DNA of 49,051 nucleotides, taken from assembly GCF_001953305.1 (NCBI RefSeq), contig NZ_MTFE01000010.1, positions 4,577,966 through 4,627,016 of the forward strand, written 5' to 3'. A model generated the notes under the pieces. The model was not told the DNA's origin. It worked only from the letters and a program-made list of their open reading frames with translations, and searched no databases. The stretch's first letter is position 1. Each line of letters starts with the position of its first letter. Below are positions 1 to 49,051 of the stretch, piece after piece. A program made the position numbers and the translations under genes. Origin of the DNA: Cnuella takakiae. Its GTDB lineage: Bacteria > Bacteroidota > Bacteroidia > Chitinophagales > Chitinophagaceae.

Positions 1-3
1 ATT

Positions 4-80
4 CGGGGGATTTTCCCTGCCCTTCAACAACCCTCTCTTTGCAAAAGAAACAACGGTTGAAGGTCAGGGAAAATCCCCCG
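4..80. repeat. 25-bp inverted repeat, long hairpin
   Basis: Arms at 4-28 and 56-80 are reverse complements with a single mismatch (position 20) around a 27-nt loop. The outer part pairs CGGGGGATTTTCCCTG with its complement. It lies downstream of the metalloprotease gene on the minus strand, so it could stabilise or end that transcript. It has no clean U-run, and it may instead be one of the intergenic inverted-repeat elements seen elsewhere in the window. The upstream neighbour is outside the window. Confidence 0.7.
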
Positions 81-111
81 AGACTGACGACACTTAATGC
101 CTGGAGGTCAC

Positions 112-128
112 CCCCTTTTATAAAGGGG
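112..128 (-). terminator. short hairpin just after the metalloprotease stop
   Basis: CCCCTTT-TAT-AAAGGGG forms a perfect 7-bp stem with a 3-nt loop, 12 nt beyond the stop codon of the minus-strand metalloprotease gene. No long U-run follows, so termination strength is uncertain. Confidence 0.4.
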
Positions 129-140
129 AAGGAACCCAAA

Positions 141-2603
141 TCAATACATATCCTCGCAACCAATCGGCGCACCATCCGGAATGGGTAATGCACCGGGCAT
201 AGACAATGCTTCGGGCATTTTTCCGGTATCCTTCAACTGGTCCAACAGGAAAAGATAATGACCACTACGCGTGATACCTGCTTCCACCCTTTTACTTAGC
301 CACCCGCGCACATCCTGCATAGCCAGCATAGCGGTAGCCCTAACCTTGGCCGATGCGTTCTGGTTTTGCGACAGCTTCACCAGGTGCACCAATACCTGGT
401 AGCTCACCGCCTCCTGAATCAAGCCATGATAACCGGTTGCCTCGGGTGCAAAAAGAGAAGCACCGAGAATACCCATAATAACCCGGTACAGCGATGGCTG
501 CTGCGGGTTTAGGGCATGCTGCTGCTCCAGGCGTGCGGCCCTTTCGGGATGCAGCAGGAAGCCCAGGGTAAAAGAAGCCGAAGTTTCAGCAGGCGCTACC
601 GGATCAAAGGTGAGCCCGGTATAACCGCGGAAGGTTTCCCGCTCGTTTTTGTCATAACCAAAAGGCCTGGGCGGTATTAGGGAAAGCAGGTTTTGAGGCA
701 AAGCCAGGAATTCAGGCTTCAGGGTGGCAATACAGGCATCAAGGGCACGCAGCTGCTCTTTGGCAGGAACTACTGCCAAGGGTGTTTGCCCATCACCCCG
801 CAATGCATAGCTATACCGAACGCCGCCCACCACTTTGGCAGCCGCTTCCACCTGGTAGCGGTGGAGCAGGTACATGGGCACCAGCACTTCCTCGAGGGTA
901 GCCATAGGCGCACCAACAGGAATTTTGCGATCCGAGAAACCGGCAAGCACTTTATTGCGCACCTGCATGATCCGTGTTAGTTCATCCACAGCATTGGCAC
1001 CATTATCCCAGAGGTGGGTAGCCGGGTGTGCACTGCCCGCAGGCCTTGCATCCTGGTCGGTAAGGAAACTGAGCCCTTGTTTGCGAAACTGCTGTACCAG
1101 GGTTTCCAGCTCCTTGCGCTCATCGGCACCCTTTGTAAAGGGTTTATAGGCCATGGTAATGGCCGCTTTGTCCCAGGTGCCAATACCCTCCGCATAAGCA
1201 TCCGAAAGGTCGATATTACCCTTGCTATCCAGTTTTACATAAGGATGCGGGTAGTCCATCACCGATGCACGCTTTTCACTACTGGCAACATAGTTGTGCG
1301 GCAAACCAAGGGTATGCCCCACCTCGTGTGCGGCCAGCTGGCGCATACGGGCCATACACATTTGCATGATCTGAGGCGACAGTGGCTTGCCATCTTCAAA
1401 ATCGGCCAGGAGACCCTGTGCAATCAGGAAGTCCTGGCGCACCCGCAACGATCCCAGGGTCACCTTTCCCTTGATGATCTCGCCGGTACGCGGGTCGGTG
1501 ATGCCGCCGCCATAGCTCCAGCCTCGCGTAGAGCGGTGCACCCATTGCACCAGGTTGTAGCGGATGTCCATCGGGTCGGCATCAGGTGGCAGCAGCTTTA
1601 CCTGGAAAGCATCTTTGAAACCGGCTGCTGTAAAAGCATCATTCCACCAGGCAGTGCCTTCCATCAGCGCAGTGCGTATGGGCTCCGGCGTACCGGGGTC
1701 GATGTAATAAACAATGGGTTTTACCGCCTCGCTCACCGCTGCCGAAGTATCTTTTTTCTCCAGCCGGTGCCGGCGCATGTAGCGCTTTTCAATAGGTTGA
1801 TCTACCGGTGTAGCATAGTCGAAATAAGAGATGCTGCCCACACCCGTGCGGGGATCAAATACACGGGGCGTATAGTTGTTGTCGGGCAGTTGCACAAAGG
1901 AGAAGTGCTGGCGCAAAGTGACAAAACCCGGCGTAGGCACCACCTGCCGCAGGTAGGCACCGGCATTTTCGCCCACCAGGGTGGTGGTCACTTCCACTTC
2001 GGTATTCTGCGGGAAATTCCTTGTTTGGGGCAGGTAAAAAGCACTGCGGCTTGCATCCAACCGGTAGCTGCCCTGGCGGGTACGGGCAATATCCTGTGCG
2101 GCACCCACCGCATCCTGCTGTAGAAAGAATGGCGTTGCATCAATCAGCACCTTGCCGTCTTCTTCACCCATCACTTCAAAGCCCCACAACACGGACCGGG
2201 CAAAGGACTGGGCGACAGCCTTGCGTTCGTTCTCGTCCTTACTTAAAGCCCGGTAATCGAGGTTATTCTCCACCAACAACACCTTGTTGCCGGAGCGCTC
2301 AAATTGCACCACATGCGATGGACCCAGTTTACCACGATCCAATCCAATATCATTGGAACCCACACCGGCGGCAAGGGAAGCATAGTACAGAAACTCGGTC
2401 TCCAGTTTATCCACCACCATCAGCATGCGGCCTTTCCTGGCATCCCAGTACAACGGGAAATAACCCGGCATCAGTTGCATACCATTTACAGAAGCATTGA
2501 TGCCCGTTTGCACCGACTCGGCAGCAACGGGTTTTGCCTGCGCAAAAGAACCCGCTGCACACAAGCATGCAGCAGAAAACAAAAAGAGTCTTTTGATTAC
2601 CAT
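141..2603 (-). CDS. secreted zinc-dependent metalloprotease (DUF5117/DUF4953-type metzincin)
   Basis: An 820-residue protein with a Sec signal peptide ending near residue 22 (FSAACLCAAGSFAQA). The centre carries the metzincin zinc site HEVGHTLGLPHN at about residues 426-437 (three His ligands plus catalytic Glu), followed by a Met-turn-like SVMDYPHPYV. This layout, with an N-terminal all-beta region and a long C-terminal helical part, matches the large Bacteroidota metalloprotease family annotated with DUF5117, DUF4953 and DUF5118. It should act in the periplasm or outside the cell; its protein substrates cannot be read from the sequence. The ATG at 2603 begins the signal peptide. The gene stands alone, with 512 bases of AT-rich DNA upstream. 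Family assignment is firm, biological role unknown. Confidence 0.93.
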   Translation of the reverse strand: MVIKRLFLFSAACLCAAGSFAQAKPVAAESVQTGINASVNGMQLMPGYFPLYWDARKGRMLMVVDKLETEFLYYASLAAGVGSNDIGLDRGKLGPSHVVQFERSGNKVLLVENNLDYRALSKDENERKAVAQSFARSVLWGFEVMGEEDGKVLIDATPFFLQQDAVGAAQDIARTRQGSYRLDASRSAFYLPQTRNFPQNTEVEVTTTLVGENAGAYLRQVVPTPGFVTLRQHFSFVQLPDNNYTPRVFDPRTGVGSISYFDYATPVDQPIEKRYMRRHRLEKKDTSAAVSEAVKPIVYYIDPGTPEPIRTALMEGTAWWNDAFTAAGFKDAFQVKLLPPDADPMDIRYNLVQWVHRSTRGWSYGGGITDPRTGEIIKGKVTLGSLRVRQDFLIAQGLLADFEDGKPLSPQIMQMCMARMRQLAAHEVGHTLGLPHNYVASSEKRASVMDYPHPYVKLDSKGNIDLSDAYAEGIGTWDKAAITMAYKPFTKGADERKELETLVQQFRKQGLSFLTDQDARPAGSAHPATHLWDNGANAVDELTRIMQVRNKVLAGFSDRKIPVGAPMATLEEVLVPMYLLHRYQVEAAAKVVGGVRYSYALRGDGQTPLAVVPAKEQLRALDACIATLKPEFLALPQNLLSLIPPRPFGYDKNERETFRGYTGLTFDPVAPAETSASFTLGFLLHPERAARLEQQHALNPQQPSLYRVIMGILGASLFAPEATGYHGLIQEAVSYQVLVHLVKLSQNQNASAKVRATAMLAMQDVRGWLSKRVEAGITRSGHYLFLLDQLKDTGKMPEALSMPGALPIPDGAPIGCEDMY

Positions 2604-3116
2604 ATTTATAAGCGCATTAAAGAAGGGGAATATTCCGCCAGTCCGAAACCCTGGTTACCTGAACAAAGGATGGAAAGCAGCGTTGCAGCACAGCTGAAAA
2701 GTAAGCCATTTTACACAAGCGACCTCTTCAGCATTGTCAGAACAGCAAGATGCACAAAACTTAAATCTTTGGTCAAAAAAAATTTAAGATTAAAATACAT
2801 ATACTAAATCATCACATGAATGCTTGCCAGGTAAAGGCGCTCATAAGTATCAGTTTTTACTTGTCTTTCAAGGTAAACACTTTTGATAAGGAGAATAATT
2901 ATTTAAACACTAGGATCTAAATACGAATATTTACTATTATATAAAAATGAATAATACATGAAAACAAAACAGTCAAATCAATTAAAACATTGATTTCCAG
3001 CTATTACTTAATTGCCTACTTTTCCCACCAAAATAAATACTCGTAAAAACATTTAACATTATTTTCATTAACATATCTTAACCCTGAAATCTGCGAACAA
3101 ACCAAATCAGGCTATT
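2604..3116. other. AT-rich intergenic region between divergent genes
   Basis: About 510 bases separate the divergently transcribed metalloprotease and amine oxidase genes. The part from 2750 to 3090 is strongly AT-rich with many A and T runs, as expected for promoters of both genes. I found no convincing Bacteroidota TTTG/TAnnTTTG pair, no RNA gene and no credible reading frame. Confidence 0.5.
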
Positions 3117-4703
3117 TTGAACCTTTTTACCCGTCGTCATTTCCTCACCCAAATCGGCAGTTTTGCAGGCGCCACCTACCCCGCAATGATGGCCCTTGGC
3201 TTACTTAAAAGCGCCCCTGTCCATACTATGGACTGGCAGGGCAGCGGCCAGGGCAAAAAGATCATTATCCTGGGCGCGGGGCTCACCGGGATGGCTGCCG
3301 CTTACGAACTGGCCAAACTGGGTTACCAGTGTACCATCCTCGAGGCCCGCGACCGGTCTGGGGGCAGGCTATTTACTGCCAGGAATGGTGCTACAACCGA
3401 AGAAACCGATAATGGAAAATCCACTGCCGTCTTTTCAGAAGGGCTGTATTTCAACGCCGGCCCTTCGCGCATACCGCACCACCACCAGCTCACCCTGCAT
3501 TATTGCAAGGAACTGGGCATCCCACTGGAAGTATACAACAACATCAACGAAGCCAGTTATTACTTCAGTGAAGGCAAGGGAAAACTGGCCAACCAGAAAA
3601 TAAGAAAGCGCGAGATACACAATGATATGCGCGGCTATATGAGCGAACTGCTCTTCAAGGCCATCGACAGCAAACAACTGGATACCACACTGAGCAAGGA
3701 AGACGCGGAAAAATTTTTAGAATACATCCGTGCGGAAGGCGGGCTCAATATCGACAACCTGTATAAAGGCACGGCACGCCGCGGTTATAGCGAGCTGCCT
3801 GGCTCCGGCACTAAGACCGGTAATTATGCAGCCCCGCATCCCCTTGCCGATATGATCGGCTCGGGTTTGGCCAACCCCGAATTTTTCAATGTTGCCGAAT
3901 ACGCCATCGAGTTGCAAATGACCATGCTGCAGGCAGTTGGCGGCAACGACCGCATTGCAACAGAACTGGGAAAAAAGGTGGGCCGCAATATCCGGTACAG
4001 GACGGAAGTGACCAGCATCAAAAACGGCAGCGAAGGCGTAACCATTACGTACACCGACAATGCCGGCCAGCACCAGTTGCAGGGCGACTACTGTATATGC
4101 ACCATCCCGCTGACCGTTCTTAGCGATATAGACCACAACTTCTCCTCACCGGTGAGCAGGGCCATCGACAAAACGGCCTATATACAGTGCGGTAAAATAG
4201 GCATGCAGTTTCGCAGGCGTTTTTGGGAAGAAGACGAGATGATCTATGGCGGCATCACACATACCAACAACCTGTTGTACCAGATCTTTTATCCCTCCAA
4301 TGATTACCTGGGCAAGAAGGGCATGCTGATCGGTTATTACAACTTCAACGACCGGGCAAAACAGGTAGGCGATATGTCGTATGCCGAAAGAGAAAAGCTG
4401 GCTTATGAAAAAGGCATGCTGGTGCACCCGCAGTATGAAAAAGAATACGAACAGAAAGCCTTTTCGGTAAGCTGGCACAAAACAAAATTTTCGATGGGTG
4501 GCTGGGCCATCTACTCGGACGAAGAACGCAAATCCTTATACAGCCACCTGTTGCAGCCCGAGAAGCAGGTGTACTTCGCAGGCGAGCACCTGAGTTATCT
4601 CAATGGCTGGATGGCCGGTGCTTTCGAGTCGGCACGCAGCGTAGTAACCGCACTCCATGCCCGTGTAAGCGATCAAAGAATAGCTTATCCCAAGGTAAGC
4701 TGA
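3117..4703 (+). CDS. Tat-exported flavin amine oxidase (monoamine / L-amino-acid oxidase family)
   Basis: A 528-residue FAD enzyme. A twin-arginine leader (TRRHFLTQIGSFAGA, residues 5-19) precedes the dinucleotide-binding motif GAGLTG at 53-58, the ribose-binding Glu at 76 (ILEARDRSGGR) and, near the C-terminus, the FAD motif FAGEHLSYLNGWMAGAFESA. This is the flavin monoamine oxidase / L-amino-acid oxidase fold, producing imine, peroxide and ammonia from an amine or amino acid. Tat export fits a protein that folds around FAD before crossing the membrane. The start is TTG at 3117: there is no in-frame ATG before the upstream stop (3069), and the first internal ATG would remove the Tat motif. 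It is followed 139 bases later by an exported aminotransferase, suggesting linked periplasmic amino-acid or amine chemistry. Substrate unknown. Confidence 0.9.
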   Translation: MNLFTRRHFLTQIGSFAGATYPAMMALGLLKSAPVHTMDWQGSGQGKKIIILGAGLTGMAAAYELAKLGYQCTILEARDRSGGRLFTARNGATTEETDNGKSTAVFSEGLYFNAGPSRIPHHHQLTLHYCKELGIPLEVYNNINEASYYFSEGKGKLANQKIRKREIHNDMRGYMSELLFKAIDSKQLDTTLSKEDAEKFLEYIRAEGGLNIDNLYKGTARRGYSELPGSGTKTGNYAAPHPLADMIGSGLANPEFFNVAEYAIELQMTMLQAVGGNDRIATELGKKVGRNIRYRTEVTSIKNGSEGVTITYTDNAGQHQLQGDYCICTIPLTVLSDIDHNFSSPVSRAIDKTAYIQCGKIGMQFRRRFWEEDEMIYGGITHTNNLLYQIFYPSNDYLGKKGMLIGYYNFNDRAKQVGDMSYAEREKLAYEKGMLVHPQYEKEYEQKAFSVSWHKTKFSMGGWAIYSDEERKSLYSHLLQPEKQVYFAGEHLSYLNGWMAGAFESARSVVTALHARVSDQRIAYPKVS

Positions 4704-4842
4704 CCTCCAGATGAATGCCGGTTGCAAGCAAGCACTTGCGAGCAACCTGTTGTTAACCTTTGAAACACCCTGTTTACACCCGTACCCTTTCCTAACGCGT
4801 TGCCTTGCCACCCAAGAATTTGAATAGTACAAACCAATAACG

Positions 4843-6003
4843 ATGGCAACACTACACCGAAGAACCCTGCTTAAAAAAGCCGCCCTTTTTACCGGGGGCT
4901 ACACCCTGCTACCCGGCCTGGTACAAACCGCCGCGGCAGCTTCCGTTCCTTTTGTACAGGATCCCATAAACCTGCTTTCGGACAAGGCGGCAATTGAAAC
5001 CACACCCCCCGGCATCATTGCCCGGCTGCTGGCCAACGAAAACCCTTTCGGCCCTTCCGACAAAGCCAAGAAAGCCCTGCACGAAGCCATCTCCCTCAGC
5101 TACCAGTACCCCATTGAAGCCATCCGCAGCCTGGAGCAAAAGATCCAAACATTTGAGGGTTTGCAAAAAGACCAGGTACTGCTTTCCGCCGGCTCCTCTC
5201 CCCTGCTGCTGGCGGCAGCGCTTGCCTATGGCAAGGGCACCATTGTATCGGCAAGTCCTACTTACGAAGACCTGCTGCAAAAAGCCGAAGAGCTGGGCAC
5301 CAAGGTGGTGCGGGTACCGCTTACTGCCGACTACCAGTACGACCTGGATGCCATGGAAAAAGCCATCGACCAAGACACTTCGCTGGTGTATATCTGCAAC
5401 CCCAACAATCCTACGGCTACCGTAACCGATGCAGCCCGCCTGAAAGCTTTTTGCGAAAGGGTATCCAAAAAGACCACCGTATTTGTTGACGAAGCTTATA
5501 TCGACTACCTCGACAATCCCAAGGCCGTATCACTGATGGAAGGACTGCGGCAGGGACAAAACATTATTATTGCCCGCACCTTTTCCAAGCTCTATGGCTT
5601 TGCTGGCCTCCGGGTGGGATATGTAGCAGGCCTGCCCGCAACCATTGCCCGCCTGGAGAAATATGCTGCCGGCCCCATGAGCATATCAGCCACTTCGCTG
5701 GGTGCCGCACTGGCCGCCTACCAGGACCAGGAGTTCCTGCAGGATGCCCGCACCAAAACCGTTGCCTCCCGCAGTTTTCTTTACGAAACCCTGAAAGCCG
5801 AAGGCTATAGCTGGCTGCCTTCTGCTGCCAACTTCGTGATGTTCCCCATCAGCATGGAAGGGCGCAAGTTTGCCACCGAAATGATGAAGCGGGGCGTAGG
5901 CATCCGCACCTGGAAATTCAATAGCAAGGACTGGTGCCGCGTAAGCATCGGCACCATGGAAGAAATGCAGGCCTTTGCCAAAGCATTCAAGGAGCTGGCC
6001 TAA
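4843..6003 (+). CDS. Tat-exported PLP aminotransferase, HisC-like (class I/II)
   Basis: A 386-residue fold-type I aminotransferase closest by eye to histidinol-phosphate aminotransferases. It shows CNPNNPT (residues 185-191), the pyridine-nitrogen Asp216 in FVDEAYIDY, the Schiff-base Lys249 in ARTFSKLYG and the phosphate-binding Arg257 in GLRVGY. HisC enzymes are normally cytoplasmic, but this one starts with a twin-arginine leader (HRRTLLKKAALFTGGY, residues 5-20, then a hydrophobic stretch and an Ala-rich cleavage site near 33). That predicts export of the holo-enzyme with PLP already bound. No his biosynthesis genes lie nearby; its neighbours are an exported amine oxidase and a secreted Hint protein. 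It is therefore unlikely to be the housekeeping HisC; the real amino donor and acceptor are unknown. Confidence 0.9.
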   Translation: MATLHRRTLLKKAALFTGGYTLLPGLVQTAAAASVPFVQDPINLLSDKAAIETTPPGIIARLLANENPFGPSDKAKKALHEAISLSYQYPIEAIRSLEQKIQTFEGLQKDQVLLSAGSSPLLLAAALAYGKGTIVSASPTYEDLLQKAEELGTKVVRVPLTADYQYDLDAMEKAIDQDTSLVYICNPNNPTATVTDAARLKAFCERVSKKTTVFVDEAYIDYLDNPKAVSLMEGLRQGQNIIIARTFSKLYGFAGLRVGYVAGLPATIARLEKYAAGPMSISATSLGAALAAYQDQEFLQDARTKTVASRSFLYETLKAEGYSWLPSAANFVMFPISMEGRKFATEMMKRGVGIRTWKFNSKDWCRVSIGTMEEMQAFAKAFKELA

Positions 6004-6034
6004 ACCATCACACCCTCACTGCAAAACACTTCAC

Positions 6035-7039
6035 ATGCGTAAACACACACTGGCAGCGGCCTTCCTGCTATTATCCCTATACCACGCCAATGCACAGGCA
6101 CCCCGCGGCATCAGCATCGACGAGTACCAGAAAGCAAAAGCTTTCAAAGTTGCCGACCTGGACAACGATACTTATGTAAAGTTTGACAACACCTATGTGC
6201 TGGACCGCTACGAAGGCAAAAAGCCTTACTTCATTACAGGCGATGATGGCAATAAAAAAAGGGTGGACCTCTACGCCCTAAGCGCCAAAAAAGACGGCAG
6301 CAACCTGGGCACCGTGATCTTTTACACCAACGAAAAAGGCAAACAGTATGCAGCATGCCTGCCCAACAATTTTGCCGATGGCAAAGTATGGGAGCAGTAC
6401 TTTACCGACATACATGCCATTGACAAGGAAGAGCCCAACTTCGTTCTCAAACTTTCGTATGTCCTTTCCCGTGAATTCAGTTTCCAGGCGTATAAATCCA
6501 CGCTGAAAGGCGGCGAGGCCGACCGCGCCGAAGCGGCTACCTATGGCAATGATATCTGCTTCCCAGGCGACGAGGAAGTGCTGATGGCCAATGGCAGCAA
6601 AAAGCAACTGGCTTCCATTGTTGCCGGCGACCAGGTGATAACCGTTGATCCTGCTACTGGCACACAAAAAGCGGTTACCGTAAAACAGCTCATCACCCAT
6701 GAAGCCAGGAATTATGCCGTAACACAGCTCACCCTGGTGCGTACCCAACAGGCAAGCAAGGAGCAGGGGCACGAAGTTCACATGAGCATCCGCAAAGTGG
6801 AAGCCACACCCAACCACCCCATTACCACACCCGAAGGCAACAGCAGCTTTGGCGCCCTGCGCGAAGGGCAGCAGGTATGGTGCCTCAACAAAGAAACCAA
6901 CAAGTACGAGCCCTACCAGGTATGGCAGAAAAATGAAACCGTTCAGGGTACGCAACAGGTGTATAATATGGACGCCGAAGGCGGCAGCACTTTTGTAATT
7001 GACGGCGTAATGGTACTGCAAAAGCAACCCCAGAAATAA
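6035..7039 (+). CDS. secreted protein with C-terminal Hint (hedgehog/intein-like) domain
   Basis: 334 residues from the ATG at 6035, which starts a clear Sec signal peptide (MRKHTLAAAFLLLSLYHANA). Residues about 23-170 form a domain I do not recognise. From Cys175 the sequence follows a Hint fold: NDICFPGDEEVLMANG with a block-A Cys, then IVAGDQVITVDP, then the block-B TxxH motif TPNH (Thr258, His261), and a C-terminal VYNMDAEGGSTFVIDGVMVL resembling intein blocks F and G. The terminal His-Asn and the +1 nucleophile of splicing inteins are missing; the protein ends VLQKQPQK. Cys175 could therefore still make a thioester and cleave the upstream domain, hedgehog-style, but not splice. It starts 31 bases after the aminotransferase stop, so the two are probably co-transcribed. 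Function is inferred from motifs only. Confidence 0.82.
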   Translation: MRKHTLAAAFLLLSLYHANAQAPRGISIDEYQKAKAFKVADLDNDTYVKFDNTYVLDRYEGKKPYFITGDDGNKKRVDLYALSAKKDGSNLGTVIFYTNEKGKQYAACLPNNFADGKVWEQYFTDIHAIDKEEPNFVLKLSYVLSREFSFQAYKSTLKGGEADRAEAATYGNDICFPGDEEVLMANGSKKQLASIVAGDQVITVDPATGTQKAVTVKQLITHEARNYAVTQLTLVRTQQASKEQGHEVHMSIRKVEATPNHPITTPEGNSSFGALREGQQVWCLNKETNKYEPYQVWQKNETVQGTQQVYNMDAEGGSTFVIDGVMVLQKQPQK

Positions 7040-7395
7040 ATAGGAAAACATAAGTTGTGCGTTTGGGCTGCAACCAAAACCACAACCAACTGGCTATAAG
7101 ATGTAGCGTTTAATCTCCCCCGTATCCCTATCGAAAACAATGTCGGCCGGCAACCGGCAATATCGTTCCAACTTGCTCGGAGCCGGCAGGCATTTTTTTC
7201 CCAAACACTTTTTAAACCCTTCCCATTACTGCTGCATTTCCGCGGCTGGTTACCCTTTTGCCCTTACCCAAAACCAGCAAGCCTGCCTTTACCGGCAGTA
7301 GTCCCTTTATGCCCATATCCTTTGTAAAACCGCCTCCTCAACATTGCAAGCCATAGCTACGAGCCCATATTTTTTTGCAAACCAAATACACAGAT
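7040..7395. other. intergenic region before the TonB-dependent receptor
   Basis: About 355 bases without a plus-strand gene. On the minus strand, 7094-7225 is an open frame whose last 18 codons look coding (PADIVFDRDTGEIKRYIL then stop); see the separate entry. No terminator follows the Hint gene that I can see. The part just before 7396 is T-rich (7369-7376) and could hold the receptor's promoter, but no clear consensus is present. Confidence 0.4.
7094..7204 (-). pseudogene. possible short gene or gene remnant
   Basis: An open minus-strand frame runs from a stop codon at 7226-7228 to a TAG at 7094-7096. Its C-terminal half reads LPADIVFDRDTGEIKRYIL, preceded by a Lys/Cys-rich part. The only start candidate in frame is a TTG at 7204, giving 36 residues; an ATG lies one base out of frame at about 7226. 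The composition looks more like protein than chance, so this may be a degraded gene end or a very small protein. I recognise no family. Evidence is weak. Confidence 0.25.
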
Positions 7396-10323
7396 ATGAC
7401 ACGAAAACCATGGCTGCTATCCACTGCATTGCTGTTACTGATGGCACCCGCCTTTGCACAGCAAAACACGCAGGCTGTGCACACCGCAAGCATCCGCACC
7501 GCTGTACCCAAAGCACTCATTAAGGGCAAGGTGCAAACCAGTGCTGGTGCACCGCTGGCAGGTGTCAGTATCATGCTGAAACAAAGCAAGGCCGGAACCA
7601 TTACAGACAAGGACGGCAGCTTCAGCATCGAAGCCGAACCCGGCGAAACCATCCTCGTGAACGCCATCGGGTATGAAGGCAAGGCCCTGGCGGCACAGGC
7701 CGGCACCGAACTGCTGATAAAGCTGGTGAATGCTTACTCCGAAATGTCGGAAATCGTGATGGTGGGCTCCCGTGGCAATGCCCGCGTGAAAACCGAATCG
7801 CCGGTGCCCGTGGATGTGATCCAGCTCAATTCTATCAGCCAGAACACCGGCCGTCCAGACCTCACCTCGCAACTCAATATCAGCGTACCTTCTTTTAACT
7901 ACAACAAGCAAAGCGGCGCCGACGGCGCCGATGCCATTGATTTTGCCAGCCTGCGCGGCCTTGGTTTCGATCATACCCTGGTGCTGGTAAACGGTAAAAG
8001 GCGGCACCTCTCCGCCTTTGTAAACCAGGGCGGCACGCGGGGTCGTGGCAACTCGGGTACCGACCTCAATGCCATCCCGGAAGCAGCCATCGAACGGGTA
8101 GAAATCCTGCGGGATGGCGCCTCCGCGCAATATGGCTCCGATGCCATTGCGGGTGTGATCAATATTATTTTGAAAAAAGATATAAAGCACCTCAACGTAG
8201 TAACCGGCGGCAGTGCTTTTTATGACCCCAAATACAATAGCCTGAACGCAGCCGACCCCTCGCAGTTTTATACGGGCAAATGGCTGGATGGACAAACGGG
8301 CCAGTTGGGTGTGAGCTATGGATTACCGCTTGGTAAGAAAAACGGGTTCATCAACTTTTCGGGCAACTTCTATGCACATGGCAAAACCTTCCGTGCCCTG
8401 CCCGACACCAACCTCACCACCAATGCCAAGGCCCTGCCGGTAAACAGCTGGCGCCGCGCTTTTGGCGATGGCTCCGTTGAATCGGGTGGCGGTATGGTAA
8501 ATGCCGAACTGCCACTGACCGGCAGCACCACGTTTTACTTTTTTGGCGGCTACAATTACAAGCGCTCCAATGTATATGCCTGGACGCGCAACTTCTCCTC
8601 GGCGGCAGCCCGCTTTCCCACCGATGACCAGGGCAACCTGGTATTTGTTCCCGGCATCATGCGCACTACATCCGACGGTGAAACTTTCTTCAACCCACAG
8701 GAAAACGTTGATATCAACGATGCCTCCTTTGCCATGGGCTTCAGGGGTGCTTTTAAAAAAGGATTGCTCCAGGGCTACAACTGGGACCTGAGTAATGTAA
8801 CCGGCCGCAACGACTTTCATTTCTTTGGCCACAAAACCTTCAATGCTTCCCTGCCGCAGCCTTTGCAAACTACCAAGAACGATTTTGACGATGGCGGCTT
8901 CAACTTTTTGCAAAACACCGCCAACCTCGACCTGAACCGCTTTTACAATACCGTTGCCCAGGGACTCACCGTATCCATGGGTGCCGAGTTCCGGTACGAG
9001 CAGTATAAGCTTTATGCAGGCGAGCCCGACTCCTATCGTTTTGGCGGCGCCTATTATGTATCGGGTGGCGATACCATCAACAAGCGTTCGGGCTCGCAGG
9101 GCTACCCCGGCTACCAGCCCGGCGATGAAGCCAATGCCCACCGCACTACGGTTGGTGGTTATATCAACCTGGCTCTCGACCTCACTTCCAAATGGCTGCT
9201 GGATGGTGCGGCCCGCTTTGAGAATTATTCCGATTTTGGATTTGTAAACACCTATAAACTGGCATCGCGCTACAAGGTGGCTGATGGCTTTAATATCCGC
9301 GGCTCGGTGAGTACGGGCTTCAGGGCGCCATCGCTCCAGCAGATCAATTTCAGCAACACCAACACCACCATCGTAAACCTGCCCGGACTGGGCCCTACCC
9401 TGCGCTACACCAAGCTTAGCCCCAACAACTCGGTGATCACACAGGCAGCGGGTATTCCCAAGCTGAAACAGGAAGAGTCGGTGAATACCAGTTTGGGCTT
9501 TACCCTCAAGCCGGCACGTAACTTCACCCTTACCCTCGACGGCTACCTGGTGAAAGTGAAAAACAGGGTGGTGATCACCGGCAACTTTGATGAGTCCATA
9601 CCGGCACTGGCACCTTTCCTGACAGCGTACAACGTGAGTGCGGTGAACTTCTTTTCCAACGCCGTGAGCACCACCAATAAGGGTGTGGATGTGGTAGCCG
9701 ATTACACCAAAAAATGGGGCGGCAAAAGCCTGAAGTTCCTGTTGGCAGGCAACCTGCAAAGCATCAAGATCAACAAGATCAATATCCCTTCGGCACTCAA
9801 CGACACCTATGCCCACCAGCAAAACTTTTACAGCACCCGTGAGCAGGCTTTCCTGATGGCGTCGGCGCCAAAGAGCAAGGTTTCCTTTTCGCTGGAGTAC
9901 AACCCGGGCAAGTTTACCCTGGGCAGCCGGGTAACTTATTTCGGCAAACTCACCACCAAGGGCTTTGGCTATGCCAGCCTTCCCGGTGCGGCACCCGGTG
10001 GCCCCGGCGGCGCAGGCATTTCCGACCAGGGACAGGGCTGGGATCCCTACGTGATGACGGATGATGGCAAGTCGGTAGTACCCGAAGATTTCATTTTTAA
10101 CGGCAAGGCCACTACCGATATCTATGGCACTTACCACATCAGCAAAAACCTGAAATGGTTTGTGGGTGTAGACAACCTGTTCAACGTACATCCCAACATT
10201 TCGGTAACACCCGGTGCCAGCCGCAGCTCCTGGGGCGACAGCGAATCGGGTGGCCCTTTTGATGCCGTGCAAATGGGCTTTAATGGCTTGCGGCTCTTTA
10301 CCAAACTGGCACTGAGCTTATAA
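7396..10323 (+). CDS. TonB-dependent receptor with carboxypeptidase-like N-terminal domain
   Basis: A 975-residue outer-membrane active transporter. I choose the ATG at 7396, which begins the signal peptide MTRKPWLLSTALLLLMAPAFA; an upstream TTG would only add seven residues. Residues about 40-120 form the beta-sandwich typical of Bacteroidota receptors (IKGKVQTSAGAPLAGVSI ... DKDGSFSIEA). The plug follows with LRGLGFDHTLVLVNGKRRH and ERVEILRDGASAQYGSDAIAGVINII, and then the 22-strand barrel (YKLASRYKV, GFRAPSLQQINF). No SusD partner is adjacent, so the ligand may be a metal chelate, vitamin or small molecule rather than a glycan. A strong terminator follows at 10333. It lies downstream of the Hint gene, same strand, after a 355-base gap. 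Confidence 0.92.
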   Translation: MTRKPWLLSTALLLLMAPAFAQQNTQAVHTASIRTAVPKALIKGKVQTSAGAPLAGVSIMLKQSKAGTITDKDGSFSIEAEPGETILVNAIGYEGKALAAQAGTELLIKLVNAYSEMSEIVMVGSRGNARVKTESPVPVDVIQLNSISQNTGRPDLTSQLNISVPSFNYNKQSGADGADAIDFASLRGLGFDHTLVLVNGKRRHLSAFVNQGGTRGRGNSGTDLNAIPEAAIERVEILRDGASAQYGSDAIAGVINIILKKDIKHLNVVTGGSAFYDPKYNSLNAADPSQFYTGKWLDGQTGQLGVSYGLPLGKKNGFINFSGNFYAHGKTFRALPDTNLTTNAKALPVNSWRRAFGDGSVESGGGMVNAELPLTGSTTFYFFGGYNYKRSNVYAWTRNFSSAAARFPTDDQGNLVFVPGIMRTTSDGETFFNPQENVDINDASFAMGFRGAFKKGLLQGYNWDLSNVTGRNDFHFFGHKTFNASLPQPLQTTKNDFDDGGFNFLQNTANLDLNRFYNTVAQGLTVSMGAEFRYEQYKLYAGEPDSYRFGGAYYVSGGDTINKRSGSQGYPGYQPGDEANAHRTTVGGYINLALDLTSKWLLDGAARFENYSDFGFVNTYKLASRYKVADGFNIRGSVSTGFRAPSLQQINFSNTNTTIVNLPGLGPTLRYTKLSPNNSVITQAAGIPKLKQEESVNTSLGFTLKPARNFTLTLDGYLVKVKNRVVITGNFDESIPALAPFLTAYNVSAVNFFSNAVSTTNKGVDVVADYTKKWGGKSLKFLLAGNLQSIKINKINIPSALNDTYAHQQNFYSTREQAFLMASAPKSKVSFSLEYNPGKFTLGSRVTYFGKLTTKGFGYASLPGAAPGGPGGAGISDQGQGWDPYVMTDDGKSVVPEDFIFNGKATTDIYGTYHISKNLKWFVGVDNLFNVHPNISVTPGASRSSWGDSESGGPFDAVQMGFNGLRLFTKLALSL

Positions 10324-10332
10324 CCTGTATTT

Positions 10333-10379
10333 CATAAATAACAAAAGCCGGAACGAGGTTCCGGCTTTTGTTATTTATG
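10333..10379. terminator. bidirectional intrinsic terminator
   Basis: Arms 10333-10353 and 10359-10379 are perfectly complementary over 21 bp around the loop CGAGG. The core AAAAGCCGGAA / TTCCGGCTTTT gives a GC stem followed by a U-run on both strands. It sits between the convergent receptor (plus) and fbp (minus) genes and should serve both. Confidence 0.9.
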
Positions 10380-10409
10380 CTTACTGCTGGCATGATTGCT
10401 TGTCGATTT

Positions 10410-10488
10410 ATACCAATTTCAATTTGGTAATGCTATAAAATAGAAACGTGTCATGCCGAATTACCTAATTGAAAATAGTATTATATAG
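10410..10488. repeat. imperfect inverted repeat, AT-rich
   Basis: TACCAATTTCAATTTGGTAA at 10411-10430 is echoed as an imperfect reverse complement at about 10457-10485 (ATTACCTAATTGAAAATAGT). The pair lies between the terminator and the end of fbp. It belongs to the intergenic inverted-repeat type common in this window; no function is evident. Confidence 0.5.
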
Positions 10489-10519
10489 CAGCCATCCAAT
10501 TTCTGAAACTGAAAAAATC

Positions 10520-11524
10520 TTAGGCAAGGAAGGTTTCCAGGTCTTCCATCATCTCCTTGCTGCCTACAAACAGCGGCGAACGTTCATGAATATCCAGCGG
10601 CACGATGTTCAGGATATCCTGTTTACCATCATTGGCCTTGCCGCCTGCCATTTTGTAGATATAGGCAAATGGGTTGCACTCGTACATCAGGCGCAGCTTG
10701 CCGGATGCTTTTTCCGTCGTACCGGGATACAAAAAGATACCGCCCTTAATCAAGTTACGGTGCAGGTCGGCAACCATGCTTCCTGCATAGCGCAGGCTAT
10801 AGGTACCTTCTTTCTTCCGGTTGCCTTCTTTCAGGCTATCGAGGTAGGCACGTACGCCTTCAGGGAAACAGGCGTAGTTGCTTTCGTTTACCGAGTAGGT
10901 ATTGCCTTCCGAGGGGCAGGCGATCTCGGGATGGCTGAGGCAAAACTCGCCAATGGAGGGATCAAGCGTAAAACCATTTACGCCCAAGCGGGTAGCATAT
11001 ACCAGCATGGTGGAAGAGCCATAGATGACATAACCTGCAGCTACCTGTTTGTGGCCTTCCTGCAGGAAGTCGGCAATGGTGCAAGGCGTACCCAGCGGCG
11101 TAACCCTTTTGAAAATACTGAAGATGGTACCGATGGTGATATTGGTGTCGATATTGCTGCTGCCATCCAGCGGATCGAAGAGCACCACGTATTTGCTGTT
11201 GTTGCTCAACTCGTCGTCAAATACAATGATCTCGTTCTCTTCTTCGCTGCATACACCGGCGCAGCTCATGCCACTGCGCAGGACATTGCGTAATTGGTTG
11301 TTGGCCAGCATATCCAGTTTCTTTACTTCTTCACCCTGGATATTGGTAGTGCCGAAGTTGCCGATGATATCCTGCAACCCGGCTTTGTTTACTTCCACGT
11401 TGATGCGCTTGGAAGCCAAACCAATATCACGAAGCAGGCGGCTCAGTTCGCCGGTGCCACCGGGAAACAAACGGAGTTGCTGGATGGTAAATTCATCGAG
11501 CGTCATAAAGCTTTTGTTGGTCAT
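10520..11524 (-). CDS. fbp: class I fructose-1,6-bisphosphatase
   Basis: 334 residues, the usual class I length. It hydrolyses fructose-1,6-bisphosphate to fructose-6-phosphate, the committed gluconeogenic step, in the cytoplasm. The metal-binding motif VLFDPLDGSSNIDTN and the C-terminal active-site segment MYECNPFAYIYKMAGGKA are both intact. I start at the ATG at 11524 (MTNKSFMTLDEF); the open frame runs 23 codons further upstream but that part is encoded by a palindromic repeat tract and is not homologous-looking. It is the last gene in the minus-strand run that begins with rhaT, 211 bases after lutC. The location makes sense because rhamnose cleavage yields DHAP, and growth on lactate or DHAP needs gluconeogenesis. 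Confidence 0.95.
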   Translation of the reverse strand: MTNKSFMTLDEFTIQQLRLFPGGTGELSRLLRDIGLASKRINVEVNKAGLQDIIGNFGTTNIQGEEVKKLDMLANNQLRNVLRSGMSCAGVCSEEENEIIVFDDELSNNSKYVVLFDPLDGSSNIDTNITIGTIFSIFKRVTPLGTPCTIADFLQEGHKQVAAGYVIYGSSTMLVYATRLGVNGFTLDPSIGEFCLSHPEIACPSEGNTYSVNESNYACFPEGVRAYLDSLKEGNRKKEGTYSLRYAGSMVADLHRNLIKGGIFLYPGTTEKASGKLRLMYECNPFAYIYKMAGGKANDGKQDILNIVPLDIHERSPLFVGSKEMMEDLETFLA

Positions 11525-11557
11525 TGAGTCTGTTTTAAATGTTACTTGACAAACTGT

Positions 11558-11594
11558 ATTGACCATGGTCCATTGTCCATGGACCATGGTCAAT
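11558..11594. repeat. 16-bp perfect inverted repeat upstream of fbp
   Basis: ATTGACCATGGTCCAT (11558-11573) and its exact reverse complement (11579-11594) surround a 5-nt spacer. Inside are two identical palindromes GACCATGGTC with centres 21 bp apart, and a third, GTCCATGGAC, between them. It lies 34-70 bases upstream of the fbp start codon. It could be an operator for a dimeric regulator or a 5'UTR hairpin, or it may be one of the word-repeat tracts. Confidence 0.6.
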
Positions 11595-11735
11595 ACCTTG
11601 CTGCCGCACCATCAGGTGCAGCCTTTAAAGGAGCAAGCTTTGAATGGGAATCTCTATAAGACCGCCACGTGCCCGACAGAACAGCCGACAGCATGGCAGG
11701 AAGCATTTACTACAACGATCGAAGAACGCAGCTAA

Positions 11736-12308
11736 TTAATCCAGCAGTACCACGGTCATGCTGCGCGATCCGTGTGCACCCAATACCAGCGATTGCTCGA
11801 TATCGGCAGTTTTAGAAGGACCAGCTATAAAAAGGCCAAAGCCATAATCCATTTTACCAATGGCTGCATAAGCATCGTGCATGGTAGCTACTAGGGCAGC
11901 TTTGGGCACCAGCACTGCAAGGTTTTGCGTAATGAAAGGCAACACCCTTTGCACCAAGGCTTCATCGGTTACCCATATGGCGCCGTTTTCGGCAACGGCT
12001 AGTGATGCGGTGATGATGGCTAAGTCCACATCACGCAACAGGTGCGGATCCAGCATCGAAGTATCCACCACGTCTTGGTGGTCGGGTAAAACAATTACCT
12101 GTTCTCTTTCGGTATACCCTTCCTGTAAACGCTGCAGCGCTTCTGCCCTGTCGGCAGCATGCCATACCCTGCCACCGATGCCGGTGAGCACGGCGGTGAA
12201 CTGCGCCACTACATCCCTTTTCTCGGGCTGAATACCTACCTGTGGTAAAGGCAATGCATCGGGCTGTGCGGCGGCTACGACTGCCAGTATTTTATCGCGG
12301 CTACTCAT
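11736..12308 (-). CDS. lutC: LutC/YkgG-type LUD-domain protein, lactate utilisation
   Basis: 190 residues of the LUD (lactate utilisation) superfamily, the third subunit of the LutABC L-lactate oxidation system that converts L-lactate to pyruvate. Seen in the sequence are a C-terminal GAHGSRSMTVVLLD and the internal DLAIITASLAVAENGAIWVT, typical of LutC. I start at the ATG at 12308 because its ATG overlaps the TGA of lutB (ATGA), a translational-coupling signature; an upstream frame extension of nine codons lies wholly within lutB. It is the final subunit gene of the lut set, after lutA and lutB. It ends 211 bases before fbp begins. Confidence 0.9.
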   Translation of the reverse strand: MSSRDKILAVVAAAQPDALPLPQVGIQPEKRDVVAQFTAVLTGIGGRVWHAADRAEALQRLQEGYTEREQVIVLPDHQDVVDTSMLDPHLLRDVDLAIITASLAVAENGAIWVTDEALVQRVLPFITQNLAVLVPKAALVATMHDAYAAIGKMDYGFGLFIAGPSKTADIEQSLVLGAHGSRSMTVVLLD

Positions 12309-13687
12309 CCTTCTTTCCTGTTTTTGGCGTACCACTCCCGGAAGCTTTCTTTGGGTGCTTCAGGCATTTCTCTTTGCTTGAACCAAGGGTTCATGCCATT
12401 GTTCACTACAAAAGGCGTATTGCGCATCACCCAGCGTCCCAGTTTGCCGCCAACACTGAACATCGTTGCATTGTTTACGGCCATGGCAAGACCCTTCATA
12501 CCCAGTTCCTTGCTCTTGGGTACATAACCTTCCTTACCCAGTACCTGCCGCCACTTGTACAACTGGTCGTGGATGTCAATTTTTACGGGACATACATTGC
12601 TGCACGAGCCGCAAAGCGTGGAAGCAAAGGGCAGATCGGCGTACTGCCGCATATCGAGGTTGGGTGCCAGGATAGAACCTATCGGACCCGCAATGGCTGT
12701 ATGATAACTATGCCCGCCACTGCGGCGGTACACGGGACAGGTATTAAAACAGGCAGCGCAACGGATACACTTGAGCGAGTTGCGGAAATCTTTACGGGCC
12801 AACTGGCGGCTGCGGCCATTATCTACCAGCACCACGTGCAGCTCGGCGCCTTTGCGGGGTTTTTTAAAATGACTGTTGTACGTAGTTACCGGCTGCCCTG
12901 TAGCACTGCGAGCCAACAGGCGCAGGAACACACCCAGGTGCTCGCGTTTGGGGATGATCTTTTCGATGCCCATACAGGCGATGTGCACATCGGCGAGGTG
13001 AGCACCCATATCGGCATTGCCTTCATTGGTACACACCACGAATTCACCCGTTTCGGCAATGGCGAAGTTGACACCGGTCAATGCCACGCGGCGGGTCAAA
13101 AACTTTTCGCGCAGGTGCTGCCTTGCAGCCTCCGTAAGGAACTGCGGATCGGCATTGCCTGCAGGCGTACCCAGGTGTTTGTGAAACAGGGCGCCGATCT
13201 CTTCTTTCTTCTTATGGATACAGGGCAGCACAATGTGGCTGGGCGCTTCTTCAGCCAACTGCACAATGCGTTCACCTAAATCGGTATCAATTACTTCGAT
13301 GCCTTTCTTAGCTAGGAACTCGTTGAGGTGACATTCCTCGGTGAGCATGCTCTTGCTTTTCACCATGCGGTTGACACCCGCTTTTTGCAGCAGGCCTAAC
13401 ACGATGCTGTTGTGCTCTTCGGCATCGGCAGCCCAGTGCACGATGATGCCGTTTTCTTTGGCCCTCGTTTCAAACTCCACCAAGTATTGCGACAGGCGGC
13501 TCAGCACATGGTCCTTGATATCGGAAGCCGTCTGGCGCAATTGCTCCCATTCGGCAATACCATGTGCAGCCTTGTCGCGCTTCTGGCGCACAAACCAGAG
13601 CGTTTCATCGTGCCAGCCTACGCGGGCCTTGTCCTTATTGAACACATCGGCAAGCGCCGCGTGGTCTTTTCCGTTTACTACAGCCAT
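12305..13687 (-). CDS. lutB: LutB iron-sulfur protein of L-lactate oxidation
   Basis: 460 residues. The N-terminal LUD-like part is followed by a ferredoxin-type segment with Cys307, 310, 313 and 317 (CIRCAACFNTCPVY) and a second cluster with Cys359, 362 and 366 (CGSCSNVCPVKI), placing two 4Fe-4S clusters. This is the LutB/LldF subunit that carries electrons from L-lactate oxidation, with LutA and LutC, to the respiratory chain on the cytoplasmic side. It overlaps lutC by four bases (ATGA). Its upstream neighbour lutA is 205 bases away, separated by two word-repeat tracts, which is unusual for subunits of one complex. Length and motifs are normal. Confidence 0.94.
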   Translation of the reverse strand: MAVVNGKDHAALADVFNKDKARVGWHDETLWFVRQKRDKAAHGIAEWEQLRQTASDIKDHVLSRLSQYLVEFETRAKENGIIVHWAADAEEHNSIVLGLLQKAGVNRMVKSKSMLTEECHLNEFLAKKGIEVIDTDLGERIVQLAEEAPSHIVLPCIHKKKEEIGALFHKHLGTPAGNADPQFLTEAARQHLREKFLTRRVALTGVNFAIAETGEFVVCTNEGNADMGAHLADVHIACMGIEKIIPKREHLGVFLRLLARSATGQPVTTYNSHFKKPRKGAELHVVLVDNGRSRQLARKDFRNSLKCIRCAACFNTCPVYRRSGGHSYHTAIAGPIGSILAPNLDMRQYADLPFASTLCGSCSNVCPVKIDIHDQLYKWRQVLGKEGYVPKSKELGMKGLAMAVNNATMFSVGGKLGRWVMRNTPFVVNNGMNPWFKQREMPEAPKESFREWYAKNRKEG

Positions 13688-13709
13688 GGTAGTTGATTTA
13701 TGCAGCAGG

Positions 13710-13752
13710 CGTTAGCTGTTGGCTTTTAGCTTTTAGCCGTTAGCTGCTAGCC
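13710..13752. repeat. GTTAGC/GCTAAAAGC word-repeat tract
   Basis: Short words GTTAGCTG, TTTTAGC and TAGCCGTTAGC recur back to back between lutB and lutA, with sense and reverse-complement copies able to pair. It is part of the recurrent intergenic tract class; no coding potential. Confidence 0.6.
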
Positions 13753-13818
13753 AAACCAAATGCTTAACACTGCTGCTATCCAGAATTTATTTGTCAGCAA
13801 TTTTCTTTGCTGTTACAA

Positions 13819-13906
13819 TCACCTATTCACCAATACCAAATACCCAATCACCACTCACTAATCACCAATCACTACTCACCAATCACCATTCCCTATTCAC
13901 CATTCA
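13819..13906. repeat. ATCACCA word-repeat tract overlapping the lutA 3' end
   Basis: Words such as AATCACCA, ACTCACCA and ATTCACCA repeat with a 7-8 nt period over about 85 bases. The tract continues through the lutA stop codon (13893-13895), so the last few codons of lutA are written in repeat sequence. There is little self-complementarity here, unlike the other tracts. Confidence 0.65.
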
Positions 13907-14627
13907 ATATCTCCGCAATATGCTTTACCTGCACCGCACTACCCTGCCTGCGCAGGATGCCTTCGAGGTGCATCAGGCAACTCATATCTGCGCCGGTGAT
14001 CACCTGTGCGCCGTTGCGCTGGTGATCGGCTACGCGGTCCTGTCCCATACGGGCACTAACGGCTTCTTCGCTCACGCAAAAAGAGCCGCCGAAACCACAA
14101 CACTCATCCACCCGGTCCAGTTGCACCATCTCGATATCCTGCACCATGCGGAGCAGGCTTTCAGGTTTGGAAAAAGGCGCAGCCACCAGCTCACTCATTT
14201 GCGACAGCTTGAGCCCACGCTGCCCGTGACAGCTTTGGTGCATACCCACGCGGTAGGGAAAACGTGCCTTTAAGTTTTTCACCTGCAACACATCGGTGAG
14301 AAACTCGGTGAGTTCGTACACCCTGTTGCGGATGTCGGAAGCAAGGGCTTCCTGGCCTTCCACTTTCAGGTGGTGTTTTACGTGCAGCGCACAGGAGCCG
14401 GAAGGACAAACGATATAGTCAAAGCCTTCGAAGGCTTCCAGGAAATTTTTATTGCAACCACCCGTCAGGTGTTCAAAACCCGAGTTGGCCATGGGCTGTC
14501 CGCAGCAGGTTTGCTTTTTGGGAAAACGGACGGTGAGGCCCTGCTTTTCCAGCAGTTGCAGTGAGGCAATGGCCACCTGCGGGTAAAACTGGTCCACATA
14601 ACAGGGAACAAACAATCCTACGGTCAT
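13893..14627 (-). CDS. lutA: LutA cysteine-rich (CCG) iron-sulfur protein of L-lactate oxidation
   Basis: 244 residues with two CCG domains: CCGQPMANSG with Cys41-Cys42 and DECCGFGGSFCV with Cys176-Cys177, the pattern that binds a non-cubane Fe-S cluster as in LutA/YkgE and heterodisulfide reductase HdrB. It is the first subunit of the LutABC L-lactate oxidase. Its ATG overlaps the stop codon of the upstream sugar kinase by four bases (ATGA at 14624-14627), so kinase and lactate oxidation are translationally coupled. That supports lactate from rhamnose lactaldehyde as the physiological substrate. The C-terminal codons fall within a repeat tract. Confidence 0.94.
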   Translation of the reverse strand: MTVGLFVPCYVDQFYPQVAIASLQLLEKQGLTVRFPKKQTCCGQPMANSGFEHLTGGCNKNFLEAFEGFDYIVCPSGSCALHVKHHLKVEGQEALASDIRNRVYELTEFLTDVLQVKNLKARFPYRVGMHQSCHGQRGLKLSQMSELVAAPFSKPESLLRMVQDIEMVQLDRVDECCGFGGSFCVSEEAVSARMGQDRVADHQRNGAQVITGADMSCLMHLEGILRRQGSAVQVKHIAEILNGE

Positions 14628-16021
14628 GATAATGCATTAGAAGGAGTCAAATGATAGTACTCCAGTTCGATAATATTGGAAGGGATGGGTTTGGGGTTCC
14701 AGTGTTTGTGCAACACCAATGCGGCACCCATGGCTGTTGCCTGCGCCATGGAAGCGGCATATACTTCCATACCAGGGAAGGCCGCTGCCAGCAGGTTCAT
14801 GTAGATATTGTTCTTGCTGAAACCGCCATCCACAAAAATGCGTTTTACAGTGCTGCCCTGCAGCACCAGGCTGGTGGATGCATATTGCAAATGCACAAGA
14901 TCTGCAATCAGTTGATGGTAGGCCTCTTCTTCATTTGCATACAACGACAGGTCGCGCTGTGCAAAAGGAGATTCTTTCAGCACCTTGCCTGTTGCATCGG
15001 CAGCTTGTTGCAGGCTTTCCTTTCCTTCTATTGCTGCATACACTTCGGGATCAAAAGGCATGGAACGGAAGAAGGAAGGACTTACGTTGAAGTGTTCGGC
15101 AATGCGCTTGGTTTGCAGTTCGTGTTCGTAACCGGCAAATACACGGGCCGCTTTTACCGGGTCGCCTTTGTACGTGAGATAACACAAACAATCCTGGTGC
15201 AACTCCTCCACTGTCAAAGGCGATGCATTGAAAGGGTTGAGTGATATACACCAGGTGCCGGTGGAGATCAGCACAAAGGGCTCCTGGAAATGGAGCAGGT
15301 AAGGAATGAGCGCGGCACTGCTGTCGTGCAGGCCAATGCCCACTTTCAGGTTATTACCCGGGAAGAATGCCCGCACTACGGTATCGCAGGCTTCAACTGG
15401 CGCCAGCTTTTCGGCTATGCCTTCCTGCTGTACCCAGGGGTGATAGTTGTTGGCTTCAAAATCCCAAAGGTTGGTGTGACAACCAATGGAAGTGATATCA
15501 CTGCAGGCGTGCCCCGACAGGATATAACTCATATACTGCGGCAGGTGCAGCGCCCATTTTGTTTGGGCAAACAGTTCGGGCTTTTGTTGTTTTATGCGGT
15601 ACACCTGCATCCCCGAGTTGAGGTTACCCAACACCGGCGATGCCGTGCGGCGCGACACTTCATCTTCGCCACCATAATCCGCATAAAATTTTTCCTGCAA
15701 TTCAGCAGGGAATGCTTTTAGGTAGTTGTATAAAGGTGCTACCGGCTGCCCGCCTTCGTTGATGTACACGAAAGAAGCGCCATAGGTAGAAAAGTTGATG
15801 GCCTTAACCTCAAACTCTTTTTTGTTGAACACCTCGCGCAGCGAATCAAAAACCGACAGGCGCAGGCTCTCGAGGTTTTCACAGGCGTCGCCGTCCTCGT
15901 CTACCGTTTCGGTAAACTTGGCCGAACGCTCAAACACAATCTGGTACTGCTCGTCGAAGAGGAACAGCTTCTTGTTGGTTTTACCAACATCAAAAACCGC
16001 GATGACAGGGGTTGCGGGCAT
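14624..16021 (-). CDS. FGGY-family sugar kinase, probable L-rhamnulokinase
   Basis: 465 residues. The N-terminal phosphate loop AVFDVGKTNKKLFLFDE, the catalytic-base region GLHDSSAAL with Asp233, the second ATP motif VLISTGTWCISLNPF and the adenosine motif VDGGFSKNNIYMNLLAAA define an FGGY kinase. Placed between rhamnose isomerase and lutA, it should phosphorylate L-rhamnulose to L-rhamnulose-1-phosphate. It is more like the divergent kinases of Bacteroidota and alpha-proteobacterial rhamnose operons than like E. coli RhaB, so fuculose or another ketose remains possible. The start is the ATG at 16021; the frame extends 18 codons upstream into a repeat tract that is not protein-like. It overlaps lutA by four bases. 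Confidence 0.88.
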   Translation of the reverse strand: MPATPVIAVFDVGKTNKKLFLFDEQYQIVFERSAKFTETVDEDGDACENLESLRLSVFDSLREVFNKKEFEVKAINFSTYGASFVYINEGGQPVAPLYNYLKAFPAELQEKFYADYGGEDEVSRRTASPVLGNLNSGMQVYRIKQQKPELFAQTKWALHLPQYMSYILSGHACSDITSIGCHTNLWDFEANNYHPWVQQEGIAEKLAPVEACDTVVRAFFPGNNLKVGIGLHDSSAALIPYLLHFQEPFVLISTGTWCISLNPFNASPLTVEELHQDCLCYLTYKGDPVKAARVFAGYEHELQTKRIAEHFNVSPSFFRSMPFDPEVYAAIEGKESLQQAADATGKVLKESPFAQRDLSLYANEEEAYHQLIADLVHLQYASTSLVLQGSTVKRIFVDGGFSKNNIYMNLLAAAFPGMEVYAASMAQATAMGAALVLHKHWNPKPIPSNIIELEYYHLTPSNALS

Positions 16022-16028
16022 GCGAAAA

Positions 16029-16098
16029 GGTTTGGAGTTTGGAGTTTGGAGTTTAGGGTTTGATTCCAACACCAAACCCCTAACCCCAAACTCCTAAC
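16029..16098. repeat. TTTGGAG word-repeat tract forming a hairpin
   Basis: GGAGTTTGGAGTTTAGGGTT on one side and AACCCCAAACTCC-type words on the other pair imperfectly over about 22 bp around ATTCCAACA. The tract fills almost all of the 81-base gap between the rhamnose isomerase stop and the kinase start. Confidence 0.65.
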
Positions 16099-16102
16099 AA
16101 TA

Positions 16103-17377
16103 CTATAGGCCGGTTGCAACCGTCTTGCTGCCTCTCGCAGCTACCAGTTGCTGGCGGATCTTTTGAGCACGGAACAGTTGCAGGGGCTGCAGGGCGGCAC
16201 CGGTACGGAGGCGTGCTTCGGCTACCAGCGGGCGCACATCGGTGCGGAAGGCGTTCTGCAGGATTTCCTGCGCAGCTACCACGTCGTTGGCATCCTGTGC
16301 GGCTACCAACGCCTTGCGGTCAACCAGCAGGGCCTGTGCATAAGCGCACATGATGGCTTCCACCGATTGCAGCAGGTCTTCCAGCGGGTCCTTCACGTTG
16401 TGCGATGCATCGATCATCCACCCCAGATCGGAAGCGTGGTTCATGCCACGGGCATCCATACCTTCCACCAGTTCGTTGAAGATGAGGAACAACTGGTAAG
16501 GCTTTATGGAACCCACCGTCAGGTCGTCATCGCCGTACTTGGAATCGTTGAAGTGGAAACCACCCAGTTTGCCTTCCATCAGCAGCAGCGAAACGATCTG
16601 CTCGATATTGGCATTGGGCAGGTGATGGCCGAGGTCAACAAGGGTATAAGCACGGTCGCCCAGCTTGCTGGCATAAAGGAAGCTCTGTCCCCAGTCGCCA
16701 ACAGTAGTAGAATAAAAATTGGGTTCAAAAGCCTTGTACTCCACGAACATTTTCCAGTTCTCGGGGAGTGCGGCATATACTTCCTGCAGGCTCTCCAAAG
16801 TGTTCTGGAAGGCTTTCCGGAAGTTGAGCTGGCCAGGGAAGCAGGAACCATCCGACAGCCATACCGTCAGCGATTCGGAACCCAGTTCCACGCCATGCTT
16901 GATTACTTCGATGTTGTGGTCAACCGCCTGTTTGCGCACGGCTTTGTTTACGTGCTGCATAGAGCCAAACTTATACGAATGCTCCTGGCCAGGCTGGTCC
17001 TGGAAGGTATTGGAGTTCACGGCATCAAACTTCAGTCCGTGCTGTGCCGCCAGTGCCTTGATGCTATTGTAGTTGGAAGGAATGTCCCAGGGAATATGCA
17101 GGGAAATGGCGCCGCTGCTGTTATTGAGCTGTTGCAGCAGGCCTACATCTTCCATCTTTTCTTCAAGGCTGCGGGGCTCGCCACCGCCGGCAAAACGGCC
17201 AAAGCGGGTGCCGCCGGTACCCAGCGCCCATGAGGGGATGGCTACCTGGAAATCGACCAGCTTTTGCAACAGCGCTTCCACATCAGATACCGATGCGGCT
17301 ACAAACTCAAAATGGCGCTTGTGCGCCGCCAGGTGCTGCTCGTTGGCTTCCTGCACCTTGTATTGCTCCAATATCAT
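16103..17377 (-). CDS. rhaI: L-rhamnose isomerase (RhaI, Pseudomonas stutzeri type)
   Basis: 424 residues of the TIM-barrel L-rhamnose isomerase family typified by Pseudomonas stutzeri (about 430 residues) rather than E. coli RhaA. It interconverts L-rhamnose and L-rhamnulose with divalent metals. The metal-binding strands are visible as MFVEYKAFEPNFY (Glu), LVDLGHHLPNANIEQ (Asp and two His), GFHFNDSKYGDDDLTVG (His and Asp) and the C-terminal DLGWMIDASHNVKDPLE. The start ATG is at 17377, 13 bases after the mutarotase stop (17390), so the two genes are tightly coupled. Downstream is the kinase. Specificity for rhamnose is supported by the mutarotase and RhaT neighbours. Confidence 0.93.
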   Translation of the reverse strand: MILEQYKVQEANEQHLAAHKRHFEFVAASVSDVEALLQKLVDFQVAIPSWALGTGGTRFGRFAGGGEPRSLEEKMEDVGLLQQLNNSSGAISLHIPWDIPSNYNSIKALAAQHGLKFDAVNSNTFQDQPGQEHSYKFGSMQHVNKAVRKQAVDHNIEVIKHGVELGSESLTVWLSDGSCFPGQLNFRKAFQNTLESLQEVYAALPENWKMFVEYKAFEPNFYSTTVGDWGQSFLYASKLGDRAYTLVDLGHHLPNANIEQIVSLLLMEGKLGGFHFNDSKYGDDDLTVGSIKPYQLFLIFNELVEGMDARGMNHASDLGWMIDASHNVKDPLEDLLQSVEAIMCAYAQALLVDRKALVAAQDANDVVAAQEILQNAFRTDVRPLVAEARLRTGAALQPLQLFRAQKIRQQLVAARGSKTVATGL

Positions 17378-17389
17378 ACGGCAATCATT

Positions 17390-17755
17390 TTAGGGTAAAT
17401 AAAAAACTTCTTCCAATGGAATGCTCACCGGCGAGTTGTCGGGATTACTTTCCATAATGTCGCTCATATACTGCCACCAACGCTGCATCACGGCCTGTTG
17501 GGGCAGTGCATCAAGGTTAGTGGGCTCCGCAATATGCAACACACCAAACAAACTGCCTGTTTCTTTGTCCAGGAAAATGGAATACAGGTGAATACCAGCG
17601 TCTTTCAACAGGGTTTCCAGTTCGGGCCACAATTCGTCGTGACGCTTTTTGTATTCCGCTTCTTTTCCGGGGAACAGCTTCATCTTGAACCCTACCCTTT
17701 TCAGGCCGGCCAGTGAAGCATCGGTAACAACCGTATTTGTTTGCAGGGATTCCAT
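17390..17755 (-). CDS. rhaM: L-rhamnose mutarotase
   Basis: 121 residues. RhaM converts the alpha and beta anomers of L-rhamnose so the isomerase receives its preferred form. Family marks are RVGFKMKLFPGKEAEYKKRH with the conserved active-site His, WPELETLLKDAGIHLYSIFL, and the Trp pair MQRWWQYMSDIM near the C-terminus. The protein is slightly longer than the roughly 104 residues of E. coli RhaM because of a short N-terminal extension. It sits directly before rhaI and after a 180-base segment holding a hairpin and a terminator-like structure, so it may be the first gene of a separately controlled transcript. Confidence 0.94.
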   Translation of the reverse strand: MESLQTNTVVTDASLAGLKRVGFKMKLFPGKEAEYKKRHDELWPELETLLKDAGIHLYSIFLDKETGSLFGVLHIAEPTNLDALPQQAVMQRWWQYMSDIMESNPDNSPVSIPLEEVFYLP

Positions 17756-17784
17756 ATTCGGTTAATGCTAACTGTATTAAAAAG

Positions 17785-17861
17785 AAAAAAGGAGGCTGGC
17801 TTTAGAAAATAAGGTATGTGAGTGTCGCAAAAAACTGAATACCATCCAGCCTCCCTTTTTT
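17785..17861 (-). terminator. terminator-like hairpin inside the rhamnose operon
   Basis: In the minus-strand transcript AAAAAAGGGAGGCTGG (17846-17861) pairs with CCAGCCTCCTTTTTT (17785-17799), with a one-base bulge and a 46-nt loop, followed by more U residues. This lies between the aldolase and mutarotase genes. It should end or attenuate transcription before rhaM. The loop contains most of a 21-codon reading frame. Confidence 0.65.
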
Positions 17862-17867
17862 AGTCAT
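17802..17867 (-). CDS. candidate 21-residue leader peptide in the rhamnose operon
   Basis: An ATG at 17867 opens a 21-codon frame that starts MTKKGRLDGIQFF, becomes hydrophobic and ends with TAA at 17802. Codons 3-8 form the rising arm of the terminator-like hairpin, and the falling arm begins three bases after the stop codon. Ribosomes on this frame would prevent the hairpin. No ribosome-binding site is visible, codon use is not distinctive, and chance is possible. Confidence 0.3.
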   Translation of the reverse strand: MTKKGRLDGIQFFATLTYLIF

Positions 17868-17870
17868 GAG

Positions 17871-17925
17871 TTTATAGTTGAAAGTTCAAAGTCAGCGTCT
17901 GCGACTCTGAACTTTCAACTATAAA
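17871..17925. repeat. 23-bp hairpin of GTTCAAAG/CTTTGAAC words
   Basis: TTTATAGTTGAAAGTTCAAA at 17871-17890 and the following GTC pair with 17903-17925 (one mismatch in 23 bp, 9-nt loop). It begins about 10 bases beyond the aldolase stop codon and could protect the 3' end of the upstream message. It belongs to the word-repeat tract class. Confidence 0.75.
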
Positions 17926-17935
17926 CTTTGAACTG

Positions 17936-20059
17936 CTATCTATGAAAAGCCATCGCCACGCCACCATCAACGTTCAGCACGTTGCCGGTGCCTTTGTTGA
18001 GCAGGCCGCTAACAAAGGCGTAGCATGCATTGGCAATGTCTTCGGGCAGGATCACTTCGTTGAGCAGGGTGCGCTTGGCGTAGTATGCAGGCAGTTCTGC
18101 AACGGTGATACCGTATGCTTTAGCGCGGCCTTCGGCCCAACCACCGGCCCAAATATTAGAGTCGGCAATAACCGCATCGGGGTTCACCACGTTTACGCGG
18201 ATTTTATCACCACCCAGTTCGGCAGCCAGCAGGCGGCTCATATGGGCCTGTGCTGCTTTTGCAGAACCGTAACCGGCGTTGTTGGGACCAGCCACTACCG
18301 AGTTCTTGGATACAATGTTGATGATATCGCCACCGATAGCCTGCTTGCGCATGATGGCCGTACCTGCTTTTGACACCAGGAACTGTCCTTTTACGAGGAT
18401 ATCGTACAGGCGGTCCCATTCTTCGATGCTGTGCTCGGCGATTGACTTGGAAATAGAGATACCGGCATTGTTTACCACAATGTCCACACCACCAAAGGCG
18501 AGGGCTGTGGCTTCAAATGCCGATTCGATAGTGCTGTTGTCGGTAACGTTGAGCAGCGTGGAAGCCACTACATCTTTACCATATGCTTTCTGGAATTCGG
18601 CCAGTGCACCGTCGAGGCGCTCCTGGTTAATATCATTCAGAATCACGCAGGCGCCTTCCTCTACAAATTTCTTGGCAATAGCCTTACCAATACCACCAGC
18701 ACTACCGGTGATAAGGGCAATGCGGCCGCTCAAAGACTTGGGCTTGGGCATCCGCTGGAGCTTTGCTTCTTCCAGCAGCCAGTATTCGATATTGAACGCT
18801 TCCTGGCGGGGCAGCGATGTGTACTCGGAGATGGCCTCAGCGCCCTTCATCACGTTGATGGCGTTGATATAAAACTCACCGGCAACACGTGCGGTTTGTT
18901 TGTCCTTGGCAAAGGTGAACATACCTACGCCGGGGTACAGCAGCACCACGGGGTTGGCATCGCGGATGGCGGGGCTGTTGGGGTGCTTGCAGGTGTTGTA
19001 ATAGTCGGTGTACATCTGGCGGTACTCCTCGAACTGGGGCGCCAACTTAGCTTTTAGCGCAGCCACATCATCCAGCGATTCTTCAGGCGTGAGGTTTAGT
19101 ACCAGCGGGCTGATCTTGGTACGCAGGAAGTGGTCGGGGCAGGAAGTACCTAAGGGTGCCAAGCGGTCCAGGTCGTTGCTGTTGGTAAACTCCAGCACCC
19201 GCTCGTCGTCGGTGAAATGACCGATCATGCGGGTTTGTGAAGAGCAGAAACCACGCAGCACGGGTGCCAAGGCTGCTGCCTTTTTCAGGCGCTCTTCCTT
19301 GGGCAGCGACTGGATGCGTACGCCACCGAATACGGGTGCTTTCTTGCCGATATTGTCCTGGATGTACTGGGCGCAACGCTCAATTACTTCGAGGGTATTG
19401 ATATAGCTTTCGTAAGCGGTATCGCCCCAGGTAAAGAGGCCATGCGAGCCGAGCATGATGCCACGGATGCCGGGGTTTTCGTTGAGGCACTGCTTCAGTT
19501 GCAGGCCCAGGTCGAAGCCGGGCTTCTGCCATTCCACCCAACCGATGGTACCACCAAAGAGTTCCTGGGTGATTTGTTTACCATCTTTTGCAGCAGCAAT
19601 GGCGATGGCCGCATCGGGATGCAGGTGGTCGATATGTTTGAAAGGCAAAAAGCCATGGAGGGGCGTATCGATGGAGGGCGCTTTAGAGGCGAGGTCGTAA
19701 ATGCAATGGTTGAACAATTCCACCATCTCATCTTCTTGCTCGATGCCGCGGTAGATGTTTTTGAGGCTGCGCAAACGGTCAACATACAGGGCCGCCAGTC
19801 CGCTGCGCTTCAGGGTACCGATATCGCCACCCGAACCTTTTACCCACATTACTTCAACCTCGTTGCCGGTAAGCGGGTCGGTAGCCATGGCCTTACAGGA
19901 GGTGTTGCCACCGCCGTAGTTGGTGAGGCGCAGGTCGGCGCCCAGCAGGTTGGAACGGTAAATGAGCAGGGCCACTTCGTCACCGGCCATTTCGGCCGCC
20001 TTGGCTTCATCCCAGAGGTAGCTTACATGCTTGAACTGGGTAGTTGTTGTAGTCGACAT
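17936..20059 (-). CDS. bifunctional rhamnulose-1-phosphate aldolase / short-chain (lactaldehyde) dehydrogenase
   Basis: 707 residues with two domains. Residues 1 to about 420 form a class II aldolase/adducin domain with GGGNTSCK and the zinc-type HGFLPFKHIDHLHPDA; residues about 440-707 form a short-chain dehydrogenase with GSAGGIGKA, NNAGIS and the YGSAKAA catalytic Tyr/Lys at about 596/600. This RhaD-SDR fusion, known from rhizobia (RhaE) and Bacillus (YuxG), splits L-rhamnulose-1-phosphate into DHAP and L-lactaldehyde and oxidises the latter to L-lactate. That product is exactly what the downstream LutABC oxidises. It lies 50 bases after rhaT. Fusion length and motifs are complete. Confidence 0.93.
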   Translation of the reverse strand: MSTTTTTQFKHVSYLWDEAKAAEMAGDEVALLIYRSNLLGADLRLTNYGGGNTSCKAMATDPLTGNEVEVMWVKGSGGDIGTLKRSGLAALYVDRLRSLKNIYRGIEQEDEMVELFNHCIYDLASKAPSIDTPLHGFLPFKHIDHLHPDAAIAIAAAKDGKQITQELFGGTIGWVEWQKPGFDLGLQLKQCLNENPGIRGIMLGSHGLFTWGDTAYESYINTLEVIERCAQYIQDNIGKKAPVFGGVRIQSLPKEERLKKAAALAPVLRGFCSSQTRMIGHFTDDERVLEFTNSNDLDRLAPLGTSCPDHFLRTKISPLVLNLTPEESLDDVAALKAKLAPQFEEYRQMYTDYYNTCKHPNSPAIRDANPVVLLYPGVGMFTFAKDKQTARVAGEFYINAINVMKGAEAISEYTSLPRQEAFNIEYWLLEEAKLQRMPKPKSLSGRIALITGSAGGIGKAIAKKFVEEGACVILNDINQERLDGALAEFQKAYGKDVVASTLLNVTDNSTIESAFEATALAFGGVDIVVNNAGISISKSIAEHSIEEWDRLYDILVKGQFLVSKAGTAIMRKQAIGGDIINIVSKNSVVAGPNNAGYGSAKAAQAHMSRLLAAELGGDKIRVNVVNPDAVIADSNIWAGGWAEGRAKAYGITVAELPAYYAKRTLLNEVILPEDIANACYAFVSGLLNKGTGNVLNVDGGVAMAFHR

Positions 20060-20109
20060 ATCGGTTGTTTATGTAGTTATCTGTTGCTTGGTTGTGTACA
20101 AAGTGATTG

Positions 20110-21207
20110 TTATTTCAGCGAGTTGCCATAACCCACCAGCAGTACCGAAAGGATGATGGTGATGATGCCGGCGATGATGGTGCCTTTTGTTTTTTTGCTC
20201 ACGCCGCTCCATTCTTTCAGCGCAAGGCCCCAGGCGTTGGCCACCAGGATGATAAAGGCCATGTGCAGGATCCACGAAGAAGGACCATTGCCCATCTTGC
20301 TTTCACCCATACCGTAGAAAAAGAACTGGAGGAACCAGGTGGTTCCGGCCAGTGCCGAAAAGAGGTAGTTCTTTGCCAGCGGTGCTTTCTTGTTGGTATA
20401 GTCGCCAAAGGTTTTATTGCGGGCATTGAGGAACATACAGTAAATGAAATTCGTCGTGAGTCCACCCCAGAGCACGACTACGTAGGTCACGTTGTTCTGG
20501 TAGAGGAACTCTCCCTGGCCGGGGTTGGCGTCTTTCCACAGGGCATTGGCCACATCGGCCATGGGCTTGCCTGCTTCGAGTCCAAAATTGAAACAAGCGC
20601 TTAGCAAACCGGAGATGATGGCTACGGTGATACCGAGGCCAAACTTGTATTCTGTTTTAGCCGCCGTGCCGCCATGCCCATCGGAAACGGGCGTAGCGCT
20701 GCATAGTTCGGCTTCCTTGAGCGTACCTGCGCGGCCACAAATCCAGATACCCAGCACGCAAACGGCCAGACCTGCCAGCACTACCTGCCCCCAGGAGGTG
20801 CTTACCAGCTGCGAAAAAGTATCCTTGCCCTCCTTGGGGAACATATCGTAATAAATGGAAGGGATCAGAGAACCCAGCACCATGCAAAGCCCCAGGATAA
20901 TGCTGCTACCCAGCGATACGCCGAGGTAGCGCACACCCAACCCATAGGTAAGGCCGCCAATACCCCAGAGCACGCCAAAGAGGTAGGTATAAAACAGCGT
21001 AGTGCTGTCGGTATCGGCAATGATGCAGTCGAAGCAGGGAATGGTGAGGTAAGCTGCCAGCGGTGGCACAATGAGCCAGGAAAAAAGGCCGCCAACAATC
21101 CAGTAGCTCTCCCAACTCCAGTCGCGTACCTTCTTATAAGGAATGTAGAAACTACCGGAGGCGAAACCGCCTATAAAATGAAATAATACTCCTAGAAGGG
21201 CTTGCAT
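20110..21207 (-). CDS. rhaT: L-rhamnose/proton symporter RhaT
   Basis: 365 residues of the ten-helix RhaT family (E. coli RhaT 344 residues). The N-terminus MQALLGVLFHFIGGFASGSF, the segment SFYIPYKKVRDWSWESYW and the closing helix GTIIAGIITIILSVLLVGYG match. It imports L-rhamnose with a proton across the inner membrane. The start is the ATG at 21207; a 21-codon extension upstream is unlikely because it would place extra residues before the first helix. It heads the minus-strand rhamnose run and no regulator gene is adjacent, so control of the operon lies outside the window or in the leader. Confidence 0.94.
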   Translation of the reverse strand: MQALLGVLFHFIGGFASGSFYIPYKKVRDWSWESYWIVGGLFSWLIVPPLAAYLTIPCFDCIIADTDSTTLFYTYLFGVLWGIGGLTYGLGVRYLGVSLGSSIILGLCMVLGSLIPSIYYDMFPKEGKDTFSQLVSTSWGQVVLAGLAVCVLGIWICGRAGTLKEAELCSATPVSDGHGGTAAKTEYKFGLGITVAIISGLLSACFNFGLEAGKPMADVANALWKDANPGQGEFLYQNNVTYVVVLWGGLTTNFIYCMFLNARNKTFGDYTNKKAPLAKNYLFSALAGTTWFLQFFFYGMGESKMGNGPSSWILHMAFIILVANAWGLALKEWSGVSKKTKGTIIAGIITIILSVLLVGYGNSLK

Positions 21208-21332
21208 GAATTCAGTTATTTCAAAATGACAAACAATGTAGGATAAAAGTAAGACGGGCCCAAAAGGCAACCGTTATGGACTGTAGGGTTCTGGGTTTGT
21301 GGAAACAGCCGCTGGCGAGGACTCATACTAGT

Positions 21333-21428
21333 TATTGATAAAGTATCGCAAAGGGCACAAAGGGTGCGCGAATTACGCAAAGGCACACCTTTGCGCTCCT
21401 TGGCGAAAAATTTGCCCCCTTCGCGACA
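21333..21428. repeat. CGCAAAGG word-repeat tract
   Basis: Words such as CGCAAAGGGCACAAAGG and ACGCAAAGG occur with reverse complements CCTTTGCG and CCTTGGCG over about 95 bases between the hydrolase gene and rhaT. The same word reappears at 22510-22577. Confidence 0.55.
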
Positions 21429-21441
21429 CCCAAATCCATAC

Positions 21442-22233
21442 CTAAACTGACAGTTTGGAATGAACAAAATCCAGCACCGCATCTGCAAATATTTTCGGCA
21501 CCTCCACGCAGGGAATATGCCCCACCCCTTCCAACACCCTTAAGCTTGCGGCGGGGATTACTGCTGCCAATGTTTCCATATCGGCAAGGGGAATGGCCCC
21601 ATCAGCATTGCCGGCAATACAGAGCGTGGGCAAAGAAATGCTTTGCAACTGCCCACTGAAATCCGTATCCCGCAAAGTGGCGCAGGCCTGCACATAACCC
21701 GGTAATGCGCAGCCTTCCAGCATTCGTTTCATCCCGGCAACGGTAGCGGTATTGTTTTGTAAAAAAGAAGGCGCCAGCCAACGGCCCAATATCATATCAG
21801 CCAGCGGCGCAATACCACCCGCTTTAATCGTGGCAATACGGTCTATCCAGTAAGGCAGTTCACCAATGCGGGCAGCGGTATTGCTCAATACCAGCTTTTC
21901 GATGCGTTTGGGATGACGCAGTGCCAGCCACTGTCCCATCAGCCCGCCAATAGACAAACCGACAAACACACAACGATCAATGCCATGCGCATCCATCAAT
22001 GCCAGTACGAGTTGGCCATACCATTCAACCCCGCCGCCACTCCCCGATTCAGACAAGCCATGTCCCGGTTTATCAAAACGCAGCACTGAGCCATGCGGCA
22101 ATAAACGGGTCACCACTTCATCCCAAATGCGAAAGTCGGTACCCAGCGAGTTGGCAAAAACAAAATTGCGTACGCCTGCACCGGGCAGGTATTGGTAATG
22201 GATGCTTTGGTTTTGAAAAGAGCAAAATTGCAT
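21442..22233 (-). CDS. alpha/beta hydrolase, 3-oxoadipate enol-lactonase (PcaD)-like
   Basis: 263 residues with the alpha/beta-hydrolase catalytic triad visible: Ser94 in VGLSIGG (nucleophile elbow), Asp211 in AGNADGAIP and His239 in GVGHIP. The sequence order, FANSLGTDFRIWDEV then RFDKPGHGLSE, strongly resembles 3-oxoadipate enol-lactonases. No protocatechuate-pathway gene is nearby, so the true substrate could be another lactone or ester. No signal peptide is present, so it is cytoplasmic. It is 234 bases upstream of rhaT on the same strand, separated by a repeat tract, and is probably a separate unit. Confidence 0.88.
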   Translation of the reverse strand: MQFCSFQNQSIHYQYLPGAGVRNFVFANSLGTDFRIWDEVVTRLLPHGSVLRFDKPGHGLSESGSGGGVEWYGQLVLALMDAHGIDRCVFVGLSIGGLMGQWLALRHPKRIEKLVLSNTAARIGELPYWIDRIATIKAGGIAPLADMILGRWLAPSFLQNNTATVAGMKRMLEGCALPGYVQACATLRDTDFSGQLQSISLPTLCIAGNADGAIPLADMETLAAVIPAASLRVLEGVGHIPCVEVPKIFADAVLDFVHSKLSV

Positions 22234-22342
22234 GGCAGGCAGATCGGCTATTTAGGTAATAAAATTTATGGAAGTGAAATTTAAGCCGTCTGCAGTTATT
22301 ACAATAAACTTCATTGAACAACAACACCAGGGTGTAAGCAAA

Positions 22343-22406
22343 AACCGTTGAAACGGTTGTGTACAAGGAGGATTTATGCCATTTGCCCCACGGTTGAAAC
22401 CGTGGG
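22343..22406. repeat. pair of REP-like palindromes
   Basis: AACCGTT-GA-AACGGTT (22343-22358) and CCCACGGTT-GA-AACCGTGGG (22387-22406) are perfect hairpins 28 bases apart with the same core GTTGAAAC. They look like a bacterial interspersed palindromic element. No transposase is near. Confidence 0.65.
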
Positions 22407-22509
22407 CTAAACCTGTCAACTGTAATACCTGCTTTATTTAGTTTATGTCATTTATCAAACAACTTGAAACTGGCATTAGTTTATAATTGAGAACTGCTAT
22501 ACCTATCCC

Positions 22510-22557
22510 AAACGCAAAGCAGCCACAAAGACTTCTCTATGCGGCTGCTTTGCGTTT
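22510..22557. repeat. 15-bp hairpin of CGCAAAGC words
   Basis: AAACGCAAAGCAGCC (22510-22524) pairs perfectly with 22543-22557 around an 18-nt loop; another TTTGCG copy follows at 22570. It lies in the gap between the TIM-barrel gene and the hydrolase gene and could act as a transcript end for the TIM-barrel gene (minus strand). Confidence 0.65.
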
Positions 22558-22661
22558 ACTTAGCGCTCTTTGCGATACAAAACCTACTGCTTGATGCAGG
22601 CTGATTGGGCTGGCTCCGTAAACATTTGCAACCAGGAACCTGCAACTTGTAACTGCTTTTC

Positions 22662-23636
22662 TTAAGCACTCGCCTTCAAACCACTCAAGAAACGATAAGC
22701 ATTCGTAAGTGCCTGTTTCGCATCAGGCGCCAGGTCGCGCTCTACGAAAAAGTGCTGCACACCGGATTGCTGCGCCTGTGCCAGGATGGACTTTAAGGGC
22801 AACACACCACTGCCTGCATCAGCGAGGTAAGGAAACAGCGCAAGCCACTGGCTCATGTCGCCGCCATCACCTGAGAAGCGCATGTCTTTACTCATATCTT
22901 TTACGTGGAGCGACACATAACGGCCTGCATATTTTTTGAGATACTGCACCGGGTCAATGCCTCCCGCAACGGTCCAGAACAGGTCCATCTGGAAGAACAC
23001 GGTTTGGGGATCAGTGCTTTCAATTACCATTTCCACGGGAATTTTGCCCCCGATTGCTTTCAGGCCATTACCATGGTTGTGGTAGGCAAAACGTAACCCG
23101 TGTTTTGCAGCGGCTGCACCAATGGCATTGTATTCATCAGCCTGGCGCTTGTAGCCATCGAGGTCCGCAGGTGTTTGTGCCGAAGGCAATACCAGGTATT
23201 TGGCGCCAAGGGCATTGGCCGCGTCAGCCAGTTCGCCCATCTTTTCTTTGAGCGTAGGCAAACTGGTGTGCATGGAGGGTGCTGTCAGTCCATTGTCAGC
23301 AAGAATTTTCTTTACATCAGTAATGCTATTGCCAAAGAAACCACTTCCGCTGAAGCCTAGCGACTTGGCGGCGCCTTTCCAGCCTTCTATATCAGTTGCC
23401 GTGCTGAAGGGATAAGGGCCAAACAGTTCTACTTCCTTATAGCCGATCCCGGCGATCATTTTCAACGTGCCTGCAAAATCATCATTAAGCATTTTGGGTA
23501 CGGTAAAAAGACCAACACCTAAACGGTTCATGGCTGCGGAACCCGGAAACAAAGATTGAGCAGTGAGTCCTTTTGCCAACAGGCTGCCTGCAGCAAGAGC
23601 TGCGGTATTGCGGAGAAAATGTCTGCGTGTGTTCAT
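22662..23636 (-). CDS. Tat-exported sugar phosphate isomerase/epimerase-like TIM barrel
   Basis: 324 residues. A twin-arginine leader (TRRHFLRNTAALAAGSLLA) is followed by a xylose-isomerase-like TIM barrel with GIGYKEVELFGPYPF, the metal-region FAYHNHGNG and a late VSLHVKDMSKD. The fold covers sugar isomerases, epimerases, 2-keto-myo-inositol dehydratases and endonuclease IV relatives, so the exact reaction cannot be given. The leader places it in the periplasm, in the style of many Bacteroidota sugar-modifying enzymes. It stands apart from its neighbours with long repeat-bearing gaps on both sides, so it is probably transcribed alone. Confidence 0.88.
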   Translation of the reverse strand: MNTRRHFLRNTAALAAGSLLAKGLTAQSLFPGSAAMNRLGVGLFTVPKMLNDDFAGTLKMIAGIGYKEVELFGPYPFSTATDIEGWKGAAKSLGFSGSGFFGNSITDVKKILADNGLTAPSMHTSLPTLKEKMGELADAANALGAKYLVLPSAQTPADLDGYKRQADEYNAIGAAAAKHGLRFAYHNHGNGLKAIGGKIPVEMVIESTDPQTVFFQMDLFWTVAGGIDPVQYLKKYAGRYVSLHVKDMSKDMRFSGDGGDMSQWLALFPYLADAGSGVLPLKSILAQAQQSGVQHFFVERDLAPDAKQALTNAYRFLSGLKASA

Positions 23637-23927
23637 ATGTCAAGCTTGAATGCCTAAGATAAGGTATTTATTTTAGCTTGTCATTTTCACACAATGAGAT
23701 CCAATCCTTCCTTGATCCGTTAAATTAAATAGAGCTTATCTAACCCGGGTGGTTATAGCTATATGGTATGGGAACACGGATCAAACGGATGGAACAGATT
23801 GGGACGGATATCCGTTTTGATCCGTCCAATCCCTTTCATCCGTGTTCCTATCATATTTGCAAACGAGTAACCGCAGCAACACTAAAAACGAATTGAGTTT
23901 GCGATTTAAAAAATGCTTGCAAATAAA
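23637..23927. repeat. intergenic gap with CGGAT/ATCCG word-repeat hairpin
   Basis: Between 23771 and 23848, GGAACACGGAT pairs with ATCCGTGTTCC at the ends, and inside ATTGGGACGGAT is echoed by ATCCGTCCAAT. The word CGGAT or its complement occurs at least eight times. The rest of this gap holds nothing I can identify. Confidence 0.6.
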
Positions 23928-23949
23928 AAAGCGGCATTACTGCCGCTTT
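23928..23949 (-). terminator. intrinsic terminator of the small secreted protein gene
   Basis: AAAGCGGCA-TTAC-TGCCGCTTT forms a 9-bp stem three bases after the stop codon at 23953. On the minus strand it is followed by TTTTTATTT, a proper U-run. Confidence 0.85.
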
Positions 23950-23952
23950 GAA

Positions 23953-24351
23953 TCATTTTGCTTTGGCGTCGGCTTTTACCCGTTCGCCCTTGGCATCAAA
24001 CATGCCCATCAGGCTGCCCTCCACCTTATCGGCATCTTTTTTCTCCAGGCGCAGGTTTACATCATATCCCTCGATGTGGAAATAGAGCACAATGCTTTTA
24101 TCATCGGGCTCTTCGATCTTTTCAATCTTTGAGAGTTCGGTCTGCCCGGTGGAGTCACTGATGGTGCCATTCACACCATTGTCCTTACGTGTCAGGTCAA
24201 AAAGCAATGTTGCATCGCCGTTGGGCGTACCGGCAATCATTACGTTCCATTTACCAATAAAGTAATCGTTCTTAACAGCGGTCTGGGCCTTTGCGCTAAA
24301 AGATAGCAGCATAAAAAAAAGGCCTGCGAAAATGGTGGTGATACGCTTCAT
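23953..24351 (-). CDS. small secreted protein of unknown function
   Basis: 132 residues with a Sec signal peptide from the ATG at 24351 (MKRITTIFAGLFFMLLSFSAKAQ); the frame upstream of that Met is not credible. The mature part, with GKWNVMIAGTPNGDATLLFDL and a Lys/Asp-rich C-terminus ending in KGERVKADAKAK, looks like a small beta-barrel of the lipocalin-like or DUF4488 kind found in Bacteroidota, but I cannot assign it firmly. It is probably periplasmic. It ends at an intrinsic terminator and begins 76 bases after the stop of the outer-membrane receptor upstream, so the two could be co-transcribed. Confidence 0.8.
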   Translation of the reverse strand: MKRITTIFAGLFFMLLSFSAKAQTAVKNDYFIGKWNVMIAGTPNGDATLLFDLTRKDNGVNGTISDSTGQTELSKIEKIEEPDDKSIVLYFHIEGYDVNLRLEKKDADKVEGSLMGMFDAKGERVKADAKAK

Positions 24352-24427
24352 ACAATCGTAGTGTTTTGCTGAAGATAAGCATTCCACTCACTTACCCACA
24401 TCTGCTATACTATCTTTTTCAAGCCAG

Positions 24428-26833
24428 CTAAAATTTATAGGCATACCCGGTACGAAAGACCTGCGTTTCGTAATAGTCGGTGCTTACAAAATGAAAATTG
24501 GAACCCTTGATTTCTTTCCGGAGGCGATAAGTATTGAACAGGTCTGTGGCATTGGCGAAGAGCTCGCCGTTACCCTGCTGCACGGACTTTTTTAAACCCA
24601 TATCCAACGAAAAGCGGGCATACACTTTTCCTTGTGGAATGATATCGGGAGCCAGGTAAACAGCTGTAAGCTGCAGGTCTGTTTTTCCGCGCAAATGAAA
24701 TACCCCATTGAACTTCACACTACCCGATGTAGCTTCTTCGGCAGGTGCGTCATACAAGGTTGGCACCGGGTACTTATTGGCTATGCTAAATGCAGCAATG
24801 CGGTTGCGGTACAGGTTTGCATTGATATTGTAAGTAAAGCTTTGCCCTGCATTGTGCTGCCACAACATTTCGATACCGCCATTATAACTCCGGCCTGCAT
24901 TCTGAAATACGGAATAGATGATGGTACTGCCCGGCAGATTGGTACCGATGCGGGTGATGGTACCGTTGGTAGTACGGAAGTAAACCGCGGTGTACAGGTA
25001 TCCTTTAGGCAACTCTTTACGCAGTCCTGCTTCCACGGAATTGGTAAACTGAGGTTGCAGGGCAGGATTGCCCACCTTCAGTATTTCAGGATCATCATAC
25101 TTGGGAAAGATGCGGATATCGCCTTCATCAGGGCGGTCTACGCGGCGGTTATAATATAACGACAACTTGGTTTGATCACCCAGTTTATACCCCATGCGCA
25201 CACTTGGAAATGGCTGTACATAATTGTAGCCATCGCTTTTGTAGGTGTTGTGGTCCGGGTTAACCCTGTAGCTAAGGTGCACATACTCCCAACGCAGGCC
25301 CGCTTCCAGTTCAAAACGCTTTTGCTCATAAACATAATTGCCAAAAAGCGCCGGTATCGTTTCCTGGTACCTGGCCCAGCCTGCCGCATTGGTATCCAGC
25401 GGTGAGTTGATACCCGGGAAGAACCGCATATTGGTGGGAATGTTGCGCTGCCTGAATTTGAATCCCCCCTCAAAGCGGCCCTGCTTCAGGGGCCGGAAAT
25501 AATCGATGGAAAGATCACTTACATGTTCATCGGCAAGCAGCATAAAGGTGTCCCTGCCCGTATAGGCAGGCCTGATATCGGTAAGGAAATACTGCTCATC
25601 CTCGCGGTGAAAAGTGTAGTTGAACATCACCTGCAACAGGTGGCCCGGCTGTTGGAAGCGGTGCTGGTAGTTGGCCGAAACGGTGGCCGCCGTGTTTACT
25701 TCGTCTTCATAAAACTGCCAAAGCCTGCTGCGGTTGGTCAACTTGTCATTGAAGTAAGGAATATCGCCATGATCGCGCACATATTCGCTGCTGTACAAAC
25801 CCGATACGCTAACAGCATCGGCATCGCTTAGTTGCCAGTCAACACCTGCCTTTATGGTACCAACAGTGGTGATGCGGTTGCGTTTCACCTGGTTGCGGAT
25901 GGTATCGCCATTGCTGTAATAACGGGTGGTAAAATCGTTTTTATTGAGTGTTTTATTATACAGGTAATCGCCCTGCATAAAGGCATTGAACCTGTTCTTC
26001 CGGTAATTAAGCGACAACGACGGGTTGAACTTGGGCGTTGCCTGGTACTGTGGCCTTATGGAGGGCAGGTTTTCCTTTTTTTGCAACAAAGCACCCAGTC
26101 CTGTAGTCATCCCCAACTTGCCATTAAAACCTTGCTGCCCGCTTTTTTTGTAAATGATATTGATGATACCCGCAGCACCATTGGCATCGTATTTCGCCGA
26201 AGGGTTGTTGATGATCTCAACGCGTTCAATTGCCGATGCCGGAATATTATCCAGTGCAGCCTGGTTGCCAAAGCCCGTAAGTGCCGTTTGCCTGCCATCC
26301 AACAAAACCACCACCCTGTCGCTGCCCCGCAACTGCACCTTACCTCCTTCCGAGACGGTTATGCCCGGCAGGTTGCGCATGGCCTGCAACACCGATCCGC
26401 CGGCCTGGCTGATATTGTTCTGGATGGAAAAAACCTGTCTGTCCATGCGGCTGTTCGGGCCTTCCTGCCGGGCAGCCACCCGCAACTCCGACAATGTAGC
26501 AGCCATGGGAGCCAGGTTGATTATTCCCAGTTCGAGGTAGGCGCTCAACCTGCCCACCAGCAGTTTTTGCCAGCCCGGTGTATAACCTGCATGCGACAGT
26601 TGCAGCAGGTATTCGCCCGCTACCACACCGGGCAACTGAAAGCGGCCATCTTCGCCGCTGATGGTGCCTGCAACCAAACTACTGTCGCTCTTACGCAGTG
26701 TGATGGAAACAAAAGCCAGGGGCTGCCTGCCCGCATTGTCGCGCACCATACCTGAAAGGGAAACCGTTCCTGTTTGAGCAAACAATACGGGAGCAAAAAA
26801 TAAGGCGACAAGAAGAATCCAAAGCGATCGCAT
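24428..26833 (-). CDS. outer-membrane beta-barrel receptor (TonB-dependent, OMP_b-brl_3 type)
   Basis: 801 residues. Signal peptide MRSLWILLVALFFAPVLFAQ, then a carboxypeptidase-regulatory-like domain at about 25-110 (LSGMVRDNAGRQPLAFVSIT, DGRFQLPGVVAGEYLLQL), then a plug with LRNLPGITV-like QAMRNLPGITVSEGGKVQLR, VLLDGRQTAL and ERVEIINNPSAKYDANGAAG, then a barrel ending YETQVFRTGYAYKF. This is the Bacteroidota family in which the plug is followed by an OMP_b-brl_3 barrel. It probably imports a ligand across the outer membrane, but no SusD or surface lipoprotein is adjacent. The following gene on the same strand is the small secreted protein. Confidence 0.92.
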   Translation of the reverse strand: MRSLWILLVALFFAPVLFAQTGTVSLSGMVRDNAGRQPLAFVSITLRKSDSSLVAGTISGEDGRFQLPGVVAGEYLLQLSHAGYTPGWQKLLVGRLSAYLELGIINLAPMAATLSELRVAARQEGPNSRMDRQVFSIQNNISQAGGSVLQAMRNLPGITVSEGGKVQLRGSDRVVVLLDGRQTALTGFGNQAALDNIPASAIERVEIINNPSAKYDANGAAGIINIIYKKSGQQGFNGKLGMTTGLGALLQKKENLPSIRPQYQATPKFNPSLSLNYRKNRFNAFMQGDYLYNKTLNKNDFTTRYYSNGDTIRNQVKRNRITTVGTIKAGVDWQLSDADAVSVSGLYSSEYVRDHGDIPYFNDKLTNRSRLWQFYEDEVNTAATVSANYQHRFQQPGHLLQVMFNYTFHREDEQYFLTDIRPAYTGRDTFMLLADEHVSDLSIDYFRPLKQGRFEGGFKFRQRNIPTNMRFFPGINSPLDTNAAGWARYQETIPALFGNYVYEQKRFELEAGLRWEYVHLSYRVNPDHNTYKSDGYNYVQPFPSVRMGYKLGDQTKLSLYYNRRVDRPDEGDIRIFPKYDDPEILKVGNPALQPQFTNSVEAGLRKELPKGYLYTAVYFRTTNGTITRIGTNLPGSTIIYSVFQNAGRSYNGGIEMLWQHNAGQSFTYNINANLYRNRIAAFSIANKYPVPTLYDAPAEEATSGSVKFNGVFHLRGKTDLQLTAVYLAPDIIPQGKVYARFSLDMGLKKSVQQGNGELFANATDLFNTYRLRKEIKGSNFHFVSTDYYETQVFRTGYAYKF

Positions 26834-27077
26834 GAATTGATTTTATGATGATGCAGGGGTGCAAATTAGCAAATGAACCAGGGTGGTTTTATGATTGGTA
26901 ACTGTAAGCGCTACGGGTGCCTGCCGCGCCCAAATGCTGTCAACAGAGTATTCTGCGCCATTTGCCAGGGGAAATGGTACCGTATGTTTTACGCTCTTAA
27001 CGAAGCTGGATCGCGGGTTCCTGCACCCAACACTTACCCCCTACACTGGCTAAAAACACTTCAGCGCAAAGAGCAAA
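26834..27077. other. intergenic region, nothing recognised
   Basis: About 240 bases between the receptor and cytochrome genes. A plus-strand open frame at 26873-27127 lacks a credible start context and protein-like composition. The receptor's promoter should lie here. Confidence 0.4.
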
Positions 27078-27109
27078 AAACCCGCGTTGGCAGGGAGCCT
27101 TGCGGGTTT
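27078..27109 (-). terminator. intrinsic terminator of the cytochrome gene
   Basis: AAACCCGC (27078-27085) pairs with GCGGGTTT (27102-27109); the loop contains a further GGC/GCC pairing. On the minus strand the stem runs straight into TTTTTTG. It lies about 80 bases after the cytochrome stop codon. Confidence 0.75.
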
Positions 27110-27189
27110 AGGGTGTTGTCAGAATGATTTGATGATGGCAAGAGTACGGCCTATACAAAAAAGGGGCGGGTGCCGGCAATTGCAAAAGC

Positions 27190-27606
27190 TTACTTCGCCT
27201 GCGCGGTAACGGCGGGTGCGGCAGATTTTGCAGGATGTGCCTTTCCGTTATGACAGGTATAGCAGGTCACTTCCAGTTTAGCGGTAAGATCCTTGCTGTT
27301 TTTAACATCAAAGAATTTCTTATTGAGCTTTGCAGTCATGTTCATCATGCTGCGGGCAATGCCTTTGTGCTCGTTGGCATCGGAGGCAAAGTCCATCGAC
27401 TTCTGTTCCTGGTTGAATACATGGCAGAAATTACATTTAACACCCATGGAGGAGGTGAAATGTTTCATCACGCTGTCCATTTGTTGCTTGGTGGTGTTCT
27501 TGGGCATCACCTTGAGGTTTTTGTAGCGGGGTGTTTCATCATTGAGGGCAAAAGAGCTGGCCACAACAACAAGGAGGAGCAGTAGAATGGTAGTTGTTTG
27601 TTTCAT
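27190..27606 (-). CDS. small di-heme c-type cytochrome
   Basis: 138 residues with a Sec signal peptide (TTILLLLLVVVASSFA) and two heme-attachment motifs, CNFCH at 58-62 and CYTCH at 115-119. The layout, a conserved segment YKNLKVMPKNTTKQQMDSVM before the first heme, matches the small Bacteroidota and Acidobacteriota proteins annotated as photosynthetic-reaction-centre cytochrome c subunit-like, which have nothing to do with photosynthesis here. It should carry electrons in the periplasm. The C-terminus is an Ala/Pro/Lys tail. It stands alone and has its own terminator. Confidence 0.93.
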   Translation of the reverse strand: MKQTTTILLLLLVVVASSFALNDETPRYKNLKVMPKNTTKQQMDSVMKHFTSSMGVKCNFCHVFNQEQKSMDFASDANEHKGIARSMMNMTAKLNKKFFDVKNSKDLTAKLEVTCYTCHNGKAHPAKSAAPAVTAQAK

Positions 27607-27692
27607 ATCCGGAGCTTTGGCGATGAATATACGGGAAAGTTTTTCAACTCGTCAGTAAGATACATAGAAGGTAACCTTTTTTAACCTCCAGG

Positions 27693-28043
27693 CTACAGGT
27701 CCAGGTGCTTTACCTGCACCTTTGTACTGCCTGCCTCACGGATAATAAGGGTAGCCCGCGGGCCTACCAGAAAGTCGGCTGCCGCAACTAATGGCCGCAT
27801 CAGGTCCAGCATGGCCGCTGCGTCATGACCCAGGAAAGTCCATTGCTGAAAACCGCCTTTTTCATTGTACCGGGCATCGTCCAAAATACCAAGGTTTTGG
27901 GTGCGCAGTGCTGCGTCCAACTGTTGTTGCAGCTGCAGGGCAGCGGCCTCCTCCACGGCATCCTGTTCATCGAGGAAAAAACTGAGTTGCAAGGAATCTT
28001 TATATATCACAACCCGAAAAGTAGGAAAAAAGGGCTGCAGCAC
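27693..28043 (-). CDS. hypothetical protein, start uncertain
   Basis: At least 116 residues from a GTG at 28043. The protein reads as real (VVIYKDSLQLSFFLDEQDAV, then an acidic/Gln-rich helix, then ARYNEKGGFQQWTFLGHDAA), but I recognise no family. The frame stays open and protein-like 14 codons above the GTG (ITPKPRPQSPQLVLQ) and then meets a run of eight T. One extra T there would join it to an ATG at about 28133. So either translation starts at GTG, or the 5' end is frameshifted or misread at the homopolymer. No signal peptide is obvious. It lies 86 bases upstream of the cytochrome start, same strand. Confidence 0.5.
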   Translation of the reverse strand: MLQPFFPTFRVVIYKDSLQLSFFLDEQDAVEEAAALQLQQQLDAALRTQNLGILDDARYNEKGGFQQWTFLGHDAAAMLDLMRPLVAAADFLVGPRATLIIREAGSTKVQVKHLDL

Positions 28044-28596
28044 CAGTTGCGGGCTTTGTGGCCTGGGTTTGGGCGTGATGTTGAAAAAAAATTTCCCTTT
28101 AAAAGTGTAAGATTTACACCTATAAATTGGTTGGGCATCTGCGCCAAATGCTTCGCAAACCCTCCACCAGCAAGGGTTTTAACAATTAGTTACCGCGTTA
28201 GGCGCAATAGAATTAGAAAGAAATTGGTTTCTTGCTGCCTGCAGACCATCGTAAAATTGTATCAGCAAGCAAGTTAATAGCGCCGTTTGCTAACCTGCAT
28301 CAACACCAAGGCAAGCTGTAAAGCCCAGCACAAAAAAATATTTCGAACTCTTTCATATGGCAAGCAATCGTTAGTCGCCCGCTGTTTCCACAGTGGGCTT
28401 TTTTATGCCCGGAACCTTGGGGTGAAGAAGAACGGCTAACGGGAAACCCCAGGTTGCATGGTGAAGGATCCATCAAAATAGGATTGCTGCAAACAGGGGT
28501 GCAGGACCAAGGCTCCAGGTACAGAACCAAAAGAAACAATTGCCTAGCATCCACCCTTGCTTTTCACCCACTATCTTACCGGAAAGAAAAGAAGCC
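28044..28596. other. 550-base intergenic region with one plus-strand terminator-like hairpin
   Basis: Between the hypothetical gene and the SDR gene. GCCCGCTGT-TTCC-ACAGTGGGC (28377-28398, one G-T pair) is followed by TTTTTT, an intrinsic terminator on the plus strand, although no plus-strand gene precedes it. A small RNA ending there is possible. No credible reading frame is present in the gap. Confidence 0.4.
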
Positions 28597-29286
28597 ATGA
28601 GCCAACCCAAAACCATACTCATTACCGGCGCCACCGGGAACCTGGGCACCGTTGTCAGCCAGTATTTTTTAGCAAAAGGCTACACCGTTATCGGTACGGC
28701 CCGGAGCAAAGACAGTACCGCCGACAACCCGTCCTTTCACCTGTACACTGTAAACCTGGCCGACGAAGTGGAAGTAGCCGGCTTTGTAGCACGTGCAGCA
28801 GCAGACCATGGCCGCATAGATGCAGCCCTGCTGCTTGCCGGCGGTTTTGCCATGGGCGATATTGCCGCTACCAGCAGCGCCGCCATCAGGGAGCAGGTAG
28901 CACTCAATTTTGAAACAGCCTACCACGTGGTGCGGCCGTTGCTAAGCCATATGCAGCAAAATGGAAGAGGAAGGATCGTGTTTACAGGCAGCCGGCCGGC
29001 ACTGGAGCCCAAGGCAGGACATAGCATGCTGGCTTATGCCCTCAGCAAGGCCCTATTGTTTCAGCTTGCCGACATGATCAATGCAGCAAACAGGGGCTCC
29101 GGCATCAATGCGGCCGTTATTGTACCCGGCACCATCGACACGCCAGCCAACCGGCAAGGTATGCCCGATGCGGATTTCAGCACCTGGGTAAAACCCGAAA
29201 GCATTGCAGCAGCCCTTTACTTCCTGGTTTCGGAAAGTGGCAGCGCGGTGAGCGATGCGGTACTCAAGCTGTATAACGGCGCCTGA
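28597..29286 (+). CDS. short-chain dehydrogenase/reductase (SDR), unknown substrate
   Basis: 229 residues from the ATG at 28597. The NAD(P)-binding motif TGATGNLG is at residues 10-17. The catalytic region has FTGSRPALEPKAGHSMLAYALSKA, giving the Ser/Tyr-xxx-Lys set, though the usual NNAG element reads as LLAGGFAMG. It is shorter than most SDRs and has a C-terminal SESGSAVSDAVLKLYNGA rather than the common VDGG ending. It resembles the uncharacterised SDRs of the dihydropteridine reductase type. It is cytoplasmic and has no obvious operon partner; the next gene is convergent. Confidence 0.87.
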   Translation: MSQPKTILITGATGNLGTVVSQYFLAKGYTVIGTARSKDSTADNPSFHLYTVNLADEVEVAGFVARAAADHGRIDAALLLAGGFAMGDIAATSSAAIREQVALNFETAYHVVRPLLSHMQQNGRGRIVFTGSRPALEPKAGHSMLAYALSKALLFQLADMINAANRGSGINAAVIVPGTIDTPANRQGMPDADFSTWVKPESIAAALYFLVSESGSAVSDAVLKLYNGA

Positions 29287-29410
29287 GCAGGGGTCAAAAA
29301 CAAAGAACCACAGCAATGGATAAACGCTACACCGGGAAGGTTCCTGGCGGAGCGGCCGATTCCATTACTGTGGTTCGGGATATTGTACAAGCAGCAAAAG
29401 CAGGTACCCC

Positions 29411-29908
29411 TTATTTCAGGTGGCCGTTAAGCACTTTGGCCAGCTCAAACATGCTGATCTGTGCCTTTCCGAAGATGGGCTTGAGGGCCTCGTCGGAATT
29501 GATCATGCGCCTGTTGGCCTTATCCTGCAGGTTGTTTTTCTTGATATGCTCCCATACTTTCTTTACTACTTCGGTGCGGGGCAGGGGCCTGGCGCCAATT
29601 ACCTTCGACAGCTGCTCGCTGGGTGTCAGCGGAGCCATGAAAGCGGCATTGGCAGTACCTCCGCTACGCTTGGCACCCGCTTTCTTTGCGGCAGCTTTGG
29701 GAGCGGCGGCTTTTTTAGCAGGAGCTTTCTTAGCGGGTGCAGCCTTCTTGGCGGCAGCCTTCGGAGCGGCCTTAGCAGCAGCCTTGGGAGCAGCCTTGGC
29801 GGCAGCTTTAGGTGCGGCCTTTGCAGCGGTTTTAGGAGCGGCCTTAGCGGCGGCTTTTGCGGGAGCTTTTGCTTGCTTGGTAGTTGCTTTCTTTGCAGCT
29901 TTTGCCAT
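29411..29908 (-). CDS. SWIB/MDM2-domain protein with histone H1-like tail
   Basis: 165 residues with two contrasting halves. Residues 1-85 consist almost wholly of Ala, Lys and Pro in repeats of the AAPKAAAK kind, as in histone H1 C-terminal tails and bacterial H1-like proteins. Residues about 90-164 form an SWIB domain (FMAPLTPSEQLSKVIGA, then VVKKVWEHIKKNNLQD and MFELAKVLNGHLK). SWIB domains occur in eukaryotic chromatin remodelers and in some bacteria, notably chlamydiae. It is probably a nucleoid-associated DNA-binding and compacting protein. The start ATG is at 29908. The repetitive codons make the gene GC-rich and prone to length change. It is convergent with the SDR gene. Confidence 0.93.
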   Translation of the reverse strand: MAKAAKKATTKQAKAPAKAAAKAAPKTAAKAAPKAAAKAAPKAAAKAAPKAAAKKAAPAKKAPAKKAAAPKAAAKKAGAKRSGGTANAAFMAPLTPSEQLSKVIGARPLPRTEVVKKVWEHIKKNNLQDKANRRMINSDEALKPIFGKAQISMFELAKVLNGHLK

Positions 29909-30193
29909 AACTGAGTAATTAAAGTTTAGCGTATTATCCTACTAATTTAGGTTATCGTTGCTCATAATAAAATTTCATGCCTTAGTTGTGACTAACCCGT
30001 GGATAAGTGCAGGCAAATACCAAGGCTTTCAATTGGTAAAAAGCTGTAAACAGAACCGCCACACCTCTTGGTTTGCCTGCTTAAAACATAGCGCCAGCAG
30101 CCCGGAATAAGGATAAGAAGCGCCATGGGCCTCATTTAGACAGCAAAAGCAAAATCCCTTCCTCACGGAAGACAACAACCGAAAAAAGCACAT

Positions 30194-31171
30194 ATGGATA
30201 CCGTAAGATGGGCCATTTTAGGAGCCGGAAAAATCGCACACAAATTTGCACAAGACATTCAGCAGGTGCCCAATGCCCGCCTGGTGGCGGTGGCTGCCCG
30301 TGACAAGGAGCGGGCCCGGGTCTTTGCCAGCCAGTACCAGGCTCCTATTGCCTGCACCTACCAGGAGCTCTATGCACACCCCGAAGTAGATGCTGTTTAT
30401 ATCGCCACTACTCACAATTTTCACCTGGAGCAAAGCCTTGCCTGTATTGAAGCCGGCAAGGCAGTTCTGTGCGAAAAACCCATCACCATCAACCACCATC
30501 AGCTCGGGCAACTAACAGCGGCTGCCCGGCAGCGGGGTGTATTGCTCATGGAAGCGCTGTGGACCTGGCTGCTGCCTGCCATGCAGCAGGCAAAGGCATG
30601 GGTTAAGGAGGGCCGCATCGGGGCCATACAAACCATCCATGCCGACTTCTGCTACCTCATGCCTTACGAACCGGAGGGCAGGTTGTACAATCCCCAGCTG
30701 GCAGGTGGTGCGCTATTAGACCTGGGTATCTACCCCGTTGCTTTTACTACCTATTTCATGGGCGGCAGCCCCGATACCATCCGCGCCACAGCCATCATGA
30801 CCGATACCGGTGTGGATGCCAGCACCAGCATGATCTTTCAATATGGCGCCGTGCCTGCATTCCTCTACTGTTCCCTTGCAGGCAGGTCGAAGGTGCAGGC
30901 GGTGATCATGGGTGAAAACGGGCATATAGTAGTACCCGACTTTTTCAAGGCTTCAAAAGCCTTTCTGTATAATGCGGAAGGGAAAGAAACGGATCGCTTC
31001 GATGATGGCCGCAGTACGCTGGGGTACAACTACGAAATTGAAGAAGCCAGCCGCTGTTTTTTGGAGGGCCGTACCGAAAGCAGCCAGGTACCTCTGGACA
31101 GCAGCCTTGCCATCCAGGAAATATTGACTACGGTAAGAACGCAGATAGGTTTGAAATATCCTTTCGAGTGA
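30194..31171 (+). CDS. Gfo/Idh/MocA-family oxidoreductase
   Basis: 325 residues. The N-terminal Rossmann fold has WAILGAGKIAHKFAQDI with GxGxxA, then VAAVAARD-like LVAVAARDKERA, and the family signature AGKAVLCEKPITIN, whose Lys is catalytic. The C-terminal alpha/beta domain has GGALLDLGIYPVAFTTYFMG. It should be an NAD(P)-dependent sugar or polyol dehydrogenase, closest by eye to the trans-1,2-dihydrobenzene-1,2-diol dehydrogenase / D-xylose dehydrogenase group. No signal peptide, so it is cytoplasmic, unlike the exported relative at 44088. It stands alone, ending at a bidirectional terminator before pgl. Confidence 0.92.
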   Translation: MDTVRWAILGAGKIAHKFAQDIQQVPNARLVAVAARDKERARVFASQYQAPIACTYQELYAHPEVDAVYIATTHNFHLEQSLACIEAGKAVLCEKPITINHHQLGQLTAAARQRGVLLMEALWTWLLPAMQQAKAWVKEGRIGAIQTIHADFCYLMPYEPEGRLYNPQLAGGALLDLGIYPVAFTTYFMGGSPDTIRATAIMTDTGVDASTSMIFQYGAVPAFLYCSLAGRSKVQAVIMGENGHIVVPDFFKASKAFLYNAEGKETDRFDDGRSTLGYNYEIEEASRCFLEGRTESSQVPLDSSLAIQEILTTVRTQIGLKYPFE

Positions 31172-31395
31172 GCAGTGGCAGCCAACTATTGCATATTGAG
31201 TTTCGCAGGTAAGTGGTGAAGCCCGGGCATAGGTTGGAGCATTAATCAACCCCTGTTTCATAGGTACAGAAAGGTTCGTTGGTAATGCAAAGTGGGTGAA
31301 GCCGGTTACCAGTAAGCCGGTAACGCGTTAAATATGGGTATAGAAGCTGTAAAAACCAAGCCCTGCACTACTTATTTGTATAGTTGTAAAAAAAA

Positions 31396-31417
31396 TCGAC
31401 AGTAACCTTACTGTCGA
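31396..31417. terminator. bidirectional terminator between convergent genes
   Basis: TCGACAGTAA-CC-TTACTGTCGA, flanked by A9 on the left and CTTTTTATT on the right, gives a stem with U-runs on both strands. It lies between the Gfo gene (plus, ends 31171) and pgl (minus, ends 31439). Confidence 0.85.
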
Positions 31418-31438
31418 CTTTTTATTATGGTTGTTCAT

Positions 31439-32167
31439 TTATCGTTTTTGCAGTTGTGCAGCCGCAGCCTCATCTACCAGCCAGTGCACGGTATCTGCAT
31501 CCTTGCGAATAAGTTGGGAAGGGTACTGATTCGTATCAGGTGCGCCTTCCAGTACCTCGTACAGGGCCTTGGCCTTATTGGCGCCAAAGGTGAGGAAAGC
31601 GATCTTCCGGGCTGCATTGATCAGGGTAGCCGTCAGCGTGATGCGGTACATATCCTGTGGCGCCAGCCAATAGGCATCCACCAGCTTTTCCTGTTCGGTT
31701 AAAACGGCCGTACCGGGAAACAGGGATGCAGTATGCCCGTCATCACCCATACCCAGGAGAATGAGGTCGAACTGGGGCTTGAAGCCACCAAAAAGCTCCA
31801 GCAGGATTTGCTCGTATTCCTTTGCATAAGCCTCAGGCGACACTTCTGCTTTCCACATCGGGAAGATCTGCTCCGCCGGCACAGGCACTTTGTCCAGCAG
31901 GGCCTCTTTCGACATCTTGTAATTGCTCTTTTCATCATCCAGCGGCACCCACCGCTCGTCGCCCCAGAAAACATAGGTCCGGGCCCAGGGCACTTCGTTC
32001 AGGTAAGGCGGTTCGGCCAGCATATGGTACAACTGTACCGGTGAAGAACCACCTGTAAGCGCTACCACAAAGCGGCCGTCACGGGCCACGGCCTCTTTGG
32101 CGGTTTGTACAAAAAGGTCGGCGGCAAAAGTGCTCAGGGCTGTTTTATCGGTAAATACTTGGAGCAT
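31439..32167 (-). CDS. pgl: 6-phosphogluconolactonase
   Basis: 242 residues of the DevB/SOL type. It hydrolyses 6-phosphoglucono-1,5-lactone to 6-phosphogluconate in the oxidative pentose phosphate pathway. Motifs are VALTGGSSPVQLYHML, the active-site TYVFWGDERWVPLDDEKSN and FDLILLGMGDDGHTASLFPG. The start is the ATG at 32167; a much longer open frame upstream runs through a repeat tract and the zwf 3' end and is not protein-like. It is the last gene of the gnd-zwf-pgl order, 212 bases after zwf, with a word-repeat hairpin in the gap. Confidence 0.95.
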   Translation of the reverse strand: MLQVFTDKTALSTFAADLFVQTAKEAVARDGRFVVALTGGSSPVQLYHMLAEPPYLNEVPWARTYVFWGDERWVPLDDEKSNYKMSKEALLDKVPVPAEQIFPMWKAEVSPEAYAKEYEQILLELFGGFKPQFDLILLGMGDDGHTASLFPGTAVLTEQEKLVDAYWLAPQDMYRITLTATLINAARKIAFLTFGANKAKALYEVLEGAPDTNQYPSQLIRKDADTVHWLVDEAAAAQLQKR

Positions 32168-32195
32168 CTGCTGTTCTTTTTCCTGTCTAAAATAA

Positions 32196-32331
32196 ATGAA
32201 TAAACCACGAAGACGACGGACAACAGACCACGGACGAAAAGGTAAGTTGCAAATTAGTCCGTTATCTGCCGTCCGTCGTCCGTGGTCTGTCGTCCGTTGT
32301 CTATCACCTGTCGTCTGTCGTCGGTTGCCCA
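32196..32331. repeat. CGTCCGT word-repeat tract forming a large hairpin
   Basis: On one side ACGACGGACAACAGACCACG, and after about 45 bases CGTCCGTGGTCTGTCGTCCG, a near-perfect reverse complement with two mismatches in 24. The word (C/T)GTCCGT recurs about ten times. It fills the zwf-pgl gap. Confidence 0.8.
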
Positions 32332-32379
32332 TGATGTACCCGCTAGGTGCGGGGTGTCTCAAAACGTACCGAACCGGTA

Positions 32380-33885
<1,506 letters not shown>

Positions 33886-33916
33886 GGTGGTAGAATATTG
33901 AGATGAATGATTGGGT

Positions 33917-34034
33917 ACACCTAACAGGTCTTAAAGACCTGTTAGGTGTTGTTTTAAACCTATAAGGTTTTTAAAACCTGATAGGTTTTGCGAGGTGAAA
34001 ACCTTCAAGATTTTTTAAACCCTTATAGGTTTAA
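33917..34034. repeat. AACCTATAAGGTT word-repeat tract with several hairpins
   Basis: ACACCTAACAGGTCT-TAA-AGACCTGTTAGGTGT (33917-33949) is a perfect 15-bp hairpin. Related palindromes AAACCTATAAGGTTT, AAAACCTGATAGGTTTT and AAACCCTTATAGGTTT follow. The tract almost fills the gap between gnd and zwf. Confidence 0.8.
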
Positions 34035-34038
34035 AAGA

Positions 34039-35457
34039 CTAGCTCCACTGCGTGTGAAAAATTCCCTCGCGGTCAACCCTTTCGTACGTGTGTGCGCCAA
34101 AATAGTCGCGCTGCGCCTGTATCAGGTTGGTGGGCAGGGTCTCGGTGCGGTAGGCATCGAAATAAGCCAGCGAAGCCATAAAGGCGGGCATGGCAATGCC
34201 CTTGTCAATGGCCAGCTTCAGCACGGAGCGGATATCCTGCTGGCGCACCAGCAGGTCGGCGCCAATGGCGGGATCGAGCAGGATGTTGCGCAGGGCGGGA
34301 TTCTTTTCAAAAGCCGCGCGGATATCGGTCAAACAGGCTGCACGGATGATACAGCCGCCACGCCAGATGCGGGCCACCGTTGCCAGGTTCAGCTCGTAGT
34401 TATAGGTTTCGGAAGCCACGGTCAGTTGCGCCAGGCCTTGCGCATAGGCGCTCATCATGGCAAAATAGAAGGCGTTGCGGGCCTGTTGCACCAGGGCTGC
34501 ACGGTCGGCTTCCGCCACCTGCGTCAGGGCACCGTTGGGCAGCAGTTTTGCTGCTTCCACCCTTTCTTCCTTGTATTTGGAAATATCGCGCATCAGCACC
34601 GACATGTCGATGGTAGGCACAGGCACCTGCAGGTCCATGGCGTTTTGCGAAGTCCACTTGCCGGTACCCTTTGAGCGGGCACGGTCGGAGATTACCTGCA
34701 CCATGGGCAGGCCGGTATGTTCATCGGTATGCTTGAGGATCTCACTGGTAATTTCAACGAGGAAGGACTGCAGTTCGGTATTGTTCCAGGTTTGGAAAAT
34801 GGCCTGCAGTTCGGTATCGGTAAAGCCGGCGCCACGTTTCAGCAGGTCGTAGATCTCGGCAATCAGCTGCATCACGCCGTACTCGATGCCGTTGTGTACC
34901 ATCTTCACGTAGTTGCCCGCCGAGCCATTGCCCAGGAACTCTACACAGGGTTCGCCGGCAACCTTGGCGGCCACGGCTTCAAAAATGGGACGCAGGCGCT
35001 CGTAGGCAGCACGGTTGCCACCGGGCATCATGCTGGGGCCAAAGCGGGCACCTTGTTCGCCACCCGAAATACCCATACCAAAGAAGTGGATACCACTGGC
35101 TTCCAGTTCGGCTACGCGGTGGTCGGTATCGGGGAAATAGGAGTTGCCACCGTCAATAACAATATCTCCGGCATCCAGCAGGGGCAGCAGCGAAGCAATG
35201 GCGGCGTCTACGGGTTTGCCGGCAGGCACCAGCAGCATGATGGCGCGGGGGCTACGCAGCGACTGTACAAAAACCTGCAGATCGGTAACACCCTGCACGG
35301 TGGTGCCGGGAGTGGCTTCCACGGAAACGGCGGCTGCTTTTAGGGGATCGAGGTCTAGGCCAATAACGGAAAAACCATGATCGGCGATGTTGAGCATGAG
35401 GTTACGTCCCATCACGCCCAATCCGACCATTCCGAAATCAAATTGTTGTTGGTTCAT
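34039..35457 (-). CDS. gnd: NADP-dependent 6-phosphogluconate dehydrogenase
   Basis: 472 residues, the usual decarboxylating form. It turns 6-phosphogluconate into ribulose-5-phosphate, CO2 and NADPH. Clear features are the coenzyme motif MVGLGVMGRNLMLNIADHGF, IIDGGNS-like IVIDGGNSYFPDT, the substrate region GISGGEQGARFGPSMMPGG, and KMVHNGIEYGVMQLIAE with the catalytic Lys. It is the first of three pentose phosphate genes in one direction (gnd, zwf, pgl). It is divergent from the SDR at 35856 across 400 bases. Confidence 0.96.
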   Translation of the reverse strand: MNQQQFDFGMVGLGVMGRNLMLNIADHGFSVIGLDLDPLKAAAVSVEATPGTTVQGVTDLQVFVQSLRSPRAIMLLVPAGKPVDAAIASLLPLLDAGDIVIDGGNSYFPDTDHRVAELEASGIHFFGMGISGGEQGARFGPSMMPGGNRAAYERLRPIFEAVAAKVAGEPCVEFLGNGSAGNYVKMVHNGIEYGVMQLIAEIYDLLKRGAGFTDTELQAIFQTWNNTELQSFLVEITSEILKHTDEHTGLPMVQVISDRARSKGTGKWTSQNAMDLQVPVPTIDMSVLMRDISKYKEERVEAAKLLPNGALTQVAEADRAALVQQARNAFYFAMMSAYAQGLAQLTVASETYNYELNLATVARIWRGGCIIRAACLTDIRAAFEKNPALRNILLDPAIGADLLVRQQDIRSVLKLAIDKGIAMPAFMASLAYFDAYRTETLPTNLIQAQRDYFGAHTYERVDREGIFHTQWS

Positions 35458-35855
35458 TCGTTCGTTCTTTACGGTGACTGGGCGGCAAAGGTACAGCCCG
35501 GTGTCAATGCGGTGTTTAAGATGTTTTCCTTAGCTGCCCGAAAAAGAAGGATGGAAAGGGCTGGCAGCAACCGGATGTAGGGGTAAATATAAACCCATAT
35601 ATCGCTTCCCGTTTAATAAGCGGACCTGTTTTTTACGCAAACGTTACCAAAAACCACTGTTTTTTAAACAAGACACAAGCGCAACAACCCTATTTTAAAC
35701 ATCATTTAAAACATGAATCCTTTTTACCATACCCGGTTAAAGTAATGTTTGGCAGCGAAAGCCTGCCATTTCTTTTTTCTATCAGTTCATTGAAATTCTT
35801 GTTCACTTTACCGGGACATTTCCTCCGAAATTTGCCCTGCCTAAAACAATAAACC
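35458..35855. other. divergent promoter region of gnd and the SDR gene
   Basis: About 400 AT-rich bases between start codons facing away from each other, so promoters for both should lie here. I see no hairpin, RNA gene or clear consensus. Confidence 0.5.
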
Positions 35856-36572
35856 ATGGAATCACTACAAGGAAAAGTAGCGCTGGTAACCGGCGCAGGT
35901 AAAGGTATCGGGAAGGCCATCGCAACAGCCCTGGCTAAGGAAGGCGCACATGTGGGCCTGGTGGCCCGCACCGAAAAAGACGTACAGCAACTGGCGGAAG
36001 CACTGAAAGCCCTGGGTGTGCAGGCAGCATATGCCACCGCCGATATAAGCGATCGTACAGCCGTGGAAGCCGCCGTACAAGCCATTGAAAACAGCCTCGG
36101 CCCCATCGATATTTTGATCAACAATGCCGGCACCGGCACCTTCGGCAAGTTCCTGGAACTGGAACCCGAAGTATGGGAACAGCAGATCAGGGTCAACCTG
36201 TTTGGTGTTTACTATGCTACCCGTGCAGTACTCCCGTCCATGATTGAGCGCAAAACCGGCGATATCGTAAACATCTCCTCCACTGCAGGCAAGTCGGGCA
36301 GTGCGGTAACCAGCGCCTACAGCGCTTCCAAGTTTGGAGTTTTTGGATTAAGCGAAAGCCTGATGCAGGAAGTACGCAAACACAATATCCGCGTTACGGC
36401 CCTTGCACCCAGCACCATCGTTACAGACCTGGCCCAAAGCGCCAACCTCATCACCGGCGATCCCGAACGCGTGATGCACCCCGAAGATTTTGCCGAACTG
36501 GTGATCGCACAGTTGAAGTTAAACAGAAGGGTGCTGGTGAAAGAAGCAAGTATTTTTTCCACGAATCCGTAA
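35856..36572 (+). CDS. short-chain dehydrogenase, 3-oxoacyl-ACP-reductase-like
   Basis: 238 residues with every classical SDR element: [12 protein letters not shown] (10-21 or so), NNAGTG, the catalytic Ser in [11 protein letters not shown], and [10 protein letters not shown] with Tyr-xxx-Lys. It is closest in form to FabG-like reductases and to the 3-ketoacyl-(acyl-carrier-protein) reductases widely annotated in Bacteroidota. The true substrate is unknown, as no fatty-acid genes are near. It is cytoplasmic. It ends 84 bases before a bidirectional terminator shared with the convergent LytTR regulator. Confidence 0.92.
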
Positions 36573-36573
36573 G

Positions 36574-36619
36574 GGAGCTGCAAGCTGTTAGCTTCAAGCT
36601 ATTAGCTGCAAGCTGCAAG
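36574..36619. repeat. AGCTGCAAGC word-repeat tract
   Basis: GAGCTGCAAGCTGTTAGCTT and GCTGCAAGCTGCAAG words follow the SDR stop codon. Each word, AGCTGCAAGCT or TTAGCTGC, is partly self-complementary. Confidence 0.6.
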
Positions 36620-36655
36620 TGGAGCCAAACACCAAGTGATCATTTGCATGGATAA

Positions 36656-36692
36656 AAAAAGAAATAGCTGCCATGTGCAGCTATTTCTTTTT
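36656..36692. terminator. bidirectional intrinsic terminator
   Basis: AAAAAGAAATAGCTGC (36656-36671) pairs perfectly with GCAGCTATTTCTTTTT (36677-36692) around CATGT. It serves the convergent SDR (plus) and LytTR regulator (minus) genes. Confidence 0.9.
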
Positions 36693-36717
36693 GGAATTGA
36701 TACTATGCGTGAAAAGA

Positions 36718-37407
36718 TTAGCGGCCCGCAGGCTGCAAAGCCTGAAGCAAGCCTTTGTAATAAGCTTCACTTACAGGCAATAGCTGCCCGCCGATCTGCA
36801 CCCCTGTGCGGTCGGCTTTTTGGATATGCGTGGTGGATACCAGGAAAGACCGGTGGATGCGAACAAACCGTGCCGCAGGCACCCAGTTGACGGCTTCGGC
36901 AAAGGTGCTGCGCGATAAAACTTTTCGATCCTTGAGCACAAAGCTTACATAGTTGCCGGTGGCTTCCAGGTACAGTATTTCATCAAAAAACACCTTTACC
37001 TGCTCCGAGCCCGTTTTGACAAACAGGTGGTCGGCCGCTTCAGTGGCGTTCCGGAAATTGTACAACTCGTAGGCCTTGTTGCAGGCCTTTACAAAACGGG
37101 CCAGCGAAAAAGGCTTGAGGAGGTAATCGATGGCATCCATCTCGAAGCTGGTAACGGCATGTTCGCTATAGGCAGTGGTAAACACCAGCAGGGGCTTGCG
37201 CGAAAGGCTGTTGTAAAAATCAATACCCGATATATCCGGCATTTTGATATCCAGGAAGATCAGGTCCACCGGTTCTTTCTGCAGGTAGTCCATAGCAGCA
37301 AAGGCATCAGTGAATGCTGCCTTCAGTTCCAGAAAGGGCACTTTGGCGGCATGTGCCCGCACCACTTCCAGGGCAATGGGTTCGTCGTCAACAACAATGG
37401 CTTTCAT
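36718..37407 (-). CDS. LytTR-family response regulator
   Basis: 229 residues. The receiver domain has the acidic pair Asp7-Asp8 in AIVVDDEPIAL and the phospho-acceptor Asp53 in LIFLDIKMPD. The C-terminal half (about 130-229) is a LytTR DNA-binding domain with ILYLEATGNYV, the FVRIHRSFLVS motif and LPVSEAYYKGLLQAL. It is the partner of the kinase 115 bases upstream. The ATG at 37407 is preferred over an adjacent GTG at 37410. In Bacteroidota such pairs often control nearby transport or surface genes; the exported sugar-oxidation genes just upstream on the same strand are candidate targets. No direct-repeat LytTR site could be picked out. Confidence 0.93.
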   Translation of the reverse strand: MKAIVVDDEPIALEVVRAHAAKVPFLELKAAFTDAFAAMDYLQKEPVDLIFLDIKMPDISGIDFYNSLSRKPLLVFTTAYSEHAVTSFEMDAIDYLLKPFSLARFVKACNKAYELYNFRNATEAADHLFVKTGSEQVKVFFDEILYLEATGNYVSFVLKDRKVLSRSTFAEAVNWVPAARFVRIHRSFLVSTTHIQKADRTGVQIGGQLLPVSEAYYKGLLQALQPAGR

Positions 37408-37522
37408 CACAAGATTTTAAACAAACAGGATACTATTACCGGCGCACAAATTAAGAAAGCTTGACCAGCCCGAACGGACAGCTACAAATATTTGGACCCG
37501 CTCCTGTCCGCCCGGCGGTCGC

Positions 37523-39067
37523 TTATTTCTTCCCGCCAGCCAATTCTATCACGAGGTGCACAAAGAAGTCGCGTGCATTTTCCCGTATCAGCAGTTCATG
37601 TTTCCCTGGATACAACAGCTGCAGGCGCTGCCTTACGTTGGCCAGCCCGATACCGCCATGGTACTGCTCCGGGTCGTGCAGGGGCCGCGGGTGCTTGCTA
37701 TTGTACACATCAAAATACAGGCTGTTTTCTTTTACTTCCAGCGACACTTTGATATAGGAAGGTTCGCGCAGGCTGATGCCATGCTTGAATGCATTTTCAA
37801 TAAAAGGAATGAGCAGCATGGGTGCCACCTGGAGGTGCGGCATGATGCCGGGTTGTATATCCACCTGTATGTTGATATCGGGGCTCGACTGGGTACGGAG
37901 CTTTTGCAGGCTGATGTAGTTATTGAGGTAGTCAACATCCCGAACCAGCGCTATTTTTTCCTGCATATTTTCGTGCAGCATAAAGCGCATCATATCGCCC
38001 AGCATCTGCGAAGCCTCGGCAGTGCGCTCCGCTCCTTCCTGCAGTGCGGTACCGTAAATGGTATTAAGCGCATTGAATAAGAAATGCGGGTTGATCTGGG
38101 AGCGCAGGAGGTCGAGGTTGGCAGCCGATGTTCCCAACTCTTTTTTAAGGGCATATAATTCTTCCTTGCCTTTGATTTGCCTTTTAAACATCGTCCAGGC
38201 AGCCGGCGCCACCACCAAAAATTGTATCAGGGCGTTCACCAAGGCAACACCAAAGCCATCATCTTCATCATCGAGGATATTGACCACAACAAATGCCACC
38301 AAGGCAAAAGCAAATATGCACAGCGGCAGCACCCGCACCATATAGCTCAGGAAGGGCCTTTTGCGGGCGTAGGCTGCAGGTATGAGGGTGCCAAAGGAAT
38401 AATTGTAAAGCAAAACCGCATTGGGCAAGCCGAAAAACCATAAGAAAAACAGTTCAGGTGCATGTATAGTCAGGAGAAAAAAACCAACAATTGCCCATAA
38501 CACAACCAACAGCAGTTTTTCGCGGCTAATAGTATTACCTGCCCACCAGTTACGCAAAAAAGGGAGCAGCACCCATGCACAGAAATACCGCACCATCAGG
38601 TAAGCAATAAAGAACAAGGCCATTTGAAAAGTCAACAGAAAGGATTCCTGGACCAGTTGTACAAAAGCTGCAGCCTTATTGGGCGGCGCAATCACCAGGT
38701 ATTGTTTCAGGTAAAATTGCGAGAGCAGGATGACAGCAAAAGCACCCAGTACCAGGCTAGCAGCCAGCCAGTACTGCCGGCTTTTTTCCTCATTGCGAAT
38801 GATGCGGGGCACCACCCTGAAGTTGAGCAGGGAAAAAGCAAAGAAAAGATAACAGGCACGTACCAGGAAGGGCAGCACATAATTCTGGTAATAGTTGAAC
38901 CCTACATTAGCCACTTCAAAATCCTGCCGGTTGGGTGCGTACCAGTTGCCATCGGCCCCGGAAATGGCAGGGGCAAGAAAAGTCATCAGGGAAATAATAA
39001 AAACGGCGGTGATGGTCCACAACTCAATAGCTGCGCCATTTATTCTTTTCAGACCGGCTTCTTTCAT
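37523..39067 (-). CDS. LytS/YehU-type membrane sensor histidine kinase
   Basis: 514 residues. The N-terminal two thirds carry about seven hydrophobic helices (for example ITAVFIISLMTFLAPAISG and FAFALVAFVVVNIL). The C-terminal part is the His_kinase (LytS) type: the phospho-acceptor His328 in RSQINPHFLFNALNTIYG and the ATPase segment LLIPFIENAFKHGIS, then GGIGLANVRQRL. It has no PAS or HAMP element; the ligand is sensed in or by the membrane segment. It sits immediately upstream of its LytTR regulator. Spacing and order are those of a two-gene operon. Confidence 0.93.
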   Translation of the reverse strand: MKEAGLKRINGAAIELWTITAVFIISLMTFLAPAISGADGNWYAPNRQDFEVANVGFNYYQNYVLPFLVRACYLFFAFSLLNFRVVPRIIRNEEKSRQYWLAASLVLGAFAVILLSQFYLKQYLVIAPPNKAAAFVQLVQESFLLTFQMALFFIAYLMVRYFCAWVLLPFLRNWWAGNTISREKLLLVVLWAIVGFFLLTIHAPELFFLWFFGLPNAVLLYNYSFGTLIPAAYARKRPFLSYMVRVLPLCIFAFALVAFVVVNILDDEDDGFGVALVNALIQFLVVAPAAWTMFKRQIKGKEELYALKKELGTSAANLDLLRSQINPHFLFNALNTIYGTALQEGAERTAEASQMLGDMMRFMLHENMQEKIALVRDVDYLNNYISLQKLRTQSSPDINIQVDIQPGIMPHLQVAPMLLIPFIENAFKHGISLREPSYIKVSLEVKENSLYFDVYNSKHPRPLHDPEQYHGGIGLANVRQRLQLLYPGKHELLIRENARDFFVHLVIELAGGKK

Positions 39068-39171
39068 ATTGAATACTTAGTGCTGCAATGTTAGGAAGGG
39101 CAGGAACCTTTTACCTTAACAATGTGTCCAAATATCCGTTTAGCGTGACCAATCACCCCTTTACAAATACA

Positions 39172-40530
39172 TCAGCCTTTCCGGGCTTCCAGGATTTTTA
39201 TACAATTACTTAGCGACCGGAAATTGTGATAGGTTGCTTTCCAGATATGCGCCTTGTTACCGGTGCGGCGCTCGGGTTCTTTGTCCAGGCCTTCTTCGTA
39301 CCAGTCGCCGTACTGGTGGTCGATCAGGTAGGTTTGGGCATATTGCCACAGCTGGACGAACTTTCCAGCATAGTCCAGTGGATCATCCGGATAAAGCCGG
39401 GAACATATGAGTAAGGTATTGAGCCCTTCGGCCTGGGCCCACCAGTTCTTGCTATCCTTGATGATGGTAATGGCGGTATCGCCGGGAAAATAATAGCCCT
39501 GGTCGTAAAACCCGCCCAAAGCTTTATCCCAGCCGATGCGCAGGGAATGATCCACCATCTCTTTACCCTTGCGCAGCACATCGGCATGGCGGTAGTTGCC
39601 AACGGCTTCGGAAGCTTCCATCATCAGGTAGGCTGTTTCCACATCATGGCCAAAGGAAACATGGTCCACGTTGCGGTGCTGCAGGATGCCTTCACGGCCT
39701 TTATCCCGGAAAGTAACAGGCTTCCATTCGGGGGTAAGAAACAATTGCAGGTAGCCTTTTGGCTGTATGATTTTATCCAGCAGCAGGTCGAGCATTTCCT
39801 GCACCCTTGTTTTCACCAGCGGATCGGGCCACACATGGTAGAGTTCGGTAAAAGCTTCCAACAGGTGGATGGAAGAATTCTGATCCTTATAGCCCAGTGT
39901 GGAAGTGGAAGGTGTTTGTGCATTGCGAACGGCAGGTTTGCCATCCTGGCGGAGATTTTGAAAATACCCTTTCGCCTTTGCATCGTGGGTGTGTTGCTCC
40001 AGCCAGTAGAAGGCACGTTTTGCCAACCCCAATGCACCCGTATCTTTCGATACAGCATAGTAAGCTGCCAGGCCGTAAATACCGAAGGCATGGCCATAAG
40101 CTTCTTTCATATCGCTCTTCACCTTGCCATCCCTGCTTACCAGGTTGTGAAAGCCGCCGTTTTCCTGATCCCACATCCTGTCGCGCAAAAACAGGTAGCC
40201 ATGTTTTGCCATGGGCAGGTAACGCTCATCTTTGTAAAACGCTGTCGCCTTTGCCGTTGACCAGATATGGCGGGCCTGCGTAACAATCATCTTATCCTGT
40301 GCACCCACGGGTTGCCAGTTGTAGGAAAAGGTGCTGAGATAACCACCATACTGCGTATCAATATTGCGGGGGTAAGAATGATCCAGCAGTCCTTCTTTTG
40401 CGGCATACCGCATCTGCGGCAGGATGCTGTCGGGGATGGCACCGGGCTGCGCAACAGCACTATAAAACTGGGTAGTAAAACAAATGGATAAAGCAAGTTG
40501 TACCAACCGGCTAAAAAGCGGAAAAGGCAT
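39172..40530 (-). CDS. exported AGE-family (N-acylglucosamine 2-epimerase-like) enzyme
   Basis: 452 residues from the ATG at 40530, which starts a Sec signal peptide (FSRLVQLALSICFTTQFYSAVAQ). The mature protein is an (alpha/alpha)6 barrel of the AGE superfamily: QARHIWSTAKATAFY, AYGHAFGIYGLAAYYAVS, and the C-terminal NWWAQAEGLNTLL with the usual His/Trp-lined pocket. Relatives are cellobiose and mannobiose 2-epimerase, N-acylglucosamine 2-epimerase and aldose-ketose isomerases. Its leader puts it in the periplasm or at the outer membrane, matching the other exported enzymes in the run 40672-47201. It is the last gene of that run; the NTF2-like gene is 141 bases upstream. Substrate unknown. 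Confidence 0.87.
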   Translation of the reverse strand: MPFPLFSRLVQLALSICFTTQFYSAVAQPGAIPDSILPQMRYAAKEGLLDHSYPRNIDTQYGGYLSTFSYNWQPVGAQDKMIVTQARHIWSTAKATAFYKDERYLPMAKHGYLFLRDRMWDQENGGFHNLVSRDGKVKSDMKEAYGHAFGIYGLAAYYAVSKDTGALGLAKRAFYWLEQHTHDAKAKGYFQNLRQDGKPAVRNAQTPSTSTLGYKDQNSSIHLLEAFTELYHVWPDPLVKTRVQEMLDLLLDKIIQPKGYLQLFLTPEWKPVTFRDKGREGILQHRNVDHVSFGHDVETAYLMMEASEAVGNYRHADVLRKGKEMVDHSLRIGWDKALGGFYDQGYYFPGDTAITIIKDSKNWWAQAEGLNTLLICSRLYPDDPLDYAGKFVQLWQYAQTYLIDHQYGDWYEEGLDKEPERRTGNKAHIWKATYHNFRSLSNCIKILEARKG

Positions 40531-40671
40531 GGCAATCGTTGTTGAATGGTGAGCGCAATCAGACGTCTTTCCCCAGGTGTCTATCATGGCGCAAGCAAAT
40601 AACGGAACCCAGGAAAAAGAACAGGCAGAAACTATCCTTTGGCTAAGCATGCCATCACCCCTGCGGCCTTC

Positions 40672-41100
40672 CTATTGCACTTTCACGGCCTGGCGTGCCA
40701 GCAGCTTCCATTGCTTTTTATCTTTTACCCAAACCAGCAGTACATGCAGCTTTACATCGCCGGGCTTGCCCCCATCTACAGTTTGACCGGTGAGCAGGTG
40801 GCGCACCAGTGCGGTATTGTTGGCAATGGTGATCTGCTGGTTGTCGAGGTTCATGCTTTTAAAGTCGGACCTGCCGCTGGCCAGCGCACTGATATAAGCG
40901 GCCTTGTCTTCGATCTTGCCACTGGAGTGGCCATAACTCAGGCCGGGCATGGTGATGCGGTCGAGCACTGCGCTATCGGCATCAATCATGGCCTGCCGCA
41001 GGGTTTCTACCGCCCTGGCTACATCGGCTTCGTCTTTTGTTTGGGCAAACAATACATTGGTGGCAAACAGCAAGGCAAAAAACAACAGGTTCTGCTTCAT
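40672..41100 (-). CDS. secreted NTF2/SnoaL-like (DUF4440-type) protein
   Basis: 142 residues with signal peptide MKQNLLFFALLFATNVLFAQ. The mature part fits the small NTF2-like alpha+beta cone: AVETLRQAMIDADSAVLDRI, then MPGLSYGHSSGKIEDKAAYI, ending in LLVWVKDKKQWKLLARQAVK. Members bind small ligands or are SnoaL-type cyclases and dehydratases, but most are uncharacterised. It lies 47 bases downstream of the symporter gene, likely in the same operon, and probably supports the periplasmic pathway in an unknown way. Confidence 0.88.
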   Translation of the reverse strand: MKQNLLFFALLFATNVLFAQTKDEADVARAVETLRQAMIDADSAVLDRITMPGLSYGHSSGKIEDKAAYISALASGRSDFKSMNLDNQQITIANNTALVRHLLTGQTVDGGKPGDVKLHVLLVWVKDKKQWKLLARQAVKVQ

Positions 41101-41147
41101 CAGTAAAACGGGGTTAGGTAAGTGTTGATGTATCCACGAATATAGGT

Positions 41148-42302
41148 TCAGCTTTTCACTTCACTTACCTGTGGTATCGTGGGTTGCGCAAGGGCACTAT
41201 TCTGTACCTCGGGTTTTGGTTCATCCTTTGGGGGGCGGTTGTGCCACCAGCTTGCCAGCGAGGAGCCGGTAATATTCATCAGCGGGCCAAAAATGGCAGG
41301 CGCCAGGCCCACAGTTGCGATCTTGCCCATTTCCTTGGCAAGGCCGGAAGCAAGACCACCGTTCTGCATGCCCACTTCAATGGCAATGGTGCGGCAATCG
41401 CGTTCGCTCATGCGAAACAGCCTGCCCGACCAGTAGCCCAGCAGGTATCCAAAAAGATTGTGCACCAGCACCACACCAATCAGCGCGGGTCCTATCTGCA
41501 ACAGGCTATCCCTGCCCGCCGCCGTGATGATGACAATGATAAAGGCAATGCCAAACATCGATACCAGGGGCATCACCCTGTTAAGCCATCCTGCCTTACC
41601 GCGCAGCAACCTGTTAACGGCAAGACCGGCGCCAATAGGAATGATCACCATCTTGATAATATCCCACATCATCTTTGTTACGTCAATTTCCACCAGGGCA
41701 CCAGCCAGCATTTTCATCAGCACAGGGGTAACAAAAGGCGCCAGCAAGGTAGTGACTGAAGTAATGGTAATAGACAGTGCGAGGTTGGCCTTTGCCAGGT
41801 ACGACATTACATTGGAAGCCATCCCACTGGGCGAACAGCCGATCAGCACGATGCCTGCTGCAATCTCTGGGGGGAAATTGGTAAGGCTTGCCAGCGTGAA
41901 GCCAAGAAAAGGCATAATAACAAATTGGCTCGCTACGCCTATCACCACGCCCTTCGGCATCTTTACCACACCCACAAAATCCTGCATGCTCATGCTGGTA
42001 CCCATACCAAACATGATCAACTGTATCAGAGGGGTGATCAGCCCGGAGAGCTTGTAGCCTCCCCATTGCTGGAAATACTGCGGGTAATAAAGAGCCAGCG
42101 CTACGGCTGCAAAAATGATGATGGTAAATGAAAAGCCTTTGAGCGCATTGCTATACCTGAAAGCAAGCGCCAACCCCAGAAAGGCAGCCATCAACAGCCA
42201 GCCAGCCCATTGGTGCTGTTGCAGCAGGGTTACCGTTATAAAGGCAGCCAGGGCAACAAGTGCAATACCATAAAAAATCTTTGCATTTGAAGAAGCGGTC
42301 AT
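41148..42302 (-). CDS. BASS-family Na+-coupled transporter (bile acid:sodium symporter fold)
   Basis: 384 residues from the ATG at 42302, with about ten membrane helices. Conserved pieces are MFGMGTSMSMQDFVGVVKMP, GCSPSGMASNVMSYLAKANL with the crossover region, and RTIAIEVGMQNGGLASGLA, which is the second crossover with the Na+-site residues. Despite the family name, bacterial and plastid members carry keto-acids (pyruvate, pantoate) and other anions. In this position, after exported aldolases and a dehydratase, a 2-keto-acid or pyruvate symporter is the best reading. This is inference. An upstream extension of 19 codons is not needed. The C-terminus is a Pro/Lys-rich tail in the cytoplasm. 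Confidence 0.9.
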   Translation of the reverse strand: MTASSNAKIFYGIALVALAAFITVTLLQQHQWAGWLLMAAFLGLALAFRYSNALKGFSFTIIIFAAVALALYYPQYFQQWGGYKLSGLITPLIQLIMFGMGTSMSMQDFVGVVKMPKGVVIGVASQFVIMPFLGFTLASLTNFPPEIAAGIVLIGCSPSGMASNVMSYLAKANLALSITITSVTTLLAPFVTPVLMKMLAGALVEIDVTKMMWDIIKMVIIPIGAGLAVNRLLRGKAGWLNRVMPLVSMFGIAFIIVIITAAGRDSLLQIGPALIGVVLVHNLFGYLLGYWSGRLFRMSERDCRTIAIEVGMQNGGLASGLAKEMGKIATVGLAPAIFGPLMNITGSSLASWWHNRPPKDEPKPEVQNSALAQPTIPQVSEVKS

Positions 42303-42405
42303 ATGGAAAGAATAAATCGTTAGCGAGCAAGGATGCACTAAGGCAAAAAGATATGCCATGTTCCTTTGCCATAGTGCATGTAAAGCTTGTAGCCTAAAAA
42401 ATGCC

Positions 42406-43893
42406 TTAACTGAAAATACGGTCGTGCGAACGCTTGGTATCCCACTCGGTTGTAGGCGCGAAGTACGACTTGTCAGAAGGATGCAGGTGTGCCTTTACCA
42501 CATCGTCATTCAATTCAATACCAAGGCCCGGTGCCGTCAGCGGCAGGTTGGCAAAACCCTTGGTGATCAGTTTGCGGCCATCGGTAGTTTTTACCATATC
42601 CTCCCACCAGGGCAGGTCCACAGAGTGGTGCTCCAGTGCCAGGAAGTTTTGCGTGGCAGCGGCACAGTGCACGTTAGCCATAAACGATACCGGCGTGCCT
42701 GCCTGGTGCATGGCCATGGCAATACCATATTCTTCGGCATAGTCGCCAATGCGCTTGGTTTCGAGCAGGCCACCGGAAGAGGCCAGGTCGGGATGTACAA
42801 TATCCACGGCACGTGCATCAATGAGCGGCTTGAAATTCTTTAACAGGTAAATATCCTCGCCGGTAAGCGTTGGGGTTTCCAGTGCTGCGGTCATGGTTTT
42901 CCACTGGTCGGTATACTCCCACGACACGATATCTTCCAGCCAGGCAAGCCGGTATTTTTCCAGTGCCTTGCCCAGGCGGATGCCGTTGTTGTAATCGAAG
43001 TGACCATAGTGGTCGGTTGACAATGGGATCTCATATCCAATCATGCTTCGCACATTGGCTACAATTTCCTGGAGGTGTTCCAGGCCTTTATCCGTGATCT
43101 GGATCTGGGTAAAAGGATGCAGGGTATTGCTGTAAGCCATGTAGTTGTTGCCATCACCCCATTGCGCCAGGTCGCCCTTGGCATTTTGCCAGAATTTGGC
43201 GTTTACCAAAGTATCAGGCTTGCCCTTCAATTCCCCAACCGACACGTCCATCTTCAGCCAGGTATACCCCTGGTCGTTGATGCGGTAGTTGATCAGTTTC
43301 TTTTGCTCTTCGGGCGAACTGGCCTCAGGTGTATCGGCATAAAGGCGCACATTGTTGCGATAGCGGCCACCCAGCAACTGCCATGCGGGTACATTGTAGG
43401 CCTTACCTACAATATCCCAAAGGGCCATTTCTATGGCACATACACCACCAGCCTGGCGCGACTGTCCGCCAAACTGTTTGATCTTTTTAAAGATCATTTC
43501 CACGTTACAGGGGTTTTCGCCCAGCAGCCTGCTTTTCAGCATCAGGGCATAACGCTCGTCGGCACCGTCGCGCACTTCACCCAAACCATAAATACCCTGG
43601 TTGGTATCGATGCGGATGATGGCCGTGCGGCCCAGTACGGTGGTGACGCAGTACCGGATATCGGTAATCTTCAACTCGGAAGGAGCCGAGTAGCGACGCA
43701 CCTTTTGTGTGCTTTGTGCAATCACTTCTTCAACAGGTGCAAACAGGAGCGAACCACCCAGGGTGATGCCACCCAGCGCGGTTTTTTTCAGGAAGTTGCG
43801 GCGGGGGTTTTCCCGCTGTTCAACGGTTTCATTCTGGGTTGGCTCCGGATCCTTTAATCCAAGCCGGGCAAGCATTCGTTGTGATGGATTCAT
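42406..43893 (-). CDS. Tat-exported enolase-superfamily (mandelate racemase/muconate lactonising) dehydratase
   Basis: 495 residues. A 28-residue lead-in is followed by a twin-arginine signal PRRNFLKKTALGGITLGGSL, so the enzyme is exported after folding. The catalytic barrel has the MLE/MR layout: WLKMDVSVG (Lys), STDHYGHFDYNNG (Asp-His), AWLEDIVSWEY (Glu), TLTGEDIYL (Glu) and AMHQAGTPVSFMAN (His). That ligand set and the HQAGTP sequence point to acid-sugar dehydratases of the galactonate, gluconate or mannonate type, giving 2-keto-3-deoxy sugar acids. Family members without a leader are cytoplasmic. It lies between the Gfo dehydrogenase and the transporter, fitting oxidation then dehydration. 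Exact stereo-specificity cannot be read. Confidence 0.9.
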   Translation of the reverse strand: MNPSQRMLARLGLKDPEPTQNETVEQRENPRRNFLKKTALGGITLGGSLLFAPVEEVIAQSTQKVRRYSAPSELKITDIRYCVTTVLGRTAIIRIDTNQGIYGLGEVRDGADERYALMLKSRLLGENPCNVEMIFKKIKQFGGQSRQAGGVCAIEMALWDIVGKAYNVPAWQLLGGRYRNNVRLYADTPEASSPEEQKKLINYRINDQGYTWLKMDVSVGELKGKPDTLVNAKFWQNAKGDLAQWGDGNNYMAYSNTLHPFTQIQITDKGLEHLQEIVANVRSMIGYEIPLSTDHYGHFDYNNGIRLGKALEKYRLAWLEDIVSWEYTDQWKTMTAALETPTLTGEDIYLLKNFKPLIDARAVDIVHPDLASSGGLLETKRIGDYAEEYGIAMAMHQAGTPVSFMANVHCAAATQNFLALEHHSVDLPWWEDMVKTTDGRKLITKGFANLPLTAPGLGIELNDDVVKAHLHPSDKSYFAPTTEWDTKRSHDRIFS

Positions 43894-44087
43894 GATCTAA
43901 GGGATGGGTTGGTTTATTGACAATTGAAAATGCGATATGCCTGTTCCGGGTACCCGCTTTCGGCAAAGCCCCGTTTTTATGAAAGCAGCTTCAGCCAAAT
44001 AGTTTTGGGAAGCAAACAGTGATGCAGCAGCTTCATCAGAACTTTTATGCTAAACTGTTTGCCACAGCTGTTGCTAACCAGTGGTAT

Positions 44088-45185
44088 TTAAAGCCTTACT
44101 TCTTTGCCTGTGGCAGCTGCTTTGTAAATGGCCTCAACAATGCGGATATCGCGCAGGCCTTCTTCACCGGGTGCCAGCATGGGTTTGCCCTGCATGATGC
44201 TCAGCGCATCATCATCCATTTGCTTCGCCTGCTGCCAGGGAACATCATACGGGAAATTGATCACGCCCAGCGGGCTACTTCCTTTATTGCCTGCATAACC
44301 CTGGAAAGGCGACATCTTAATGCTGCCTTTTTCACAGGTGATATCGAGGTCGTTGAGGTTTTCTCCATAGCTGGTTTTAATGTCGGCAAATACGCCTCCC
44401 GGAAATGCCAGCCTTGCCACCACGGTTTCATCCAGGCCGTTGCGGTATATTTCCGGGCGGGTAGTGGATGTTTTGGCAGATACGATAGCAATGGGCTCCA
44501 TACCTGCACCCAGGCGGGCGCCCTGGATGGCATATACCCCCATATCGCCCAGCACACCGCCGCCCATTTCGCGTTGCTGCTTCCAGTGGTCGGTGCGGTT
44601 TTCGCGGTAGCCGGCAGCGCTGTATACCTGCTTTACCTTGCCCAACAGTTGCTTGCCTACAATGCGCCGGTACTCCTGCGTGTTGGGCTCATGCTGGAGG
44701 CGGTAACCGATTGCCAGCTTTACTTTATTGCGGTTGCAGGCATCAATCATGGCCTGGCAATCCTGCACGGAAGGCGCCATGGGCTTTTCGCACCACACCT
44801 GCTTGCCGGCGTTGGCGGCCCGCACTACGTACTCGCGGTGCATGGAAGGCGGCAGCACCACGTACACAACATCTATATCGGGGTTGTTGGCAATGCTGTC
44901 GAAATTGGCATAGCTGTAAATATTCTTGTCTGGAATCTTGTATTGGGTTTTCCAGCGCTCGGCCTTTTCCGGCGTGCCGGTAACAATGCCTGCGAGGTAG
45001 CAATGTTGTGTTTGCTGCAGGGCAGGCGCCAGCAAATCGGTACTGTAATAGCCAAGTCCCACGAGGGCCACACCCAGCTTTTTCTTTTGCGGGCGGGTGG
45101 CAGCCAGCAATACATTGGGTGAAAACGCCAGTGCACCACCTGCAAGGGTCAGGTTTCGAAGCAGGGTTCTGCGGGTATAGTTCAT
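44088..45185 (-). CDS. Tat-exported Gfo/Idh/MocA-family oxidoreductase
   Basis: 365 residues. A twin-arginine leader (TRRTLLRNLTLAGGALAF) precedes a Rossmann fold (VALVGLGYYSTDLLAPAL) and the family signature AGKQVWCEKPMAPS with the catalytic Lys. The C-terminal domain includes MGGGVLGDMGVYAIQGARLG. This is the glucose-fructose oxidoreductase type, whose best-known member in Zymomonas is itself Tat-exported with tightly bound NADP. Here it could oxidise an aldose to an aldonolactone in the periplasm. It is between the RraA-like genes and the dehydratase, in the order expected of a pathway. Confidence 0.92.
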   Translation of the reverse strand: MNYTRRTLLRNLTLAGGALAFSPNVLLAATRPQKKKLGVALVGLGYYSTDLLAPALQQTQHCYLAGIVTGTPEKAERWKTQYKIPDKNIYSYANFDSIANNPDIDVVYVVLPPSMHREYVVRAANAGKQVWCEKPMAPSVQDCQAMIDACNRNKVKLAIGYRLQHEPNTQEYRRIVGKQLLGKVKQVYSAAGYRENRTDHWKQQREMGGGVLGDMGVYAIQGARLGAGMEPIAIVSAKTSTTRPEIYRNGLDETVVARLAFPGGVFADIKTSYGENLNDLDITCEKGSIKMSPFQGYAGNKGSSPLGVINFPYDVPWQQAKQMDDDALSIMQGKPMLAPGEEGLRDIRIVEAIYKAAATGKEVRL

Positions 45186-45248
45186 CGTTGCAGGTATTGT
45201 GTTGCTAAAAGGTCTTTGCCGCTACCAGTTAAAGAGGCGAAAATTATT

Positions 45249-46172
45249 TTACCAGGTTCTTTTGCTCATCATCTTATCCAGCTCCTCGCGGGTCATGGCA
45301 CCCAGTTCCGGATGGCCTTTCAGCCATTGCAAAAAAGCCAGTTTTATTTCATCGGTCCATTGGCTGTCGATTTGCCCGGTGGTGTATTTGCCGGTACGCA
45401 CCATTTCAAATCCAAACTGGTCTTTGCGGATCACGAACTCGGCGGTGCTCACCACCTGTTCGGCCATATGCGCCGGCACAAACAAAACACCTTCGCGCTG
45501 GGCAATCACCAGGTCGCCTGGCAACACTATGGCCTGCCCGATTCGTATGGGAGTGTTCAAACCCATCAGCACCACTTCCTCCAAAAAGCTGGGATGAAAA
45601 TCGCGTACAAAAGCATTGAAGCCCCTGATATTTTTCAGCTCCTGCAGGTCGCGGGATGCGCCATTAAACACCACACCATTGCCTGTTTTTGCATAAATGG
45701 CATTGGCCAGCGTGGACCCCATGAGGGTGCCGCCGCCAATTTTGCCAAAAGCATCGGCTACATACACATCACCCTGCTGCAATACCTCGATGGGCCAGGA
45801 ATTGGTATTGCCTTTGCGCCCCTGCTGCTGCCCGCGTTGCTTGATCTCTTTTTCTACATCGGGGCGGCTGGGCAGGAACATGGCCGTAAGTGCCCGGCCC
45901 ACTACCGGCGTAGTATCGTTTACCATGCGCCAGCCACCTTCAAACTGGTTGGTGTAGCCTTCATTTTTGAGTACCGTCCAGGCATCATCGATATAGATCT
46001 TCCTGGCCCGTTGCAATAAAGCTTCCGGCAGTTTGGGCCGCCCGTCGCTAAAACGTTCGCCCTTCCACTCTGCGGTCAGGAAGATGAGTTCCTCTTTACT
46101 GATGGTCTGCGCTTTCAATTGAAAGCTGGTAACTACAATACAGGAAAAGAGCAGGTATTTGAAAAAAGACAT
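45249..46172 (-). CDS. exported RraA/HMG-aldolase-like protein, copy 1
   Basis: 307 residues with a Sec signal peptide from the ATG at 46172 (MSFFKYLLFSCIVVTSFQLKAQ). After an extra N-terminal segment of about 70 residues (AEWKGERFSDGRPKLPEALL) comes the RraA fold: TLMGSTLANAIYAKTGNG, then VVFNGASRDLQELK with the Arg-Asp pair used by 4-hydroxy-4-methyl-2-oxoglutarate aldolases, then LPGDLVIAQREGVLFVP. The usual late Asp in that last motif is replaced. RraA-fold aldolases split 2-keto-4-hydroxy acids to pyruvate plus an aldehyde or acid. A periplasmic site excludes the RNase E inhibitor role. It has a paralogue next door and lies 63 bases upstream of the Gfo gene. Confidence 0.88.
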   Translation of the reverse strand: MSFFKYLLFSCIVVTSFQLKAQTISKEELIFLTAEWKGERFSDGRPKLPEALLQRARKIYIDDAWTVLKNEGYTNQFEGGWRMVNDTTPVVGRALTAMFLPSRPDVEKEIKQRGQQQGRKGNTNSWPIEVLQQGDVYVADAFGKIGGGTLMGSTLANAIYAKTGNGVVFNGASRDLQELKNIRGFNAFVRDFHPSFLEEVVLMGLNTPIRIGQAIVLPGDLVIAQREGVLFVPAHMAEQVVSTAEFVIRKDQFGFEMVRTGKYTTGQIDSQWTDEIKLAFLQWLKGHPELGAMTREELDKMMSKRTW

Positions 46173-46265
46173 GTTTGGAAAATACTTGACCAACTTGATT
46201 TGAATTTCTGAAAGCTGTTTGAAGCTTGTGTGTTCTTTATTTTTTGATGACACCTGTGGCAAGTA

Positions 46266-47201
46266 CTAATGCCCTTCCTTGCCCAGGTATTCTTCAATCT
46301 CCTGTTTGCTTACTGCAAGTTTCCTGGGGTATTTGGCCACCCAGGTACGGAACTCGTTCTTGATCTTATCATTCCAGTCGCCATGGATTTCACCGGATGG
46401 GTACTTGCTTTGTTGCAACAGGTAACGTTCAAACTCATCGCGCAGGCCCACCAGCTCCGAATCTTTCACCAGTCCCTCCACCAGGTGGGCAGGAATAAAG
46501 GCAACACCAAATTCATTGGCAAAAACCACATCGCCGGGAAACACGGTTACTTCACCAATACGGATCGGCGTATTGATGGCTGTTGGTGTCATGTCCTTGA
46601 TATAGGAGGGATGATGGCCTTTTACCCATGCGTTAAATCCGGGTGTTTCCCTGAGTTCCTGCATGTCCCGCACCGACCCGTAGAACACTACGCCCCTGCC
46701 TGTTTTGCCATACACGGCATTGCCCAGGCTGGAGCCGATCAGGGTACCGTCTTTTACCTTGCCAAATCCATCGGCCACGTACACATCCCCTTTTTGCAGG
46801 ATGTCGATGGGCCAGATATTGATGCCGCCTTTTTGCGAGCGGCCTTCTTCTTTACCCATTACCCGCACCAGGCTGTCCAGGTCGGGACGGGTAGGCATAA
46901 ACTGGGCGGTCACTACCCTTCCGGTCATCTTTTCGCCGGGTTTGAGGATGACCCAGTTTCCCTCTACCTGGTTGCGGTAACCACGGCGATCCATATAACC
47001 CCATACCTGTTCGAGGGTACAGTTTTGCAGTCGTTCAAGAATAATGTCGGGCACATTTGGCCTGCCATCGGGCAGGCGCTCGCCGTTCCAGCGCGAGGTG
47101 AGCATTTTTACATATTCGGGGGAAGCGCCCACCCTTTGTGCCGCAACGGGCAGCAGGCTGGAGCTGAGGGCAATGGCAGCAATTAGTTTTCGGAGCAGCA
47201 T
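46266..47201 (-). CDS. exported RraA/HMG-aldolase-like protein, copy 2
   Basis: 311 residues, clearly a paralogue of copy 1 along its whole length, including the N-terminal extension (SRWNGERLPDGRPNVPDIIL). Signal peptide MLLRKLIAAIALSSSLLPVAAQ. The catalytic segment VVFYGSVRDMQELRETPGF keeps the Arg-Asp pair, and VFPGDVVFANEFGVAFIP replaces the usual late motif. The C-terminus is different (REEL-like IEEYLGKEGH). It is probably the first gene of the exported sugar-acid run, which then reads in the order copy 1, Gfo, dehydratase, symporter, NTF2-like, epimerase. Two copies suggest two substrates or a heteromeric enzyme. Confidence 0.88.
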   Translation of the reverse strand: MLLRKLIAAIALSSSLLPVAAQRVGASPEYVKMLTSRWNGERLPDGRPNVPDIILERLQNCTLEQVWGYMDRRGYRNQVEGNWVILKPGEKMTGRVVTAQFMPTRPDLDSLVRVMGKEEGRSQKGGINIWPIDILQKGDVYVADGFGKVKDGTLIGSSLGNAVYGKTGRGVVFYGSVRDMQELRETPGFNAWVKGHHPSYIKDMTPTAINTPIRIGEVTVFPGDVVFANEFGVAFIPAHLVEGLVKDSELVGLRDEFERYLLQQSKYPSGEIHGDWNDKIKNEFRTWVAKYPRKLAVSKQEIEEYLGKEGH

Positions 47202-47626
47202 GAAGGTGCGGTGATTTGGGTTTTATAAAACAAGAAAAAACTTATAAGCGTATATGCGAGCGGTTTTGAACAACCGTACAAAAGCCATTGCTGCCGAACC
47301 GGAACAACCCGGCGCAAAAAACCTTGAAGCAGGCAAAGTATGGCCACACTGTGCTTTGTCCGCTTTGTAGTATGTGCAGGCCTTATTGTTGTAAATGAAA
47401 AAAGCCCACTGAAAGCATGGGAGCAAATGGCTGGCGAAAACCCGATTTCAGGCGGATTTGCAGCAGGGACAAAACGAAGTAAAAGGTTCCGTTTAGCAAA
47501 ATGGCTCATGGGCAATGGCAATCGTATTAAATGTAACAAAAACATTTGCAAACGAGCAAGACATATGCAACAGATTTCCAAAGCATTACCAATACTTCCT
47601 TTGCAGGAATAGCCATTCCGGGAAAT
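47202..47626. other. intergenic region upstream of the RraA-like operon
   Basis: About 425 bases between the operon start and the BON-protein terminator, so the promoter for the exported sugar-oxidation genes should be here. A plus-strand frame at 47340-47612 has poor composition and is not called. No repeat or RNA is recognised. Confidence 0.4.
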
Positions 47627-47628
47627 AA

Positions 47629-47654
47629 AAAAGCGCCCCGTCCAAGGCGCTTTT
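47629..47654 (-). terminator. intrinsic terminator of the BON-protein gene
   Basis: AAAAGCGCC (47629-47637) pairs with GGCGCTTTT (47646-47654) around an 8-nt loop. On the minus strand it is followed by TTATTTCC after the U-run, 20 bases beyond the stop codon. Confidence 0.85.
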
Positions 47655-47675
47655 CTCTGGGCAAGCATCCGAAAA

Positions 47676-48890
47676 TTACAGGTTACTATCCTTGTTACCG
47701 CTGTTTCGGATGATCTCGTTCGTTGTACCCGACTCGGTACCAATTCCCGACTGGTCGCCGGTATTGCCGGTATAAGACCGGTTTTCGAGTCCAGCGCCGG
47801 AAGTGCTGCCCTTAGTGCTGCCACTGGTGCTGCTGTACCGGTCGCTATCGGTGCTGCGCGATGTGTCGCCGGCAGTGGTGCGGCTGGTATCGGTGTAGGA
47901 GCGATTACTGTCGCCATAACTGCGGCCGCTGTCGTCGCTGCTGCGGGCACCTGCATTGGACCAACTGCCGCTGCCTTGCTCCTGAACCACACGGATGCGG
48001 TTTTCTACGTTGTGCACCCCCATGATGCTTTCCACCAGGTCTTCGGCACGGCGCTTTTCGGAGCGGTTGCGAACAGTGCCGGTAAGCACTACTTCGTTGC
48101 CTTCCACTTTTACGTCAATGTCCGATGCATCTACATGGCCGTCATAAGCCAGCCGTTCGCATACATCTTCACGAATGCGGTCTTCGGAGCGCTGGTACCC
48201 ACGGGGTCCTTTGCCAAAATGTTCGCCCTGGCTGCGGTAATCGCTGCTGCGGTTGCCACCTACACTGCGGCGGTTGCCGTATTCGTTGCGATCGTTGTCA
48301 TCGTCATTGAACCAGCTGCGCACTTCATTTTTGGCGCGGCCCCACCAGTTGTTGTCATCATTATCCTGGCGGTTGCTTTGGTTGTAGCGGTCGCTGCCAC
48401 CCATGTGCTGTCCCGATCCCTGGTAACCCGAACGGCCATAATTACCCTGGTTCATACCGCTGGAATAGCCATAGTTGCCCTGCTGGCCATAACCCTGGCG
48501 GTTGCCATAATCTTCATACGAACGACCCATGTCGCTGCCGGAAGAGCCCTGGCTGTCCCAGGCACCAAAGCCACCACCGGTGTTGCCTACCTGACCGTAG
48601 CCACCGGGATTGTAATCGTTGCCCGAACGCTGGTTGCCCTGGAACATACCGCCCTGGTAGCCTCCCTGGCGCCCATAGTTGTGTCCGCGGGCCCTGTTGG
48701 TTTCTTCTTCCCGCTGCTTCAGGTTGCCATGATACACCTCACCATACCCAGGATGCGGGGTATTGCCCTGCTGCATGTTGTAGTTGGTGTCCATGTCGCC
48801 ACCTTCACGCCATTGTTCCTGCTGACGGCCCTGCTGACCCCAGCCAGATTGCTGACCGTACTGGTCGCGGTTTTGCCTGTTGTTGTCCAT
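47676..48890 (-). CDS. BON-domain protein with long prion-like low-complexity arms
   Basis: 404 residues. Residues 1 to about 200 are almost entirely Gln, Gly, Asn, Tyr and Arg (repeats of GYGQQGNYG and NRQGYG), a prion-like composition. A short conserved core NWWGRAKNEVRSWFNDDD follows, then a BON domain at about 234-301 (IREDVCERLAYDGHVDASDI, VEGNEVVLTGTVRNRSEKRRAED). The last 100 residues are Ser/Thr/Gly/Asp-rich. BON domains bind phospholipid or act in stress proteins such as OsmY; the SWFxDD core is seen in Bacteroidota and proteobacterial general-stress proteins. No signal peptide is visible, so it is cytoplasmic or its export is atypical. Start ATG at 48890; own terminator. Confidence 0.88.
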   Translation of the reverse strand: MDNNRQNRDQYGQQSGWGQQGRQQEQWREGGDMDTNYNMQQGNTPHPGYGEVYHGNLKQREEETNRARGHNYGRQGGYQGGMFQGNQRSGNDYNPGGYGQVGNTGGGFGAWDSQGSSGSDMGRSYEDYGNRQGYGQQGNYGYSSGMNQGNYGRSGYQGSGQHMGGSDRYNQSNRQDNDDNNWWGRAKNEVRSWFNDDDNDRNEYGNRRSVGGNRSSDYRSQGEHFGKGPRGYQRSEDRIREDVCERLAYDGHVDASDIDVKVEGNEVVLTGTVRNRSEKRRAEDLVESIMGVHNVENRIRVVQEQGSGSWSNAGARSSDDSGRSYGDSNRSYTDTSRTTAGDTSRSTDSDRYSSTSGSTKGSTSGAGLENRSYTGNTGDQSGIGTESGTTNEIIRNSGNKDSNL

Positions 48891-49023
48891 AACAATTGTA
48901 TTTAAGGGTGAATAATCGGACTAGCATTGATGAAAAAATTGTGCCCGGAAGAGGGGAAAGCAGGAAATGGCAGGAAAGGCAGGAAAGAGCGATTTACCTG
49001 AAGGCGGAATGGTGTAATCGCCA

Positions 49024-49051
49024 TAAAAAAAGCCGCCCGGTATTGCTACCG
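49024..49051. terminator. left half of a probable terminator, cut by the window edge
   Basis: AAAAAAAGCCGCCCGGTA followed by TTGCTACCG looks like the rising arm and loop of an A-tract/GC-stem terminator like those elsewhere here. The other arm is beyond the window, so this is only suggestive. Confidence 0.3.

Follow-up and report, generated by a model that had tools for sequence, protein, structure and literature searches.

Predicted exported enzymes encoded in a Cnuella takakiae gene row point to a recurrent sugar-acid module of Bacteroidota

The cytoplasm is the usual place of pyruvate-forming central carbon chemistry. In the non-phosphorylative Entner–Doudoroff and Dahms-type pathways, cytoplasmic sugar oxidation is followed by dehydration through enzymes of the enolase superfamily or of the IlvD type and by aldol cleavage to pyruvate and an aldehyde, the KDG aldolase of these pathways being of the Schiff-base type. 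In this study, we analysed a stretch of 49,051 nucleotides from Cnuella takakiae (the window), which contains a gene row predicted to cover the same steps of oxidation, dehydration and aldol cleavage. In contrast to the cytoplasmic pathways, its dehydratase has a predicted Tat leader, its putative aldolase has a Sec leader and an RraA fold, and the row encodes a transporter of the keto-acid rather than the sugar type.

NADP-dependent sugar oxidation outside the cytoplasm is explained by enzymes of the glucose-fructose/aldose-aldose oxidoreductase (GFOR/AAOR) type (PMC4628093, PMC9795676): the Caulobacter enzyme CcAAOR and the Zymomonas enzyme ZmGFOR have Tat signal sequences, ZmGFOR is periplasmic (PMC4628093), and CcAAOR holds its NADP tightly bound (PMC9795676). 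The Gfo protein of the window resembles both enzymes over nearly its whole length and has a Tat-type leader; however, the portions of these papers available to us describe no coupling of ZmGFOR or CcAAOR to an exported dehydratase and aldolase (PMC4628093, PMC9795676). The LacABC/DUF1080 pathways for 3-keto-glycosides in Caulobacter and some Bacteroidota likewise involve a proposed extracytoplasmic sugar oxidation with follow-up reactions, but proceed through a 3-keto sugar and hydrolysis, and the available text describes no C–C cleavage to pyruvate (PMC9007349). FlDet of Flavobacterium sp. UMI-01 is, like the RraA proteins of the window, of the RraA family and from Bacteroidota, and it uses a 2-keto-3-deoxy sugar acid. 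Set beside the window proteins by description, it differs in being a dehydratase/decarboxylase that was sought in cell extract, and the main text of that paper uses neither 'periplasm' nor 'signal peptide' (PMC8563752). The mannanase clusters of the haloarchaeal Natronoglomus also include mannonate dehydratases, an RraA-family protein and a GH109 (sugar-dehydrogenase-like) protein; there, however, mannose is predicted to enter a semi-phosphorylative pathway, and enzyme export is not described in the available text (PMC10963439).

The first-pass annotation of this DNA had noted seven same-strand genes in a row, and all seven minus-strand open reading frames, at positions 39172–47201, were confirmed together with their Pfam families (RraA-like twice, GFO_IDH_MocA, MR_MLE N and C, SBF, DUF4440 and GlcNAc_2-epim, each above its gathering score). 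Along the minus strand the order is RraA1, RraA2, Gfo, MLE, BASS, DUF4440 and AGE (Table 1). The genes are closely spaced by open-frame coordinates, with gaps of 3, 63, 194, 46, 47 and 21 bp, and may be co-transcribed; with the internal starts of RraA2 and AGE, which are likelier, the gaps preceding these genes become 93 and 141 bp. A comparison with NCBIfam profiles showed that no protein of the row reaches a curated cut-off, and there is no lactonase gene in the window cluster.

Table 1. Genes of the row, with positions in the window and predicted features
Feature	Position	Strand	Description	Pfam match
RraA1	46266..47201	-	RraA-fold, probable class II 2-keto-acid C-C lyase; Sec leader ~1-21	PF03737 3e-20
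RraA2	45249..46172	-	Second RraA-fold protein; Sec leader from internal start; open frame to 46262	PF03737 1.2e-16
Gfo/Idh/MocA oxidoreductase	44088..45185	-	Predicted aldose-aldose / glucose-fructose oxidoreductase type; Tat leader ~1-28	
MLE	42406..43893	-	Enolase-superfamily probable acid-sugar dehydratase; Tat leader	PF13378 4e-43, PF02746 1.6e-11
BASS / SBF transporter	41148..42359	-	Inner membrane; no cleaved leader	PF01758 2.1e-39
DUF4440 / SnoaL (NTF2-like)	40672..41100	-	Probable Sec leader MKQNLLFFALLFATNVLFA	PF14534 5.5e-18
AGE / cellobiose 2-epimerase-like	39172..40530	-	Probable Sec leader, internal ATG; open frame to 40650	PF07221 1.7e-34

Leaders were called with two in-house heuristics, one strict and one lenient, and by inspection by eye. 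RraA1 has a Sec leader by both heuristics, RraA2 has one only from the internal start at about 46172 (MSFFKYLL...) and not from the TTG at 46262, and AGE has one from an internal ATG at about 40530. Heuristic calls also gave Tat leaders for Gfo (TRRTLLR, MNYTRRTLLRNLTLAGGALAFSPNVLLA) and for MLE (PRRNFLK, R31-R32), in the latter behind an extension of about 30 residues, while BASS has only membrane helices and no leader. The strict heuristic accepted RraA1, RraA2, Gfo and MLE, as well as BASS at an internal start that corresponds to a membrane helix, and did not accept DUF4440 and AGE; the lenient heuristic accepted these two as well. Because the lenient heuristic over-calls, assigning Sec leaders to 8 of 15 FGGY kinases and 24 of 24 BASS proteins, the leaders of DUF4440 and AGE are the least certain, and with this reservation our calls agree with the earlier statement that every protein of the row other than BASS carries a Sec or Tat leader. 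In the relatives, the leaders of RraA and MLE are beyond chance: by the strict heuristic, 100 of the 116 RraA proteins in 80 named loci were called Sec and 92 of 93 MLE proteins Tat, against a background of 125 Sec and 29 Tat calls among 541 unclassified neighbouring genes and 0 of 21 calls among FGGY, FAH-like, AraC and IlvD-like proteins. The orthologues thus largely retain their leaders, although 16 of the 116 RraA proteins had no strict Sec call, and a possible lipoprotein mark was seen on 3 of 52 by the lenient heuristic. Such leaders point to export of the proteins, while the reactions that these would catalyse are what we infer.

RraA, Tat-exported MLE and BASS form a recurrent module in Bacteroidota, and this core is conserved far outside the C. 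takakiae genome, as the first-pass annotation would have it. Within 4 kb of RraA, MLE is found in 68 of the 80 named loci, BASS in 37 and a DUF4440 homologue in 11; in 63 loci MLE is the direct same-strand neighbour of RraA (gap of at most 400 bp). MLE genes make up 100 of the 492 genes near RraA, compared with 4 of 263 beyond 6 kb. A recognised transporter is absent in 28 named loci that have MLE, and in 10 the flanking 5 kb contain no dehydratase and no recognised transporter; among 42 family neighbourhoods, 7 are without a recognised dehydratase and 11 without a recognised transporter. No match to RraA1 at 1e-10 was found in either of two same-genus genomes. A limited literature search found no description of an exported sugar-acid module of this kind, and we take it to be real, recurrent and probably undescribed, a known type of pathway in a new location.

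The view of MLE as an enolase-superfamily dehydratase stands as a prediction from sequence, as the catalytic residues of acid-sugar dehydratases are conserved: D294, E320 and E346, which we take to be the acidic metal ligands, and H396 and D369, presumably the His–Asp dyad, are invariant in 112 of 112 sequences. The best PDB match is 2qq6 (1.2e-54). The galactonate/mannonate dehydratase subgroup is marked by a general-acid histidine in a D-x-H motif; the window protein reads D294-H-Y-G-H, with Tyr where 2qq6 has His, and scores below the NCBIfam cut-offs for galactonate dehydratase (175 vs 311 bits) and ManD (151.8 vs 550). Some relatives replace MLE by a Tat-exported DgaE-like PLP protein and an amidohydrolase but keep RraA and the transporter. 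Of the 42 family neighbourhoods, 25 contain MLE, 10 the PLP protein and none both, and the two occur together in one of the 80 named loci (L119). A representative of the PLP family scored 167 bits with TIGR01437 (cut-off 385) and matched PDB 7lc0 at 1.1e-25; some PLP-type relatives also have RidA, lactonase and GH20 genes. The MLE and the PLP reaction would both end in a 2-keto-3-deoxy acid. The steps downstream of this compound should therefore fall to the components that both kinds of locus share, RraA and the transporter, and this convergence favours RraA as the C–C lyase. The transporter is BASS in 24 of the 42 neighbourhoods and MFS in 7; the MFS carrier that replaces BASS in some relatives has D-galactonate transporters as its closest group (285 bits against a cut-off of 395) and would possibly take up the sugar acid as such. 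The window BASS protein is recognised by Pfam SBF (135.6 vs 24.3 bits) and PDB 3zuy (3.7e-64), and lies below the NCBIfam cut-offs for PanS (232.4 vs 400) and the bass subfamily (224.8 vs 326.3).

The AF2 model of RraA1 (pLDDT 93.6) has the RraA fold, with Foldseek matches to 3k4i (1.3e-14), 3noj (2.3e-14) and 5x15 (3.3e-14); it superposes on the HMG/CHA aldolase 3noj with TM scores of 0.56/0.73 and an rmsd of 10.5, and on 5x15 with an rmsd of 2.1. The HMG/CHA aldolase reportedly has a D-X20-R-D motif (Mazurkewich, in 2014), and an alternative RraA-aldolase motif is G-X20-R-D-X2-E/D. RraA1 reads S157-X20-R178-D179-X2-E182 and RraA2 has the same pattern, so that R-D-X2-E is present in both copies with Ser in place of the motif Asp or Gly. 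R178 and D179 answer to the pair R123/D124 of the Pseudomonas putida enzyme in the alignment to 3noj and occur in 169 of 169 and 168 of 169 aligned RraA sequences, both window copies included (a 170th row is a gap); the first motif position is Asp in 112, Ser in 45 and Ala in 12. E182 is found in 40 of 54 distinct sequences of the S/A type and 1 of 105 of the D type, but as this reflects only 2–3 changes on the RraA tree, the correlation is no independent test. The fold and the R-D metal/catalytic pair are those of HMG/CHA and RraA-like class II pyruvate aldolases; unlike the HMG/CHA enzymes, the window proteins are predicted to be exported, carry conserved stretches at either end of the chain (311 aa in RraA1), and lie near sugar-acid rather than aromatic genes. 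In the ligK_PcmE equivalog comparison (NCBIfam) the two copies scored 44.8 and 50.3 bits against a cut-off of 304.5, and RraA2 is at most 79% identical to another member of the tree set (L131). The earlier aldolase assignment thus retains its fold and R-D pair and loses the motif Asp, and we regard RraA1 as a putative, probable class II 2-keto-acid C–C lyase. It is conceivable, if rather unlikely, that the exported module is the same and RraA instead dehydrates, decarboxylates or rearranges the 2-keto-3-deoxy acid, with BASS taking in either the 2-keto-3-deoxy acid as such or some other keto compound. The motif Asp is absent from 54 of 159 distinct sequences, and Weimberg-like genes (IlvD-like, FAH-like, aldehyde dehydrogenase) occur in a few neighbourhoods, both in line with this alternative, whereas the aldolase-like fold, the nearly invariant R-D pair and the full D-X20-R-D motif in 112 of 169 sequences argue against it. 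The FlDet substrate carries a second carboxylate, which aldonates lack. Nevertheless, FlDet, as another Bacteroidota protein of this fold, acts as a 2-keto-3-deoxy-glucarate dehydratase/decarboxylase without aldol cleavage, and this weakens the aldolase reading (PMC8563752).

The window Gfo matches 5a02 (Caulobacter AAOR, 2.5e-72) and GFOR 1ofg (2e-62) over nearly its whole length, the next other PDB match being at 3.2e-29; its sequence places it with the aldose-aldose/glucose-fructose oxidoreductases, and within the module it is optional. Its orthologues adjoin RraA in 0 of 20 fetched loci, and within 4 kb of RraA a Gfo is found in 3 and an AGE in 1 of the 80 named loci. The first-pass annotation had counted Gfo and AGE as pathway members and placed the entire sequence of reactions in the periplasm; the exported dehydratase–RraA–BASS core bears this out in part, RraA, MLE and BASS co-occurring in the relatives, whereas Gfo and AGE fall outside the core and, because most relatives lack such a dehydrogenase near RraA, the complete series of reactions is not typical. 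It is quite possible, therefore, that Gfo and AGE are passengers and that a unit of MLE, RraA, BASS and in some cases DUF4440 is fed by sugar acids from outside or by cytochrome-linked quinoprotein dehydrogenases; as to the core, this overlaps with the explanation we prefer. SusC-like proteins in 31 and SusD-like proteins (a putative label) in 25 of the 80 loci fit such a supply, since in relatives they would let ready-made sugar acids in, as do the PQQ or GSDH proteins of some clusters, each representative of which has a cytochrome c domain. Against it, 6 of the 41 family neighbourhoods besides the window have a Gfo of the same protein cluster at most 2.7 kb away from RraA, three of them (L050, L052, L054) on the same strand. 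L050 has MFS, MLE, RraA, Gfo and AGE on one strand with a Gfo–RraA gap of 6 bp, and its Gfo, the only one of the six compared with the PDB, is nearest to CcAAOR (1.5e-84). Seven of the 42 neighbourhoods, window included, have an AGE gene within 5 kb; those of L056 and L060 are 28–32% like the window AGE and have no leader. The window AGE itself matches 8h1k (2.7e-36) and 5zig (2e-35), with a Pfam score of 120.1 vs 23.4 and an EpiA equivalog score of 146.6 (cut-off 800). Highly improbable in our view is a non-catabolic role, in which the exported RraA proteins would serve as regulators or scavengers, resembling RNase E inhibitors, in a loosely assembled gene cluster for stress or envelope functions. 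The RraA fold takes its name from an RNase inhibitor and DUF4440 is a domain without known function, but RNase E is cytoplasmic whereas most RraA proteins have leaders, and RraA lies near dehydratases, SusC-like proteins, lactonases (in some relatives) and GH20 hexosaminidases (in two loci).

On balance, we lean towards reading the cluster as a periplasmic module of Bacteroidota that converts a sugar acid to a short keto acid without sugar uptake or phosphorylation. In the scheme that we infer, including its substrates, AGE would adjust the incoming aldose, and Gfo, folded in the cytoplasm around NADP as in the aldose-aldose/glucose-fructose oxidoreductases and exported by Tat, would oxidize it to an aldonolactone, with a second sugar or an aldehyde as the electron acceptor. 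Ring opening of the lactone, unaided or with help, would follow, MLE would dehydrate the acid to a 2-keto-3-deoxy aldonate, RraA1 and RraA2 would cleave this in a metal-dependent retro-aldol reaction to pyruvate and an aldehyde, and BASS would import the keto acid with sodium. A wider extension, which we consider doubtful, is a phosphate-free, extracytoplasmic, glycolysis-like hub, in which two unrelated types of exported dehydratase would feed one exported RraA aldolase, with BASS or MFS importing pyruvate: Tat-exported MLE would act on aldonates, and a DgaE-like PLP lyase, likewise Tat-exported and often accompanied by exported RidA, on amino-aldonates. The bound-NADP Gfo of the window might then be reoxidized by the aldehyde that RraA releases or by a second aldose; with Gfo redox closed in the periplasm, hexose would therefore yield pyruvate and a polyol without a soluble cofactor or electron chain.

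If the periplasmic scheme is true, it would offer a role for the aldose-aldose oxidoreductase, as the physiological function of CcAAOR is stated to be currently unclear (PMC4628093). Many Bacteroidota would cleave sugar acids, and probably amino-sugar acids as well, on the outer side of the inner membrane, with a keto-acid carrier as the only transport need, and exported members of the RraA family and of the mandelate racemase/muconate lactonizing family would gain a function that explains their leaders. Judging by their names, the RraA loci presumably come from soil, freshwater, marine and animal-associated organisms.

The host genome is 5.70 Mb in size and the window covers its positions 4577966-4627016. 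The row of seven minus-strand genes described in the first-pass annotation is present, and all seven score above the gathering thresholds of their Pfam families: two RraA-fold putative lyases (RraA1 and RraA2), a Gfo/Idh/MocA oxidoreductase (Gfo), an enolase-superfamily putative dehydratase (MLE), an SBF-family transporter (BASS), an NTF2-like protein (DUF4440) and an epimerase-like protein (AGE). As none of the seven proteins reaches a curated NCBIfam cut-off, exact functions cannot be assigned from profiles. Prediction of the substrate via MLE or AGE was dropped, because neither reaches a curated equivalog cut-off, and no sugar is named here for that reason.

Coordinates of the gene row, its surroundings and related neighbourhoods
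Feature	Location	Strand	Content or position
RraA1, RraA2, Gfo, MLE, BASS, DUF4440, AGE	window 39172-47201	minus	consecutive, small gaps
DUF4440 gene of the row	window 40672-41100	minus	
MLE gene of the row	window 42406-43893	minus	N-terminal extension
Histidine kinase (PF06580) and LytTR response regulator	window 36718-39067	minus	directly downstream of AGE
BON-domain protein	window 47676-48890		directly upstream of row; Gly/Gln-rich stretches
L005, second cluster of the genome	C1:5330000-5349999		AraC, FGGY kinase, BASS, RraA, MLE, 549-aa protein, second RraA
549-aa protein	L005:7902-9551		
L086 (Adhaeribacter aquaticus)	2-17821		MLE and RraA array, one strand
DUF4440 gene	L188:10032-10493		adjoins orthologue of window Gfo
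PLP neighbourhoods L057, L058, L061, L062, L063, L064, L065, L067, L069, L071			PLP gene beside RraA, mostly also BASS

Neighbourhoods for comparison were selected solely by similarity to the window RraA. The family set holds 42 of them (40 regions out of 61 listed RraA places, the window and L005), and the named set holds the best 80 of at least 523 confirmed loci, 8 of the 80 with an RraA identical to members of the 42. Gene calls came from a simple script that takes the longest ORF, families were labelled by BLAST to in-house clusters, and one representative per cluster was checked in Pfam or NCBIfam. Co-conservation, on which the first-pass annotation depended, was found for a core of dehydratase, RraA and BASS, which recurs in the phylum: among the best 80 of at least 523 loci, 68 have MLE and 37 have BASS no more than 4 kb from RraA. 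At the same distance and in the same 80 loci there are SusC-like genes in 31, genes labelled SusD-like in 25, DUF4440 in 11, MFS in 5, Gfo in 3 and AGE in 1. MLE genes account for 100 of the 492 genes near RraA versus 4 of the 263 genes beyond 6 kb, and a direct same-strand MLE neighbour of RraA was seen in 63 of the named loci. These loci include Spirosoma, Larkinella, Adhaeribacter, Pontibacter, Algoriphagus, Cyclobacterium, Dyadobacter, Prolixibacteraceae, Tannerella, Saonia and Pseudozobellia, and all 80, the best of at least 523 in a search not aimed at other phyla, look like Bacteroidota by their titles. The module is far from universal: an RraA match was obtained in 35 of 147 family genomes (E 1e-10, own genome included), in neither of two same-genus genomes (E 1e-10) and in 17 of 296 genomes sampled from the phylum (E 1e-50, again counting the own genome).

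The leaders claimed for the enzymes of the row could be recovered with two in-house heuristics for Sec and Tat signals, the strict one accepting those of RraA1, RraA2, Gfo and MLE, and the lenient one alone accepting those of DUF4440 and AGE. The strict heuristic was chosen for leader counts; the lenient one was too generous, calling 8 of 15 FGGY kinases Sec, and also overlooked 11 of 28 leaders in MLE proteins owing to the length of their N-regions. When the orthologues in the 80 named loci were checked for missing or lipoprotein leaders, the strict heuristic found Sec leaders in 100 of 116 RraA proteins and Tat leaders in 92 of 93 MLE proteins (the MLE label takes in some distant enolase-superfamily genes, 9 in this test), versus a background of 125/541 (Sec) and 29/541 (Tat) among unclassified neighbours and 0/21 among FGGY, FAH-like, AraC and IlvD-like proteins. 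A possible lipoprotein signal was called by the lenient heuristic in 3 of 52 RraA proteins, which would still be exported. In the MLE alignment, the twin Arg and Phe of the Tat motif are present in 111 of 112 rows, the remaining row being a gap, and RR occurs near the N-terminus in 115 of 119 rows (those of 400 aa or longer among 130 distinct). These counts and the alignment make an exported dehydratase and an exported RraA protein a property of the relatives examined, beyond this genome alone. Many MLE proteins, including that of the window, carry an N-terminal extension (MTPSQK.L.KLGL-like or MKSILKQI-like) about 30 residues ahead of the Tat motif. The array in A. aquaticus contains three RraA genes and nine MLE genes, of which one is truncated where the locus stops; all eight complete MLE copies have a twin-Arg leader behind an N-terminal extension. 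Near the module in L074, L079, L138, L151 and others there is a gene for an IlvD-like aldonate dehydratase, and some of these neighbourhoods add genes for FAH-like proteins and aldehyde dehydrogenases; this Weimberg-like set lacks leaders by the strict test.

In some relatives MLE is replaced by a DgaE-like protein (PLP). Among the 42 family neighbourhoods MLE is found in 25, PLP in 10 and both in none; one of the 80 named loci (L119) has the two together. The PLP representative scores 167 bits with NCBIfam TIGR01437, which is under the cut-off, and matches the D-glucosaminate-6-phosphate ammonia lyase structure PDB 7lc0 at 1.1e-25. All 10 PLP neighbourhoods contain an amidohydrolase gene, whose representative is above the cut-off of the NF006689 deacetylase-family model; several add RidA, an SGL lactonase or a quinoprotein/cytochrome-c-linked sugar dehydrogenase, and two have GH20. 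By the lenient heuristic, 13 of 13 PLP proteins and 7 of 8 RidA homologues have a Tat leader. The PLP gene set reads as a putative exported amino-sugar route joining the same RraA-BASS end; a Tat-exported PLP ammonia lyase, if true, would be unusual in itself. Gene content gives the strongest argument for RraA acting on a 2-keto-3-deoxy acid and for the transporter handling what follows, since two unrelated dehydration chemistries would share this downstream pair.

The same genome holds the second cluster, L005, and its four RraA-like matches are divided two and two between L005 and the row. Both L005 RraA proteins have Sec-like leaders by the lenient heuristic, and farther out lie GH20b-domain, SGL-like, PQQ-DH-like and SusC/SusD-like genes. 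The 549-aa protein has no Pfam match and recurs in L066 and L068. Genome-wide there are five MR_MLE_C matches, four above cut-off, and three SBF matches.

The MLE metal ligands and His-Asp dyad, which are catalytic in the enolase superfamily, show no variation among 112 distinct, strongly similar rows; short and fragmentary ones had been dropped. The window MLE reads D-H-Y-G-H versus D-M-H-G-R in its best PDB match, 2qq6, and M, H and R occupy those positions in 29, 30 and 30 of the 112 rows; it appears to be a competent yet non-canonical member. The AF2 model of RraA (pLDDT 93.6) matches the HMG/CHA aldolase and other RraA-fold structures, its fit to 3noj being loose, with an rmsd of 10.5 across 254 columns. 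For the motif, 170 sequences pooled from the 42 and 80 sets (160 distinct) were aligned, 169 of them with residues there. Arg178 is present in 169 of 169 and Asp179 in 168. At position 157, an Asp in the aldolase metal motif, 112 sequences have Asp, 45 (both window copies among them) have Ser and 12 have Ala. A Glu three residues past the R-D Asp, a pattern resembling the second metal motif known from RraA-like aldolases, occurs in 40 of 54 distinct S/A-type and 1 of 105 D-type proteins. We rejected the idea that covariation of 157 and 182 proves a compensated metal site: the tree needs just 2-3 changes (sign test p 0.5-1), so the co-occurrence follows clades and lends no independent support. 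According to one report, most homologues carry one of two motifs (PMC5065237). A GSS copy is accompanied by a GST or GAT copy in 17 of 24 GSS-holding loci (both locus sets pooled), and the window pair is GSS with GST, which leaves room for a possible mixed oligomer.

Gfo could be taken for an ordinary NAD(P)-releasing dehydrogenase; against this, its closest matches, far ahead of others, are the aldose-aldose oxidoreductase (AAOR) of Caulobacter and the glucose-fructose oxidoreductase (GFOR) of Zymomonas. Both are stated to have Tat signal sequences (PMC4628093), and NADP is tightly bound in the Caulobacter enzyme (PMC9795676). By analogy, bound NADP and Tat export would be a known solution to NADP chemistry where free NADP is not expected. 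Nor could Gfo be upheld as a conserved member of the module: none of 20 loci holding its orthologues has RraA, MLE or BASS next to them (the window aside, the 19 best places plus a lower-ranking one; two of the regions are truncated by contig ends), and in one of the 20 a DUF4440 gene adjoins. In 6 of 41 additional family neighbourhoods, a different Gfo gene of this same cluster sits no more than 2.7 kb from RraA, on its strand in three, and L050, with an AAOR-type Gfo, has the order MFS-MLE-RraA-Gfo-AGE. Gfo and AGE thus look like recurrent optional inputs.

The gene row and its leaders are confirmed, and its reading as a complete periplasmic pathway is partly supported: it gains from a core recurrent in the phylum with exchangeable inputs and loses from an optional Gfo and an altered aldolase motif. 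We file the module as a putative non-phosphorylative sugar-acid breakdown, a known pathway type newly placed outside the cytoplasm. Among the matches listed in a library of open-access journal papers, no exported dehydratase-RraA module and no periplasmic aldolase was described. The nearest systems are FlDet, an RraA-family enzyme of Flavobacterium (PMC8563752), the Natronoglomus mannan clusters (PMC10963439) and periplasmic 3-keto-glycoside pathways (PMC9007349).

On either side of the row lie the histidine kinase/LytTR pair and the BON-domain protein. Weak homologues of the kinase and of the LytTR regulator turned up in few regions besides the window (L045, L190, L200), so no regulatory role is claimed for the pair. 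The DUF4440 gene recurs adjoining BASS in the module.
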